A stretch of 64,000 nt of DNA, from contig JALNQF010000039.1 of the NCBI GenBank assembly GCA_028456385.1, positions 1-64,000 on the forward strand, in the 5' to 3' direction. Numbering within the stretch: the stretch's first letter is position 1; every line of letters begins with the position of its first letter. The position numbers and the translations under genes were made by a program. Source of the stretch: Ophiosphaerella korrae (Eukaryota > Ascomycota > Dothideomycetes > Pleosporales > Phaeosphaeriaceae). The notes below the pieces were generated by a model. That model saw only the letters and a list, made by a program, of their open reading frames with translations, ran no database searches and was not told where the DNA came from. Positions 1 to 64,000 of the stretch are shown piece after piece.

Positions 1-3000
1 GATCTTTTACTATATTCTTTCTTAGCCTTAGTATCTACTTTTATTGTATAGTACCTTTAGAATCTCTAGCTACTCTTTTTTCTTATTTACTACTCTTTTT
101 AGTAAGTACTATTTAGAGCTCTTAGCTTATAAGAGTCTTTATATAACTTTATACTTTTACGTATTTTTATAGAGCTTTTAGGTATCTATTTTACTTATTC
201 TAGCTAGGGTTTATAGTATTACTAGCTATTTTATAATATTATATAGAAAAGGCGTTTCTAGAGTGTCTAGTACGCTTAGGTTTATTTCTATCTTTAAGTA
301 TATAAATTCTAGGTCCTAAAGGCTTATCTATAGTAAGATAAAAGTTATAGACCTTAGATAGTAGTCTATAAATTCTTCTACGTCTTCTTTAGGCTCTTTT
401 AGTAGCTACTATCTTAGTAGCTCTAGTTACTTTAAGAGAGTATCTACTACTACGTTCTTTTTCTTAGCTACGTACTTTATATTAAATTCCTATATATTTA
501 GAAAAGTAAGCTATCTTGTAATTAGGGCTCTTAGGAAGTCGCTAGCACTTTAATTAAGTTAATCTATAAGTATATAAGTATATATTTCTACTATAAAATA
601 AATTCTATAGATCTATAAGTAGAATTTCTTAAGTACTAGTAGTATAGCTTTGTACTTATATTTTCTAAAATCTTAGTTACACTCTAAAAGTAACTATACT
701 CCTAATTTATAGTATACTATATTCTAATAGCCTTTTAGGTTTTCTTACTAGAGTACTACGCTCTAACCCTTTTTACTTCTATTAACTAATATAATAATTA
801 GTCTAATAGGCTTACTATAGTCTATAGAGACTAATACTAGTATACTAGTTAGTTAGGTTTTTAATTTATTTATAGTAAGAGAAGCTTCTTAACTTTATTT
901 AAATTCTTTATTCTTTTTTAGTAGCTTAAATAGTAGTATCGCTATCTTAGTAAAACTTTTAATTTAGATTCTATAGTATACGTAAAAGCTAATAAATATT
1001 TAGACTTTCTTTAGAGATATATAGGCTAGCTATTTAATTATCTTTTAGACCTTCTTATTAGCTAGGTACTAGCTTTCTTTATCTACTATATACCTTACAA
1101 TCTCTATAGAGTTATAGTACTAATCTAATTTAAGACTTAAAGTAGTAGTACTAGCCCTCTTAAGGTTATATAAAACTTTATCTATATTAATAATATATTT
1201 ACTAATAAACTTTTAGATCCTAGGATCTAGTAAGTCTAAGTTATAGTCTATTTTTAAGCCTTTTACTATAATATTATCTATATATAATATATAGCTAGTT
1301 AGAATTAATTCTTATAAGATTTTAGTTACTACTTATATAAACTTAGTAATAGAGTTTATAGTACTTATAAGTAGAGTATATTACTATACTAGTCTATAAG
1401 TTAGCGTATAAAATACTATAAGTAGTCTAAAGTCTTAATAGAGCTTTACTTAATTATATCTAGAGAAGAAGTCTATTAAGGATATAACGTAGCAACCTAT
1501 AAATTCCTCTAAGAATTTATCTAGGTTTAGAAGTAGGTTAGCGTCTCTAATAGTTACACTATTAGTGCACTAGGTATTATTAATAAGTTAGTATCCTTAG
1601 TCCTTTTTCTTTACTAAAAACTAGGAGTTACTATATAGGCTTTTGCTTAATTTAAGGACTCTTTAGCCTAACTATTTCTAAATTATCTTATTAACTACTT
1701 CTCTTAGTTTATAAGGTATAGAGAAGCTATTATCTTTCTAGGCCTTATAGGGTACTATGTTAATTTAAACTAGTAAGATAATATTAGAGTAGATATAGCC
1801 TAATTCTATAAAGTTAAAGCTTAATATAGCTTTTTAATATAGAAAAACTTTAATTAGTATCTTTTTTTCTCTTAGCTATAGCTAGTTAGTAATCTTTATT
1901 TTTACTAGCTATTCTTCTATAACCTAAGTACCTATAGAAAAAAAAGTAGTCTTATTAGTAATATATTATTAGAATTATTTCTAGCTTTAGTTATTATTTA
2001 CTAGCTACCTAAGTTCTACTCTTACTTTCTAGTCTAATTAACTTTCTACCTAGTAGAGCTATACTAAAGAGTTATAGACTAGCTATACTTTTTTACCTTT
2101 TAACTTATATATAGTATTTAGCTTAAATTATAGTTCTATCTTTAATAAGCTCTTAGGTATCTATTTTCTTCTTTCTACTTATTTCTATATCTCTACGAGG
2201 TCTTTTAGGATTTCTAAGATACTTTTATCTAAGGAAATACTAGCTTGTTTTATTATTATTAGATCTACTTATAGATTATTCTATAATTCCTAGTATAGAT
2301 ACTAGGTACTACTAATAGTTCTCTAGGCGTCTCTTTCTTATTTCTCTATTTTCTAGGTATCTATTTATAGAACTCTACTCTTAGTAGTAGAGTTTCTTAC
2401 TAGTTTTTCTATTATTATTATATTTATCTATCTTATACTTCCTATTCTATTAAATATTACTATAAACTTTATAGAAGTATTTTAATTTTTTAACTAAACC
2501 TTATAGTATATTTAGCTATTATCTTCTTATTTAAAAGAGTATTAACAATCTATTATAAATAGGTTCTTAAAGATTATTAGGTAAGAGAGACCTCTTATAA
2601 TAAAGAAGTTAGACTAGACTTTAATACTTCTAATAATAACTAGTACGCCTTATATAATCTCTTTAAAGGACTCCTTTACTCTATTTATAGTAACTAGCTA
2701 TACTCTAGCTATTTCTTTAGGTATAGAAGTTATACTTAAGCTAGTAGCTAGAGCTATTTTAAGGTAGATTATATTAAGTTCTACTCCTAAGTTAAGTAGG
2801 GCTAGTAGTCTAGTCTTATAGACCTAGATTATTACTTTTAGGTATTCTTTTCTAAGTCTTTTAATCTTACTAGGTTAGTTATATTCTAGTTACTCTTTTA
2901 CTATATTTATATTAGCTATAAAACTAGTAAGGCGTATAAGTATAATAGGGGGTACCTTAGTAAAGGAGCCTAAGAGTTTATAGGCTCTATACCTAATAAT

Positions 3001-5300
3001 TTTTCTATTTATAGCTTCTACTATTACTTAGTTAGGAATATTAGTATTTATTACGTATAGGTGCGGGCTATTCTAAGATAGAGCTACTAGTAGTCTCTTA
3101 GAGCTCTAAAGCGTCTTTCCTAAGTCTTTAGTTATACTTACTATTACTCTTATATTTATAAACTCTTCTAACTTATCTACTATAAAAGTAGGCTTTATAA
3201 GCTTCTTAAGAAAGTCTAGTATATTAGCTAAGAGTATTTATATAGGTAAAGATACTAGCGCTTCTATAACTTTTTATATTACTTCTTTAGTATTTAGTTC
3301 TAAAGTATTAATCTACCTAAGCTTTTTTATATATTTCTTTTATTTATCTATTTTTTAAGAAGTTATTTTAGATCTATTTCTATTTCTATATTATTAAATT
3401 AGGTCTACTTAGATTTAAAGAATTTAGCCTCTTTTTTGTAATTGTTTTGTATAGCTAGAATAGGTACTAAGGGCCCTTAGGTCCTAAACCCTACTATAGT
3501 AATATATATAGTTTTAGTAATATCTTCCTCTACTAGATTTCCTTTTATTTTTAGTTACTATATCTAGAATCTATTATATTCTTCTACGCTTATTATTCTA
3601 TCTTCTTCTAAATTATCTATTACACTTTTAAGTAAGTTTATTACTACTATTATCTAAGGCTATACTAGCTATTGTATTATAGGGTTTAGTATTACTTAAG
3701 GGTCTATTTCTCTATACTTTAAGTCTTGTATTCTCTACTAAATATACTAGATTATTATATTATTCTAGTTACCTCTTACTCTAATCTATTTAATAAACCC
3801 TTAGTAAGTTTACTCTATACTCTATTAGTATCTTCTAGTTTCTAGATTAAACTAAATCTATCTATTAAGTATTAAAGCTTTTCTTTCTTTATAGTTATTA
3901 ATATAGTAATTTAGGTCTCTATACTTAATATAACTATAAAAGTCTAAACTTATACCTACTATATTATTCTAATACTAAGGTCTTACGTTATTCTAAAATA
4001 GTAGTAGAAGGTTTTTTTAAAATTATAGCCTTATTATAAAAGGTATTACTAACTATAAGTTTACTATAGCCTAAGGAGTCTATAGATACTTATCTACTTT
4101 AATTTATCTTTCTATAACTAAGTATACTTCTAGTAGCTAGATAAGTTCTTAGGCTCTAGCGTTTAGGTTGTTTATAGCTATAAAGGTAATTACTTAAAGT
4201 TTTATTATTTTAAAGTATTTTATAAGATTATTAACTTCTAATTATATAACTTCTATTCCTAGAAGTATTTAGACTCCCCTCTATCCTTAAGTCTAGTTAT
4301 AAGAGTTAGGTATAAGCTTTATATTAGGAGGCTTAAATATTCTTTTAAGTATTATATATAGCTATTTCCTATAGCTTATAAGCTTTAGTACGCTTATAGT
4401 TCTTTTAAAAGCTAAGTTAAAATATTCTACTTATAAGTTTCTCTATACTAGCTAGTTAAGGTACTTCTAGATTATTTAAAAGTTAAAGTCCTCTATATTT
4501 TTATTACTTAGGTTATATTTATTAAAGACTTTTTATAGGTAGTACTTATTAAGTCTTTATACTAGGTAGTATTTCTTTATAGCTTTTATAATTACTCTTA
4601 CTCTCTAGTACTTTATAAACTAAGGGCTAAAGTTATTAAGGTAATCTTAGAGAGAGAAGTTATCTATAAGTAAGTATTACTATAGCTAGGTTTAGAGTAC
4701 TTTTTCTATCTCTTCTTATTATACTTTATTAGACTCTTAGAACCTATTTCTTATTACCTCTCTAACCTTTACTTAATCTTTAGCTTTCTCTACCTCTATA
4801 AACTTAGTTATACTTTATTTAATAATATCTTTTCTTATTCTATTACTAAACGCGATAATATTATAGATCTAGTCTCTAATAGGCTATCTATAAAAGATTA
4901 CTTATTCTTTAATACTATCTAGAAACTCTATTATATTAGTACTAGTAAACTTAAACTTCTTGTTTATAAATAGGTTTTATTCGCTAATATATACTCTACT
5001 ACTCTATTCTACTATTATTTTAATAGCTACTACAAGCTAGCTAAATATCTCTAAAGATATCTTAATTATTAGTTAGAGTATATTTAGGATAGTAGAGCTA
5101 TTATCTATTATTAGTATACTAATTCTTTTAGGTATATCTTGTAGTCCTTTAGGTATTAGGTTTAAGAGTCCTAAGTTATATAAGGAAGTTCTTAGCTAGT
5201 AAAGAGATAGCCTTAGTATAGTCTTTTTATTAGATAATAGGTTAGATCTTATAGCTTAGGATTACCTTATAATATTTTTTCTTTTACTTCTCTCTTTATA
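1..5300 (-). mobile_element. RIP-degraded Gypsy retrotransposon, partial, runs off left edge
   Basis: The plus strand is strongly T-rich, as expected for an A-rich retroelement coding strand read on the minus strand. Reading the minus strand gives a degenerate reverse transcriptase: a palm segment like LIDFFSRYN near 1457-1483 and a YIDNIIVKGLK-like active-site segment with YIDN at 1273-1284, where the family has YIDD. With reverse transcriptase near 1.3 kb on the minus strand, gag should lie to the right, and RNase H and integrase to the left, partly outside the window. CA and TG dinucleotides are rare and TA is abundant, the pattern of CpA-to-TpA RIP. No frame is open for 60 codons. I found no LTR, so the right limit is approximate. 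Confidence 0.75.
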
Positions 5301-5640
5301 CGTTATTTATCTATAATTATAGTATACTACTTACTACTACTAGGCTGTTTCTTCTTACTATACTACTTGTTATTCTATTCTATTCTTACTATTTTCTTGC
5401 TAGTTATTTTTCTATTTTAATATTCCTATTATCTATACTTTTACTAGCTATTTATTTAGTACCTAAGGGCTTATTAGGAGCTTCTCTAATATTTCCTATT
5501 AGCCTCTTTATTTTTAGCTAGTTATACTACCTACTTTTTATACTACCTATAGCCTCTTAGGTCTTAGGCTCTATATATTTATAGCGTATTCTTGTTTTTA
5601 TACTTATACTTATACTATACCTATTCCTATATAAAATAAG

Positions 5641-5760
5641 TTAGCTTATTCTTAGTTTTATATATATACCTATTCCTATACCTATTTTTATGCCTATTCC
5701 TATACCTATTCCTATACCTATTCTTATACCTATCTATTCCTATATCTATTCTTATACCTT
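5641..5760. repeat. Degenerate CCTATT/CCTATA short tandem repeat
   Basis: Roughly 120 bp are built from alternating CCTATT and CCTATA hexamers with point changes. The tract lies in the AT-rich block between the minus-strand Gypsy fragment and the next LTR. No function is apparent. Confidence 0.6.
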
Positions 5761-6117
5761 ATATAATAGTGCGTAAGCTAGCACTCCTAAAGCTAAGGTT
5801 ATAAGTTTAAGTTTTATATTAGTTACTATTTGTTGTAGGGTTATATACCTAATATAGATTTAGGGCCTAAGAGCTTATTAGTTTTAGAGATCTTAAACTT
5901 TATTAGCTAAACTAACTCTAAATATTATTTACTCTCCTATAAGTTATATCCTATAACCTAAGAGCTTATTAGCTACTCTCTTTTACTTTTCTTCCTTAAT
6001 AGTTTACTTTCTTATAAGCTCTTAGTACTTGTATTTTCCTAGTAACTACTTACCCCTTTTTTACTATTCCTTTCTTTATAATACTCTACTATACTAGTAT
6101 CTAAAGGAGAATAATAC

Positions 6118-6546
6118 TATTATAATACTAAGTAGTAGGTAAGCTATTATATTATACGCAATTAGGCTAAGTAATATAGCGTAGTAGAATACGTAACTAT
6201 TTAGTAGTAAACGCTCTAGAGTAAACACTCTAAAATAAGCGCTCTAGAGTAAACGCTCTAGAGTAAGCGCTTAGGAATAAATACTAGATAGTAAGTATAT
6301 AGGAATATTAATAGACCTTTATAGACTATTATATTTAATCTCTTTTTTACCTCTTATCTTAATAGAGTATTATAACTAATACTTTAATTAGATTTTTATT
6401 TACCTATTAATACTTATATACTTTATAATACTCTAATAAGAGCTAACTATTAATTAAGTTAAGTAACTAACTTATTTATTAACCTCGCCTATCTTATAGA
6501 AGCCTACTTACCCTCGTTACTCTTACTTAGTTCTAAGGACTTAATA
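6118..6546 (+). repeat. 5' LTR of first Gypsy element
   Basis: 429 bp, starting TATTA and ending TAATA, as expected from TGTTA...TAACA after RIP. It aligns along its whole length with 12391-12833. It contains four copies of a 14-bp unit (ACGCTCTAGAGTAA type) at about 6210-6265, against five copies in the 3' LTR. Confidence 0.88.
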
Positions 6547-6589
6547 TATTAAATACTTTTAAGATAAGTAATACGTTAATAAATATAGA

Positions 6590-9500
6590 TAACTAGCGTA
6601 TAGGAGTAACTTATACTACTACTTCTAAAGTTACTAAGCTAGACCTCTACTATAGAGAATAAAATAAGCTTAAGCTATAGATTTTATAACTTAATCTCTT
6701 TTTTAAAGTAGACTAAGTTTAAGATAAAAATAGAGCTATACTTATATTATCTTATATAAAGAGTAAGGTAGAGAAATAGGTTATACTATACTTTTAGAAA
6801 TACTTTAATAATAATAATAGTAACTATAACAAGATATTTAAAGAATAGATTAAGTTAAAAGATAAAGTATAATAAGCCTTTTTACTAGTAAATAAGATAG
6901 TAGTAGTAAAGTACGTAATATAGTAGCTATAATAATATAAGGTAGTAGTAAACTATACTAATAAATTCTAAAGCTATATAATATAAATAGAATAGAATAA
7001 TAAGTTATTAATAAAGATATTTTAATAAAAACTTAAAAGTAATATTTAAGGTAAGCTAATACGTAGTAGAGCTACGATTAAAACGTTAGAAAACCTAATA
7101 GAAAAAGTAATTTAAGTTAATAACTATATATATAAATATATAGTAGAAGCTAAAAATAGTAGAGTACTATATATAGATAACAAGAAGTATAAAGCTAAGT
7201 ATAAGTACTAATATAAGAATAACTAAGTTTAGAGTAGCTATAAATACTTTAGGTTAGATAAGATATACGTTAATAATATAAACCTAAAAAAACAAGAATA
7301 CTATTACTATAAGGACCCTAAAGAAGTAGAAAGCTAAAAATACTATAAGTATAGTAAAATAAAGTACTTAGTAAAGAATTACTAAGTAAAGAATAAGTTT
7401 ATATAATAAATTAATATACTTAAGAAGTAAGATAATAATAAAGAGGAAGAATAGGAAGTAATCTCTAGAAGAAGCTAAGAGAAGAGAGATTACAAGACTA
7501 TAAACCTCTAGTAGTAAGATATAAGTAAAAAATATAACTAGTATAAGATTACTATAAAGCTAAGTAACCTTATAATAGATAATAAAGTAAAAGCTATAAA
7601 TATACTACTAAGAGTATAAAGCTACGTAAAGAAGTATTAGCTAAAGTAGAAGTAAGCTAAGATAGATACTTTAGAATACTTTTAGCTATACTAGAGAAGG
7701 GTAAGGTATAGGTATAAGAAGATACTATATCTAGGAAAGTAAGTATATATAGCCTAGGATAAGAATAGGAAAGAAAACTAAAAGCTTAAGACTTCTAAAT
7801 ACAAAATAGTACCTAAAATACTAGAGCTAAAGAAAGAGAATATTAAAGTATAAGATATATTTATAAAAGAAATCTAAAGACTAGTAGATAGCTACTACTT
7901 AGTAAAAGAATAGTAAGATAAAGAACACTAAATACGTAAAGTAAAGTAAACCTAGTAATATAAATTATTATATACTAATAATAATTAGGCGCTAATTATT
8001 ATAGATCTAGTATTAATACAAGAGCTATAATACTAGCTATACTTATATAACCTAAACTATCTACTACTATTATAGATAGGATATTACTATAATAACTACT
8101 TTACCTACTATTCTAAGAAGATAGGATCTAGATATTTCTCTTATAAGAGATCTAGATATAAATAGAACTAAGAAGAGTATATAAACGTAAGATATAAATA
8201 ATACTTATAAGATAAGTAAGAAGCTAAGTACTTTCTAGGTATAATAGAAGAAGATACTTATAAATAACTAATATATTAATCTAATCTAGTAAACTTATAT
8301 ACTAGAGAAGTATAAATAATATAAAGAGATTAAGATACTTTAAAGATTATAAGATTAAGTTTTTTTAAGTAAATAGCTAATACTAGATATATATCTAGAA
8401 GCTATAATACTATTAACGCTAAAAGACTTATTAAACTCCTAGTAAAGATAAGAGAAGAAAGAATAAAGGTATTAGTAGATTTAAGGTTATTTATAAACCT
8501 AATTATACCTAAAGTAGTAAAATAAGTAAGACTCTAACTATAAGTAAAAAAGATACTATATCTAATCTATATTATAAATAGACAACTAATACTAAGAAAC
8601 CTAATAGTTAGTAATAAAGTAACTATAGAGATTATTATTTAAAGATATAGTATAAGGATTACCTTAGATATATTAGTTTTAGCTAATAAAAATATTATAC
8701 TAGGACTCCTATAGCTATAAAAGTTTAATCCTAGAGTTAATTAGAAAAACTAGAACCTTTTATTTAATAACTATAAAGACGTACGTAGATCTAAGCCTAC
8801 GTATTAGTAGTAATTAATAGTAGATAAGAAGGTACTATATAAAATAGTAGCTTTAATAGTAACTTATTAAGAAAGAATAAGTACTTCTATAAGTACTAGT
8901 AAGGTACTAAGCTAAAAAGTAAGAGTAGAGGAGTAATATATAACTCTTAAGATCCTAGAATAATATAAGAAGTTTAGCTACTTATTTATAGAAGAGATAG
9001 ATATACTAGTATTACTTAAGTACTAACCTTAAGACTATACAATTAAGTTACAAGAAAAAAAGGAGCTACCTTTTAGGCCTCTTTACTAATTAATAGAGAG
9101 TAAATTAGTAATACTCTAAAAAAGACTAAATAAAGACCTAAAAAAAGGATATATACAAGAATCCTTATTATTAGTAAGATTTCTAATTCTCTTTATACTA
9201 AAGAAGAAAGAACTACTAAAGATATACGTAGACTACTAAAAACTAAACAATATTATAGTAAAGGACTAATACTTACTACAAAATATAGATAAACTCTAAG
9301 ATAAGCTAAGCTAAGCTAAGATTTTTATAAAGCTAGACCTAAAAGATAGATACTACTTAATATAAATTAAGGTAAGTAAAGAGTAGAAGATAGTATTTTA
9401 AATAAGCTATAAATATTATAAGTATATAGTAATACTCTTTAGACTAATAAATATACTAGTAATATTCTAAAGACTAATTAATAATATATTATAAGAATAC

Positions 9501-11700
9501 TTAGATAAGTTTATTATAGTATACCTAGATAATATACTAATATATTTTAAAGAAGAAAGTAAGTACGTAGAGTAAGTAATAATAGTACTATAGTACTTAA
9601 ACTAATATAACTTATAACTAAAGCTAGAGAAGTATAAGTAGTATAAGATAAAAGTAGAGTTTCTAGGATATATAATAGGTATTAACAAAGTTAAGATAAT
9701 TTAAAAAAAGATTAAAGTAGTAAAAGAATAAAAAGAACCTAAGGTAGTTAAAGATATATAATTATACTTAAAATTTATTAACTTTAACTAATACTTTATA
9801 GAAAGATTTTCTAAAAAAGTACTACTACTTACAAAGCTTATAAATAACTTAAGTAAGCTTATATTATACTACTAGTTCTAAAGTAATTTTATAGTAATAA
9901 GACTTTAGTTATTAAGACTAATATATCTAATCTAGCTTATAGAGTAATAATACTATAAAAGTATAAAGAGAAATAGTATCTAATTATATACTATTTAAAG
10001 AAGTTTATAGAATAAGAAAAAAGATATAATATATATAATAAAGAGCTACTTATAATAGTTAATATACTTAAGTATTAAAGAGTACACGCTAAAAGCGTAG
10101 TAGAAGTAATTATAAAAATAGATTATAAGAACCTAATATACTTTATAATAAGTAAGAAGTTAAAAGATAAGTAGATATAATAGTTAGAGCTACTAGGATA
10201 GTACAAATTCAAGATTTAGTACGTACTAGGTAAGGAAAATAGCTAAGTAGACGCGCTTAGCTAAAGATATAATATTATAAGAAAGAAACAAGTAGTAAAA
10301 GAAGCTATACTATAAGATAATAGATAAGAATACCTAGTACTAAATATATAACTAGTAAAAGAGTAAGAGATTAATAACTTAGTTAAGATTATAAATAAGG
10401 TTCTAGAAAAATTATAAGAAGTAATTATATAATAATACTATAATAATCTAGTATATAAGTACTTTAGGATTATATAAACTATAGAACTAATCTAGAAGAA
10501 TTATAGATTTAGTAAGATAAAAGAGAAAGTAACGTAGTTTATAAAAGAATATATAGATTACTAGAAGAATAAGTATAAAATATATATACTTTATAGAGAA
10601 ATATAAGTAATTACGATACTAGAAGAACTATAGATAGATATTACAATAGACTTTATTATAGGACTACTAATATTAAAACACCTAGTAATAGGAATAGAAT
10701 ATAATATAATAATAGTAATTGTAGACTAATTTACAAAATACGCTAAGATAAAGAAATTCTAAAGTAACTATATAGTAGATTAGCTAGGATATATACTACT
10801 AGATATACTAATTTAAAGATATAAGATACTAAAAAGTATTATTAGTAATAGAGATAAGCTTTTTACGTCTAATTACTAGATAACCCTACTTATAGTAATA
10901 AGGACAAAAAAGAAGCTATTAATAGTATATTATCTATAGATAAATAGATAGATAGAGTAGACTAATAAAATATTAAAGATATACCTAAAGATTTATAGTA
11001 ACTAGAAGTAGAATAATTAGGTATTACTATTACTTATAGTATAGTTAGCTTATAATAATAAGTACTTAGAAGTAATAGGTAAAATACTATATTTTATAAA
11101 CTATAGGATATACCCTAATCTATTTAAGAGAATACTACTAAAACCTAAGATAGAGGTAGTACTAGTTAAAGTTAAAGATATATAAGAACTCTATAATAAG
11201 ATAAGATAAAAACTAGAAAAAGCTTAGAAATAAAGTATTTTATATATTAATTAAAAATAAAGAATAGTACCTTAGCTAAAAGAAAGAGATAAAGCGTATC
11301 TTTATACAAAGAATCTATAGATAAAGTAACCTAGTAAAAGACTAGACTATATTAAGGTTAGACTATTTTTAGTTAAAGAAGATAATAAGCTAGTAATAAA
11401 AATACTAGAACTACCTAAAGATACTAAGGTATACCTTAAGTTCTATATAAGCCTACTAGAACTAGCTAAGCTAAAAATACTAGTATAGTAATAATTCTAA
11501 TATTAGAAAGAAGAGGATAATAAGTTTAAAGTTAAAGACTTATAAGGATATTAAGAAATAGGACGTAACGCCTTCTAAAGTATATAGTTTCTCTAAGAGT
11601 AGCTAGTAAAATAGAAAGGCTACTTAGTAAGTAAAAATATATAAGAACTTAAAGCTAATCTATAGAATTATTAGTAGATACTTAAGAAAGTAAGAAACAA
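6590..11700 (+). pseudogene. Gag-pol remnant of first Gypsy element
   Basis: No uninterrupted frame remains, but protein-level landmarks are readable. The zinc knuckle at 7341-7382 reads YYKYSKIKYLVKNY: the positions of a CX2CX4HX4C knuckle are all Tyr, as expected when TGY and CAY codons become TAY. The reverse transcriptase box reads YLDN at 9522-9533. An integrase core segment lies near 10937-10965 and a C-terminal chromodomain near 11600-11690. Chromodomains in this family target integration to H3K9-methylated chromatin, which fits insertion in this block. The element cannot encode a working protein. Confidence 0.8.
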
Positions 11701-12375
11701 GTATAATATACTAAGATATATAAGATATATAAAGCTATAGCTAGGATATAATAGATATATTAGTAAAAAAAAGTTCTATAATAAACCTAACTATAAAGAG
11801 CCTATAAAGCGCCCTTAGTTATAATAAACTTATCTAATAAGCTAATAGTAGACTAGATAGTAAGAGAGGAAGTAATATTAATAGTAGTAGTAGAATAGTT
11901 AAAAACTTACGCTAAGACCTTATTACCTTCTTACTCTAACTCTAACGCTAGGTATAAGGCCTTATAATAAGTACACTCTTTAGTAGATTTTAATATTTTC
12001 TTATTATATAGTAAATAAGTAATAATAATAGTAAAAAGTTTTTTATTATTATTAACTTTTTTATAAAACTTTTTATAAGTTTAATTAAGAGACTCTTAAG
12101 TTATACTAATATAAAGACGCTCTATATAAGTATACTTAGTATACTTTAGAGTAGAATCTAGTATAATAAAATAAAGAATACTTAAGAAAGAATAATATTA
12201 ATAAGGTGTTTTAGAAATATAGTTTATAGTAAAGATTTCTAATAAAAGATAAAGTCTATAAGACTATAAGAGAGGTAATATTATAGTAAGATAGTTTTTA
12301 ACTTAAAGGTAGAGTAAACTACTTATAAGCTAGACCTAGCTAATAGAGGCCTAGGCCTAAGGATAGACCTAGCGT

Positions 12376-12388
12376 AAGAAAAGGGGAT
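12376..12388 (+). other. Polypurine tract
   Basis: The purine run AAGAAAAGGGGA lies directly before the 3' LTR, at the position of a plus-strand primer for reverse transcription. Confidence 0.6.
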
Positions 12389-12390
12389 AG

Positions 12391-12833
12391 TATTATAATA
12401 CTAAGCGGTAAGTAAGCTATTATATTGTACGCAATTAGGCTAGGTAATATAGCGTAGTAGAATACGTAACTATTTAGTAGTAAACGCTCTAAAGTAAACG
12501 CTCTAGAGTAAACGCTCTAGAATAAGTACTCTAGAGTAAACACTCTAGAGTAAGCGCTTAGGAATAAACGCTAGATAGTAAGTATATAGGAACGTTAATA
12601 GACCTTTATAGACTATCGTATTTAATCTCTTCTTTACTTCTTATCCTAATAGAGTATTACAACTAATACTTTAATTAGATTCTTATCTACCTATTAATAC
12701 TTATATACCTTGTAATACTCTAATAAGAGCTAACTATTAATTAAGTTAAGTAACTAACTTGTTTATTAACCTTACCTATCTTATAGAAGCCTACTTACCT
12801 TTATTATTCTTACTTAGTTCTACGGACTTAATA
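12391..12833 (+). repeat. 3' LTR of first Gypsy element
   Basis: 443 bp, near-identical to 6118-6546 apart from RIP-type transitions and one extra 14-bp unit (five copies at about 12481-12551). It ends in TTAATA. Confidence 0.88.
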
Positions 12834-13019
12834 AATCGTTATACTCTAGTTATAATTTTTTAGCTAGATAGTAATAGCCTAACTAATTATATCTAAACTT
12901 ATAATAACTTTAGACGTAGAAGCTACTCTTATTATAAACCTAGTCTTATTAAAGTTATATATATCTTTATTAAGTATTCTATATACCTAGTACGTCTCTT
13001 ATATAAGCCTAAACTACGT

Positions 13020-13024
13020 AGTAA
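13020..13024. repeat. Target-site duplication AGTAA, left copy
   Basis: AGTAA sits immediately before the 5' LTR at 13025 and recurs exactly at 20052-20056 after the 3' LTR. A 5-bp duplication is usual for Gypsy integrases. Confidence 0.85.
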
Positions 13025-13467
13025 TATTATAGCTATAACAAGAAAAGACTAATTCGAACTAATTAGCCCTACTATATATAACAACAATACATATAATCTA
13101 TATAATAATAAACTAGACTAGGAAACTAACTATAATAGAGATACGTAATAAATTCGTAATTTACAATCTTAGTAAATACAAAGTATAAAGCTAAGTATAT
13201 AATAAATTTATAATTTACGATCTTAGTAAATACGAAGTATAAAGCTAGCTAAGAAGCCTAGGTATATAGTTAATAGTAATGCGTATTATTAGGATATTAT
13301 TAGTAATTTAATTATTAACTACAAGCGATAATATTTAGATAGTTGTAAAACATCTCTTATTATTTATAGTATATTATAGATTACTACACGAGCTTTTGTT
13401 ACTACTTTCTAATCTACTAATACCTCCTTAGGTACTAGGAAGTCGACCCTAGTAGCACTAGATTACA
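13025..13467 (+). repeat. 5' LTR of second Gypsy element, fully RIP-mutated
   Basis: 443 bp. It starts TATTATAGCTATAACA where the 3' LTR has the palindrome TGTTACAGCTGTAACA, and ends GATTACA. Differences from the 3' LTR are almost all C-to-T or G-to-A in this copy. Confidence 0.9.
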
Positions 13468-13529
13468 CCTTACTAATTTAGTTATTACAAGAAGCGAAGC
13501 GTAAGTAGCGCGCGGTCTAGCTAATATAA

Positions 13530-16500
13530 TAGTAGAAAGTTTAACAAGTAAAGCCCCTAAGAGTAGTTATAAGTTAGATAGTACTATATAAGAAATAATT
13601 AAGGATTATATAAATAAACTAATTAATAATAAAGAAGATATAAAAATAGTAATTAAAGCTTTAGAAACGTAGAATAAGGAACTATAAGACTACTTAAAGT
13701 AAAACAAAGTATAAATTAAAGCTATTATAGAAGGATAGAACTAGATAGAACTAATTACTTAATAACTAGAGATAAGTGCAATAAAGAAACTACTTAAAGT
13801 ACCTATCTTTAAGAAGTTTAATAGAATAAGGGAGAAACTAAAACTCTTTATAGTATTAGTATAACTCTAGATAGATATATAAGTACTATACTTTAATATA
13901 AAAGAAAAGAAGGTAATATATATTAGATTACACCTTAAAGAAGATATAATAAGATAGTATAAACCTTACTAGATAGACTATATAATATACTCTCTAATAA
14001 CCTAGAAGGACAAAACTAAAGCTATTTTTAGAAGTTATAAATACTTTACTAAACGAATAAGAGTAGTATTTAGAGATATAGATATTACCTAATAAGCTAA
14101 AGAGAAACTTAAGAAGCTTATATAAAGTAAAAGTGTTCCTAAATATATATTATAATTTAAATAACTAAGCTAAAATATAGAATAGAATAAATTAGCCCTA
14201 ATGTTATAATTTAAATAAGGACTAAACGTAAAAATCTAATACAAAATAATATATATAGAGAAACCTAAGACACTAGAAGCTCTAAAGTAGTAAGTAATCT
14301 AAATTAATAATAATCTTTAAGAATAGAAAAAGAATAAGTATAGTAACTAAACTAGAAACTAGGATACTAGAGACCTTATAATCCTTAACGCTAATAAGGA
14401 TAAAAAGAAGAAAAAAAACAAAGACTTTATATACTTTAACTATAGTAGGAAAGGCTACTACGCGAAAGACTACTAATTATAAAAAAAGAAGGATATAGTA
14501 TATTATAAATATAAGAAACTAAGATACTTTATAAAAGACTATAGAAGTAAAGACTATAAAAAAGATAAGGAAGCCTAGTTAAAGATAACTAAAAAGAAGA
14601 AAGAAGTAGTATAAGTATAGGCTAAACTCTATAAGAAAGTAGCTAGGAGTAAAGAACTATAATACGTAATACTCTATTAGACCTTTTATTACAAAGACAA
14701 CTACTATATATATCTTTCTAGTAAGTAAGAAGTAGGGTATTTCTTATAATAGAGAAATAAAGTAGTAGTAATAAAAGAAAGAATAAAAGTATAGCTAGAA
14801 GAAATAGTATATATAATAGACCTACTAATAAAAGACTTAGAAGAGAAAGAACCTTAGACTCTATCGATCTAGACTAAAGAACTAGCACTAGATAAAGAAA
14901 CTACTACAACTTCCTCTAAGAGACTATAAGGAAGTAAGAGATAAGTTAGTATAAAAGGTATAGAGTATACCTAGCTAGATATATATAGCTATAATAGCTA
15001 TATAACTATAGCTATAAAGGAACGAAATAAAGAATAGAGATTTGTTTAAATATACTTATTAGTTATAAGTATAGAAGAAGTATATAAAGACTATAAAGAA
15101 TATAATCCTAAAGAAATAAAGTTTATACTATTTTAAGAATAGATAAAATAATATATAGTTGTAGTAAGAAGGATACCTATATAAAAAGAATAGTAGTACC
15201 TTATAAGAAAAACGTAATAGATTAATAAAGCCTATATACTAAGAGTACTAGTAGTGTACTATATCCTAATAATAGATATACCTAGAAAAGATAAATACTA
15301 AGAAGAAGATAGTTAAATAACAAACCTAAAACATCTAGTATACTGTAAAGTATTATAGATATTATACCTAGATAAGAATTATATTATATATAGGAACCCT
15401 AAAGTAAATAATAGTATATAGCTTATAAGAAGAAGAGGCTATAATTATACAAGAGTAATTCTAGTAGAAGATATCTAAGGATAAGAAATAATCCTAGAAG
15501 ATAGATACTTAGTAGTAAGACCTAGATTAAAACTATCTAAGAAATACGTCTAAGGAGGACTATAGTACAAATACAAGTATAATAAATATCTAAAATACAA
15601 AGAATATAAACTTAAAGTAAGGCTATAGCCTTAGAAAGATAGATAATTTATAAAATTACCTAAGTAAGAAAAGCTAGAAGGTATAAGAGGCTTATATATT
15701 ATAAAAGTAGGTACTTATTAAAGAAAGAAAGTATAATTAATAATTAATAGTAGAGCTACAAGAAACTTTATATTAAAGAAGTTTGTAGAAATACAAGGAA
15801 TAAAGTATACTACAAAGAAATACCCTTAATAACTAAGTATAATTAAAGGAAAACTATTCTAGGAACCTATTAGGTTTAAAACAGTTTCCTCTATATTAGA
15901 ACTAGAGAGAATAATAATTAAGAATATAGTTATAGATATAACAACAATTAATAATAAACAAGATATAATACTAGGAATACTATAGTTGTAGATAACTAAC
16001 CTATATATTAATTAGAGAACAGGGAAGATTAATTACTATAGAATAGACATGTTAAAGGCTAATATAAATACTTGTAAAGGAGAATTCCCTAAAGAATATA
16101 AGAAATAGGAAAAGTAGCTTATAGAGCTAAAAGACTACCTTCTAGAATATTAGCTATAGGATTTAGTAATAGACTTAAAAGAAGATAAAGATATAAGATA
16201 GAGCCTAGTCTATAAAAAAATAGAAGAAGAATCTAAAATTAAATAAACATTTATTAAAAATATAATTAGAAAAAGATAGATATAAGAATCTAAATCTTTA
16301 GTAGTATATAAACTTATATTTATAGATAAAAAAGGAATAAGTAATAAAAGACTTTACGTAGATTTTAAAAAAACTAACGTAATTATAAACAAGAACTAAT
16401 ACCTATTACTATAAATAGACAAAATATAAGATAAGCTATAAAGAGTAAGAATCTTTATAAAACTAGATATCTAGAACGCCTACTACTAGATTAGAATTAA

Positions 16501-18960
16501 GAAAGGTAATAAGTAGAAAATAGTATTTAGAATATAATATAGACTATATAAATACTTAGTTATACTATTTAGATTAATAAACGCACTAGTAGTATTCTAA
16601 GAAAGAATTAATATAGTACTAATAGAGTACTTAGACGTATTTATATTTGTATACCTAGACGATATCTTTATATTCTTAGAAATAGAAGAAGAATACGTAT
16701 AATATATACATAAAGTGCTAGAAAGACTAATAGATAGTAAACTATTCTTTAAAATAAGAAAATATAAATTTTATACAAAAAAAATAGACTTCCTTAGATT
16801 TATTATTAAACTAGGAAAAATTAAGATTAACCTAGAGAAGATTAAATTAATTAACAAATAGCTAATACTAAAAAACCTAAAAGAGGTATAATAATTTTAT
16901 AGGTTAGCTAACTTTTATAGAAAGCTAATAGTAGGATAGTCTAAAGATATAGAACTAATAACAAGACTTATAAAGAAAGATACGCCCTTTAAATAGATAA
17001 AGGAATATAATAAAGTATTTAATAAAATTAAGAAAAAATTTATAGAAAACCTAGTTATTAGAATATATAACCTAGACCTACTAGTAATAGTAAAAATAGA
17101 TACATCTAACTTAGTCTATAGAATAGTACTAATATAGAAAGACCTAAAGACTAAGAAAGTATATTTAGTTAAATACTTCTCTAAGAAGATAAAAATAGTA
17201 GAACTTAATTACCTAATCTATAATAAAGAGATAGTAGTAATCTATAAAGTATTTAAATAATAGAGAGTATACTTATAAAGAGAAAAGTATTAGATAATAG
17301 TTTATGTAGACTATAAGAATCTTATAAGATTTATACTAAATAAGGAACTATTATAATAATATATAAGATAGTAGGAATTCTTATTAATATTGAATATAGA
17401 AATTATATATATAAAAGAGAAAGATAATTAGTTTATAGACGCCTTTAGTAGAAGACTAAACTTATAAGAAGAAGTAAGTACTACTAGTATAGTTCTAATT
17501 AAGAATAAAAAAGGATATTTAGTCCTAAATATACTTAAAATAGCTACTATACTTAAAAGAATAAGTAGTAAGCTAAATAAATAGATTTAGAAAATAATAC
17601 AAGAGGTACCTAAAGAAATAGAGAAGTTAGAAATCTAAGAAGGATTTATATAAGCCTATAGAAGAATATATATTCTAGGAAAAATCTAGAGAGAATTTAT
17701 ATAATAATTCTACGAGCTACTAGTATATAGATACTAGAGAATTAAGAAAATACTAAATAGGCTCCTAAAAGATTATTACATCCTAAGAGTAAGATAACTA
17801 GTAGAAAAAGTACTACAAGATTGTATAGAATATTATAGAAATAAGTATAATAGATACGTACTATATAGGATACTATAACTAGTTAAGGTACTAGAATAAC
17901 TTTAGAGAATAATAATAATAGATTTTATTATAAAGCTACCTAAGTTAAAGGACTTAATATTAGGAGTTAAGTATAATAGAGTCCTAATAATAGTAGATAA
18001 ACTTATAAAGTATATATACTTTATACTATATAAATAGAAAAGTAGAATAGAAGTTACTATATATTAAGTTCTAAAAACTATAATAAGCTAATATAGTATA
18101 CTAGACAAAATTATTATAGATAAAGATATACAATTTATATTAAAATTATAGAAAACAATAACAGCGTAATTAGAGATATAATATACTATATTAATAGTAT
18201 ATTATTTATAAATAGATAGATAATTAGAACAAATAAATTAGATAGTAGAATAGTACCTAAGATATTATCTTAACTACAACTAGAACAATTAGGTATAGCT
18301 ACTACCTATAGTATAGTTAGTATATAATAGCGTAAAGAATATAGTAATAAGAGTATTACTTTTCTTTATAAACTATAGACTTAAACTTAATATATATTAA
18401 ATACTAAAAAATATAGAATTATAGACCTTATAAAGAGAAAACTTTATAAACAAAATAAAAGAAATATATAACTAATTAAGATAGGACGTAGAATTCCTAT
18501 ATAATTAAATAGTAAAGTATTATAACAAGAAGTATAAATAGGGACCTTAATTTAGAGAGAGAGAAAAAGTATAGTTAGTATAAAAAAATATTAAGAGTAA
18601 ATAACTAAGCCTAAAATTAGACTATATTAAGATAAGACTATATAAAATTAAGAAAGAAGTTACACTAGTTATATTTAAACTAAAGCTACTAAATAAGATA
18701 AGGATATACCTAACCTTTTACGTAGTATTACTAGAACAAGTACTATAAGAAGTAGAACTACTAGTATACGAAGTAGACACGTATAGAGAATAGGAAGAAT
18801 AAGAAGTTAAAGAAATCTTAGTACACTAGTTTTATAATAGTAGAAACTATTATTTAGTAAAATAGATAGGTATAGACAAGAAAAGGCAACTATAAGAAGA
18901 AATATAGGAACTAGAGGATAACCTTAACTACCCTAAGAAACTAGAGGACTTCTAAAGTTA
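13530..18960 (+). pseudogene. Gag-pol-chromodomain remnant of second Gypsy element
   Basis: Degenerate but readable. Knuckle 1 at 14432-14473 (YFNYSRKGYYAKDY) and knuckle 2 at 14501-14542 (YYKYKKLRYFIKDY) keep the CX2CX4HX4C spacing with every Cys and His replaced by Tyr. Protease near 15745 reads INSRATRNFI. Reverse transcriptase at 16640-16675 reads FVYLDDIFIF with its two Asp intact. RNase H lies near 17050-17130, the HHCC-type integrase region near 17695-17850, and the terminal chromodomain (RNYYLVK*IGI) near 18840-18880. Many stops are TGG-to-TAG or CAR-to-TAR. Confidence 0.85.
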
Positions 18961-19593
18961 AAACCCTCTAGACTACTTTATAGTAAACTAAGAAAATTAG
19001 TATTACTAGCGCTAAATAGAGAGGCGTTAGGAACGTCTAATATAATAGGAGCTAGAATAGCCTAAACTATATCTTTAAGGTCTATCTTAGCTTCTAAGAC
19101 ACAAGACTATTTAGATAATTTAGCGTTATTATAAGCCTTTATCTTATAAAGACGCTTAATATAAAAATAAAGATCTACTAGCTTATAAAGAGTTAGCTTA
19201 TACTTAGCTTTAGCCTCTATAAGCTATAATAATAGTATCTCTTAAGCCTAGTTAATAGCTTACCCTATATAACTTAGTAAGAAGAGACTATATAGAAATT
19301 AAGTACTTATACTCTATAAGAGAAATACTAGATAGTGTATACTTATACTAAATATTAGCTAGAATATACTTGTTATAGTGTTTACTATTCTTTAAAGATA
19401 TAAGGTAAGTAAGCTTTAATTAAGTATAATAGGCGTAGGGAAATATTTTAACTCTATTATAAGCAACGCAAGTAACAAGAAGAAGTTTGTTATAGTTAGA
19501 ACGCGAAGGTATAGAGAACAATAAAGAGTTAGAAATAAACAAAGAAACTAGACTAATAACCTTAGGCCTAGGGTAGAGAAATAAGAACCTACC

Positions 19594-19608
19594 TAGAGAG
19601 GAGAATAG
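19594..19608 (+). other. Polypurine tract
   Basis: The purine-rich GAGAGGAGAATAG ends at the first base of the 3' LTR, the expected plus-strand primer position. Confidence 0.6.
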
Positions 19609-20051
19609 TGTTACAGCTGTAACAAGAGAAGACTAATTTGAACTAATTAGCCTTACTATAGATAACGACAATATATATAATCTATAGGATAATAAACTAG
19701 ACTAGGAAACTAACTATAATAGGGACACGTAATGAATTCGCAATTTGCGATCTTGGCAAACGCGAAGCACGAAGCCAAGCACGTGATGAATTCGCGATTC
19801 GCGATCTTAGCAAACGCGAAGCACGAAGCCAGCCAAGAAGCCTAGGTATATAGTCAATAGCAATGCGCATCATTAGGATGTCATCGGCAATTCAATCATT
19901 GACCACGAGCGACAATATTTAGACAGTTGCAAAACATCTCTTATTGTTCATAGCATATTGCAGATCACCACACGAGCTTTTGTCACCACCTCCCAATCCA
20001 CCAACACCCCCCTGGGCACTAGGAAGTCGACCCTAGTGGCACCGGATTACA
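19609..20051 (+). repeat. 3' LTR of second Gypsy element, half spared by RIP
   Basis: 443 bp, beginning with the perfect palindrome TGTTACAGCTGTAACA and ending GATTACA. From about 19725 onward normal CA and TG dinucleotides return. An internal tandem repeat with a 64-bp period starts at CACGT 19726 and CACGT 19790; each unit contains GAATTCGC and ACGCGAAGCACGAAGCC. Confidence 0.92.
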
Positions 20052-20056
20052 AGTAA
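20052..20056. repeat. Target-site duplication AGTAA, right copy
   Basis: Exact match to 13020-13024, directly after the 3' LTR. Confidence 0.85.
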
Positions 20057-20400
20057 TTTAGACTAGGTCCTTATACTTAGCGCGCTAGGTGTCACGCTGT
20101 AGGCCGCAGTAGGCCGTAGCTGCGCAAAGCGCAAGCAAGGACGAGGGCCCTTAGGCAATATATATACTGTTCTACTCCTGTATTCAACGTTGTTGAATAC
20201 TCGGTTACCTTTTTGGGTTTGTTTGGCGCAGTGGAGTAGAGCTGCTACATAACATGAAACAACTTTACAGCCTTACAGGTACTCTAAATTGTTTTCTTAT
20301 TAATAGAAGAAGAGGTAAGATTAATTCTACCTTCTTTCTAAGGTGATTTACGGCGTTGTGCGCGGCCCATTGTTGATCAAATGCTTGCTAGTAAGTGGAT
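20057..20400. other. Intergenic, no gene seen
   Basis: Normal-composition DNA between the retroelement and a transposon end. It contains one 17-bp palindrome, ATTCAACGTTGTTGAAT, at about 20192-20208, which could be an old LTR terminus. No coding or RNA gene was recognised. Confidence 0.5.
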
Positions 20401-20453
20401 TTTGGTGAGGTGGCCGGAATGGTGGGGTGGCCGGGATGTTGGTGAAACACGTT
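20401..20453 (+). mobile_element. Solo transposon end (Tc1/pogo-like terminal repeat)
   Basis: The GC-rich stretch with GGTGGGGTGGCCGGGATG and ending GAAACACGTTAA matches, in opposite orientation, the terminus at about 58291-58335. Terminal repeats of this kind beside a TA are characteristic of fungal Tc1/mariner/pogo elements. No transposase frame adjoins it, so it is a relic end. Confidence 0.45.
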
Positions 20454-20473
20454 AAGCGAGATTAGGCTAATAA

Positions 20474-22492
20474 ATGGGTAGGGTTAGCTTAGGGTATGTT
20501 ACACCCCGACTACTCGCCGCACTGGCCAAGATGCTCCGCATCTTGGCCGTGGACGCCTCCTCGGTAACTACCAGCCGCAAAACGGATCTGTGGCTATTAT
20601 GCCTATGGCTGCGCAAAGTCTTCGGGCCGACGTATACCCTGCAGCCTTGCGATCAAACCGTATCGCACGTTCGCAAGAAGTACGATCAAGCAGGTAAAAC
20701 TCTGTTCGAGGATATAAATGCCTGGGTAGCCCTAACAGAGATCTTCACGGACGTGCTGCAGGACCTGAGCCTAAACACTACATCCCTAATCATTGACGCA
20801 CTAGATGAATGCGTTACCAACTTACCAAAGCTGCTCGACTTTGTGGTAAAGCAGTCATCTACGCCTTCTCGCGTTAAGTGGATCATCTCTAGCCGCAACT
20901 GGCCGGACATTGAGGAACGGCTGGAGCGGGCAGGCCACAAGGTGAGACTAAGCCTGGAGCTGAACGCAGAGTCTGTGTCAAAGGCTGTCAGCATCTTTAT
21001 CGAGCAAAAGGTATCTCAGCTGGCGCAGCAGAAGAAGTACAACGAGCGGACCCGAGACGCTGTACGAGCGCATTTAGTGTCGAATGCGAACGACACCTTT
21101 CTCTGGGTAGCGCTGGTATGTCAAGACCTCGAAGTGACGTCGAAATGGAACGTGCTGAAGAAGCTAAGTTTGTTTCCGCCTGGGCTAGACTTGTTGTACG
21201 GGCGGACGATGCAGCGGATCAACAAGTCGGACGATGCCAAACTTTGTAAGCAACTGCTGGCTTCGATTGCGCTCGTATACCAACCAATCACGCTAGAGGA
21301 GCTAGCGGCCCTCATCGAACAGCCTAAAGACATAGCTCACGACCCGGAATCAATACGGGAGATTATTGCCCTTTGTGGCTCATTCCTAATCCTACGAGAA
21401 GAGACTATTTACTTTGTACATCAGTCGGCCAAGGACTTTCTCCTCGCCAGGGCAGCTAAAGGAGTGTTCCCATCTGGAAGGGAGGATATTCATTACACTA
21501 TCTTTGCTAGGTCACTCGAAATTATGTCTAGGGCCCTACAGCGGGATATGTACGGCTTGGAAGTGTTAGGATATCCTGTCGAGGACATCGAACAGCTAGA
21601 CCCAGATATCCGTTAGCAGCATCGCGCTACTCGTGTATGTACTAGGTCGACCATCTACGCGACTCGAATCTCAAGTCTTTAGCGAGCTACATCGGTCTGC
21701 AGGACGGAGGTGTTGTTGATGTGTTCCTAAGGAAGAAATATCTCTACTGACTAGAAGCTCTTAGTTTGTACAGGAGCATACTGAAAGCCGTGGTCTCAAT
21801 GGCTGAACTACGGTCGCTGGTCCAGGTATGTTCTGATGCAACCTAATTAGATGTTTTTTTATGACACACGCTAGAGAAGAGGAGATACAGAACCGTTCAC
21901 TGAGCTTGTTCATGATGCGTATCGGTTCGTTATGTATCACAAGGGAGCAATCGAGAGTAGCCGTCTTCAGGCATATACATCTGCGCTGCTATTCAGTCCA
22001 ACAAAGAGTTTGATTAGAAGGTTGTTTCAGCACGAAGAGCCGAAATGGATCACTACCAAGGGCCACAGCAGCGTCGTCAACTCCGTGGCCTTCTCTCACG
22101 ACTCGACCCAGCTCGCGTCGGCGTCGCACGACGGCACGGTCAAGATCTGGGACGCGAGCAGCGGCGCGTGCTTACAGACGCTCGAGGTTGGCACAGTGCT
22201 CCGCAACATATCATTTGACACTACTAGTTCGTATCTACACACTGAAATTGGTGCTATTAGTATTAGCGCAACACCATTAGTTCTAAGTAGTACACCAACT
22301 GTCATAGAGCCTCAGAATCCTGGATATCAAGGCCTAGCGTTGAGTTCAGATAGGGTATGGATAACACACAATTCAGAGAACCTAGTATGGCTACCGTCAG
22401 AGTATCGGCCGTCATGTGCGGCGGTGATAGGGAAGAAAGTTGGCATTGGTGTTGGAAGTGGAAGAATGTGGATATGCCAAAGTTTAATTTGA
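20474..22492 (+). pseudogene. Truncated NACHT-WD40 (NLR-like) pseudogene
   Basis: The first frame (20474-21616) keeps the Walker B strand LIIDALDEC and the winged-helix part typical of fungal NACHT NTPases, but has no Walker A P-loop, so the N terminus is lost. At the 21600s the homologous frame shifts by one base. It then continues as LAASRYSCMY with a stop where Trp is expected, and LRKKYLY followed by TGA where the family has WLEAL. A 49-nt intron (21826-21874) keeps frame into a last exon with the family's FVMYHKGAIE linker, one WD40 repeat (GHSSVVNSVAFSHDSTQLAS) and the usual C-terminal tail, stopping at 22492. Two Trp-to-stop changes, one frameshift and the missing P-loop make it non-functional. 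A transposon end lies about 20 bp upstream. Such genes act in heterokaryon incompatibility. Confidence 0.85.
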
Positions 22493-23368
22493 CATATCTT
22501 ACAGCGTTTATGTGGAGGTAACTTACTATCCTTATTTCCTTTTCTGTCTCTATTCCATAGAGGGGCTTGGGGATATAGGTGACTATATAGCTTTTCAAAT
22601 CGCCATATTGAAGCTTTAAGCATCTTTTGATCTAGTGAGACGGCTACTTGTAGAACCACGTGTTGAAGTTTTGCCACTTGGACCTCGGTAGATGGAGACG
22701 AACGCATCGATCACCCTTGCAGGGAGGACGGCCGACCCGCACCAGCACAGATCTTGGAAGGTGGTGAATCTACAAGAGGTGAGCTGGTTAACGGGGAGTT
22801 AGTTTGATCGAAAGGCTACGGGGCGTAAGCCGGACCGCTTGCTAGACTTCGCACGGCCACAGGCCCGACAGCCACGACCCGCTCGTCCAGATTCCCTTAC
22901 GATTAATCATCATCCTGCGCTAGCTTGGATTGTTAATCGTTCCGATTAGAAGTACCGATTGGGGTGAATAATTTGAGCGCTACTAGCAGCCCTATAGCTA
23001 ATTATTATTTGTTAGTAGAACTATTAGATTCTCTAGATTTAATAGAGACGCCTACGGGGTTACGATAGCGATGCAAGCGTGGTGGCGGCCCTCCAGTATA
23101 CAAGGCTTGACTTTGTCGAAAATAATACTATTTGTGAATCATTTAGCAAGACACCCACGCACGCGTAATTTTTATCTAAGTAATATTGTAGCGCTTTAGA
23201 AATCGTTTAATTATGTAACCCAAGGTAGATATAGTAAAATTTAAGTTGTGTGGAGAAGTTCTATAGCTTTAAAATCGAAGTACCTTTAGTTTGTTCCGTT
23301 ATGGTGATTGTTCCGTTACGCGTGAATAGGCGTTAGTAATTATCTCGGCTGATATTATGTGAAGAATT
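22493..23368. other. Intergenic, no gene seen
   Basis: Mixed composition with an AT-rich middle (about 22980-23040 and 23160-23280), probably old transposon debris. The decamer TGTTCCGTTA occurs twice near 23293-23320. No supported coding region. Confidence 0.5.
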
Positions 23369-23971
23369 ATGGATCGAGAAACAGAAATATCTCTAATCAC
23401 ACCGATCACCAACCAAGCTAATGATGACCTGCCGTCTGTCCGACCCTCCACAACGGACCATCGCAAGATTATGAACGATCTCCTCAACACCATGCGGAAG
23501 CAAGAGGGCATCATGGAACACCTCTACAGGGATCTAGAATTCTTCCGCAAACAGTTTGAAACCTCTGTCAATTACGACAACGGTACTGGAAACTATCTCG
23601 AGGAGACAGCAGATGAAACAACATTTGATATCAGATCTAGTACGGACGCTGGGGACGGAACAATCAAGAAGGAAACAGCAGTGGACTATATAGGGTATAA
23701 AATCGCCATGGGCAACTTTCAAATGGGTTTCAAGAAGACGCAAGACCAGATTGAGAAGATCTGGAAAGATCTTGACTTAAGTAGGGGTTCCGTAACAGTG
23801 CCGAAATGGGCAGCGGTTAGTTTAGAGAAAGGTCGCAGGGCTGCAGCCCAAGAGCAACGACATGTGTTGGGTAAAGAATGTAGTCATAACTACTTTAGTA
23901 CTGCTCCAATACATCTGCGCTGCAGGAGCCCTCCACGGCTCCGCTGCTTTGCCTATCATTTAGATCTCTAG
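23369..23971 (+). CDS. Unrecognised 200-aa protein
   Basis: ATG-started open frame of 200 codons with a composition unlike the flanking AT-rich DNA. The N-terminal 140 residues are charged and predicted helical (KIMNDLLNTMRKQEGIMEHL; FKKTQDQIEKIWKDLDL), suggesting a soluble coiled-coil protein. There is no signal peptide, membrane segment or known motif. The last 30 residues turn Arg/Cys/Pro-rich, and a possible GT-AG intron starts at about 23871 (GTAAAG) and ends at about 23922 (CTGCAG), so the true C terminus may differ. I do not recognise the family. It could be an orphan gene or a chance frame. Confidence 0.35.
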   Translation: MDRETEISLITPITNQANDDLPSVRPSTTDHRKIMNDLLNTMRKQEGIMEHLYRDLEFFRKQFETSVNYDNGTGNYLEETADETTFDIRSSTDAGDGTIKKETAVDYIGYKIAMGNFQMGFKKTQDQIEKIWKDLDLSRGSVTVPKWAAVSLEKGRRAAAQEQRHVLGKECSHNYFSTAPIHLRCRSPPRLRCFAYHLDL

Positions 23972-26750
23972 CTCTGCCGCAGAACACTTGCGCTGGTGAA
24001 TAGACTTTCCCTTATTGTTGTATGCGGCAGCTCTTTCTTGAATAGCACGCTGCTAGGAAGAATGCTCTGCAGAGGAGGGACAAAAAATCTGTGGTCTTAA
24101 CCGAAAGATCCCTGTACAGGAAGAAGAATGAGGAGAGGCTGTCGTGAGCAAAGTAGAGGGAACGGCCCTAGCACTAGAGCGAGTCCCATGGATAGCACCA
24201 TAAGCTGTTATATATCAATAATACAAGTCAGTCAAGTTAAGAAGAGGATATAATTTAAGAACACCCACATATACTGTCAATTTCCACTTCTTGCACTTCC
24301 CATCATCCCACGCTTACCCTTATCTCCCTTAAATCAAGCCTTATCCAATCGTTCTTGCTCTAACACGTTTTGCAAGATAAAAGGCCGCAATGCCCTCGTA
24401 ACCTTAAGAGACTGTATTTGCTCGTCCTTGGCGCTATCACTTCTTAAAGTAGCGTGTTACCCCGCTTGAGGTTTCTCATACAGAGACCGCAAGCGATAGT
24501 ATTGCACTCAGGACATCTGAAGCGAAAGGGGTTCTTGTAGCTACGTGGAGAACACGAATGATATTCACAGCGCGAGCGGCCTGGAACCGTAGTTCAATAG
24601 GCTTGATGGGTACAAAACGGCACCCGTTTGTAGCTTTGGCTGTGTGTTACTAAGTCTTGGCTGAGCCTTTCGGACCAATCGGTCCCTTGCTTCGCGTCCT
24701 CTGCGCTGCACGGTACCTCTTTCTGTTGCTCCCCGGCAACAATCCGTCCAGCCACATGTAGATTTACTAACATATTCTACCTCGAGATCTTTTCTAGGAC
24801 TTAGTCGAATCTGGCTACTTCTGCCCTTGCTCCTCGGGCTTGTGTATGCGTAGACCCAAGGGTTGAGGGCAGAAGCTGCCAGCCCGCCTGCTGTGTGTTC
24901 AACTCCATTAGAGTATAGCCTATGGAAACATAGGCGCCCAGACAGTCGTGTAGCTCGTAATCGGGAATCTCACCGCCCTTGATATGAACGTCCCGTTCAT
25001 TGTTGCCTTGTCTAACGCGTCACTCTCTCTGGACCTTCAGAACGGAGATTTCCTGCTACTCACAAGTTGTGTCTTTTCCAAATCGTGTATATCACCATAG
25101 ATCCTACCTAAATAGTGTAATAGCACTGGTTCGCGATGAAAATACTTGGCTCCATCATAAGATGCTGAGGTGTTGCTGCTAGATTTCATGGGAGCCATAG
25201 CAGTAACCAGTACCATCCAGCTAGGGCATAAAACAATGAAACAAATGACAAGAACCGGAGGGTCTCCGAATCGGATGTGCTGGGCCGCTAAGCACAGCCA
25301 TTGTCCACAGCCATAGGTAGAGCTTATGAGCTAACAAATATAAATTACGAAAAGAGGTGCTTCAACACTAGCTGACACAGCATCAGCGATCATTAGAAGT
25401 ACCGACCAGCGTAACTATTTTGCTGAGATCAGGCCTCTGCTCTGGTTATCCAGCAATCCCAGGTTCAGTAATTGAAGTCTTGATCCGACAGCTTTCGAGA
25501 AAGCTATCTTTGCTTGTTAGGTATAGTCGCGGGCTCTAAGTATCTCTATCTTGTAAGGTCGCTCTTATACTGTAGTAAGAGCCGCTCTATAAGATAACCT
25601 ATGACGACAACAAGATGAGTGTATTTTATTCGTATAAACCGCCTAGGATATCATTCTGTCCTGCGAAAAAAACAATCTGCATCTTATATTCGTCTTGAAT
25701 CACATATGTACTCTATTTTCCGTGTTTGAAGTTCAAGTACCTCTTGATTTTCCTGCAAGGTAGGTTTTCCGGGGTATAGAGAAGGATATTAGCTTATATT
25801 ACAGAAAATTCGATAGGTTAGAGTATTAGATTAGTCTAGTATACCCAAGCTAGATCAAGCTACTTTAGCTTTCTCAAGCCGAGCTACTAATTCCTATATA
25901 TTTAGATAGTTCTCTAGCCTTGGTAATATAGTAAACCTTTTTATATTACTCCGAAGCTTAAATCGCCGCCTAATTTTTCCTATTATAGTTTATCTATCTA
26001 GTTCCTTTAGTTCTCTCTAAACATCTTAAAGGACCTCCTTTAAATTAAGATACAAGCTTAAGTCTCATTGTAAGGGGTCGCGGTAACAGACCTCTCAGCA
26101 AGTCCAAGAGTGGCCCTTCGTGCTATAGATGCAACGACGGCGAAGATGTGAGGAGATAGGGTTAGGTTAGGTAGTAGGTAAGCGTACATAAAGGCGGATA
26201 TTACAATATGTAAAAAAATCACTGTTATAAGTAATATACTAGGCTTAGGTAAAGCTAAGCTTTACTACAAGGTTCCTAAATATATATATTTAGTGTGCTT
26301 ATATACTAGTATAGATTTATAGGCATATAAGTGCAAATTATAAATTAGTTATATAGAGGCCCTCGGCCCTTCAGCTTCAGCTTACGCTCTCGCGCAGCTA
26401 TAGCCTGCAGCTGGCCTTAGGCCTAGCCTGTAACTTGACGATAGCGTAGTAAGCTAAACTCTAGCCTAAAAGGATATAGTAATACTAGATAAAGAGCTCT
26501 CTACTATAAAGTACCTAATTATAAACTACTAAGACCTATCTAAGCCTAAGGAGGGTAGTAGTAGTAAAAAGCTAGGGAGGCTAATATAGGGCGAGGCTAA
26601 TTAGGACGTAAGAGAGTCGTATAATAAGATAGTACGGCAAGTAGCTCACCGACCCTAAGGAAGTTTAGCTGAAGTAAACAACCTATATAAGAGGGTAAGA
26701 GAAAAGGTCATTATCAGAGCTTGAAGGGACTAAGCTCGAGGGCTGGGGAG
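23972..26750. other. Long gene-poor stretch
   Basis: No supported gene. From about 25500 to 26600 the sequence becomes AT-rich with many TA steps, resembling lightly RIP-mutated transposon remnants. An imperfect hairpin at 25546-25602 has arms of the type TATCTT..AGG..GCTCTTA around a short loop. A short run of TTAGG-like units occurs at about 26157-26182, too short to call telomeric. Confidence 0.45.
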
Positions 26751-26751
26751 G

Positions 26752-26960
26752 AAGATGTGTTGTAGTAAAACTGCACGTGATCGGTGAGCACTGGGTTAGA
26801 GGCTCTATAGGTAGCCTTAAGTAGGATTGATAGGGCAGATAGCCACCGAAACCAACTCGTCAAGTAGCTACTCAACCCATATATTCTAACCCATCTCACC
26901 GACTACGGGTCGGTACCTACTCCCTACTTCTACGTGCATCCTAGTATGCCACAATATAGA
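26752..26960. mobile_element. MITE-like inverted-repeat element
   Basis: About 210 bp with terminal inverted similarity. The left side carries TGTAGTAAAACTGCACGTGA then CGGTGAGCACTGGGTTAGA (26782-26800). The right side carries TCTAACCCATCTCACCG (26885-26901) and ends CACAATATAG. There is no coding capacity. A related end, ATATTGTGGTGTAGTAGAAC followed by CGCACGTGATCGG, occurs at about 32018-32051. Confidence 0.5.
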
Positions 26961-28891
26961 GGAAGGAATTCTTCCTCTTAGTAGAGTAAGTTAGGTATTA
27001 TTCTAGAATCTATCGGCAACACGCCAGCTCAATATCAGCGCAACCCTTGGAAGGAGAGCAGCAGGATTACAGAACAAAGAGCCACAAAAAAGGATATCTA
27101 TAGCGGCCGAAGAAACAGGAGAGAGAGCAATCAATCAACCCATTCAATCCAGTTGTTCACATCAATTATCGAGTGACGATCAAGTCTGACAATAAGTGAT
27201 ACTTATGTGACGCGTCATCGCAGCCGACCCTACTAACTGGCGGTCGCTTTGGCAGATTTTTTGAGTTAGCATGCCCTGATTACTCTGTGCGGTTAGGCCA
27301 TGCCACCTCTCGGCACACCCTTGGTCAGGTTGCATGTAGTCACGCTCCACGCCACCCCTGTAAACTACTGCAAGTTACTGGGATAGTGAAACGTACCTGT
27401 GTTGGTCTTGTACAATGGTACGAGAGGTACGAGAGAGGTAACTAGAACGATGTAATCGGTCCTTCGTCGCTGCAACGTCTCGGCGCAAGCTTATCGAAAA
27501 CAAGTCTTGCTAGCGTGCCTTCGATACTCGATGAATGCTAACGTGGTAATGTGGACTATCGTAACTCCAGGGTTATAGTATTTGATGCTCCGATTGCCAA
27601 GTCTGAGTTCTCTTTTTACAACACATACAGTTGACTTATCCCACGCATCTCTATCGATCGCACCAGTTGCCTTTACCTCGAAATTTGAATAGTGACAGAG
27701 TTCGGCCCTGCTCTCGCTGGCTTTGTGAGTCAGACCAGGACCAGAACGGTTACAATAGCTAGCTGCAAAATCAACCGGTAGCGTCTGCAAGCCACAAGTC
27801 ACTAATTAAATTTTGGAGATGGAAGGCTGGTGACTTGGTAGTAATGCCTAAAATTTGATTGAGCACAAAGCGAAAGAACCATGGAAAGCTTAGCCCTAAC
27901 CGCCGCTCGGGCCAAGATAGTACGCATCTTGGCACGCGCTACGGGTACTCCGCTATTGTCGGACGCCGAGCCCAATTCACAAATCCTAACCTCTCAGCAA
28001 CGGCCGAGATTTGAAGGTGAAGCTAAAGCTCAGCCTGTGCCTTACGAAGCCAACACCACACTTGTACATTAGAATAAGGCTAAAATCTGATAGCTCCTAT
28101 CATCAACTCGAGGTTATATAATAAGCAGATATCCATCAATACGAAAGGCACACAAGGTGCGATAAGAAAGACGGGGCGTACTGGAAGCCGAATGCGGTAT
28201 AGGGTGTTGGCAGGTCGGATTGGATCGCTAGATCCATATAGCGTAAACTGGGTTTTCGCCGAATTGTATTGCTGAGATGATCAGCTTGATACTACGGTCG
28301 ATAGAATTTCACCCTTCCGGGCCCAACTCGACGCACAGCGGCGGCTAAGGCGTCGCCCTAGCGGATGGGGTGTGCTCGTATTGTGGGAAGCCTACTTACC
28401 AAGTGACGTGGCGTACTCACCACACAGGCTAAAATACTCCTAAAGCAAAGCTACGGGAAATGCATGGGTTGCGGGGTGCGGGGTGCAATTGCAGCAAGAA
28501 ATTCTGTAAATCGCATAACTTTCCGGCAGCAGATCGAATATCGCAACCTGGTGCGCGTCACGGGCCTAACCAATGTTGTATCAACACATTCAAAGTAAAA
28601 CAACTAAAGTGGTGTATTAACACCAATAGACATCACTATTGTATACGCAGGAATGCCGAACAGTGGCGCGCTCGCTGATTTTCAAGGATTGCTAGGTCAC
28701 CGATCATAATTCGGAACATGCTTAAAAACGATTAGCGCGTCTCTCCCGGGTTTGATATCTCACGGCCCTAGCCCATTGCGGATCAAATATCGGAGGAGAT
28801 CATATCTCGATAATCAAGCTTGCGATTTTCGCCGGCAAAGGCTTAGCAAGTGTCTCACAGGCATACTAAAGCGTGATTTCTTATGTCTTGG
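26961..28891. other. Gene-poor stretch with small uncertain frames
   Basis: No confident gene. An open stretch on the minus strand at 27491-27802 lacks an ATG start and matches nothing I recognise; it might be an exon. A 63-codon plus-strand ATG frame at 27881-28072 contains the interrupted palindrome GCCAAGAT..ATCTTGGC (27911-27933), also found in the NACHT pseudogene leader at 20524-20548. The rest is featureless. Confidence 0.4.
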
Positions 28892-29880
28892 CTATGACTT
28901 TGATTCCATGTCCGCACCCGCCCTTAACAATATTTGCACAATTTCCGCGTTGTCCTGTTCTATCGCTAGATGTAACGGCGTGGTCCCTACTACATTGATA
29001 TTGTTAACGTTTATATAATTTCCCAGCGCAAATGTAACCATGGCTGAGTGACCGGACCGTACAGCAAGATGCAATATGTTGTTCCCAAAATCATCGACAG
29101 TGAATACGTCTGCCCCATTTTCGACGAGGAGCTTTGCAATGTTGTGGCGGCCTCCTATAACTGCTCGCTGCAAGGCATTGAGACTATGAGGTGAGTTAGG
29201 TGGGGATAAAGGTAGTGTAGATCGATCCTAGAGGTGATGTTAGCAACTAGTAATCGGTACTGTGGCAGTCTAGGAGCAAATGTAGTACTTACGAATAAGT
29301 TGAAATCGTTCTCTAAATCTGTTATGGACGCTATGGAATGAAAATCGGTCGCACTAGAACCGTTCTGTTGGGAAGTGATATCGCTGTCCTCTTGGTTTGT
29401 CATCGAGGAAAGGACCTCTGTTTCCTCTGAGCTGCATAACGAAACTGTTTGAACGGAGGATTCATCTGTGGGCCTGACTGTAGGAACGTGTGTTGAGATA
29501 AAATCGCCTGGAGGAGAAACTATATCTACGCTCGCAGGGCCGATTGTATGTGAGGGTTTTTTCTCGACCTGGACCAATTGTTTGGATTGGGGTTGGAAAG
29601 AATGCTGCTGCTTAGGTGGCGACAGGTTCCCTGATAGGCCTCGATTAAACATCTCGAGCTGCAGCAGCCGTAGTTTAATATTGCGACCTACAAAATCAGC
29701 TAATTGTCACCTTCCTCTAATTCCTTGAAGTTCTCAAAAGTAAGATGAGAATTACTTACGATAGTTACGCTGCGCTATTCTATTTTGAACCCTCCTTCGC
29801 TCGTGAGTATCGGTGAGTTTCCTCCAATCCTCATCTTTATCTGCTGGAGACCCAGGTCCTTCCACATTTCTTGGTGACAT
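28892..29880 (-). CDS. bANK transcription factor (basic region + ankyrin repeats, TOXE-type)
   Basis: Three exons on the minus strand: 29760-29880, 29293-29687 and 28892-29227, with introns 29688-29759 and 29228-29292. Both introns are GTAAGT...TAG; the second has a GCTAAC branch site. Together they encode about 283 aa. Exons 1-2 join into a fungal bZIP-type basic region, RRRVQNRIAQRNYRRNIKLR (about residues 28-47), with no following leucine zipper. A Ser/Gln/Pro-rich middle follows. The C terminus has about three ankyrin repeats (NIAKLLVENGAD; NILHLAVRSGHS; TPLHLAIEQDNAEIVQILLR). A basic region with ankyrin repeats and no zipper defines the bANK family, founded by TOXE, the pathway-specific activator of HC-toxin genes in Cochliobolus carbonum. 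It should be a nuclear DNA-binding regulator; its targets here are unknown. No biosynthetic enzymes adjoin it. At 283 aa it is shorter than TOXE. Confidence 0.82.
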
Positions 29881-32750
29881 TGATCTGAGTTCTTCCGGTA
29901 TATACTTTCTCTATTTTTATGTTGACGATAATATAAAAACGTGGTCTTCAGTGTCTACGACAAAACTCAGCTCTAATTCTTGATATTTACCTCGCTAGCA
30001 ATGACTGGGATAATAATGCGATCGAGGCAATCTAGGGCGTCACTTCGGCCCGTTTCTGCAACCCCGGTCCTAACGGGCTAGCGGAACGACACCAAGTTGA
30101 ACACTACGTTTACTAGGTGACGCAAATGCGGACTTTTCAAACGCAGACCCACGACTTATCCAAGCAAATCAGCTACACGCTTCTGTTTGGGAATACAGCA
30201 ATTACTTGCATTGGGACTAGGCAGGATATTCGGTACATTCATGCCGCTTCAATCGAACCGTCCTCGGTCTCGATTCTTACCTGATTTTGTAAGTGTGCAT
30301 GGCATAAACGATCCCACCTGACACGTACCATTAGACACTACTAGTTGCGAAATAGTGCTTCCTAGGGTTACATCCAACACATGCCTAGGAAAACAGGAGC
30401 CGTTCAGCTCGCGCGTGGGACAGACAGCTTTCACGGTCAATTAACCCACCAAACTGGGCAGACAAACAAGATTCATTAATATCAGCACTGCACCCATTGC
30501 TAGGGTAACAGTTAGCATGATTGTGGATACGAATATTTGTACTACCCTGCAAGTCAATCGCTGTCGCTGTGCATGACGTGATCTGACAATATTCACTATA
30601 ACCGCGCTCGGTGTATGAAAAGCCGGTAGCACTAGCCATAGGCGGCAGGTCGGTTAGCAGCATGTTAGGGAGGTGCGGGCCTTCTTACCATCGTGCTGAT
30701 CGGTAGAGCTTATAGTGTGGGTGTTAGCACAAGGCCGAAACATGTTGTACTCTCCTTTGGACTGGTATAGTTGGCATTGCAATCATATTATGTGTAGGGA
30801 TCGTAGTAGACAATTGTATAAAGATATTTCCATAACGAACTCCAGGTGTTCGGTAGACTTTCAGGTGATAAAAAGGCAAAGGTGACCAATAACACGCCCT
30901 TGTCTCGGCCTCCTGAGTGCACTGTACCCTTGTGGATGCTCATGAATACTTCTCTTGCCATGTAGCCGAGATCTAGATCAAGTTCTTAATTTCTGGCTTA
31001 ACTTATAGGCGGTGACTCAATATCCACCTTCCTAACTCGAGTTTCCACTTGTCAGTCGACCGATTTGATCAAACAATATCGAAAACTTGGTTAAGTATCT
31101 CTCACAGCAAGACCTTCTTCTACCTAGAATTTGAATTACCATAGTCTATCCATTTAGTTACCTTGGTTTATTCTGAGAACCACGGCATAGCCAAAGCACT
31201 TGATGTTCCGAAAATTCTAGCACGCATAATGAGAGTAAAAGCTCTTGTACTCCCTACACTCGCGCATTATGAGATTTCCAAATTCTGTTAAGAGAAAATG
31301 TTATTATATAAACCTGTTTAGAATTGAGATACATGTGAGGTGAATTAAAAGCCAGTGTGTCCAAGTCAGGCGGACACTGTTCATGTAGGAATTCAGGTTA
31401 CGCCCGCTTAAGCCAAGGCCGCTACATTAATACACAGACTGTTGCTATGTATCTGTGTCATGAATAATTCGCTAAGATTAATGTCGATCATCATCTTGTA
31501 TGACACACAGCCGATTGATCCACAAAGAGCGTAACTCCTAGTATTGGCGCCGTATCACGTAGGTTACGTCCCTGTTGCGATGACAAAGCGCCATGGTCAT
31601 GTTGAACAAGGCATGATGTCAGCATTACACTGAATTCTGACAAGAATCGAGGTTCATCGACTGTCAGCCCTGTTGTCATGGATGTGGCATCGGGACTGTC
31701 TATTGAGTTGTCAACTCAAGAATACGGTCACTGAACTAGGATGGATTAATATCCAAAGCTTAGGCCTAGAATTCACCACACATTTGATGTGCAATGTATT
31801 CATCTACTAGGTTCTAAAGGCCGAAAAACTAAACTCTTAAGATTTCAGCCTCTTTCGATATACTGATGAAGGGACCCATGGTCTCAAACTCTTTTAGCCT
31901 CTCTGCGGTCTATATCATTTTTTGTGGACAATATGAGACCACGCCAGGAGATTACATGGTAGCCTGTTATATTTCCTTTCCTAGGAGACCATCTGCGATC
32001 TCGCTACAATGCGCTGATATATTGTGGTGTAGTAGAACCGCACGTGATCGGGGAGGCTTAGGTCAGCCTTGCGGCTCTGCATGGGCTCCGGCAAGAGACC
32101 GGTACACTACTTGGTATAATTACCTCCTATCCACTTAACATTATATACAGTACCGTTCATACATTCCTGGGTAGGAAAAGACGAGGGTTTTCTTTCTATC
32201 CCGAATATTACTGACTTATTTTTAGTTTTCACGAGAGGTATCGATCACTTTTCAAGTATACACTGTGCACACCTGAACAATGTCGTACCTACTACTAGAG
32301 AGAGTTGTAATTCATAAGTGAATTCATCTTAAAGTACTGCTAGCAGAGTATATAACATCCGTCCATGTGTAACGGGAGACCTGCGGTGGCGGAACGCTAG
32401 TAGCACTTTCTATTATAACACCAACAACAATCGCATAGCTTAGATAACCTCAGAATGCATACTTAAGCTTATCAAAATCTTGTGCACTTGGTATCTTTAT
32501 CATAACATTCTTGCTGGCTTTGAAATACTACAATTCGCCGTTGACCTGTACGACGCTACTACCTCAGACCGCCTCAGACTTTCTTGAAGTTTCGTGCCTC
32601 TAAAAAGTTCCTCAAACTATAGATTACTACAGCAAGATTGTATCCTGAGCAGAACACTGTATTTAAACAACCTGGTCGCGCTGCAGCAGTAATCTGTTCC
32701 TGCATCACGGCCTAGCTGCATTCTAATAGTGTCGTCGTTAAGGCCAACAA
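29881..32750. other. Gene-poor stretch
   Basis: No confident gene. One 92-codon ATG frame on the minus strand (30385-30663) encodes a small protein with seven Cys (e.g. SEYCQITSCTATAI, NCYPSNGCSAD) but no signal peptide, so I do not call it a gene. The MITE-related motif at 32018-32051 is the only repeat seen. Otherwise nothing is recognised. Confidence 0.4.
32018..32060 (+). repeat. Solo MITE end
   Basis: ATATTGTGGTGTAGTAGAAC followed by CGCACGTGATCGG. About 28 of 33 bases match 26755-26787, and the ATATTGTGG start matches the reverse complement of the right end of that element. No partner end is visible nearby. Confidence 0.4.
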
Positions 32751-33374
32751 CAGCCACAGCTGACTCGTGTGAAGCAGCCCGTACCGCTCACATGATAGTC
32801 GGCGGCTTGCAATGTGCCGAGCGGCCGCGCTGGCAGTTTCTACGGCTGCCAGGTATATGGCGCTAGGCGTGATGTCGGCGCCGATAGCAGCTCGAACAAC
32901 AAGCGAGCGCCTTATTTAATGCGCTCAAGGCTGCTAATATCGCGGATAAAAATATTAGATCAGTTAATCACCGCTTCTCCTAGCTCTACTACAGCAAAAC
33001 CGTGCTGCCTCTACTTTCAAGATGCTACCCAGGAACTATCACAAAGGGTTTGTAGCTCGTAAGTTAGGTAGCTAGAGTATAAGTTAGAGGAGTAGTAATT
33101 AAACGCAGCAGATAGAATACGGTACAGTAGTTACTTATACTTGTATTTAAAACTACAGGGGTTCCTTTCAGCACCTTATTCATGTTTCAGGAAATATTTT
33201 CTTACTCAGTACGCCAACTATATAATATCTAATCAAGACTGTGCGGCCTTGTTGTAAACAAAGCAATGCTATACGCCCCAGAATTAGGGTTACAGAATTA
33301 TCCCCTAGATAGATTATGTGCTTGTATACTGCCGTCTCGTAGTTCTAATACTTAGGCAAAAGCTATAGAAAGTG
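32751..33374 (-). pseudogene. Inverted, decayed copy of the NACHT-WD40 3' end (left arm)
   Basis: The reverse complement aligns with 37806-38383: the last ~37 codons of the intact NLR plus about 470 bp of its 3' flank. Conserved stretches include ACGGCAGTATACAAGCACAT (intact copy ACGGCAGTACACAAGCACAT), GCACCTTATTCATGTTTCAGG (intact GCACCTTGCTCGTGTTTAAGG), GTAGTTACTTATACTTGTAT and CAGCTGACTCGTGTGAAG. The coding part has Trp-to-stop changes and indels. Identity by eye is around 70%. This copy and the intact one face each other around the nucleoside-phosphorylase/NLR pair. Confidence 0.7.
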
Positions 33375-34063
33375 GATGTCTAAGTTTACAGTGTTAGGCT
33401 TTCGATACCGCAGCCTAGCGAGATAAGCAAGGTTCAGCTGCAGGGAGGAGAAGAAGCGAAGATAGAAGCCTTGGTAGTAAAGGCAATCGCTGTGGTCACG
33501 ATAAACTTCTTACTAGCTGCTTCTGTTTCCATGGGTTTCCCAGCCTAAGGACTGTACGTAGATATTTGGCTAGGAAGGCCTGTTGTACGGGCTATCTTTG
33601 CAACTAACTTCTTCTCGTTTGAGCCTAATAGAGGCGTTGGACGATTATCCTTAGCTATCTCCCGTCAGTTCTAGATATATTGGGCCCTCTATATTCCGAT
33701 AACTATTACAAAGCTTGCTTTATGGTTGTAGTAGAGCAAACATTTGAGGCACTCTGGATCTAGATCTAGTGCCCTTGGTGCTAAAAACATTGCACTATGA
33801 GAGTAGGTATTAGATATTCATGAAGCAATATATAGTTGACTTGATAGAGGATATATTAAGGAACAAAGTAAAGTTCTGTTTTCGCGAAGTCGATTGGCCA
33901 TCGTAACGAGGCTGAAAAGCAGTCGGGCACTGCTGCCTCAGCTCTCTTTCGATCGCCTGCACCGACCATTGCTCGCTACCACCCACTGTCATCTGCTGCC
34001 ATCCACCGCCGTACATTACTTCCCATCTCTAGCAGTTGTCGCAAGAGCTACTTGCTAATCCCA
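33375..34063. other. Upstream region of the phosphorylase-domain gene
   Basis: No supported gene. An interrupted plus-strand frame at about 33475-33710 reads like protein (e.g. IWLGRPVVRAIFATNFFSFE) but has stops, so it may be a relic of an unidentified gene or transposase. The last 150 bp are pyrimidine-rich and probably hold the promoter and 5' leader of the following gene. Confidence 0.4.
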
Positions 34064-35161
34064 ATGGCCAGGAACCAACAGTTCACCATAGGATGGATCT
34101 GCCCACTCCCGCTAGAAAAAGAGGCCGCAAGGCTGGTACTAGATGAAGAATACCCGCAAGACAAGATTCAATACCAGAACGCATTCTATTTAGGCGGTCG
34201 AATTGGAAAACACAAGGTTGTTATTGGAGTGCAGCGAGGGATAGGACTTAGTCAAGCTGCCATCCTCGCTGAGAAGATGCGCGCTGGATTTCCCAATATC
34301 AGATACTTTCTCTTGGTCGGTATCGCTGGCGGCGTGCCTCACTACGGACCAGCTGGCGCGGCCTCGGAGATCGTGCTTGGGGACGTGGTTGTCAGCTATC
34401 CACGAGGCAAGCATGGTGGGGTATTGCAGTATGACAAGGGAGCGTGGGAGGGTGATGGGCGACTGAACTTTTGCGGATACACGAACGGTGTCCCTGGCGA
34501 CCTCATGGCCGCTGTCAATAACTTTCGTGCGGAAGGCCAGTCCAAGACGAACATCGCAGAAGTCTTGAGGCAGATGCGTCGCAAGCTTGACGAGAAGCGA
34601 CGGCACCAGTATGACGATCCCGGTTCTACCCACGACAGACTGTTCAAAGACGGATACGAGCACCAAGGCACTGAGCTTGACGACTGCGGAGTATGCTGCG
34701 ACGCAAGCTACATCGTCTCGCGTTCTGATCGAGGAGACGGAGCTACCCGATTAGTTGACGAACCGTTGGTCCATTTCGGTAACATTGCATCGAGCAATCA
34801 GCTGCAGATATCCGCTACCGAACGAAACAGAATTCAACGAGAGCACGAGGCCATCTGTTTTGAGATGGAAGCAGCAGGGGTGATGGGCGAGTATCCGTGT
34901 GTAGTCGTTCGGGGCATCTGCGACTATGCAGACTCTCATAAGAACAAGGGCTGGCAGAACTACGCGGCAGCTACGGCGGCAGCGTACGCTAAAGGGCTGT
35001 TGGCTATGATCCCCGGGATAGACGCTGCTAGTAGTGCGCAGTCTGCAGAACGGTCTTCACCTCAGCAGTCCCCAAACACACAAAACATTACGTTCGGCAA
35101 CAGCCACGATAGCATTCAGGCCGGGATCATTCATGGCAATATACAATTTGGACGACGTTGA
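34064..35161 (+). CDS. Nucleoside-phosphorylase-domain protein with amyloid-like C-terminal tail
   Basis: 365 aa in one exon from the ATG at 34064 (MARNQQFTIGWICPLPLEKE). It has the fungal PNP_UDP_1-type domain used as N-terminal effector in many NLR proteins: the TIGWICPLPLE start, a phosphate-binding-type glycine motif FLLVGIAGGVP (about residues 88-98), GDVVVSYPRG, the purine-site segment ICFEMEAAGVM, and the closing VVRGICDYADSHKNKGWQNY. The last ~28 residues leave the domain as a Gly/Asn/Gln/Ile-rich tail, NITFGNSHDSIQAGIIHGNI, resembling amyloid signalling motifs that couple fungal effectors to NLRs. The intact NACHT-WD40 gene starts 134 bp downstream on the same strand. Alternatives are an upstream exon of that NLR gene (no good donor seen) or a stand-alone nucleosidase. 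Confidence 0.82.
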   Translation: MARNQQFTIGWICPLPLEKEAARLVLDEEYPQDKIQYQNAFYLGGRIGKHKVVIGVQRGIGLSQAAILAEKMRAGFPNIRYFLLVGIAGGVPHYGPAGAASEIVLGDVVVSYPRGKHGGVLQYDKGAWEGDGRLNFCGYTNGVPGDLMAAVNNFRAEGQSKTNIAEVLRQMRRKLDEKRRHQYDDPGSTHDRLFKDGYEHQGTELDDCGVCCDASYIVSRSDRGDGATRLVDEPLVHFGNIASSNQLQISATERNRIQREHEAICFEMEAAGVMGEYPCVVVRGICDYADSHKNKGWQNYAAATAAAYAKGLLAMIPGIDAASSAQSAERSSPQQSPNTQNITFGNSHDSIQAGIIHGNIQFGRR

Positions 35162-35294
35162 GGTTTGGAACTTGGCTCGTAGCGGCTCAACAATGGAAAT
35201 TGATGTCAGAGATATTGCTGTGCACAATCAGTAGAGATTCACGTTGAAACTTGGAGTGCCAGTGATATAAAGCCACAACAAGGCTGGCGCATGC

Positions 35295-37914
35295 ATGCAT
35301 GCTTGGCCCTCAGCCTGCAGGCTGAAAGGCCACCAGGCTGAGGGCCAGCAACCGATACATGCGCTGCTGCAACGATGCCATGGCCTCCACGACAGCTTTT
35401 GGGAACGCGCATTCCAGTCTCCAGGCTCACACCATAAACGGCTCTGTCCACTTTGGTACGTTGCAGCATCACCCCCTGTCAATAAGAACGGGACGCTAAG
35501 CACACCTACGCTAGGACACGAGAACACGCTCAATCGTCTACCGTGCGCCAAAGACGCGCCCTTCAACTCGTACGCTAAGCAGCACGAGCCTGCCTGCCTC
35601 CCCGACACGCGCGTCGACCTCCTGCGCGAGATATACAGCTGGGCGGGTGGGCAAGACGAGCGGTGCATCTTCTGGCTCAGCGGCCTGGCAGGCACCGGCA
35701 AGTCGACAATCGCGCGGACCGTCGCGCGCACATACTACGACAAACAGCGTCTGGCGGCTAGCTTCTTCTTCTCGCGCGGCGGCGGCGACGTAGGCCATGC
35801 GCGCAAGTTTGTGACGAGTATCGCAGTGCAGCTCGCGCACAGCGTAGAAGCGTCGCGGGTGCACATTAGCAACGCTATTGCAGAGCACAGCGACGTTGTC
35901 AGCCAGTCGCTGCGCGATCAGTGGCAGCATCTTGTTCTCGGCCCGCTGTCGAAGCTGAACGAGCCAGGGCCATATGTTTTAGTCATCGATGCGCTCGACG
36001 AGTGTGACAGCGACGACAACATCCGTATCATCGTGCAGCTGCTGGCCGAGACGCCATCGACATCAGCGGGTGTTCGGCTGCGGGTGTTCCTGACGAGCAG
36101 ACCAGAAGTGCCGGTCCGGCACGGGTTCGGGCAGATAGCGGATACAGAGCACAAGGATGTTGTGCTGCACGAGATCACGCCATCGATCGTCGAGCGCGAT
36201 ATAGCTGCTTTCCTTGAGCACCACCTTAGGATCATCGCCAAGCAATGCTATCAGCATGCAGACTGGCCAGGCGCAGAAGTGATCAAGCTGTTAGTGCAGA
36301 GCGCAAGCGGCCTCTTCATCTGGGCCGCTACTGCTTGTCGCTTCATCCGAGAAGGCGGACAGTCTGTAGCTGACCGGCTGCGCGCTGTTCTCAGGGACAG
36401 CTCATCCAGCGAGGACTCTTGCACAGACGATCACTTAGAGGTTCTACCTAAAGAACGCTTAGACAGCATATACCTTACAGTGCTCGAGAGCCCCGTTCGC
36501 AGATACAGAAAGCAGGAAAAGAAGAAATGGTGCACACAGATAAGAGGGACGCTAGGGGCTATCGTCCTTCTGCAATCGCCGCTTTCTGCATCTTCGCTGG
36601 CTCGGCTACTCCGCGTTCCTGCAGAGGATGTTCATCGAACGCTACACGAGCTGCACTCTATCCTAGATGTCCCACAGGACCCGGACCGGCCCGTGCGTCT
36701 GCACCACCCTTCGTTCCGCGACTTCCTGCTCGATAGAAAGAGATGCGGTGACGATAGGTTCTACGTAGATGAGAAGAGCACCCACAAGAAGCTGGCGCGT
36801 CGCTGCCTTGAGCTCATGTCCGCGTCCAACCGTCTCCGACAAAACATCTGCAACCTTTCTACAGATGGGGTGCTAAGAAGAGAGGTAGACGAGAGCAGGA
36901 TTACGGCTAGCCTGCCTCCCGAGCTACAGTATGCGTGTCGTTACTGGGTTCATCATCTCGAGCGCGGCGAGTGCAGCATCGAAGATGGAGACGCCACGCA
37001 CCACTTCCTCGAGGAACACCTTCTTCACTGGCTCGAAGCTATGAGCCTAATCAATGAGACGAGTCTATGTGTGCGCTTAGTAGCAAGGTTACAATCGCTA
37101 GTGATGGTAGACCTTTCCTAGTGAAGTTATAGTCATTTTGCGCTAACTTAAGATACAGCCATCTAGTAGTACCGTTGCAAGTTTCCTCCACGATGCAAGT
37201 CGATTTTTGCTGCGATTCCTGCCCATTCTTGTAGAGGCGCCCCTCCAGATATACTCTTCGGCGCTTCTTTTCTCGCCTAACGCAAGCATTGTACAAGAGG
37301 TATTTATCGAGCAGGTGCCGCAGGCAGTGAAAGTACTTTCAGGGAGAGATGCAGATTGGGATGCATGCCGCAGCGTACTAGAGGGTCATTCGGATGCGGT
37401 CAGCGCGGTAGTGTTCTCGCCAGGCGGGCAGCTACTCGCCTCAGCATCTGACGACAGGACAGTGCGGGTGTGGGAGACAGCGACAGGACAGTGCCGCAGC
37501 GTGCTGAAGGGCCATTCAGGTTGGGTCAGGGCGGTGGTGTTCTCGCCAGACGTGCAGCTACTCGCCTCAGCATCTAACGACAGCACAGTGCGGGTGTGGG
37601 AGACAGCGACGGGACAGTGTCGCAGCGTGCTAGATCAGCCTTTACCTGTTTATCACATTGCTTTCTCGCTAGATAGCCAGTCACTCCAAACCAACAGGGG
37701 TGACATCTCTCTGCCGTCTAGTCTAATCGCTGTCCCCGCTATCCTACAAACCGAAGAACTTCCTTACACTGCAGTGGAGGGGGGGTGGATATTACGTCAA
37801 CAGCGGCGCTTTCTGTGGCTTCCTCCTGAGTATCGGGACTGCCTTACGGCAGTACACAAGCACATGGTTTGTTTAGGGTGTAGTTCTGGACGCATAGTAT
37901 TGCTTCGCTTATAA
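35295..37914 (+). CDS. NACHT-WD40 NLR-like protein
   Basis: Two exons, 35295-37106 and 37159-37914, joined in phase 0 across a 52-nt intron (GTAGAC...GCTAAC...ACAG), giving about 855 aa. Residues 1-75 are low-complexity and the true start is uncertain. The conserved part begins near LNRLPCAKDAPFNSY. The NACHT domain has a Walker A GLAGTGKST (about 130-138), a Walker B VLVIDALDEC (228-237), sensor-like LTSRPEVPVR and the winged-helix closing RLHHPSFRDFLLD. Exon 2 begins with the family linker FLHDASRFLLRFLPILVEAP, then two WD40 repeats of exactly 126 nt each (37367-37492 and 37493-37618), then the conserved tail ending CSSGRIVLLRL. The family is a STAND-type receptor system for heterokaryon incompatibility. 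Two repeats are few compared with HET-E/HET-D. No effector domain is visible N-terminally; the adjacent phosphorylase gene may supply it. Confidence 0.85.
35305..35346. repeat. Perfect 13-bp-arm hairpin at the NLR start
   Basis: GGCCCTCAGCCTG (35305-35317) and CAGGCTGAGGGCC (35334-35346) are perfect inverted arms around a 16-nt loop. The left arm also starts a 14-nt palindrome, CAGCCTGCAGGCTG. It lies in the ambiguous first codons of the NLR frame, directly after ATGCATGCATGC. Confidence 0.7.
37367..37618 (+). repeat. Two near-identical 126-bp WD40 units
   Basis: Tandem units of 126 bp, each encoding 42 residues, roughly 85-90% identical by eye. Differences cluster at the GHSDAV/GHSGWV and DDRT/NDST positions, which lie on the exposed face in WD40 repeats. 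Confidence 0.85.
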
Positions 37915-38383
37915 TAAGACGGCGCAGTTTTAAATAGACATCCTATAGCTCCTAAGTGAACAAATATTTTCCTTAAACACGAGCAAGGTGCTAAAGAGAT
38001 CCTCTGTGGTTTCAGGTACAAGTGCAAGTAACTATATCTACTTAGTTTATTTCCTACTCTTCTATACTACAGTTATAGAGCTGCTAACGCATTGTGATCG
38101 TTGCGAAGCGCTATCTTAAAGGTAGCACGCTTCAGCTACAGCAGAGCGAGAGAAAGCTCTAATTGATATCATGGTTGTCTCCACGTTCTACAGCCCTGAG
38201 CGCACTAGTACTAATTAATGAGATGCTCGCTCCTTGTTCGAGCCGCTATCGACGCTAAGACGCCACGCCCAGCGACATGCCTAGCAGCCGCAAGAATCCA
38301 GTAGCAGCGCTTCGGTACATTACGAGCCGCCAACCGTTAACGTGAATGTCACAAGACTTCCTTACACGAGTCGGTTGTAGCTG
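37806..38383 (+). repeat. Right arm of inverted repeat around the phosphorylase/NLR pair
   Basis: It covers the last ~37 codons of the intact NLR gene and about 470 bp downstream. Its reverse complement matches 32751-33374 with about 70% identity by eye, collinear along the whole arm. Confidence 0.7.
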
Positions 38384-39596
38384 ATGTCTAGCGCAGCTAG
38401 AATAAGGTTCTGTACACCAAGGATATAAGCTGTTGCTTAGCCGTGCGACTCGACCAAGCAACAAATCACTACCGCGGCGCAAACTAGCTCGCTGGAGACA
38501 GTAACTTGCCCGGTATACAATCTCTTTGTAGTTTTTCTATAGCTTAACGTGGTTTTGGACAGATGCAGGAAAGTTATAGGAGGCCTGAGGTAACAGCGCT
38601 ATGCAGCCTGACGGCCAATTGTAGTATTGTGAAGTAAGAATATCACGATAAGGATGCTAAGCTTACAAGTGGATAAGGGGCCAAGGTATCGATTCCGAGA
38701 TTGCCTACGCTATGCAGTTGCTGTTGGTGTTGTCAGGAGAGAAAGTGCTGTCAGTATTACGCTATGGCTGGTTTTCCGTTATGCATGGATGGACATTAAC
38801 CCTGAGTTAAACAAATTTCCATGCGTCTTTGATAGGATGTAGATATGCCTAGCAGCGTTTTATCTTCATGCTGACCGACTTGGATTTTTAGTAGTCTTCC
38901 TCGAGAGTATTATAAGGCCTTGGTAATTCACTCCTATAGGCTAGTCGTATCTCTTGTGAGAAATTGTACCCTGTATAAGCCTCTATAACATCAACTAACC
39001 TACCGTGACTACAAGTTGGGTGCTATGCGAAGTGTTTTATCTGCCAATCTTCAAGAATATCATAAGAGCTAGAGGATTAGATAGTGGTAGGCATTCTTGA
39101 TAAATGGTGCTTGCACGATCTCTGTTGCTTCGCCACTTATCTTATGTACCTAGGGCGCCCCAATGTACTAGCAAAGTTTCATTTCAAGCCTCACTATATC
39201 AAGATTGCTATAGCAGGATCACGACGACTACGACGCAAGCCATAAATAGACACCACACCCAAGCCATTTTTGGTGTACTTTAGATTGTGGCCTCTCTAGG
39301 CTGTTGCTAGTGAGTAGCGTTATTACCTTAAATCGGCACTAGAACAGTTTCGGGGTTAATTGTTTAGAAAAACCCCTGCAAATTACTTTGAAACCATGGC
39401 CTATCAGTCTTGGAAAGCATGTATAATATGAATTATATCGAGATATATACTGATAATATCTAATAAAGACAGATTAGCTCCACTGCAATGCCAAATCATC
39501 TCCCTAAGGGAATAGGGACTGGAGGTAATACTTGGACGCAAAAATTAAGAGAGTAGAATATAAGTTCTATCGACGACTATTTCCGGTTTCTCTTAT
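38384..39596. other. Intergenic, no gene seen
   Basis: Only a 62-codon frame (38654-38842) with no recognisable content. Composition becomes AT-richer toward 39400-39560. It probably contains the 3' end of the following minus-strand gene. Confidence 0.5.
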
Positions 39597-40904
39597 CTAG
39601 ACATCCAAGCCTACGTTCTTGCGGCAAGAAGGTACAAAGCCTATACCACTGGGTCTACTGGCGTCTTGGTCGCATACAAGAAGGTTAAACACGCATGCTC
39701 CCTTGGGGTCGGCCGGCAGCGTGTCCAAGTCGAATGGATTTGTCAACTGCTGCTTGCCGTTCGCATCGAAACAATCTGTGGGACCCTTCAACATTTGCTC
39801 CTTAGTCAAACCGTGTTTATCCAATATCTTCTGGGCGACATCTCTTTGACTTGTTGAATTATCATCCTCGTCCGCCTTCGTCATGAACCAAGTTGTGGAT
39901 GATTCAGAGCCTTCGTTCGGTTTGCAGAGTGTATCCGCTGCATTATCGTCACGGCACCCCTTTGTATTGAAAAGGCGGATAATAAAAATCTTTTGTGCCT
40001 GAAGTGCCAGACCGATCGAGTTCAAGGTAATAGCCTCAATGACCTTGTCCTGTATATCCGTCTGTGTAAAGTTCTGGCTGACCCCTAGAAACGCACCACC
40101 CTTAAGTACGGCGTTGATCCCATTGTCGACATTGTCAATCTCGGCATCCAGGATACTCTTCATTGTGTTTGAGATTGTGGCTTGGTATTCGCGAACTATG
40201 TCGCCTGTTGAGCTTGCAACATTGGACCATGCAAGGAACCTGTCTGTTGGCTTGGGTGGCTTGGTGCGGCCCAGGACAAAACCGAGCCCTGAATTCACCA
40301 AACCAGCACCTGTCGCCACCGGGCCGGTGAATGGGATTATACCTAAGACTGCGCCGAACATGGAGCCAAGGTTTTTAAGTGGTGTAATATCGTCCTTTGG
40401 GTCGGGGTAAAAATCTGTTACGATTTCGGGTAGTTTCAACGATATTATTGAGGATGCAAAAGTGATAGCCGTGTTAAGAGCATTCATGTAGTTGTTCCAG
40501 TTTTGGATAGCAATAGCGGCGTACCTGCGAATCATAAGTCAAAATAGAAGTAGAGACGGGCCACTGAAAGTGGGGCCGGCTGCTTGATGGGCAATGACTT
40601 ACCAGCCTGGCAATTGAATAGGCAAGCATGGCTGACCTGCATTACAGAACTGGTCGAGGCCACAAAAGAAGTTGGGCGCGCCAAAGGAATCTGCTAGGGA
40701 CTGTATATTGTTGGTAGTGGTTCGAGTGTAATTCTTGGCTGTTTCGACGAGGAAGTCGTCGATCTTGAGGCTATTCCACGTGTCTACAGATAGAGGTTCG
40801 GATGCACATGAATCTGCACCTTGGCCTACACCTTGGGGTCTGGCTAGTGGTGATGCTGAGACTAGGCTCATAGAGCCAAGCAAGAGGAGGCTTTGGGCAC
40901 GCAT
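39597..40904 (-). CDS. Secreted protein of unknown function (possibly DUF7872-like)
   Basis: Two exons, 40603-40904 and 39597-40524, joined across a 78-nt intron (GTAAGT...TTCGCAG) in phase 2 to give 409 aa. Residues 1-18 form a signal peptide (MRAQSLLLLGSMSLVSASPL). The mature protein has several Cys, including an N-terminal cluster (FFCGLDQFCNAGQPCLP), the conserved-looking LPGWYAAIAIQNWNNYMNAL across the splice site, a glycine-rich hydrophobic middle (GAVLGIIPFTGPVATGAG) and a Cys-containing C terminus. I believe it belongs to a fungal extracellular family of unknown function resembling DUF7872, but the family name is from memory. The hydrophobic middle could be amphipathic or membrane-interacting. 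Confidence 0.78.
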
Positions 40905-42621
40905 TGTGTGAAATTGGGGTCTCTCAAAGACTATGATTAATGAAATTAAAAAATGTGTTTCTAAGAATGTAATGAACGAACAGCTTGGTAGCGACTGCCA
41001 GGATCTATGCTCTACAAAGCGGCGTACAAGCCGGTTATAACCACAGCAGTGGTTTGAACATCATCAATCTCGGTGGTTCGACGGGCAGGGCCGTCAAATG
41101 TCAAGGCCTAGGGGTTATTGTCTGAAACTTGTAAATGAGAACTTAAGGCTGGGAAGGACCGAAAATATTATATGCCAACTCCCAAGGCCGTTGTGACAGC
41201 CACTTTGTATGATGTCGCGCATAGACGAAAGAAGCGAGATTCTACCACGCTAGCCCATATTGAGATGAACCCAAGTCTTTCGGATCTTTCGGCCGAATAC
41301 TCAAACAGAGTGCTTCTGCGTGAAACGATGACACCCGTTAGCATCGCTTGGCTTTTTAATGCATGTTCCCCATTTGTAGAGGTAGGGGTTAGATTTTGGA
41401 TGGATATAGCATAGTGTGAGATCAATAGGACGCACTGAAGCAATCCTCAGTCATACGAACAACAGGCCAATGCGTGATGTGGTTAGACTGTAGAAAGCAT
41501 CAATGAGCATCGAATCTCTTTCTTGATACCTATTCCAGCCTTAGACTTCTGTGCACACGCCACACGAGCTAAGATGCTGCTGGTACTTAGTAGCTGGGTA
41601 CATGCCTCCAGACTCAAATTTTTGGCCACCCCGAAGTAATGTGGCTCCTAAAGTTGGAGGGATTGATGTGGTATGTTCAGGTTCGCGAAGTAAGATCATC
41701 CACTGGTCGATTTTGTTGCATATCACAACACCCATTGATCAATTCCAGACTTGTTTCAATCATTGCATTTTCTGTATGATTTTGTTGACGATAAAGATGA
41801 TGCGAAACCATGCGATATACAATGATTGGGCTCTTCTCTATAAGATGATCGTATGTGCCAGGTTAGTGGTATGGTGGATATGTCACTCTACGTGAGATGC
41901 ATGAGATGATTAAAAGTGGATATTCACATCGCATACTCAACGATCGCAGTTGGAAACAAACATTCTTTGCGCAAGTAGACATGTCAAACTCACAGCACAT
42001 CGCAGCTACTAGCCAAGTCAATGTTTGGCTGCTTGAATCTCAAGGACGCTGTTGACAGGGACAACAAGCCTTCTATTCCTGAGGTCCTTGCCAGAAACCG
42101 GGCAAGCAGCACTTCGACGCGTCGTTGAGCCATGTCTAAGCGCATCTACCCACCGAGCGAGAAATCAGTCGCCACAATTGCCATAACCTTTCCTTCCTGT
42201 CTGCTGTTGTTCATGACTCTAGCGCTTGCGTGTTTCTCAGGTCAGATCGCGTTTTTGCGCTACCGCATTTTTCTATCCTACAAACAGCCTAGCAGCTACC
42301 AGAACTAGAACTTCAACTCAGCAAATCTCCGATCACGACATCGTGGTCAGCCTTTTGCAAGGACGGTTGAGCAATACTTATCCTCTAAACGTTACCGTTA
42401 CCGTTCCTGCCAGCACGTCATTCGGGCACGTCCGAGACATGGCAAAAATCCATCCATATGTTGTGACTGTCGTGTGGTGCGTGGACGTAGGGCTGATAAT
42501 GAAATTTTCATTTTACATCAAGACTATAAGCGCGAGACATCCTAGAATCAGCATTACTCCCAGTCCATCGCGTCTCTTGCACTGGAGGTGACCCGTGTTC
42601 CTCGTTCGCCTCTCGGCCAAT
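40905..42621. other. Intergenic region between divergent genes
   Basis: Holds the promoter of the secreted-protein gene (minus strand) and the leader of the permease gene. A 114-codon frame (41551-41895) and a GTG-started frame (42226-42591) show no protein-like content; the latter overlaps the probable 5' leader of the permease. Confidence 0.5.
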
Positions 42622-44190
42622 ATGACAAAGTTCCATTCCAAACAGCCGGATAGCACAGGCGATGTCCATGGCAGCGAAGATGGTGTACCCAACTCCAATA
42701 TCGACACAGGATCTCTCTACCAAGTACGGCAAGCGAAGCGCCAGATCGGCGTCACGTCTGCTGTCTTCCTGATCTTTAACCGCATGATTGGGACTGGCAT
42801 CTTTGCCACGCCCAGCGCCATCTTCTCCCTTTCCGGCAGCGTCGGCCTTTCTCTTTTCATCTGGGTAGCGGGAATGCTTATCGCAGCTGCCGGGATGGCC
42901 GTCTACCTCGAATTCGGAACAGCAATTCCTCGCAACGGCGGCGAGAAAAACTACCTCGAATACGTGTACCGAAGACCCAAATTCCTCGTCACTGGACTCT
43001 ACACCGGATATGTTGTTCTCCTTGGCTGGGCAGGCTCAAACTCTGTCGTCTTCGGCGAGTATATTCTCCATGCCGCGAATGTCGAAGTTAACCGCTGGAA
43101 CCAACGAGGTGTTGGCCTTGCATGCATCACTACCGCCTTCTTGATCCACGGCACGGCGCTCAAATGGGGTCTTAGGCTGCAAAATCTACTAGGGATCATC
43201 AAGCTCCTGATCATCCTTTTGATCGTTGTCTCGGGCTGGGCCGCGCTTGGAGGCGCCATTCGCATCGAAAAGCCGCACAACTTTGACAACGCTTTCAAGG
43301 GCACGACTGGCAGTGCATACGGAGTCGTCACAGCGTTATACAATGTCATCTGGAGCTATATCGGTTACAGCAATGCAAATTATGCTCTCAGCGAAACACG
43401 GAATCCGGTCCGAACACTCAAAATTGCTGCTCCTCTTGCTCTCGGCTCGGTTGCCGTGTTATACATGTTCGTCAATATTGCATACTTTGCCGCTGTACCT
43501 GCAGAGGATATTATATCATCCAAGCGCCTCGTTGCTGCGTCGCTGTTCCGCAACGTCTTTGGGCCTACTGCCGAGCGAGCCTTGTCAGTCTTTGTTGCTC
43601 TGTCAGCCTTTGGTAATGTTCTCAGTGTGATTTTCTCTCAAGGCCGTCTCGTCCAGGAGCTCGGGCGTGAAGGTATCCTTCCATTTTCAAGACTCTGGGC
43701 CAGCAATCGTCCTTTCAACGCTCCTCTTGCTGGTTTGTTTGAGCACTGGCTGGTTTCGGTCATTATTATGCTCGCCCCTCCTCCCGGCGATGCATATAAC
43801 TTCATTTTGAACGTTATCTCGTATCCACTCGCCATTGTCAACGTCTTCGTTGCTGGTGCGCTGGTTCATCTTTACCTCAACCGCAGCAAGTGGAACTGGC
43901 ATCCGCCAATTAGCGCATCACTCCCGGTTGCTATATTTTTCCTGCTCAGCAACATTTACCTTGTTGTCGCACCCTTCGTACCCCCAACTGAGGGCAATAG
44001 CGTTTATGAAAGCCTTCCGTATTACCTACACTGCCTTGTTGGTATTGCGATTATCCTTGCTGGCGGCGTGTATTGGCTTGTCTGGGCTGTTATCTTGCCA
44101 AGAATTGGAAATTATACCCTGGAAAGAGAGAAAATCGTTGATGATATAGATGGTTGGGAGAGGCATGTGTTCAAGCATGTGCCAAAATAA
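42622..44190 (+). CDS. MUP1: High-affinity methionine permease (MUP1 type)
   Basis: 522 aa from the ATG at 42622 (MTKFHSKQPD), one exon. It belongs to the amino acid-polyamine-organocation (LAT/YAT-like) transporters of the plasma membrane, which import methionine and related amino acids. The first transmembrane segment carries the unwound substrate-binding motif FNRMIGTGIFATPS. Further markers are the GTAIPRNGGEKNYLEYVYRR loop, about twelve hydrophobic segments and the IWSYIGYSNANYALSE segment typical of MUP1 proteins. Length is normal. An upstream in-frame GTG extends the frame but is not a eukaryotic start. In yeast the gene is induced by methionine starvation; nothing here shows that directly. 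Confidence 0.9.
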   Translation: MTKFHSKQPDSTGDVHGSEDGVPNSNIDTGSLYQVRQAKRQIGVTSAVFLIFNRMIGTGIFATPSAIFSLSGSVGLSLFIWVAGMLIAAAGMAVYLEFGTAIPRNGGEKNYLEYVYRRPKFLVTGLYTGYVVLLGWAGSNSVVFGEYILHAANVEVNRWNQRGVGLACITTAFLIHGTALKWGLRLQNLLGIIKLLIILLIVVSGWAALGGAIRIEKPHNFDNAFKGTTGSAYGVVTALYNVIWSYIGYSNANYALSETRNPVRTLKIAAPLALGSVAVLYMFVNIAYFAAVPAEDIISSKRLVAASLFRNVFGPTAERALSVFVALSAFGNVLSVIFSQGRLVQELGREGILPFSRLWASNRPFNAPLAGLFEHWLVSVIIMLAPPPGDAYNFILNVISYPLAIVNVFVAGALVHLYLNRSKWNWHPPISASLPVAIFFLLSNIYLVVAPFVPPTEGNSVYESLPYYLHCLVGIAIILAGGVYWLVWAVILPRIGNYTLEREKIVDDIDGWERHVFKHVPK

Positions 44191-44852
44191 GTATCTTGCT
44201 AAATCTTAAAATTCGACAAGACAGCTGCACAAGCAAGCAATATATAATTAGTCTGTATTTTGCCCATTTAATACCAAGCCCAATCCATGTTCTTTTGGTT
44301 CATCAGCGAAAGTCACTTATGAAATTGTTTTGGAATTTGTTCATTGTGGTATTCTGCATATCATGATTCCACTCGTGTACCCGAGAGCGTAAACTGTAAA
44401 ATGTTCATCCCGCAACAAAATGACTGTAGCGTCATATCTTCTACGAGTGTATTCAGAATGATGTGACAATAGCTCATGGATACGTGAAAAAAAAAAAAGA
44501 AAAACCATCTTGGGGTTGCTACCACAAAACCAAAGATGCATTGATCGTGTACCTGTGAGTGTGGGAGTGCTTGATTATGGGGCCAACCTTGCTCCTCAAC
44601 TACTGGCCGGTGATGTATGCGAAATTGCGTATATTGATTCATTCAATTTCATACTAGAGTTCCGCGCGATCAAGGACTCGCCATCATTGAGTGTGCAATG
44701 TCAAATGCGAGGAGATGACCCGCTAATATTAAGATTATGTGAAGCGCTGTAGAAGGGGGCAGGGCGATAGATGGGTGCATTACGCCCTAAACAAGAGCCT
44801 CATCTCCAACTCCAAGATTATCGTTCAATTCATGCCAAGCTATTGCCACTCG
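44191..44852. other. 3' region between convergent genes
   Basis: Terminator region of the permease gene (plus) and the deubiquitinase gene (minus). It contains a 12-base A run inside an A-rich tract at about 44486-44504. No gene seen. Confidence 0.5.
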
Positions 44853-47006
44853 TCACGTCACTGGCACCAGCGCCAAACTCTGCCTACTCCCCTGTCCTCT
44901 CCCCACTTTATTCCCCGCACTCCGCAGCATATGCGGCGGTACACGCAGAACGGGCTTCGGCGTTGGCGGCGACTCGATTTCAGCTTCAGACTCGGAGGTG
45001 CAATGGTGGGACGAGTCGTCCTCGGAGACGCCATCTTCGCTCGGGGTGGTATCTAAGAGCGTGTCTGGAATGGCTTCAGGCGGGGGTGTAGGGTAAGGGT
45101 GGGCCAGACCGTTTGTGTGGCTCGCTGGATGAGGAATTGTCTCGGGCATGGGTTGTGGTGGGAGGGTCGGCGAGGGTGGAGGAAGTTCAGGAAACTCGTT
45201 GTCATCTGGAAGAGGGATAGAAACGGCTGTTTCGTCGTCAGTGAGTTGCCATGTGTGCCTTTGAATAGTTTGCGGCGGTAATGGGGCGGCGTCTGCTAGT
45301 GGGAGTGCGTCTACCAATGGCTCTGGTTCCATGTCTTGTAAAGGTATGGGGCCATCGAGGCGCTCATAGAACAGCATGAAGACACTCCCTTGATGAGCCT
45401 GATCTTCCGAGGCGGCGTACACATTGTCGTCGCTGAATCGCCACCATTGTTCAGTCGCTTCCTTGGGCGCGTCTTCGGGGTCTTGTTCTGATCGTGAAGG
45501 GGATCCGGCATACGGTCGGTAACAAACGTAATGTCCGTTTCCATGTGAACCAAAGTGGGTAACAGCTGCTCGCAACCTGTACTGGAAGGGAGATGCTGCT
45601 GTTGAGTTGCCATTCTCTTGGAGCATGGATGTCGTGGGATCCTGAGACCACTCCTCCGGAGGCATATCAGGTTGTTTTGAGCCACTTGGCGAATTGCCCA
45701 GGCACCAGCGTCCTAGATCCAAAATGCTAGGGTACGAGACGCTAGCAGTGTTCTTATATTGTGCACCTGTCGTCTCATCAAAGATACTCCGATTGACGTG
45801 CAGGACCAATGATTTTGGTGATCGAGCAATTACTATTTGCTTCGATTTCGAGCTCTGCACCCAATTCTTTTTGGGAATGTTGAGTGTTTTCACTAGGGTG
45901 TTATCGTCGAACTTTTCGTCGTTGATCATTTCTGACACAGCGAGCAGCTTCTTTTCGAATGGCGACCCAGGCTTTGCCGCTGCTAAGGGTGTGAGTGTCG
46001 CTTGAAGCTTCAACAGTGTACACTTTGCGCACTCGACACCGTCAATGTACTCTAGCTTTGTATACTCGTCAAGGCATTCGCAAATATCGTACGCGTGACG
46101 ATTGCCGAGAGATACAGTGATACAGTTAAATGTTATGAGAGAAAGACCTTCCGAATAACCGCAAGTTGTACACCCGACACGCTGGGCGATCAATCCATCG
46201 AGAGGATTCGGCACATGGTTTTGTGGTCCCGACTGAGCACGTCCTAACTTGTGGTCTTCGGCCTCTTCCTTCCCTTTAGTCTGTGGGTCGTCCAAGCTCT
46301 TAGCGGCCTCAACCCAACTGGCCTCAGCTTGCGTCTTTGTGCTCGAAGCCTTCTTGACCTCCTTGTCTAGTTCATCTAGTATCTTGGAGTAGTACTCTTG
46401 AGCATCCTGTTGCGTGAATGTGCTCATGGATTTGAGCTTCCCACGAATCCAAAAGCTCTGGCCTTCGTTCTCGGGATTGTTGAGTTTGGCGAGGAGCTCA
46501 TGCAGCGCGCCGTTCGTGGTTTCGGTAGTGAATGAAGGATATTCAGTGGTCATTGTTGAGAGATAATCGCGTAGCGAGGGCAGCGCCGCAAGGCCCTGAA
46601 TAACGCTGTTCTGGTAACATGAGTTGCTGATATTGCCCAGGCCGGGCGGCACGTTGCCGTGCGCGTTTGATAAGGCTTCCGTAAGGCCTCTGACACCTTT
46701 CCGGAACAGGCCCTGGCCACCCAGGCCGAATATGCTGCCGAACACACCGCCACTGGCCTGTGCTGTGTTCTCACGTGTCTCGGCGTTGGATGCTTGAGCA
46801 GGCGCACTGTGCAGCATATTGTTGATGATGTATGCAAGCTGGCTTAACCGCAGCCAAACAGGGAATCCCAGAAGCTCCAAGGCCCTGAGGAGAACGTATG
46901 CGCCAGCTGCAGTCGCGAGCAGAATCGACGTAGGGGATGTGTCCACCTCCAGAGCGCTCCACCGCGCCTGGCTATTACTGAACGAATGCGATTGATAATT
47001 GCTCAT
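44853..47006 (-). CDS. UBP16: Ubiquitin carboxyl-terminal hydrolase, UBP16-like
   Basis: 717 aa, one exon. Residues 27-50 form an N-terminal membrane anchor (ILLATAAGAYVLLRAL). The peptidase C19 domain starts at the Cys box GLGNISNSCYQNSVIQGLA (catalytic Cys130), continues with STFTQQDAQEYYSKILDEL and zinc-finger cysteine pairs (CTTCGYSEG and CAKC), and closes with the His box THFGSHGNGHYVCYRP and FSDDNVYAASEDQ. The C-terminal ~150 residues are Pro/acidic-rich and disordered. The anchor plus C19 domain matches yeast Ubp16, a mitochondrial outer-membrane deubiquitinase. It shares a 345-bp promoter with the divergent Alb1 gene. Confidence 0.9.
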   Translation of the reverse strand: MSNYQSHSFSNSQARWSALEVDTSPTSILLATAAGAYVLLRALELLGFPVWLRLSQLAYIINNMLHSAPAQASNAETRENTAQASGGVFGSIFGLGGQGLFRKGVRGLTEALSNAHGNVPPGLGNISNSCYQNSVIQGLAALPSLRDYLSTMTTEYPSFTTETTNGALHELLAKLNNPENEGQSFWIRGKLKSMSTFTQQDAQEYYSKILDELDKEVKKASSTKTQAEASWVEAAKSLDDPQTKGKEEAEDHKLGRAQSGPQNHVPNPLDGLIAQRVGCTTCGYSEGLSLITFNCITVSLGNRHAYDICECLDEYTKLEYIDGVECAKCTLLKLQATLTPLAAAKPGSPFEKKLLAVSEMINDEKFDDNTLVKTLNIPKKNWVQSSKSKQIVIARSPKSLVLHVNRSIFDETTGAQYKNTASVSYPSILDLGRWCLGNSPSGSKQPDMPPEEWSQDPTTSMLQENGNSTAASPFQYRLRAAVTHFGSHGNGHYVCYRPYAGSPSRSEQDPEDAPKEATEQWWRFSDDNVYAASEDQAHQGSVFMLFYERLDGPIPLQDMEPEPLVDALPLADAAPLPPQTIQRHTWQLTDDETAVSIPLPDDNEFPELPPPSPTLPPQPMPETIPHPASHTNGLAHPYPTPPPEAIPDTLLDTTPSEDGVSEDDSSHHCTSESEAEIESPPTPKPVLRVPPHMLRSAGNKVGRGQGSRQSLALVPVT

Positions 47007-47351
47007 AGCTTATACTCGGAGATTGTATCGGAAGTAGAGATGGCGAGCACGGGCGAGGTGATGCTTCAATCTTCGGGCCAGCGCAGGGAGAGTAACGGGC
47101 AGAGCAAACACGGTGGCGTTGAGTCTGTCTGCGACATGGGGCTAAGGCGATGGGAGAGTAGGGCGCGGTGACGAGGGAGGGATAATGGCGAACAGGCAAG
47201 TGTGTGGAGAGGCAGGCGTGATGTTGAGCTGCGCGCCCTGTCGGAGAAGGAGCGGGAATGCGACTAATTAGGCATAGCGCTGAGGGCCGAGTCCAAAATT
47301 AAATTCAATGGTTTCCAGCGGGGAACGAGGCGCCAACGAGAAACTCACAAC
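47007..47351. promoter_or_regulatory. Bidirectional promoter, UBP16 / ALB1
   Basis: 345 bp between two divergent start codons. No TATA box at a convincing distance on either side. Assigned as a shared promoter from position only. Confidence 0.5.
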
Positions 47352-47962
47352 ATGGCCAAAACAGCAAAAGTAAAGAAGCGCGGTATGCATCTCAACGTTG
47401 CAAAGCTTAAACCAACCCCGCACGCTCACATCCTACAGCCGTCACAATCCACTCCCGTGCAGCCCGCCGCGCCGCCTCACCCTCCATCGACCTCGACAAA
47501 AACGCCAAGCAAAAACCAGCTCGAGACTCCACCTCGCCGTCGCGCCCCTCTCAAGCAAAGCACCACGTGCTTGCCGCACAAAATGGCGGCATCCAAAAGA
47601 AGACCAACAAGAGCGCAATGACACGGGCTCAGCGTCTGCGCCACCAAAAAGGGCTGGAGCGCGCGGCAGATAATCTGGATAAAATGCAAGTCAAGGTGGT
47701 GAAAAGTTTGGGCAAGGAGCAGGTGATCAAGGAAAGGAGCAAAGGCTGGGAAGACGTCAATGCGGATGGGGTGGCGGGGAAGAAGAAGACCAAGAAGAAT
47801 ACTAGTGCGGGGAACGATGCGCAACATGACGCTAGAGAGGAGCGAGGATGGGTTGATGATGAGGACATGGGTGATGCGGCAGCTGCGCAAGTCAGTGCCC
47901 AGGCTGGAGAACCTGTCGTGCCGCCAACAACCTTGGAGGTAGAAGAAGACGAGCTCCTGTGA
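47352..47962 (+). CDS. ALB1: Ribosome biogenesis factor Alb1
   Basis: Two exons, 47352-47382 and 47439-47962, with a 56-nt intron (GTATGC...CTACAG), phase 1, giving 184 aa. Splicing creates the family hallmark KKRAVTIHSRAARRAASPSI near the N terminus; without it the frame diverges early. Residues 75-125 hold the basic segment SAMTRAQRLRHQKGLERAAD and the helix VKVVKSLGKEQVIKERSKGW; the tail is acidic (EVEEDELL). Alb1 is a nucleo-cytoplasmic shuttling protein that binds Arx1 on pre-60S particles during export. The length is typical. The gene is convergent with UreD, with under 200 bp between stops. Confidence 0.85.
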
Positions 47963-48149
47963 GTCTAGCACCAGACTGTTTAACTGTAGAAGGATGGCTT
48001 TTTGCTAGCAGAGTGCCAGTCACGATGCTCATGATTTAAACATGGAATGATACCCCAAATTCGATTCTGTCGTAGCGCGTCTACAATGTTGATGCACGCA
48101 TCTGCTCTTTTGCAACATATTTTATTCCGCTGTAGCTGGTCAACTCCGT

Positions 48150-49151
48150 CTACTTCAAACACATGACAGCTCGTTCTCCGAAGCCCCTCACTATCGACTT
48201 CTCCTCTAGCATCATATCTCTCAGCCACATCTTCGCACCTTCCACCTCCCTGCTCGCAAACTTGACTAACACAAAACCTCTCACGTTCGCCGCACTCCAA
48301 ATCAGGCCGTCAGCTTTCTCTCGCTGCTGTCTGGCATGTCGCCATTGCTCCTTGGGCTCGATCGCAGGATGCACAACATCGCCCCAGTCCCTGCCACCAA
48401 TACGCGGCAAGGCCTCGAATTCGTCGAGAAAAAAACGCGACAAGGAAGCAAAGACAGGACCATGGATGATGAGAGTGCCAAATACAGAATAGCCATCCAT
48501 ACGAGAAGTGAGCTGCATCTCTGTTCGCCCATGTTTATCTAAAATCAGATTATCGCGAAGTAAGAGCCTGGACTTGTTGGAATCGTCACGCGACCATATT
48601 TCGTTGCGACTCTTGTACGTGTACATAGCCCAGTTTTCTCCACGGGCAGACCGGCCGCTTGTGACCCAGTCGCATGCACACAAGCTGCCCTGGCCGTTTT
48701 TAAGGTAGTACTTTTGTGATTGGTGAAAGGCAGTTTGGGCGAAGGGCTGGACCGGATCGGGGATGTAGACCAAGGCTGCATCATGACTGAGGTGGACAGT
48801 CATGTGCTGCCGCGACACCAGTGATGGATCCGGGGTATTGAAGATTTTGGTGGAGCCTTGAGTTAGGAGGATCAGCCGGGTTTTACTTTCCAGCTGGATG
48901 TCCAAGTCAATGGTGTCGCCGGCCACTATGCCGCCTCCATATGTGAGTAGGAAGACTGTGTGGATGAGAGATGGAGTGGTCACGTCTGATGTATAGGGCG
49001 GTGGAGGGAGTGGATCTGGAGCGACCAGTTTGAGCGGATATTGGTATGATACATTCTGAAGAACTGGTCTATCGGGAGGCAAGATGGCGAGCACAATAGA
49101 TCCATGACCAGCTTTGGAAGTGGAGGTGCCAAAGGGTGATATGAAGGACAT
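48150..49151 (-). CDS. ureD: Urease accessory protein UreD
   Basis: 333 aa, one exon. It shows UreD family landmarks in order: PFGTSTSKAGHGS at the N terminus, YQYPLKLVAPDP, the central LTYGGGIVAGDTIDLDI, LLTQGSTKIF, LVYIPDPVQPFAQTAFHQSQ and WVTSGRSARGENW. UreD acts with UreF and UreG as scaffold for GTP-dependent nickel delivery to apo-urease in the cytosol. Length agrees with other fungal UreD proteins. The start shares a 276-bp intergenic region with the divergent gene at 49428, probably a bidirectional promoter. Confidence 0.92.
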   Translation of the reverse strand: MSFISPFGTSTSKAGHGSIVLAILPPDRPVLQNVSYQYPLKLVAPDPLPPPPYTSDVTTPSLIHTVFLLTYGGGIVAGDTIDLDIQLESKTRLILLTQGSTKIFNTPDPSLVSRQHMTVHLSHDAALVYIPDPVQPFAQTAFHQSQKYYLKNGQGSLCACDWVTSGRSARGENWAMYTYKSRNEIWSRDDSNKSRLLLRDNLILDKHGRTEMQLTSRMDGYSVFGTLIIHGPVFASLSRFFLDEFEALPRIGGRDWGDVVHPAIEPKEQWRHARQQREKADGLIWSAANVRGFVLVKFASREVEGAKMWLRDMMLEEKSIVRGFGERAVMCLK

Positions 49152-49427
49152 GCCGGGAATACCAGATACTATTGCCGAGCCATGTTGGCAAAAGAAAGGG
49201 ATGTGAAGGGACGGTAAGATATTACAAGGTTGGAGGTTGATGAGAAGGATGGTGAGTGATAGTGGCGTTGCATCTCTAGTTGGAAGTTGATTGGTGAGAC
49301 GCTACCAGACCAGCCCCACATTGGTAAATGACCCCTGCCACTTTTTTGCGACAGCCAAAATGCTTCGGATGTGCCAAAGCCACCCTCAATCCACCTGCAC
49401 CACGACCGTGAAGTCCTGACCCGCGCA

Positions 49428-50435
49428 ATGCCACACAAACACAAGCGCAGAGCCGACGACGATGACAAAAATCAGTACGTACCACACCGTTCGCGCCCAG
49501 ATGTCACACTTACACTTTCGCATAGGTTCAGTCTTCCTCCAGATCTACAGGCAACTTCTCTCCTCGTAGGCAAAGCGCGCACCTTCAATTCTGCGCCTCG
49601 AGCAAAAAAGCGCAAAACGGCTCATATTGATGGCTATGGGGCCGATGACACGCCCAAGGCCTTTTCGCGCCTCATGGCCTTCTCTACTGGCAACAAGCCC
49701 AGACACTCTGGACTAGACGACGGAACCATAAAGTCAAAAAAACAAAAGAAGCAAGACCCAAAAAAGGGGGTTGAAGAAACCGAACAGCAAACCTCAGGAA
49801 GCAGCGAATCACAGCAAAAGGCTGACACTCCCGCCTTGAAGATCCAGCCAGGCGAATCCATGGCAGAATTCCGCGCCCGCGTCGACCAAGCCCTACCACT
49901 ATCCGGTATATCGCGAAACGGCAAGAAAGTCGCCGGCATCAGCGACCACAGAGTAACCAAGCACGAGCGGCGACTCAAGCGGCTACAGAAAGGATGGCGC
50001 GAGGAGGAAGCGCGCATTCGGGACAAGGAGCAAGAGGAACGCGAACTCGCCGAAGAAGAAGAAGACGAGCAAAAAGCCATGTGGGAAGACAAAACATCCT
50101 CTCTTGATGACATATCCGGCAAAAATAAGAAGAAAAGCGCCAAGGGCAAGAGAAAGCTCCTCGTGGGCGAAATAGATAACAACAGCGAAGACGAGTGGGA
50201 GGCGCTTAAGAGGACACGTGAGAAGAGAAAAGGATTACATGATGTTGTTTCTGCACCGCCGGAATTCACGCGGACGCCCAGGGAGATATTCAAGGTTCGG
50301 AATGGGGCGGGGGCAAAGGTTGGCAATGTGCCGAATGCGGTGGGCAGCTTGAGAAAGAGGGAGGAGATAGGCGAGGAACGGAAGACAATAATTGACACAT
50401 ATCGGGAGTTGATGGCAGCGAAGCGGAAGGGGTAG
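49428..50435 (+). CDS. Lys/Glu-rich nuclear-type protein (CCDC137-like?)
   Basis: Two exons, 49428-49474 and 49526-50435; 318 aa. The 51-nt intron (GTACGT...GCATAG) is a multiple of three without a stop, so unspliced DNA is also open. Splicing joins DDDDKN to QFSLPPDLQATSLLV, which reads as better protein. The sequence begins MPHKHKRRADDDD with a basic nuclear-signal-like start, has KKRKTAHIDG and DDTPKAFSRLMAF, then a central GESMAEFRARVDQALPL followed by a long basic/acidic coiled coil (HERRLKRLQKGWREEEARIR). The central motif recalls CCDC137-type nucleolar proteins, by memory only. Divergent from UreD. Confidence 0.75.
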   Translation: MPHKHKRRADDDDKNQYVPHRSRPDVTLTLSHRFSLPPDLQATSLLVGKARTFNSAPRAKKRKTAHIDGYGADDTPKAFSRLMAFSTGNKPRHSGLDDGTIKSKKQKKQDPKKGVEETEQQTSGSSESQQKADTPALKIQPGESMAEFRARVDQALPLSGISRNGKKVAGISDHRVTKHERRLKRLQKGWREEEARIRDKEQEERELAEEEEDEQKAMWEDKTSSLDDISGKNKKKSAKGKRKLLVGEIDNNSEDEWEALKRTREKRKGLHDVVSAPPEFTRTPREIFKVRNGAGAKVGNVPNAVGSLRKREEIGEERKTIIDTYRELMAAKRKG

Positions 50436-51443
50436 GTTGAATAACTTAGATGCATCAGGATAAGGCGATCATCTCTACGACTCTCTTAATGTCCTGATGG
50501 GCTTCGTACTCGATCGTGACGCTTTGCCACCCAATAATTATGCGGTTATAACGTTATCCTGTGCGGGGGGGGGGGGGGGGATATACCAACTTCTAACAAG
50601 GCTTGCAAATTGATCCAGTCCCAAACTTGGCCACCATCTGTCGCACTGGCCAAATCACTAGCCTTGGATCTATCGATGGGTGGCGGCCAAACGCGCTGGC
50701 TTCCTGCTTGCTTCGGACTGTATCATCCACCGTCTGCATACTAATTTTAGTTGTATGCTAGCTTCAGGAATGGAAACTGGCGATGTAGTTAAGCAAGCAA
50801 GCAAACGAGTTTGATGGTGCAATTCAACTTGTACAAGATACAATAGGAAGAAGATGCTTTGTCTTCGACTGCTAAAACTAACAAATGGCTGCTAATAGAA
50901 CCATGTAAGCACATATTCGCCATGGCAAAGTAACATCCATTTCACAAGTAACTGCCGGGTTGCAACCAACTACCGACTATCAAGAAACTGCCGGGCCAAT
51001 AATGTACCTACGTGGAATTAATATAGCTTTTCATCCAGATTGTAATATCGGAAAACTGCACCACCCGGCTCATACACTCGCCAATACTAAGCCTCTTATT
51101 GAGTAGCTTATAGAACACAAGAATTCTGGGCGAAGAATACTTATGAATCGCTATGTTATCAGAGAATAATCTTAGACTTGCGAGAATTGGGTCGAGCTGA
51201 TTCGTAGCAGACCGCGTTGGTTATCATCGGTATTATCGCTCCTTCTCTATTGCATGTCAAGGGAGTAAAAATACTTCGATTCATACCAATAGACGCAGGG
51301 CATGTAGATTGCCCGACACCAAGAGATTAGATTCCATCCCACAAAGCCTGAGTATATACAGTGTTGCAGAGTTCTGCTCACCAGACATCTGCAACACACA
51401 TCTTCACTTTGCTAATCCTGTCGAGATCCTGTCTAGCACTACG
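50436..51443. other. Intergenic region with a G homopolymer
   Basis: Contains an uninterrupted G run at about 50565-50580 followed by ATATA. The final 300 bp form the promoter and leader of the DUF1996 gene. No gene seen. Confidence 0.5.
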
Positions 51444-52603
51444 ATGAGATCACTCTCTGCAGCTCTCACTCTCGTCGCCTCAGTCCAGGCTGGGCTTCGA
51501 TTTCCATGTTCAACGTTGACCTTCCAACGCCTTGATCCAGCTGGCCAGCCGGGCTCTTTTCCCTCAGCTCATGTCCATCATATTGTTGGGGGAAATGCAT
51601 TCAACGCCACCATGACCGGTGACATTGGCGAGAAAGCCACATGCACTACCTGCCAAATGGCTGAAGATTTTTCCAACTACTGGACCGCAACATTGTACTT
51701 CAAACATCCTACCAATGGCACCTACCACCGTGTGCCGCCTATGCCAGTTCAGCCTCTATTAGGAGGATCGAATGGTGCGCAGGGTGGGCTAACCGTGTAC
51801 TACACCCAGTTTGATTTATCCAGGGATAACCTGAAGCAGAACCCTGTGAAAGCCTTCCCGCCGGTAAGTTTAAAAAGCTTATGAAGCTCCTCTTTGAAAT
51901 ACTCATACCCGCCAGGGCTTCCGGATGACCGTAGGAAACCCAGCTTCAACTACAAAGGAACACGCCGGCCTCAGTTATCAATGCATGTCAGGGAGTAGCA
52001 GGGGTACAATCACGAACACGATGCCCACGAAGCCATGCTCAGGTGGTATATTCACCACCCACCACTTCCCCGCGTTCGTAACTCCTTCACGCTCAGGCGA
52101 AAGCAAATACTGAACAAAACCTAGATGTTGGGACGGCAAGAACCTTGATAGTCCGGACCACCAGTCTCACATGTACAACACCGTTAACTCAGAGGGTTTT
52201 ACAAACGCGCCAAAATGTCCATCTTCCCATCCAGTTCGTGTGCCACAAGTGACATTCGAAACTGTATGGGATACGACAAAGTTCAACAGCCTGTGGCCTT
52301 CAGGCGCTCCTAATCCATTTGTGTGGAGCTTTGAAGGCAGCCCTACTGGATATGGCACTCACGCCGACTACATGTTTGGATGGAAGGGCGACTCTCTCCA
52401 AAAGGCTATGGACAAGTCCGAGTGCTTCTACGACGGATGTGGCTCCATCAAGAAGCAGCAGATGGCTGTTGCGAACCAATGCACCGTCAAGGACTTTGTC
52501 GGCGAGGCAACCGAAGGATGTACGTTCCAGAGCCTAAAAACGTTTTTCATATTGCTGACCTGCAACAGGGCTCAAAGACCTTCCGGGTATGGCGAAGTCG
52601 TAA
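51444..52603 (+). CDS. Secreted DUF1996 protein
   Basis: Four exons: 51444-51863, 51916-52073, 52125-52519 and 52569-52603. Introns are 52, 51 and 49 nt (GTAAGT...CCAG, GTTCGT...CTAG, GTACGT...ACAG). Product about 335 aa. The signal peptide is MRSLSAALTLVASVQAG. DUF1996 landmarks run in order: FPCSTLTFQRLDPAGQPGS, AHVHHIVGGNAFNATM, CTTCQMAEDFSNYWTATLYF, then across splice sites AFPPGFRMTVGNP and HHFPACWDGKNLDSPDHQSH, ending GWLKDLPGMAKS. These junctions are what the family requires, which supports the exon model. DUF1996 proteins are extracellular or wall-associated fungal proteins of unknown activity, sometimes joined to WSC domains; none is present here. Confidence 0.88.
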
Positions 52604-54904
52604 TTGGACAGGGATACTACGTGTCTGTTCGTGGAGGGGCTTTTTCATTCTCTAGTAATGTCATTTCTCAGCTGATAATTTGAGATTCGAATAGTTTGCA
52701 CCAAGTATTTGTTTCGTAGATCCATTTTTGGCCTCACTGCTTGGTTTTAAATGATGTGCTGCAATAATGATCTCGGGAACTTTGTGCTAACTATTGCCGC
52801 TCTTCAGTCTCGCTTGCGAGCACTAGTTAATCCCCGTCACATTGCCGTAAAATGGCGGTACCTCAATAATTAGCGAACACAAAGAAATCGAAACCATTAA
52901 TAGGGCTTCTTTGTCACAAGATTGCGCCAGGCTAATCTGAAGCTACTTTACTATGTCTCCAGCGGCCACTCCTAGTCCACTGCTTTGTTCAAGATGAGAG
53001 GATATTATCATTCACAACCCAGAGTGTCTTAAACCATACTGAGCCTGGCTTTAGTGGACGGAATCTGCTAACTTTCAAAAGCCGTCGAATGTTCTTATGT
53101 TTGTTCGTCCCGGTCGAAATTACCGACATCATTGTATAACGCAAGTCATCAATGTGGCATTCCGAGATGCCACATGTATCTACCTAGCACCATGACAGCT
53201 ATAACGTTTTGATTTATTGGCAAGATCCTATATTCTTGACACCTTTGCGTTTCCTTGACGTGAACAAGGTTGAGAAGATTTCGAAGCCAACTTCATTACG
53301 TCCCGAGCCGTCCGAGAGGGTGACATGCAATGGACTTGACCTCTAAAGATTGCGGAATGCTCAGGTGGATCAACGTTGATAGGATGCATCGTAGACAGGT
53401 GAGACGGTGGAGACCCAATGTGAGAGTGAGGTGGTAGCGCCAGTTACGCCGATAACAGTCGGTCCAACGAACCATTGTCAACACGCCTATGTCGGCATAT
53501 GCCGATGAGTCAGAGACTTCCCATCATTTTGCCTGATAGCTCGCGGAAGAGGCCAATGTGCGCTCCCAAGGTTGGGATGTGGTCGGGCTCCTACAACTTA
53601 GTGTACGCCTTGAGCGGACGCCTCGGCGGCATTCAACAACCAGCCTTACGACTCCCTGATATAAATCGCGCAATAGTTTTGTTGGGCAACGGCGACGCTT
53701 CTATCATATGCTAAGAATGACTAGGATGCAGATCTAAATTTCTTAACAGCATTTACTGGCTCTGGCAAAAATTTGACTGGCGCAAGTTGTGGCGTCATAA
53801 ATGATGATAATATTGTGAATGAAAGCACAGGAAAGCCTTGACGCCTGTGACAGGCCACGCGGGCGCATAAAAAAGCCGCACACCAAAAATGTTACCAAGA
53901 GTGTAGCTTAGCAAGGAACATCAAATCTTTAGAAGGGACCTCCTTACTCAGGTACATACTCTGTAGCCAAAATTATAATAAAAAAATATTTCCTGGATAC
54001 TGAAATAAAGCTTAAGTTTCTTTTTCTAATTCTATTTAATAAAGATCAATATTAATCAAAACTTATGGTGTTGAATTCTAAAGAAGGGTAGTTTTGGGTG
54101 TGCGGCTTTTTTTCGCACCCGTGTTCAGGCTTACTTGCACTCGCACACCGAAGCGAATTGGCCCTAAATGCCTCGAGAAAAACAAAGCAAAAACATAAAG
54201 AAAAAGGTAATAAATTCGCTCAGCATATTAACGTGTCTGCCTTGGGCGTCTCTACCGATAGTAAGCTGCAGATCATTGAAAAAAAAAAAATCAAAGTCCA
54301 TGAAGGCCGGGTTGACAATGTAACGTAGGGCAACGGGCGAATGGCAGATCAGGGGTTAGAGTTCGCAGATCGAACACAGCCCCTTTCACATGCCCAATAC
54401 TCTTGGCTTACTCTACCGGTGCTGCTCCGCCACGATACAAACTGTCAGCCCCGCATGGAAAGGTCCGTTTACGCTACATCTATATTGAGGAGTTCTCTGC
54501 TTCAAAAATTCTAGTTACCATAGAACGGTAGCTTTAAAAAAGCGCCCTAATAGCGGAGAATATAGCGACTCAAGAAATTAAAATCGATGGGCACTATCAT
54601 AAACACTTATAGCTTACGCTGGGTGAAGACTTTGGGGCTGCGAGTGTATGTTTCATGTACGACCTATCGCATTCACTAGCTAACCAAATGAATTAGGACG
54701 TATGCGTTCAAGAAATTGAGTCTGTCTCCGCGGATGTCAGATGATCGCTTTGGAAACCGATTTCGGAGAAAGGTTCCAGAAATCCAACAAATCTATGAGA
54801 CAGGATTGCTTTATTGAGTTCTAAAAAGATCCAGTACTTGTTATATCTTCGCTTCCCAGAAGGTCTGACAGGAAGTGAAGGAGAGACAGCGAAATTCGCT
54901 TGCA
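52604..54904. other. Gene-poor intergenic stretch
   Basis: No supported gene over 2.3 kb. Small frames at 53296-53484, 53475-53714 and 54098-54328 have no recognisable content; the last lies in an AT-rich stretch (53960-54330). No tRNA could be folded by eye. Confidence 0.45.
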
Positions 54905-56283
54905 ATGGATGCCTGCAACCAGGGTCGGTCGGGAGATGATCACCCTTCTTGCGAGAAGTCTCACGGTGTGCAAGTTCTTAAAAGTTGTCAAGATATGCAA
55001 CGCGAACTAAGCAGTGTAGCAGAGTTTGTGGCTAAACGAACATCGCCGCAATCAGGTCTGATTGCTGAAACTCAAGCAAGGACGTCGCATGACCCTTACC
55101 CAAGAGGGCAATCAACACCAGATGCTGACTTCCTCCAAAACACGTCTAAGGCGGAGAGGGGCTGCGATTCTCCTCCCACAGTTAACGGCACCCATATTCA
55201 TGAGCTGAACCGTTTCAGCCTGTTCTCGTCCAAACATGGATCGACTGTTCACGCAGCTACGATTGGAGAGATAGCTCCAACAGGAGACTCTTTCCACAAT
55301 GTGTTTGACAGCGGAACAAATGGGGACATATGGTGGTTGCACATACTAAGTCCAAGTGAAGAAGAGGTCAACACGCTTGCAAAAATATTCTCGGTCCATC
55401 CGCTAACCTCCGAGGATATCAAAGCCAGAGAAACACTGGAGAAGGTGGATGTTTTCAAACACTACTACTTCGTCAGCTTTCGTTCGTTTACCAAGACAGA
55501 CAAGGCTGGCGGGTATTATGTGAAGCCATCAAGCGTGTACATCCTTGTATTCCATGACGGCATCATCAGCATTACCTTCGACAACAAGTCGCATGCGGCA
55601 AACGTCGAAAACCGACTCCATATGCTCAAGAATTACATGGCCTTGAGTAGTGATTGGATTTGTTACGCTTTAATGTAAGAAGCCCCCAACCGTAAAAACT
55701 AACCATTGGATATGTTCTAACACGTATTAGCGATGACATTGTCGATAAGTTTAGTCCCTTGGTCAGTGGAATCGAGCAAGAGACGAATGCAATAGAGGAT
55801 GGCGTCTTTATCACTCGCACTGACGAGATTGGCCCAGTCCTATCGACAGTCCATGCATGCCGCAAGGGAACACTAACTGCAATACACCTCCTGCGTGGAA
55901 AAGGACTTGTGATCAAGAACTTGTCTCGACACTGCGACGATATCAGCATCTTCCTTGACGACATTCAGGACCATCTCCTAACAATGATGTCTAGGCTCAA
56001 TCATTATGAGGAGATTCTATCTCGTTCTCACACAGATTACGTTACAAGGCTCTCCATAGATAGATATCATGCCGGTGGCCAGACGATGAAGTTCATCCTT
56101 CGAATCACGGTCATAGCGGCGGTTATAATACCGTTGAATGTCATCTGTAGTTTGTTTGGAATGAATATTCGGGTTCCGGGAAAAGGTAATCAGGGACTAG
56201 GTTGGTGGTTTGGGATCTTGGGTGCGATAATCTTCATCACAACGTCATTCTTAACGCTAGCGAGAAGGATCAAATTGATTTGA
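54905..56283 (+). CDS. CorA-type Mg2+ transporter-like protein
   Basis: Two exons, 54905-55674 and 55731-56283, intron 56 nt (GTAAGA...ATTAG), phase 2, giving 440 aa. The N-terminal ~110 residues are variable. The cytosolic CorA funnel domain follows (IWWLHILSPSEEEVNTLAKI, HPLTSEDIKARETLEKVDVF, then across the splice ICYALIDDIVDKFSPLV). Two C-terminal transmembrane helices (about 376-399 and 413-434) flank the GMN signature, here SLFGMNIRVPG (400-402), the selectivity motif of CorA/Mrs2/Alr channels. It most resembles the fungal plasma-membrane or vacuolar Alr/Mnr2 group but is shorter, so a paralogue is possible. The ATG at 54905 is the first in frame. Confidence 0.85.
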
Positions 56284-56788
56284 AACTGGGATAATATATC
56301 CACATTCGGGATTCAGCCTCGCATACAGCAATTCATATCCCTCATACTGAGTAAATACCATGATACATTTTATGCAAGGGTTTATAACTCCAAATTCAGG
56401 CTACTTATTTCTATCCACCCTAGAAAGACAATATCTTGGTTGACTTGAGATATTCGAGCTGAACATTGGAAACCCAAGGCGGATGGATGCGACCCCGCTG
56501 CCATTTGGGAAAACAATGCCGGTAAAGACTGACAACCTGTATGTCGCGAGCATTGATTGGCTCATCAAATTCTATATCTATGGTGATATCCGAACCATAG
56601 CTCGTATGGTAATAGGCTATAATTCCAGCAAGATGTAAGAATAACAATCCATCAACTGGGAGAGTCTCTTCTCTTGTAGCGAGGGTCTTGATTATGAAAA
56701 GTGTATTGTAATAGAAGCCATTTAGCGGACTTGAAATATATAGTAAAAGAAGAGCTATGAATTCTAGTTCATTTTTTTAGACTAGCGG
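56284..56788. other. Intergenic, no gene seen
   Basis: About 500 bp of 3' flanking sequence between the transporter gene and the end of the minus-strand pseudogene. No coding signal. Confidence 0.5.
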
Positions 56789-58140
56789 TTATATTACTGG
56801 GCTATACTGTTCGCGATTATAATAATCCAAATGTGCACTCTCCAAAGCCTGCTGTATACTCAATCGAAATTCTCCAGCGTCCCATCCCATCAGCCTTGCC
56901 ACAACGTTAACAAAGCGCGTGCGCCCTCGTCCGTCGTTGTACGCCAGACATTGATGAAACTGCTGTGATATGTATCGGAGGTGCGATGATGGACCCAGAG
57001 TTCGTGTAGAGGGCCTTCCGTTGTGATACTGAAGATTGCATTTGGGAGGTTCACATCGCAGTGCATCCAGTATGTTCAGTAGCGGACGCAGCACCGACAG
57101 TAGCCTGGTTCTGCGCACTGGCCATGTTACCCAACCCCTTCGCTTCAACGACAAGGAATGGAAAGTGAAGGCTGGTTCTTACGCTAAATGGTTCACTAAT
57201 AAGTCAACCGTCCTGGTGAACGTCGTCCAATAGTCTCTCGAGATGTATTGAAAAGGAAGAGTGAGACAGACCAACGCTAATACCAGGTTTGGGATTTGCG
57301 AGTGCATCCGGATCATCGTCAGTCGTATTCACAGATGCAGTGGCTATGGGTGCTGTCTCAGAAGCATCGGTCGAGGGAGATAGCACGACATTGTGGAAGG
57401 GATATACCGATGTGGTGACATCCTCAGCATCTCTCACCTCTTGGATTGAGCCCGTGGAAAGGGAGCGACCTGTATCAGGAGGCGGGGTTGGCTTAGGGCT
57501 ATGTAGCGCCGTAGCCGGAGTGTGGTAGGGTGTAGGAGGCAAACAGGCGGTGGAAACATAGACCTCTTCTGGGTGGCTCGGACCGGTTTAAGGTCAGCCC
57601 GCCAAGGCTTTTCTGACCCACTCGTCCTTCCCAGGCTTCTGAACGCCCGATAGCAATTCGCTTTTCCATTCCCCCTCTCCCGCAGTCTTCCTTGCCAGCG
57701 ATCGACAGCTATTTCTATAATCTAGCACTAGTCTCTCCATACAACTCTGCTGATCATCAAGAACTACATCCACCGGGCCTTCGTCGTTCAGTATCCCAGC
57801 GACGATTGAGGCAACATCTGGTGGCAGACCATGGCAATAATCTATGAAAATTCCTACCTCCTTCATGTAGATCTCGCGGTATTTGGTTGGTCGTTTGTTC
57901 GGATTGCAAGACCGCTTGCGCAATTTACTCCCCCGTCTCGTTTGGCCGTCCGCCCGCCTTCCCCTCCGGCTCTCTGCCGTAACGTATGCGTATTCGGACT
58001 CATTGTCGGTATCAGCTAGTCCCTCTTGGGGAGGGTTAGCCTCAACTAGAGTGCTACTCCAATGGAGAATCGAGAGGTCACGCGCGCCTTGTAGCCTTGT
58101 GTGCGTGTCACGGATGTCGTTTTCGAACGGTAAGATTACC
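56789..58140 (-). pseudogene. Broken nuclease-fold-like gene (PD-(D/E)XK suspected)
   Basis: Minus-strand sequence reads as one protein when frame changes and stops are ignored. From about 58140: LSILHWSSTLVEANPPQEG, KRPTKYREIYMKEVGIFIDY, a segment ending VRKALAG followed by two in-frame stops (TGA and TAA, consistent with CGA and CAA hit by C-to-T), then TGPSHPEEVYVSTACLPPTP. After HLERLLDDVHQDG comes another TGA, then HFPFLVVEAKGLGNMASAQN. That E-x-K context with Gln/Asn-rich helix is the core of a fungal family I take to be restriction-endonuclease-like. The frame then changes twice: LLNILDALRCEPP, then AIFSITTEGPLHELWVHHRT in the third frame. The fold assignment is tentative; the pseudogene status is clear. 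Confidence 0.7.
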
Positions 58141-58290
58141 TGACGACGTTTAGGAGAGCGTGGATAAGAACTGGACCGTGATGTTATATCGGTTTAACAA
58201 AACGCACGCTTCATTATAATAAATGCGAGCAACAAACTCAAAGTGGAACGGCGAAGCCAGGCACTGATATAACCTAGGCGGACTCCCGGT

Positions 58291-58600
58291 TAACGTGTTT
58301 ACTCACCACCCGGGCCACCCCACAACCCGGGCCTGCTCAAAAACTATACGTTAATATCTCAACAACGACCATCTAATAAATTCCAAGATTTTATAATAAG
58401 TCTTGCATACCTACTTTGAGCCTCCTACAAAATTACTAGGATAATAGGCCTAGCTATTATTACGTTATTAGGTTTTGGCCAGTTTCAGCCCCCAATTTTA
58501 AGCTAAATTGCTGTACCCCCAGAACTGTTTAGCAAATTACCTTCTAGGGGTCTTAACATGGTCGTGCGAAGGTAGCTACAAAGTTTCAAAACACCTGATT
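58291..58600 (+). mobile_element. Tc1/pogo-like transposon terminus, relic
   Basis: Starts TTAACGTGTTTACTCACCAC followed by a GC-rich CCGGGCCACCCCACAACCCG, and continues into an AT-rich leader-like stretch. The terminus is the inverse of 20401-20453. A TA precedes the ACGTGTTT end. No transposase and no second terminus nearby. The right limit is unknown. Confidence 0.45.
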
Positions 58601-58759
58601 TCTCCACATTCTGTATAGCTGATGGGTTCAAGTTCAGAAGCGAGATGCTTGGCATCATATCTATCATATATCTTAAAGTAGTCTTTAAACAGTAGGCAGA
58701 GTTACGGTCTATTTAGAGTATATACTCTCTACCCTCGTTAAGAATATTGATCAACAATA

Positions 58760-59010
58760 GATGGAATAGGTCTTGGACTAGCGACAAGATTCCGATCATC
58801 TACATCAAGGGTTCTAATAGTTAGATACATGTCGGCGCTGCAAACAAAAGTGAATCTGCTAATTACGTCACTATTTCCCACGTCTGGGTCGACGGTCTTG
58901 GAGGCTCGACAGAGAAGGGGCTCCTAGAGTGCTAGGTCAAGCGCCTCTACCACCTTGTAAGAAAGTTAACGAGCACTCCGAGCCAGGGTTGGCGTTGCGC
59001 TAACATGGCG
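58760..59010 (+). pseudogene. HET-domain gene relic
   Basis: From 58861 the plus strand reads NYVTISHVWVDGLGGSTEKG then LLEC*VKRLYHLVRKL. The HVW.DGLG box and the following CQ..RL pattern are the opening of the fungal HET (heterokaryon incompatibility) domain; the stop replaces the usual Gln (CAG to TAG). The upstream IPIIYIKGSNS is also interrupted by TAG. No continuation to a LDTLC-type box is readable, so it is a fragment, probably C-terminally deleted. It lies between a transposon end and the peroxygenase gene. Confidence 0.6.
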
Positions 59011-59730
59011 TCAGCTGGCAACAACGTGTGAGCAAGGCTAGTGACTGTGGGTAGCTCGCATCACGTCGTGGTTGTGCTACAGGTGATCGCTGACCTGCGC
59101 AACCCGAATGGTGTTGGCGAGATGATGGCGTCTGGCTGCGCTTGCTGGCGGGTGCAGCTGACTCTATGCGAGGAGGCCATGTTTATAACAGGATGAGGAG
59201 GTGATGGGATAGGTAGGGGACAAGTGGTGGTAGTAGGAAGATTGGGTTTGTGCTGTGCGGCTTGTATCTAGTCGCTCTGCATCTCCGTAGAAAATATAAG
59301 CTGTGCTTTATCGTTTTGCTTTTGCGTCCCTACATTGTGGTCGTACTTCTAGTTAGGTTGTCCAAATAGGCTCATCGAAATGAGGCTCCTGTAGATCAAT
59401 CTAGTAGTGCCCCGTCGTGACAAGTGGGGTAATAATGAAATTAGAGGCTAGCGTTATCTGGATGCTAGACTTTGTGGTTCGGACGGGCCGACGCGCTAGC
59501 CCGTATCCAAAAGGGTCTTCAGCTTAGCTTTTTCGCAAATGACGACGCCACAATGCACTTTCGTCCCCTTTGGGCCCTGTGCTCGTGAAGCACATAAGCA
59601 TGTGCCTTCCCATCACTCTCACGATAGCAACGTCAAGCCATATCCGACTTTTGTAGCTTCTCGCACCCCCCCCCCCCTTCACATACGTTCGTTGTTGGCC
59701 TCTAGCACGATCGCAGCTGAGGTTGTTGCG
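59011..59730. other. Upstream region of the peroxygenase gene
   Basis: No supported gene. A C homopolymer of about 13 bases lies at about 59667-59679. An upstream in-frame ATG (59539) would add 64 residues, but they look unlike the family and include the translated C run, so I regard them as leader. Confidence 0.45.
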
Positions 59731-60546
59731 ATGGCTCCCGAACACGAACCTTCATCGGTTGAACAAGCGCCTATTGGGAAATACGTTCCTGCCGGACCAG
59801 GCGACAAGCGCAGCCCTTGTCCAATGATCAACTCTCTTGCCAACCATGGATATCTTCCTCGGAATGGACAGAACGTGCTTGCGAGCGAAATGAAAGCCGC
59901 AATGACCGAAACCGGGATATCCACAGCTCTCGGTGCCATCTTTGTGAACACGGTATATAATGTACACAAAAACAAGAATGAAGACGGCAAAACTGGATTT
60001 TTGTCCCGTCTCTGGTCCACGCTTCGTGATCCCTGGACCTTGTTAGCAAGTCATGGGATGCGCAAACCAAACCAAACCGACAGCACCGGACGACCAGTGC
60101 TTGACCTGGACCAACTGGCATTGCCTGGCGCTATAGAGCACGATATTTCATTGACGCGTAGGGACCACGCACAGAAAGAGGGCAACTGCGCACGACAGGA
60201 TGATCTCGTAGACGAGCTACTATCTTGTTCGGCAAACAAGCAAGTTATCACAAGAGAAGAGTTAGCGGGCTTACGCAAGCGGCGAATTGAGGACCAGCTC
60301 AACAACAACCCGGGACTGAAATATGGAAGTTTTGAGCATGAACTTGGTTGCGGCGAAATATCGCTTATCCTGTGCGTATTTGGCGATGGAAAAAGCGCAC
60401 CCTACAAGTATGTGGCTCCCTTTTTGCAAGAGGAACGACTGCCACTTCAAGAAGGGTGGAAGAGAAGGAAATGGTGGACTCTAGGATTGATTGAGTTGAA
60501 ATTGATTGTGAATAAAGTAAAGAGCCTTGTTGGCTTGAGAATATAG
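59731..60546 (+). CDS. Short heme-thiolate peroxygenase (chloroperoxidase/UPO family)
   Basis: 271 aa from the ATG at 59731, one exon. It has the PCP motif SPCPMINSLANHGYLPRNG with heme-ligand Cys30, and the EHD motif AIEHDISLTRRD at 136-138. A later SFEHELGCGE supplies the Glu and His expected of the short-UPO pattern PCP-EHD-E-H. The family uses H2O2 to oxygenate or halogenate organic substrates. Unlike secreted UPOs there is no N-terminal signal peptide with this start, nor a clear one with the upstream ATG at 59539, so an intracellular location is inferred. The C terminus (WWTLGLIELKLIVNKVKSLV) has an amphipathic look. Confidence 0.85.
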   Translation: MAPEHEPSSVEQAPIGKYVPAGPGDKRSPCPMINSLANHGYLPRNGQNVLASEMKAAMTETGISTALGAIFVNTVYNVHKNKNEDGKTGFLSRLWSTLRDPWTLLASHGMRKPNQTDSTGRPVLDLDQLALPGAIEHDISLTRRDHAQKEGNCARQDDLVDELLSCSANKQVITREELAGLRKRRIEDQLNNNPGLKYGSFEHELGCGEISLILCVFGDGKSAPYKYVAPFLQEERLPLQEGWKRRKWWTLGLIELKLIVNKVKSLVGLRI

Positions 60547-62185
60547 GAAGATGGACGTGCACGGCACGACCGCAAGCGGAGGATGAGTCAGATATCGCCT
60601 TGAAGCACTAGCAGCAAAGAAGTTTCGCCCAGAGAGCGTCAATGCAATCCAAGCTTTACTGAAAACTTTCTCGGCTGTTGGCTAGGCCCCCGCCCGCATG
60701 ATACAGTTCAGCCACCAATCTCCATTTGGATCCTTCCCGATTCGTGCCTGTGATTCCATTTGCACGGCCGCCAATCGTAATGAAGGTTGGTCGCCCAAGT
60801 TTTGTCGCATGGCTCCCGGTTCTTACGTTCTTACCCCCAACTTGATAATAGCAGAAGCGAAGTCGATATCGTAGAGCTTTTGCGCGGGCCCAGTTCAACA
60901 CTGCGAATATGCGCTGATTCTACGACCTATTACAGGCGCATGCACGCCTCTTTTGAAACAGCCGAATTGCCAGGCAACCGCGACTTTCGCTTGCTCAGGC
61001 TGTCTTGTTCAAATCTGCTCTGATTCGATTGGGTCGTAGATTCTCCGTAGCCAAGAGTTGTTTTATACCAGAAAGCTAAACGAACATCTCTGTGGCTAAG
61101 CAAAGCATCTTTCCCATCGACGTCCTCTTCATGGAGACCATTGATCGTCTCTTTTACGAGGTTGTCAACCCAAGGTCTAGGACAGCAAACAGTGTGGCCA
61201 GCCTCTTTGGAATTAACAATCAACTCATAGATGAAGCCAATTACGAACAGGACAAACCATATACCCTATTACCGTCGGCCCACTACCCTCCAGAACAGGG
61301 GCCTTCCTTCGCGCTCTAGCCCTAGTTCCACCATGAGAGCCATCTATCCACCTGACTACTAATCGAATGGCCCCCCTACTGCACCGCTCCCCCATGACCG
61401 CTACCAAGACAATCAATCCCCACCCAGCCCACGCAGCGTGTTATCTAAGAAACCCACCGCATCACCCAGTAACAAACGTTTGAATCTGAAAAAACCTTCG
61501 CATTTCAAGCCTCATCCAAAAGTACCGTGGAAACACCGATGAAGAAGCCCGCACATCGCCGTCACCACGGTATTACGGGCAGTCCCGGCGCCCCACTATT
61601 ACCACCTACGCAGCAAAACTCATCCACCACACGGTGCGACTTCGAAAAAGCATATGAAGACCTCGATCGTGTACACCCCCTGCCGTGTCCCGCGCTGCTA
61701 GCTAGGGCTCGCCCAATGCGCGCGCCAACGCCCACATGCAGTGCCGCAACCACGAATACGAAGTTGCACTCTCAGCCTCGTATGTCCTTGGCTCGGGCCA
61801 ATCATTCTTGGCGTACGTAAAACATGAGAGAATCCTCGGTATTGGCAGAGGCTCTTATCAACGAATTTGAAACCGTTGCTTGAGAAGGCAAATCGAATGT
61901 GATAGGTCGTAGATGCGGGTGCTAGTAGTGCGAGGGACAACTGGGTCAGGACGGCCGAAGAACTACGGCAATAGTGTCGATTTGAGCGAGAACAAGTTTC
62001 TTGTGGATGGGTGGTTTAGAAGCCGGTAGTGTAGTTCAGTACTTTTCCATCGGGCTCCCCTGTCGTGTCATTCGGAATTACTATGATCGCATGCCAAAGC
62101 AAGATGCGCAACAGCTGCTTGCCGCGGTACTATTCGCGATCAGATGCCATTGCGGTTGGTGCTCATTACATCCCCTTATCTTGCC
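60547..62185. other. Intergenic, no gene seen
   Basis: Several frames under 100 codons on both strands (for example 61092-61319 and 61527-61820) with no recognisable content. The last part is the 3' flank of the ankyrin gene. Confidence 0.45.
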
Positions 62186-62330
62186 ATTTCATCAAGATCC
62201 TCGGAATCTTCATAATCCGGTTCTTCATCCGTCGCTCACTCATATATCACTTCGGCGTCCTTGCAGTCCTCGGGATCTTCGTAATCTAACTCTTCATCAG
62301 TCACTGACTCGTATATCACCTCGATGTCCT
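62186..62330 (-). repeat. 69-bp tandem repeat in the ankyrin protein tail
   Basis: On the minus strand a 23-codon acidic unit (EDCEDIEVIYESVTDEELDY, then EDP) is followed by EDCKDAEVIYE, a stop, then ATDEEPDYEDS and EDLDEMAR with a second stop. The open frame ends in copy two at a TGA that aligns with a TCA Ser codon in copy one. Confidence 0.75.
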
Positions 62331-64000
62331 CGCAATCCTCGGCGCCAAATTTTGCGGCCTTCCAATCTTGTATTGTGCGGGCTAGGGTCCTATGGCCATT
62401 CTTCCATGCTCTGTAGATTGACCTTCTATAGTTCTTGTTTTCTCTACCCTGTATGTCCACGCCAGCCTCCAGGAGATATGTTACCATATCTAGCCTACCC
62501 CATTCTGAAGCGCCCTCAATAGCTGAACGTCCATCGAAAGGAGCTGGCGGAGCGTTAATTTTTGCCCCAGCTTTTAGAAGCATATTGAATATTTCGAAAT
62601 TGCCATTGATCGCTGCAAATTGGAGTGCTGTGGCACCCTTTCTTACATTTGGCTCTGCATTGACATTGGCGTGTCGCTGGAGCAACTTTCTCACTAGCTC
62701 GGCCGAATTGTAGCTGGCTGCTGACTGCAGTGGAGTATTTACTGGTTCTTCGAACGATCCAGCAAGTTTTCTGATACTGCCTTTGGCTGGGGCATTGGGG
62801 TCAGCACCGTGGTCGAGGAGGATATCTACGATTTCAGGGCTCAGAGAACGCGAAAAGATGTTTAGCATATACCACTGGATGGAAGTGTAACGGTATTTGC
62901 CGCCTAGTCTCAATCCAGTAGTATCATCGATTTCTCTTACGTTCAGCCCCGCCTTGAAAAACCTGTCCAAAGCAGCCTGATTACGGTTCTCTATGGCCGT
63001 ACGATATGCTCGTAGAATTCCCCGATTTTGGGTTACTTGTTTTGTGTCGCTTAGAATACTGCCACAGGCGTCCAAGAGGACCTTAAGGACATCCAGATTC
63101 CCGAATCGAACTGCTGCATCAAGCCCCGAGGTACCTGGGTTGACTTCGCCTTTCACACGGCCGACTCCATGATCCGGCTTTCCATACAGTATTCTTTTTC
63201 GAGTGAAATCATATGGCTTTACTCCCACATCTAAGAATAACTGCAGCATGCTTACTCGCCCATGTTCCGCGGCTACTGCTAGGCCGATTGCCCCGTATCC
63301 GCACGATAACTTCCTAGGTGATGCCTTGGTATCAAATAATAGGGTCTCTATGGCCTCTTGGTTCCCTAAATAAACGCACTCGCAAAGAATCTGCTCATTG
63401 TTCAAGATATTGATCGAGTATGTCCCATCATCAATCAAGGTCTTGGCAAAGCTCCATCCAAACATTCTTACACATATCGCGAGGCAGCTCGGTGTTGCCC
63501 AATGGTTAATGTCAACTCTTTCCATGACCCAATAAACAAGGTTGAGGTTGTCTCCAAGCATTGCAGCCTGTAAGGGATTCCATTCTTCACCCACTACGGC
63601 GAGTTTTGGATCGCCGTTAGGTATAATAGCTCCACTCTCCATCAATCGGTTAACCACGCTCTGATGCCCCCTTTCCAATGCTAGATGTATAGCCGTTTTT
63701 TTTGCAATATCTTTGTAATATCGAGGATCGTCTGAGTCCTCCAACGACCGATTGACCACGGCGTTGACATCGGCGCCAGCTTCAATGAGCGTTTCGACTA
63801 GAGTATTGTTGCAGCCCATGGCAGCGATCTGGAGGGGGGAAACATGCAGAAAAACATTTGGGTTGGCGCCTTCTTTGAGAAGAAGATTTACTAGATGTTC
63901 ATCTTCTTGCTCTACGGCGATACAAAGCGCAGTTTTGCCTCTCATCATATTAAGGGTTTTGTGCTCTGAAGGAGTAGGATGCATTTCCGTATCTTCATGG
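62236..64000 (-). CDS. Ankyrin-repeat protein, 5' part beyond the right edge
   Basis: At least 582 aa. The frame stays open to the window edge, so the ATG at 63984 may be internal and the N terminus is missing. About twelve ankyrin repeats are visible, e.g. TALCIAVEQEDEHLVNLLLKEGANPN, SPLQIAAMGCNNTLVETLIE, PEIVDILLDHGADPNAP, TPLQSAASYNSAELVRKLLQ and TALQFAAINGNFEIFNMLLK. No N-terminal effector domain is in view. The C terminus is an acidic tandem repeat of 23 residues (EDCEDIEVIYESVTDEEL...) ended by a TGA inside the second copy. Fungal genes of this kind often combine ankyrin repeats with NACHT, phosphorylase or Clr5 domains; which applies here cannot be seen. Confidence 0.82.
   Translation of the reverse strand, partial: HEDTEMHPTPSEHKTLNMMRGKTALCIAVEQEDEHLVNLLLKEGANPNVFLHVSPLQIAAMGCNNTLVETLIEAGADVNAVVNRSLEDSDDPRYYKDIAKKTAIHLALERGHQSVVNRLMESGAIIPNGDPKLAVVGEEWNPLQAAMLGDNLNLVYWVMERVDINHWATPSCLAICVRMFGWSFAKTLIDDGTYSINILNNEQILCECVYLGNQEAIETLLFDTKASPRKLSCGYGAIGLAVAAEHGRVSMLQLFLDVGVKPYDFTRKRILYGKPDHGVGRVKGEVNPGTSGLDAAVRFGNLDVLKVLLDACGSILSDTKQVTQNRGILRAYRTAIENRNQAALDRFFKAGLNVREIDDTTGLRLGGKYRYTSIQWYMLNIFSRSLSPEIVDILLDHGADPNAPAKGSIRKLAGSFEEPVNTPLQSAASYNSAELVRKLLQRHANVNAEPNVRKGATALQFAAINGNFEIFNMLLKAGAKINAPPAPFDGRSAIEGASEWGRLDMVTYLLEAGVDIQGRENKNYRRSIYRAWKNGHRTLARTIQDWKAAKFGAEDCEDIEVIYESVTDEELDYEDPEDCKDAEVIYE

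What the first reader, a model, noticed from the sequence alone, without database searches (positions are those of the whole stretch)
32751..38383. Inverted repeat flanks the phosphorylase/NLR cassette
About 600 bp on the left (32751-33374) is the reverse complement of 37806-38383, which is the NLR 3' coding end plus its 3' flank. A second NLR copy once lay in opposite orientation upstream and has decayed to its tail. The conserved non-coding part is as well kept as the coding part. Such a structure could invert the cassette, seed double-stranded RNA, or mark an ancient duplication targeted by RIP.
Basis: seen in the sequence. Interest (0 to 1): 0.75.

Follow-up and report, generated by a model that had tools for sequence, protein, structure and literature searches.

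The report
Fossil inverted copy of NLR gene's tail
Upstream of a fungal immune-receptor gene lies an old, broken, back-to-front copy of that gene's last hundred bases and the DNA just after it, a decayed leftover of a past duplication that most likely does nothing now.

Summary
The inverted repeat is real and longer than reported: 37809-38798 (+) against 33372-32353 (-), about 1.07 kb, 63% counting gap columns, 72% over 946 aligned bases; score 567 against at most 49 in 200 shuffles. Only 106 bp is coding (the NLR's end); the rest is 3' flank. Homology stops abruptly at both ends, so a breakpoint cut the left copy off; it did not fade by mutation. The coding remnant has two stops. C/T differences between the arms are enriched at CpA (odds ratio 2.6), as light RIP on both copies would give. 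The outer 0.3-0.4 kb belongs to a low-copy dispersed repeat, present also beside RIP-wrecked NACHT remnants on two other contigs, and the duplicated segment ends within about 35 bp of where some other copies of that repeat end. With 28% mismatches, many indels and no aligned exact run over 12 bp, an inversion switch is very unlikely and long perfect dsRNA is ruled out. Best reading: an inert fossil. The "cassette" is two genes, a nucleoside phosphorylase and an NLR, with matching amyloid-like motifs, a pairing already described in fungi. Ordinary in kind.

The parts
32353..33372 (-). Left arm: truncated inverted copy of the NLR 3' end (about 100 bp of coding remnant, two stops in frame) plus its 3' flank; similarity to the dispersed repeat continues to 32326
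37809..38798 (+). Right arm: last 106 bp of NLR coding sequence (stop ends at 37914) plus 3' flank
37915..38440 (+). Inner flank of right arm: found in the two arms only, within the limited sensitivity of the genome DNA search and the loci compared
38515..38798 (+). Outer flank of right arm: part of a low-copy dispersed repeat also at contigs C212 and C255
   Evidence: alignments
32326..32698 (-). Outer flank of left arm: same dispersed repeat, 69% to C212 and 68% to C255; parts of it above shuffles also in C462, C63 and C396
33373..34063 (+). Upstream region of the phosphorylase gene between left arm and ATG; no other copy found in the genome, no NLR homology found
34064..35161 (+). Phosphorylase gene (PNP_UDP_1), 365 aa, open frame without stops; C-terminal motif FGNSHDSIQAGIIHGNIQFG at 35093-35152
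35380..37914 (+). NLR gene, 807 aa as predicted: exons 35380-35455, 35515-37106, 37159-37914; N-terminal motif FGNAHSSLQAHTINGSVHFG, NPHP3_N/NACHT, WD40 (two matched stretches), C-terminal tail

Best explanation
An inert genomic fossil. At some time a contiguous segment (at least the last 106 bp of the NLR coding sequence, about 0.53 kb of flank not found elsewhere and a 0.3-0.4 kb low-copy dispersed repeat) was duplicated in inverted orientation; the two copies now lie 4.4 kb apart, the broken one in front of the phosphorylase gene. Both copies then took light C-to-T hypermutation of the RIP type, plus ordinary substitutions and indels, until they were too different to be recognised as duplicates. 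The right copy remains as the end of an NLR gene with open frames; the left copy has no function. Shown: homology, extent, sharp ends, stops, CpA bias, dispersed repeat. Inferred: RIP as the cause of the bias, which copy is the older, absence of function.
For: Collinear inverted match far above shuffles. Inner flank shared only by the two arms in what could be compared: the right arm matched 16 of 30 paralogous loci examined (some overlap), and no such alignment passes 37917. Two stops in the coding remnant. C/T differences at CpA 58 of 107 against 71 of 227 elsewhere, odds ratio 2.6, p=5e-5; p=8e-4 with conserved T sites added to the denominator. TA/AT index 1.46-1.47 in both arms against 0.95 and 1.07 in adjoining stretches and 0.72-0.84 in the phosphorylase and NACHT exons. 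Abrupt ends. Identity differs little between coding and non-coding parts, as expected without selection on the pair.
Against: The CpA bias is unpolarised and modest; another AT-directed mutation bias could mimic it. The TA/AT index is also raised in the WD40 exon (1.18), the phosphorylase upstream region (1.26) and the window stretch 58001-59000 (1.30), and the (CA+TG)/(AC+GT) index of the arms (0.99-1.02) is only mildly low, unlike the hard-RIPped first 18 kb (0.02-0.20). Lack of function cannot be shown from sequence. No orthologous locus DNA was available, so age and direction are untested. One weak 76-bp match of the left arm (33007-32932) to the C335 NLR locus (64%, E=0.007) is left as probable chance.
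Confidence: 0.85

Rival explanations
1. A whole second NLR (or phosphorylase-NLR pair) once stood head-to-head with the present one and a deletion removed everything but its tail. (An account of origin within the fossil reading.)
For: The genome holds many relatives of the WD40 exon (220 matches, 149 of 427 candidates scored; WD40 matches need not all be NLRs, but the three loci fetched have NACHT regions) and NLR wreckage, e.g. 20786-22468 in this window and C212/C255. NLR clusters and RIP-inactivated NLR pseudogenes are described (PMC12258605 and PMC1805685, passages seen).
Against: No clear trace of the remaining NLR or phosphorylase beside the left arm; needs an extra deletion.
Confidence: 0.35
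2. The dispersed repeat took part: a copy of it moved or broke at its end and carried neighbouring NLR sequence with it, as in transposon gene capture or retrocopying of a read-through transcript truncated at its 5' end. (An account of origin within the fossil reading.)
For: The duplicated segment ends within about 35 bp of where some other copies end: in L038 (C212) coordinates the right arm ends at 1820, the left arm at 1843, C462 at 1822, C298 at 1853, and a sequence shared with C790 starts at 1819. C462 and C298 share that end and differ at the other.
Against: No target-site duplication of 6 bp or more was found at the left arm, and no poly(A) was seen by eye. C212, C255 and C63 continue past that end, and C396 has only the opposite end of the repeat. 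The right arm aligned to C396, C462 and C298 only at noise level; the left arm aligned to C462, C63 and C396 above shuffles but not to C298. The repeat has no identified transposase or class.
Confidence: 0.3
3. The arms allow inversion of the cassette by recombination.
For: Inverted repeats in principle permit it (general knowledge).
Against: 72% identity, many indels, longest exact aligned run 12 bp.
Confidence: 0.02
4. The arms form a regulatory hairpin or antisense RNA.
For: 300-base arms joined by an artificial loop fold at -261 kcal/mol against a mean of -134 in 20 shuffles; runs of up to 24 pairs if G-U is allowed.
Against: Only imperfect pairing, which homology alone gives; needs a transcript through 5 kb or from the left arm; no Rfam match at gathering thresholds in the window.
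Confidence: 0.03

Closest known systems
RIP-inactivated NLR (NWD) pseudogenes of Podospora anserina (PMC1805685, passages seen)
   Same: Dead NLR copies with C-to-T mutation biased to CpA; one of the pseudogenes is preceded by a transposon relic
   Different: Here only the gene's tail and flank are copied, inverted, and the RIP-like signature is light
Phosphorylase (PNP_UDP) / NLR gene pairs with matching amyloid signalling motifs (PMC9815663, passages and sections 20 and 25 read)
   Same: Adjacent genes, phosphorylase with C-terminal and NLR with N-terminal version of one short motif
   Different: The motif here does not literally match the printed PUASM pattern FxGxGxQxxGxGxF; it may be nearer the phosphorylase-associated HRAM-like class, which was not tested

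Membership tests
RIP-affected duplicate | C-to-T changes concentrated at CpA | tested here: met
   odds ratio 2.6, p=5e-5 (8e-4 with the wider denominator), unpolarised
RIP-affected duplicate | Strongly depleted CpA/TpG and low GC in the duplicate | tested here: inconclusive
   TA/AT raised to 1.46-1.47, (CA+TG)/(AC+GT) only 0.99-1.02, GC 0.44-0.46
RIP-affected duplicate | Copies over 80% identical and, if linked, over 400 bp when hit (threshold seen in a passage of PMC1805685) | not testable with these tools
   now 72% over 946 aligned bases; past identity unknown
TIR transposon with the NLR as cargo | Closely similar terminal repeats (recalled criterion) | tested here: not met
   72% identity; the arms include NLR coding sequence
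TIR transposon with the NLR as cargo | Target-site duplication at outer ends | tested here: not met
   no shared word of 6-8 bp between 32290-32360 and 38780-38850
TIR transposon with the NLR as cargo | Other copies of the whole unit in the genome | tested here: inconclusive
   none found, but the DNA search is of limited sensitivity: it missed the partner arm
Amyloid-motif phosphorylase/NLR pair | Same short motif at C-terminus of one gene and N-terminus of the adjacent NLR | tested here: met
   11 of 20 identical, score 66 against max 52 in 2000 shuffles; by an ad hoc pattern, motif-like N-terminus in 8 of 120 listed NLR homologs and C-terminus in 37 of 120 listed phosphorylase homologs
Amyloid-motif phosphorylase/NLR pair | Recognised by a curated motif model | tested here: not met
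   no Pfam match for three motif peptides (E up to 10); of six homologs scanned, three match NACHT_sigma (one above its cut-off) and one matches Ses_B above cut-off
Amyloid-motif phosphorylase/NLR pair | The motif forms amyloid | not testable with these tools
   needs the peptides

The most novel reading that the evidence does not exclude
A low-copy repeat has repeatedly picked up or broken NLR genes: here it carried the NLR tail to a new inverted site, and on C212/C255 it lies directly after a NACHT remnant, so NLR birth and death in this genome is partly driven by one small element.
Probability: 0.12. Interest if true: 0.4.

Novelty: new member of a known kind. Interest (0 to 1): 0.17.

Why it matters
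It records how an NLR locus in a fungus with RIP-like mutation gains and loses copies: duplication, light hypermutation, divergence below the recognition limit. It matters little by itself. The phosphorylase/NLR pair between the arms is the biologically interesting part, and it is of a kind already described.

Tried and rejected
Active transposon with the arms as terminal repeats: rejected (72% identity, no target-site duplication of 6 bp or more, arms include coding sequence). tRNA or known RNA family: none in the window. 3' flank shared by NLR paralogs in general: not seen; the right arm matched 16 of 30 loci, and all those alignments stop by 37917. Inverted tail copies at other NLRs: none in three paralogous loci compared with themselves; too few for a general statement. 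NACHT remnant at C462: not supported (score 40 against shuffle mean 43.5), although permissive BLAST suggested a long match; many permissive matches among RIPped AT-rich loci are composition noise. C396 as a full copy of the repeat: about its first 142 bp only; the rest is a different, abundant repeat. Profile search of the whole genome for the repeat: not possible (model R1 stayed unused). Papers on an inverted NLR duplication in fungi: searches gave 4 and 5 papers, of which I saw listings only; none was evidently on this point.

Full report
The observation. Self-comparison of the window shows one long inverted match, 37809-38793 against 33372-32358 (63.25%, E=1.7e-29), which milder scoring extends to 38798/32353. 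Over 946 aligned base pairs 72.3% are identical (173 transitions, 89 transversions); the score of 567 compares with a mean of 34.5 and a maximum of 49 in 200 shuffles. Only 106 aligned bases are coding; identity is 75.5% there, 73.7% in the inner flank and 69.4% in the outer flank.

What lies between the arms. The 'cassette' is two genes. A 365-aa nucleoside phosphorylase (34064-35161; PNP_UDP_1) has close homologs: the best is 85% identical over its whole length, and two others are 86-87% identical over 98 and 87% of it (120 of 6785 hits listed). Among the named ones, Macroventuria anomochaeta, Paraphaeosphaeria sporulosa and Bipolaris maydis are Pleosporales, so the window probably comes from that order or near it (inference); not all named homologs were checked. 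The NLR is predicted at 35380-37914 with two short introns, 35456-35514 and 37107-37158 (a donor at 37101 would also keep the frame). Its start is matched by relatives that begin MASTT or MVSTT (P0132, P0158, P0126), and five of the 120 listed homologs (P0126, P0132, P0147, P0151, P0158) cover all of it at 61-69% identity. The end of the phosphorylase (FGNSHDSIQAGIIHGNIQFG) and the start of the NLR (FGNAHSSLQAHTINGSVHFG) share 11 of 20 residues; score 66 against at most 52 in 2000 shuffles. Such motif-matched phosphorylase/NLR pairs are described as amyloid signalling pairs (PMC9815663, passages and sections 20 and 25). No Pfam model matches the motif peptides, and the motif's class is untested.

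What the arms are. The left arm's coding remnant has two stops. Homology ends abruptly: the continuation inwards of 33372/37809 scores 27 against a shuffle mean of 25.2 (max 41), and outwards 34 against 28.7 (max 42). The tblastn of the three exon frames against the window shows no further NLR sequence beside the left arm; it does show a degenerate NACHT-WD40 stretch at 20786-22468 on the + strand. A DNA comparison of 34064-37808 with 31000-33372 gave 41 against a maximum of 40 in 40 shuffles (reverse complement) and 40 against 42 (forward); I take both as noise, though the first sits just above its controls. A gene that faded by mutation would not stop so sharply while flank of the same age is still 70-74% alike. 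So a breakpoint, either of the original copying or of a later deletion, made that end.

The flank. The inner 0.53 kb was found only in the two arms, within the limits of those searches. The outer part is a low-copy dispersed repeat: 32326-32698 matches C212 (69%) and C255 (68%), and 38536-38798 / 38515-38798 match C212 and C255 at 63-65%. Searched on its own, 32110-32760 finds C212, C255 and a short piece of C63. On C212 a RIP-wrecked NACHT remnant (two stretches spanning residues 78-491 of the NACHT frame, E=3e-42, with stops) ends just before the repeat, and on C255 a shorter one (residues 412-500, E=1e-8) does so. C462, C396 and C298 share parts of the C212 repeat above shuffled controls (218 vs max 62, 112 vs 54, 73 vs 51), and C63 shares 1703-2100 of the C212 query at 93%. 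Tested directly, the left outer flank scores above shuffles against C212, C255, C462, C63 and C396 (174, 162, 65, 66, 48; shuffle maxima 29-35) but not C298 (22 vs 30); the right outer flank is at noise against C396, C462 and C298 and just above it against C63 (36 vs 33). The right arm, left arm, C462 and C298 part from C212 within about 35 bp of one another, and a sequence shared with C790 begins at the same place. That coincidence favours some involvement of the repeat in the duplication. It is not proof: C212, C255 and C63 run on past that end, and I found no target-site duplication of 6 bp or more.

RIP. The window's first 18 kb are hard-RIPped (GC 0.21-0.26, (CA+TG)/(AC+GT) 0.02-0.20). 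The arms are not of that kind, but their TA/AT index is 1.46-1.47 in both, against 0.95 and 1.07 in adjoining stretches; the WD40 exon (1.18), the phosphorylase upstream region (1.26) and 58001-59000 (1.30) are raised too. C/T differences are concentrated where the next base is A: 58 of 107 against 71 of 227 (odds ratio 2.6, p=5e-5; p=8e-4 with the wider denominator). This fits light RIP on both copies. A passage of PMC1805685 gives the RIP limits as over 80% identity and over 400 bp for linked copies, so these arms would now escape it. The test is unpolarised.

Function. Inversion needs long, closely similar arms (general knowledge); the longest exact aligned run here is 12 bp. For RNA, runs of up to 24 pairs exist if G-U is allowed, and an artificial hairpin of 300-base arms folds at -261 kcal/mol against -134 for shuffles; this is what homology gives and shows no use. 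I conclude: inert fossil, confidence 0.85; a whole lost NLR (0.35) and repeat-assisted copying (0.3) are competing accounts of its origin within that reading, and plain segment copying takes most of the rest.

Limits. The whole-genome DNA search misses distant copies (it did not find the right arm with the left). No orthologous DNA from related fungi could be searched. The species is not known to me.

Noticed in passing
35093-35152 and 35398-35455: Matching amyloid-like motifs at the end of the phosphorylase and the start of the NLR; of six phosphorylase homologs scanned, three carry a NACHT_sigma match (one above cut-off) and one a Ses_B match at their C-terminus instead, so the C-terminal motif looks exchangeable.
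   Followed up: partly
32014-32102: Dispersed short repeat: at least 40 places in the genome match up to about 75 bp at 85-100% identity (40 of 135 candidates scored), apparently spared by RIP; no tRNA or Rfam match; a 33-bp partial copy at 26756-26788.
   Followed up: partly
20786-22468: Degenerate NACHT-WD40 remnant on the + strand next to the hard-RIPped region.
   Followed up: no
1-18000: Hard-RIPped AT-rich repeat landscape, GC 0.21-0.26.
   Followed up: no
37366-37631: WD40 coding repeats 88.6% identical at a 126-bp offset; the repeat number may be collapsed in the assembly.
   Followed up: no
L036:426-522 and L036:7199-7295: Another NLR locus (C833) is flanked by a 97-bp inverted repeat, 92.8% identical; a third copy lies at another locus with an NLR-like match (L021, 86%).
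   Followed up: no
L044:233-493: Open frame with a HET domain (PF06985, E=7e-6, above cut-off) on C255, about 1.3 kb beyond the repeat that follows the RIP-wrecked NACHT remnant.
   Followed up: partly
62198-62342: 76-bp direct repeat at a 69-bp offset, 80% identical.
   Followed up: no
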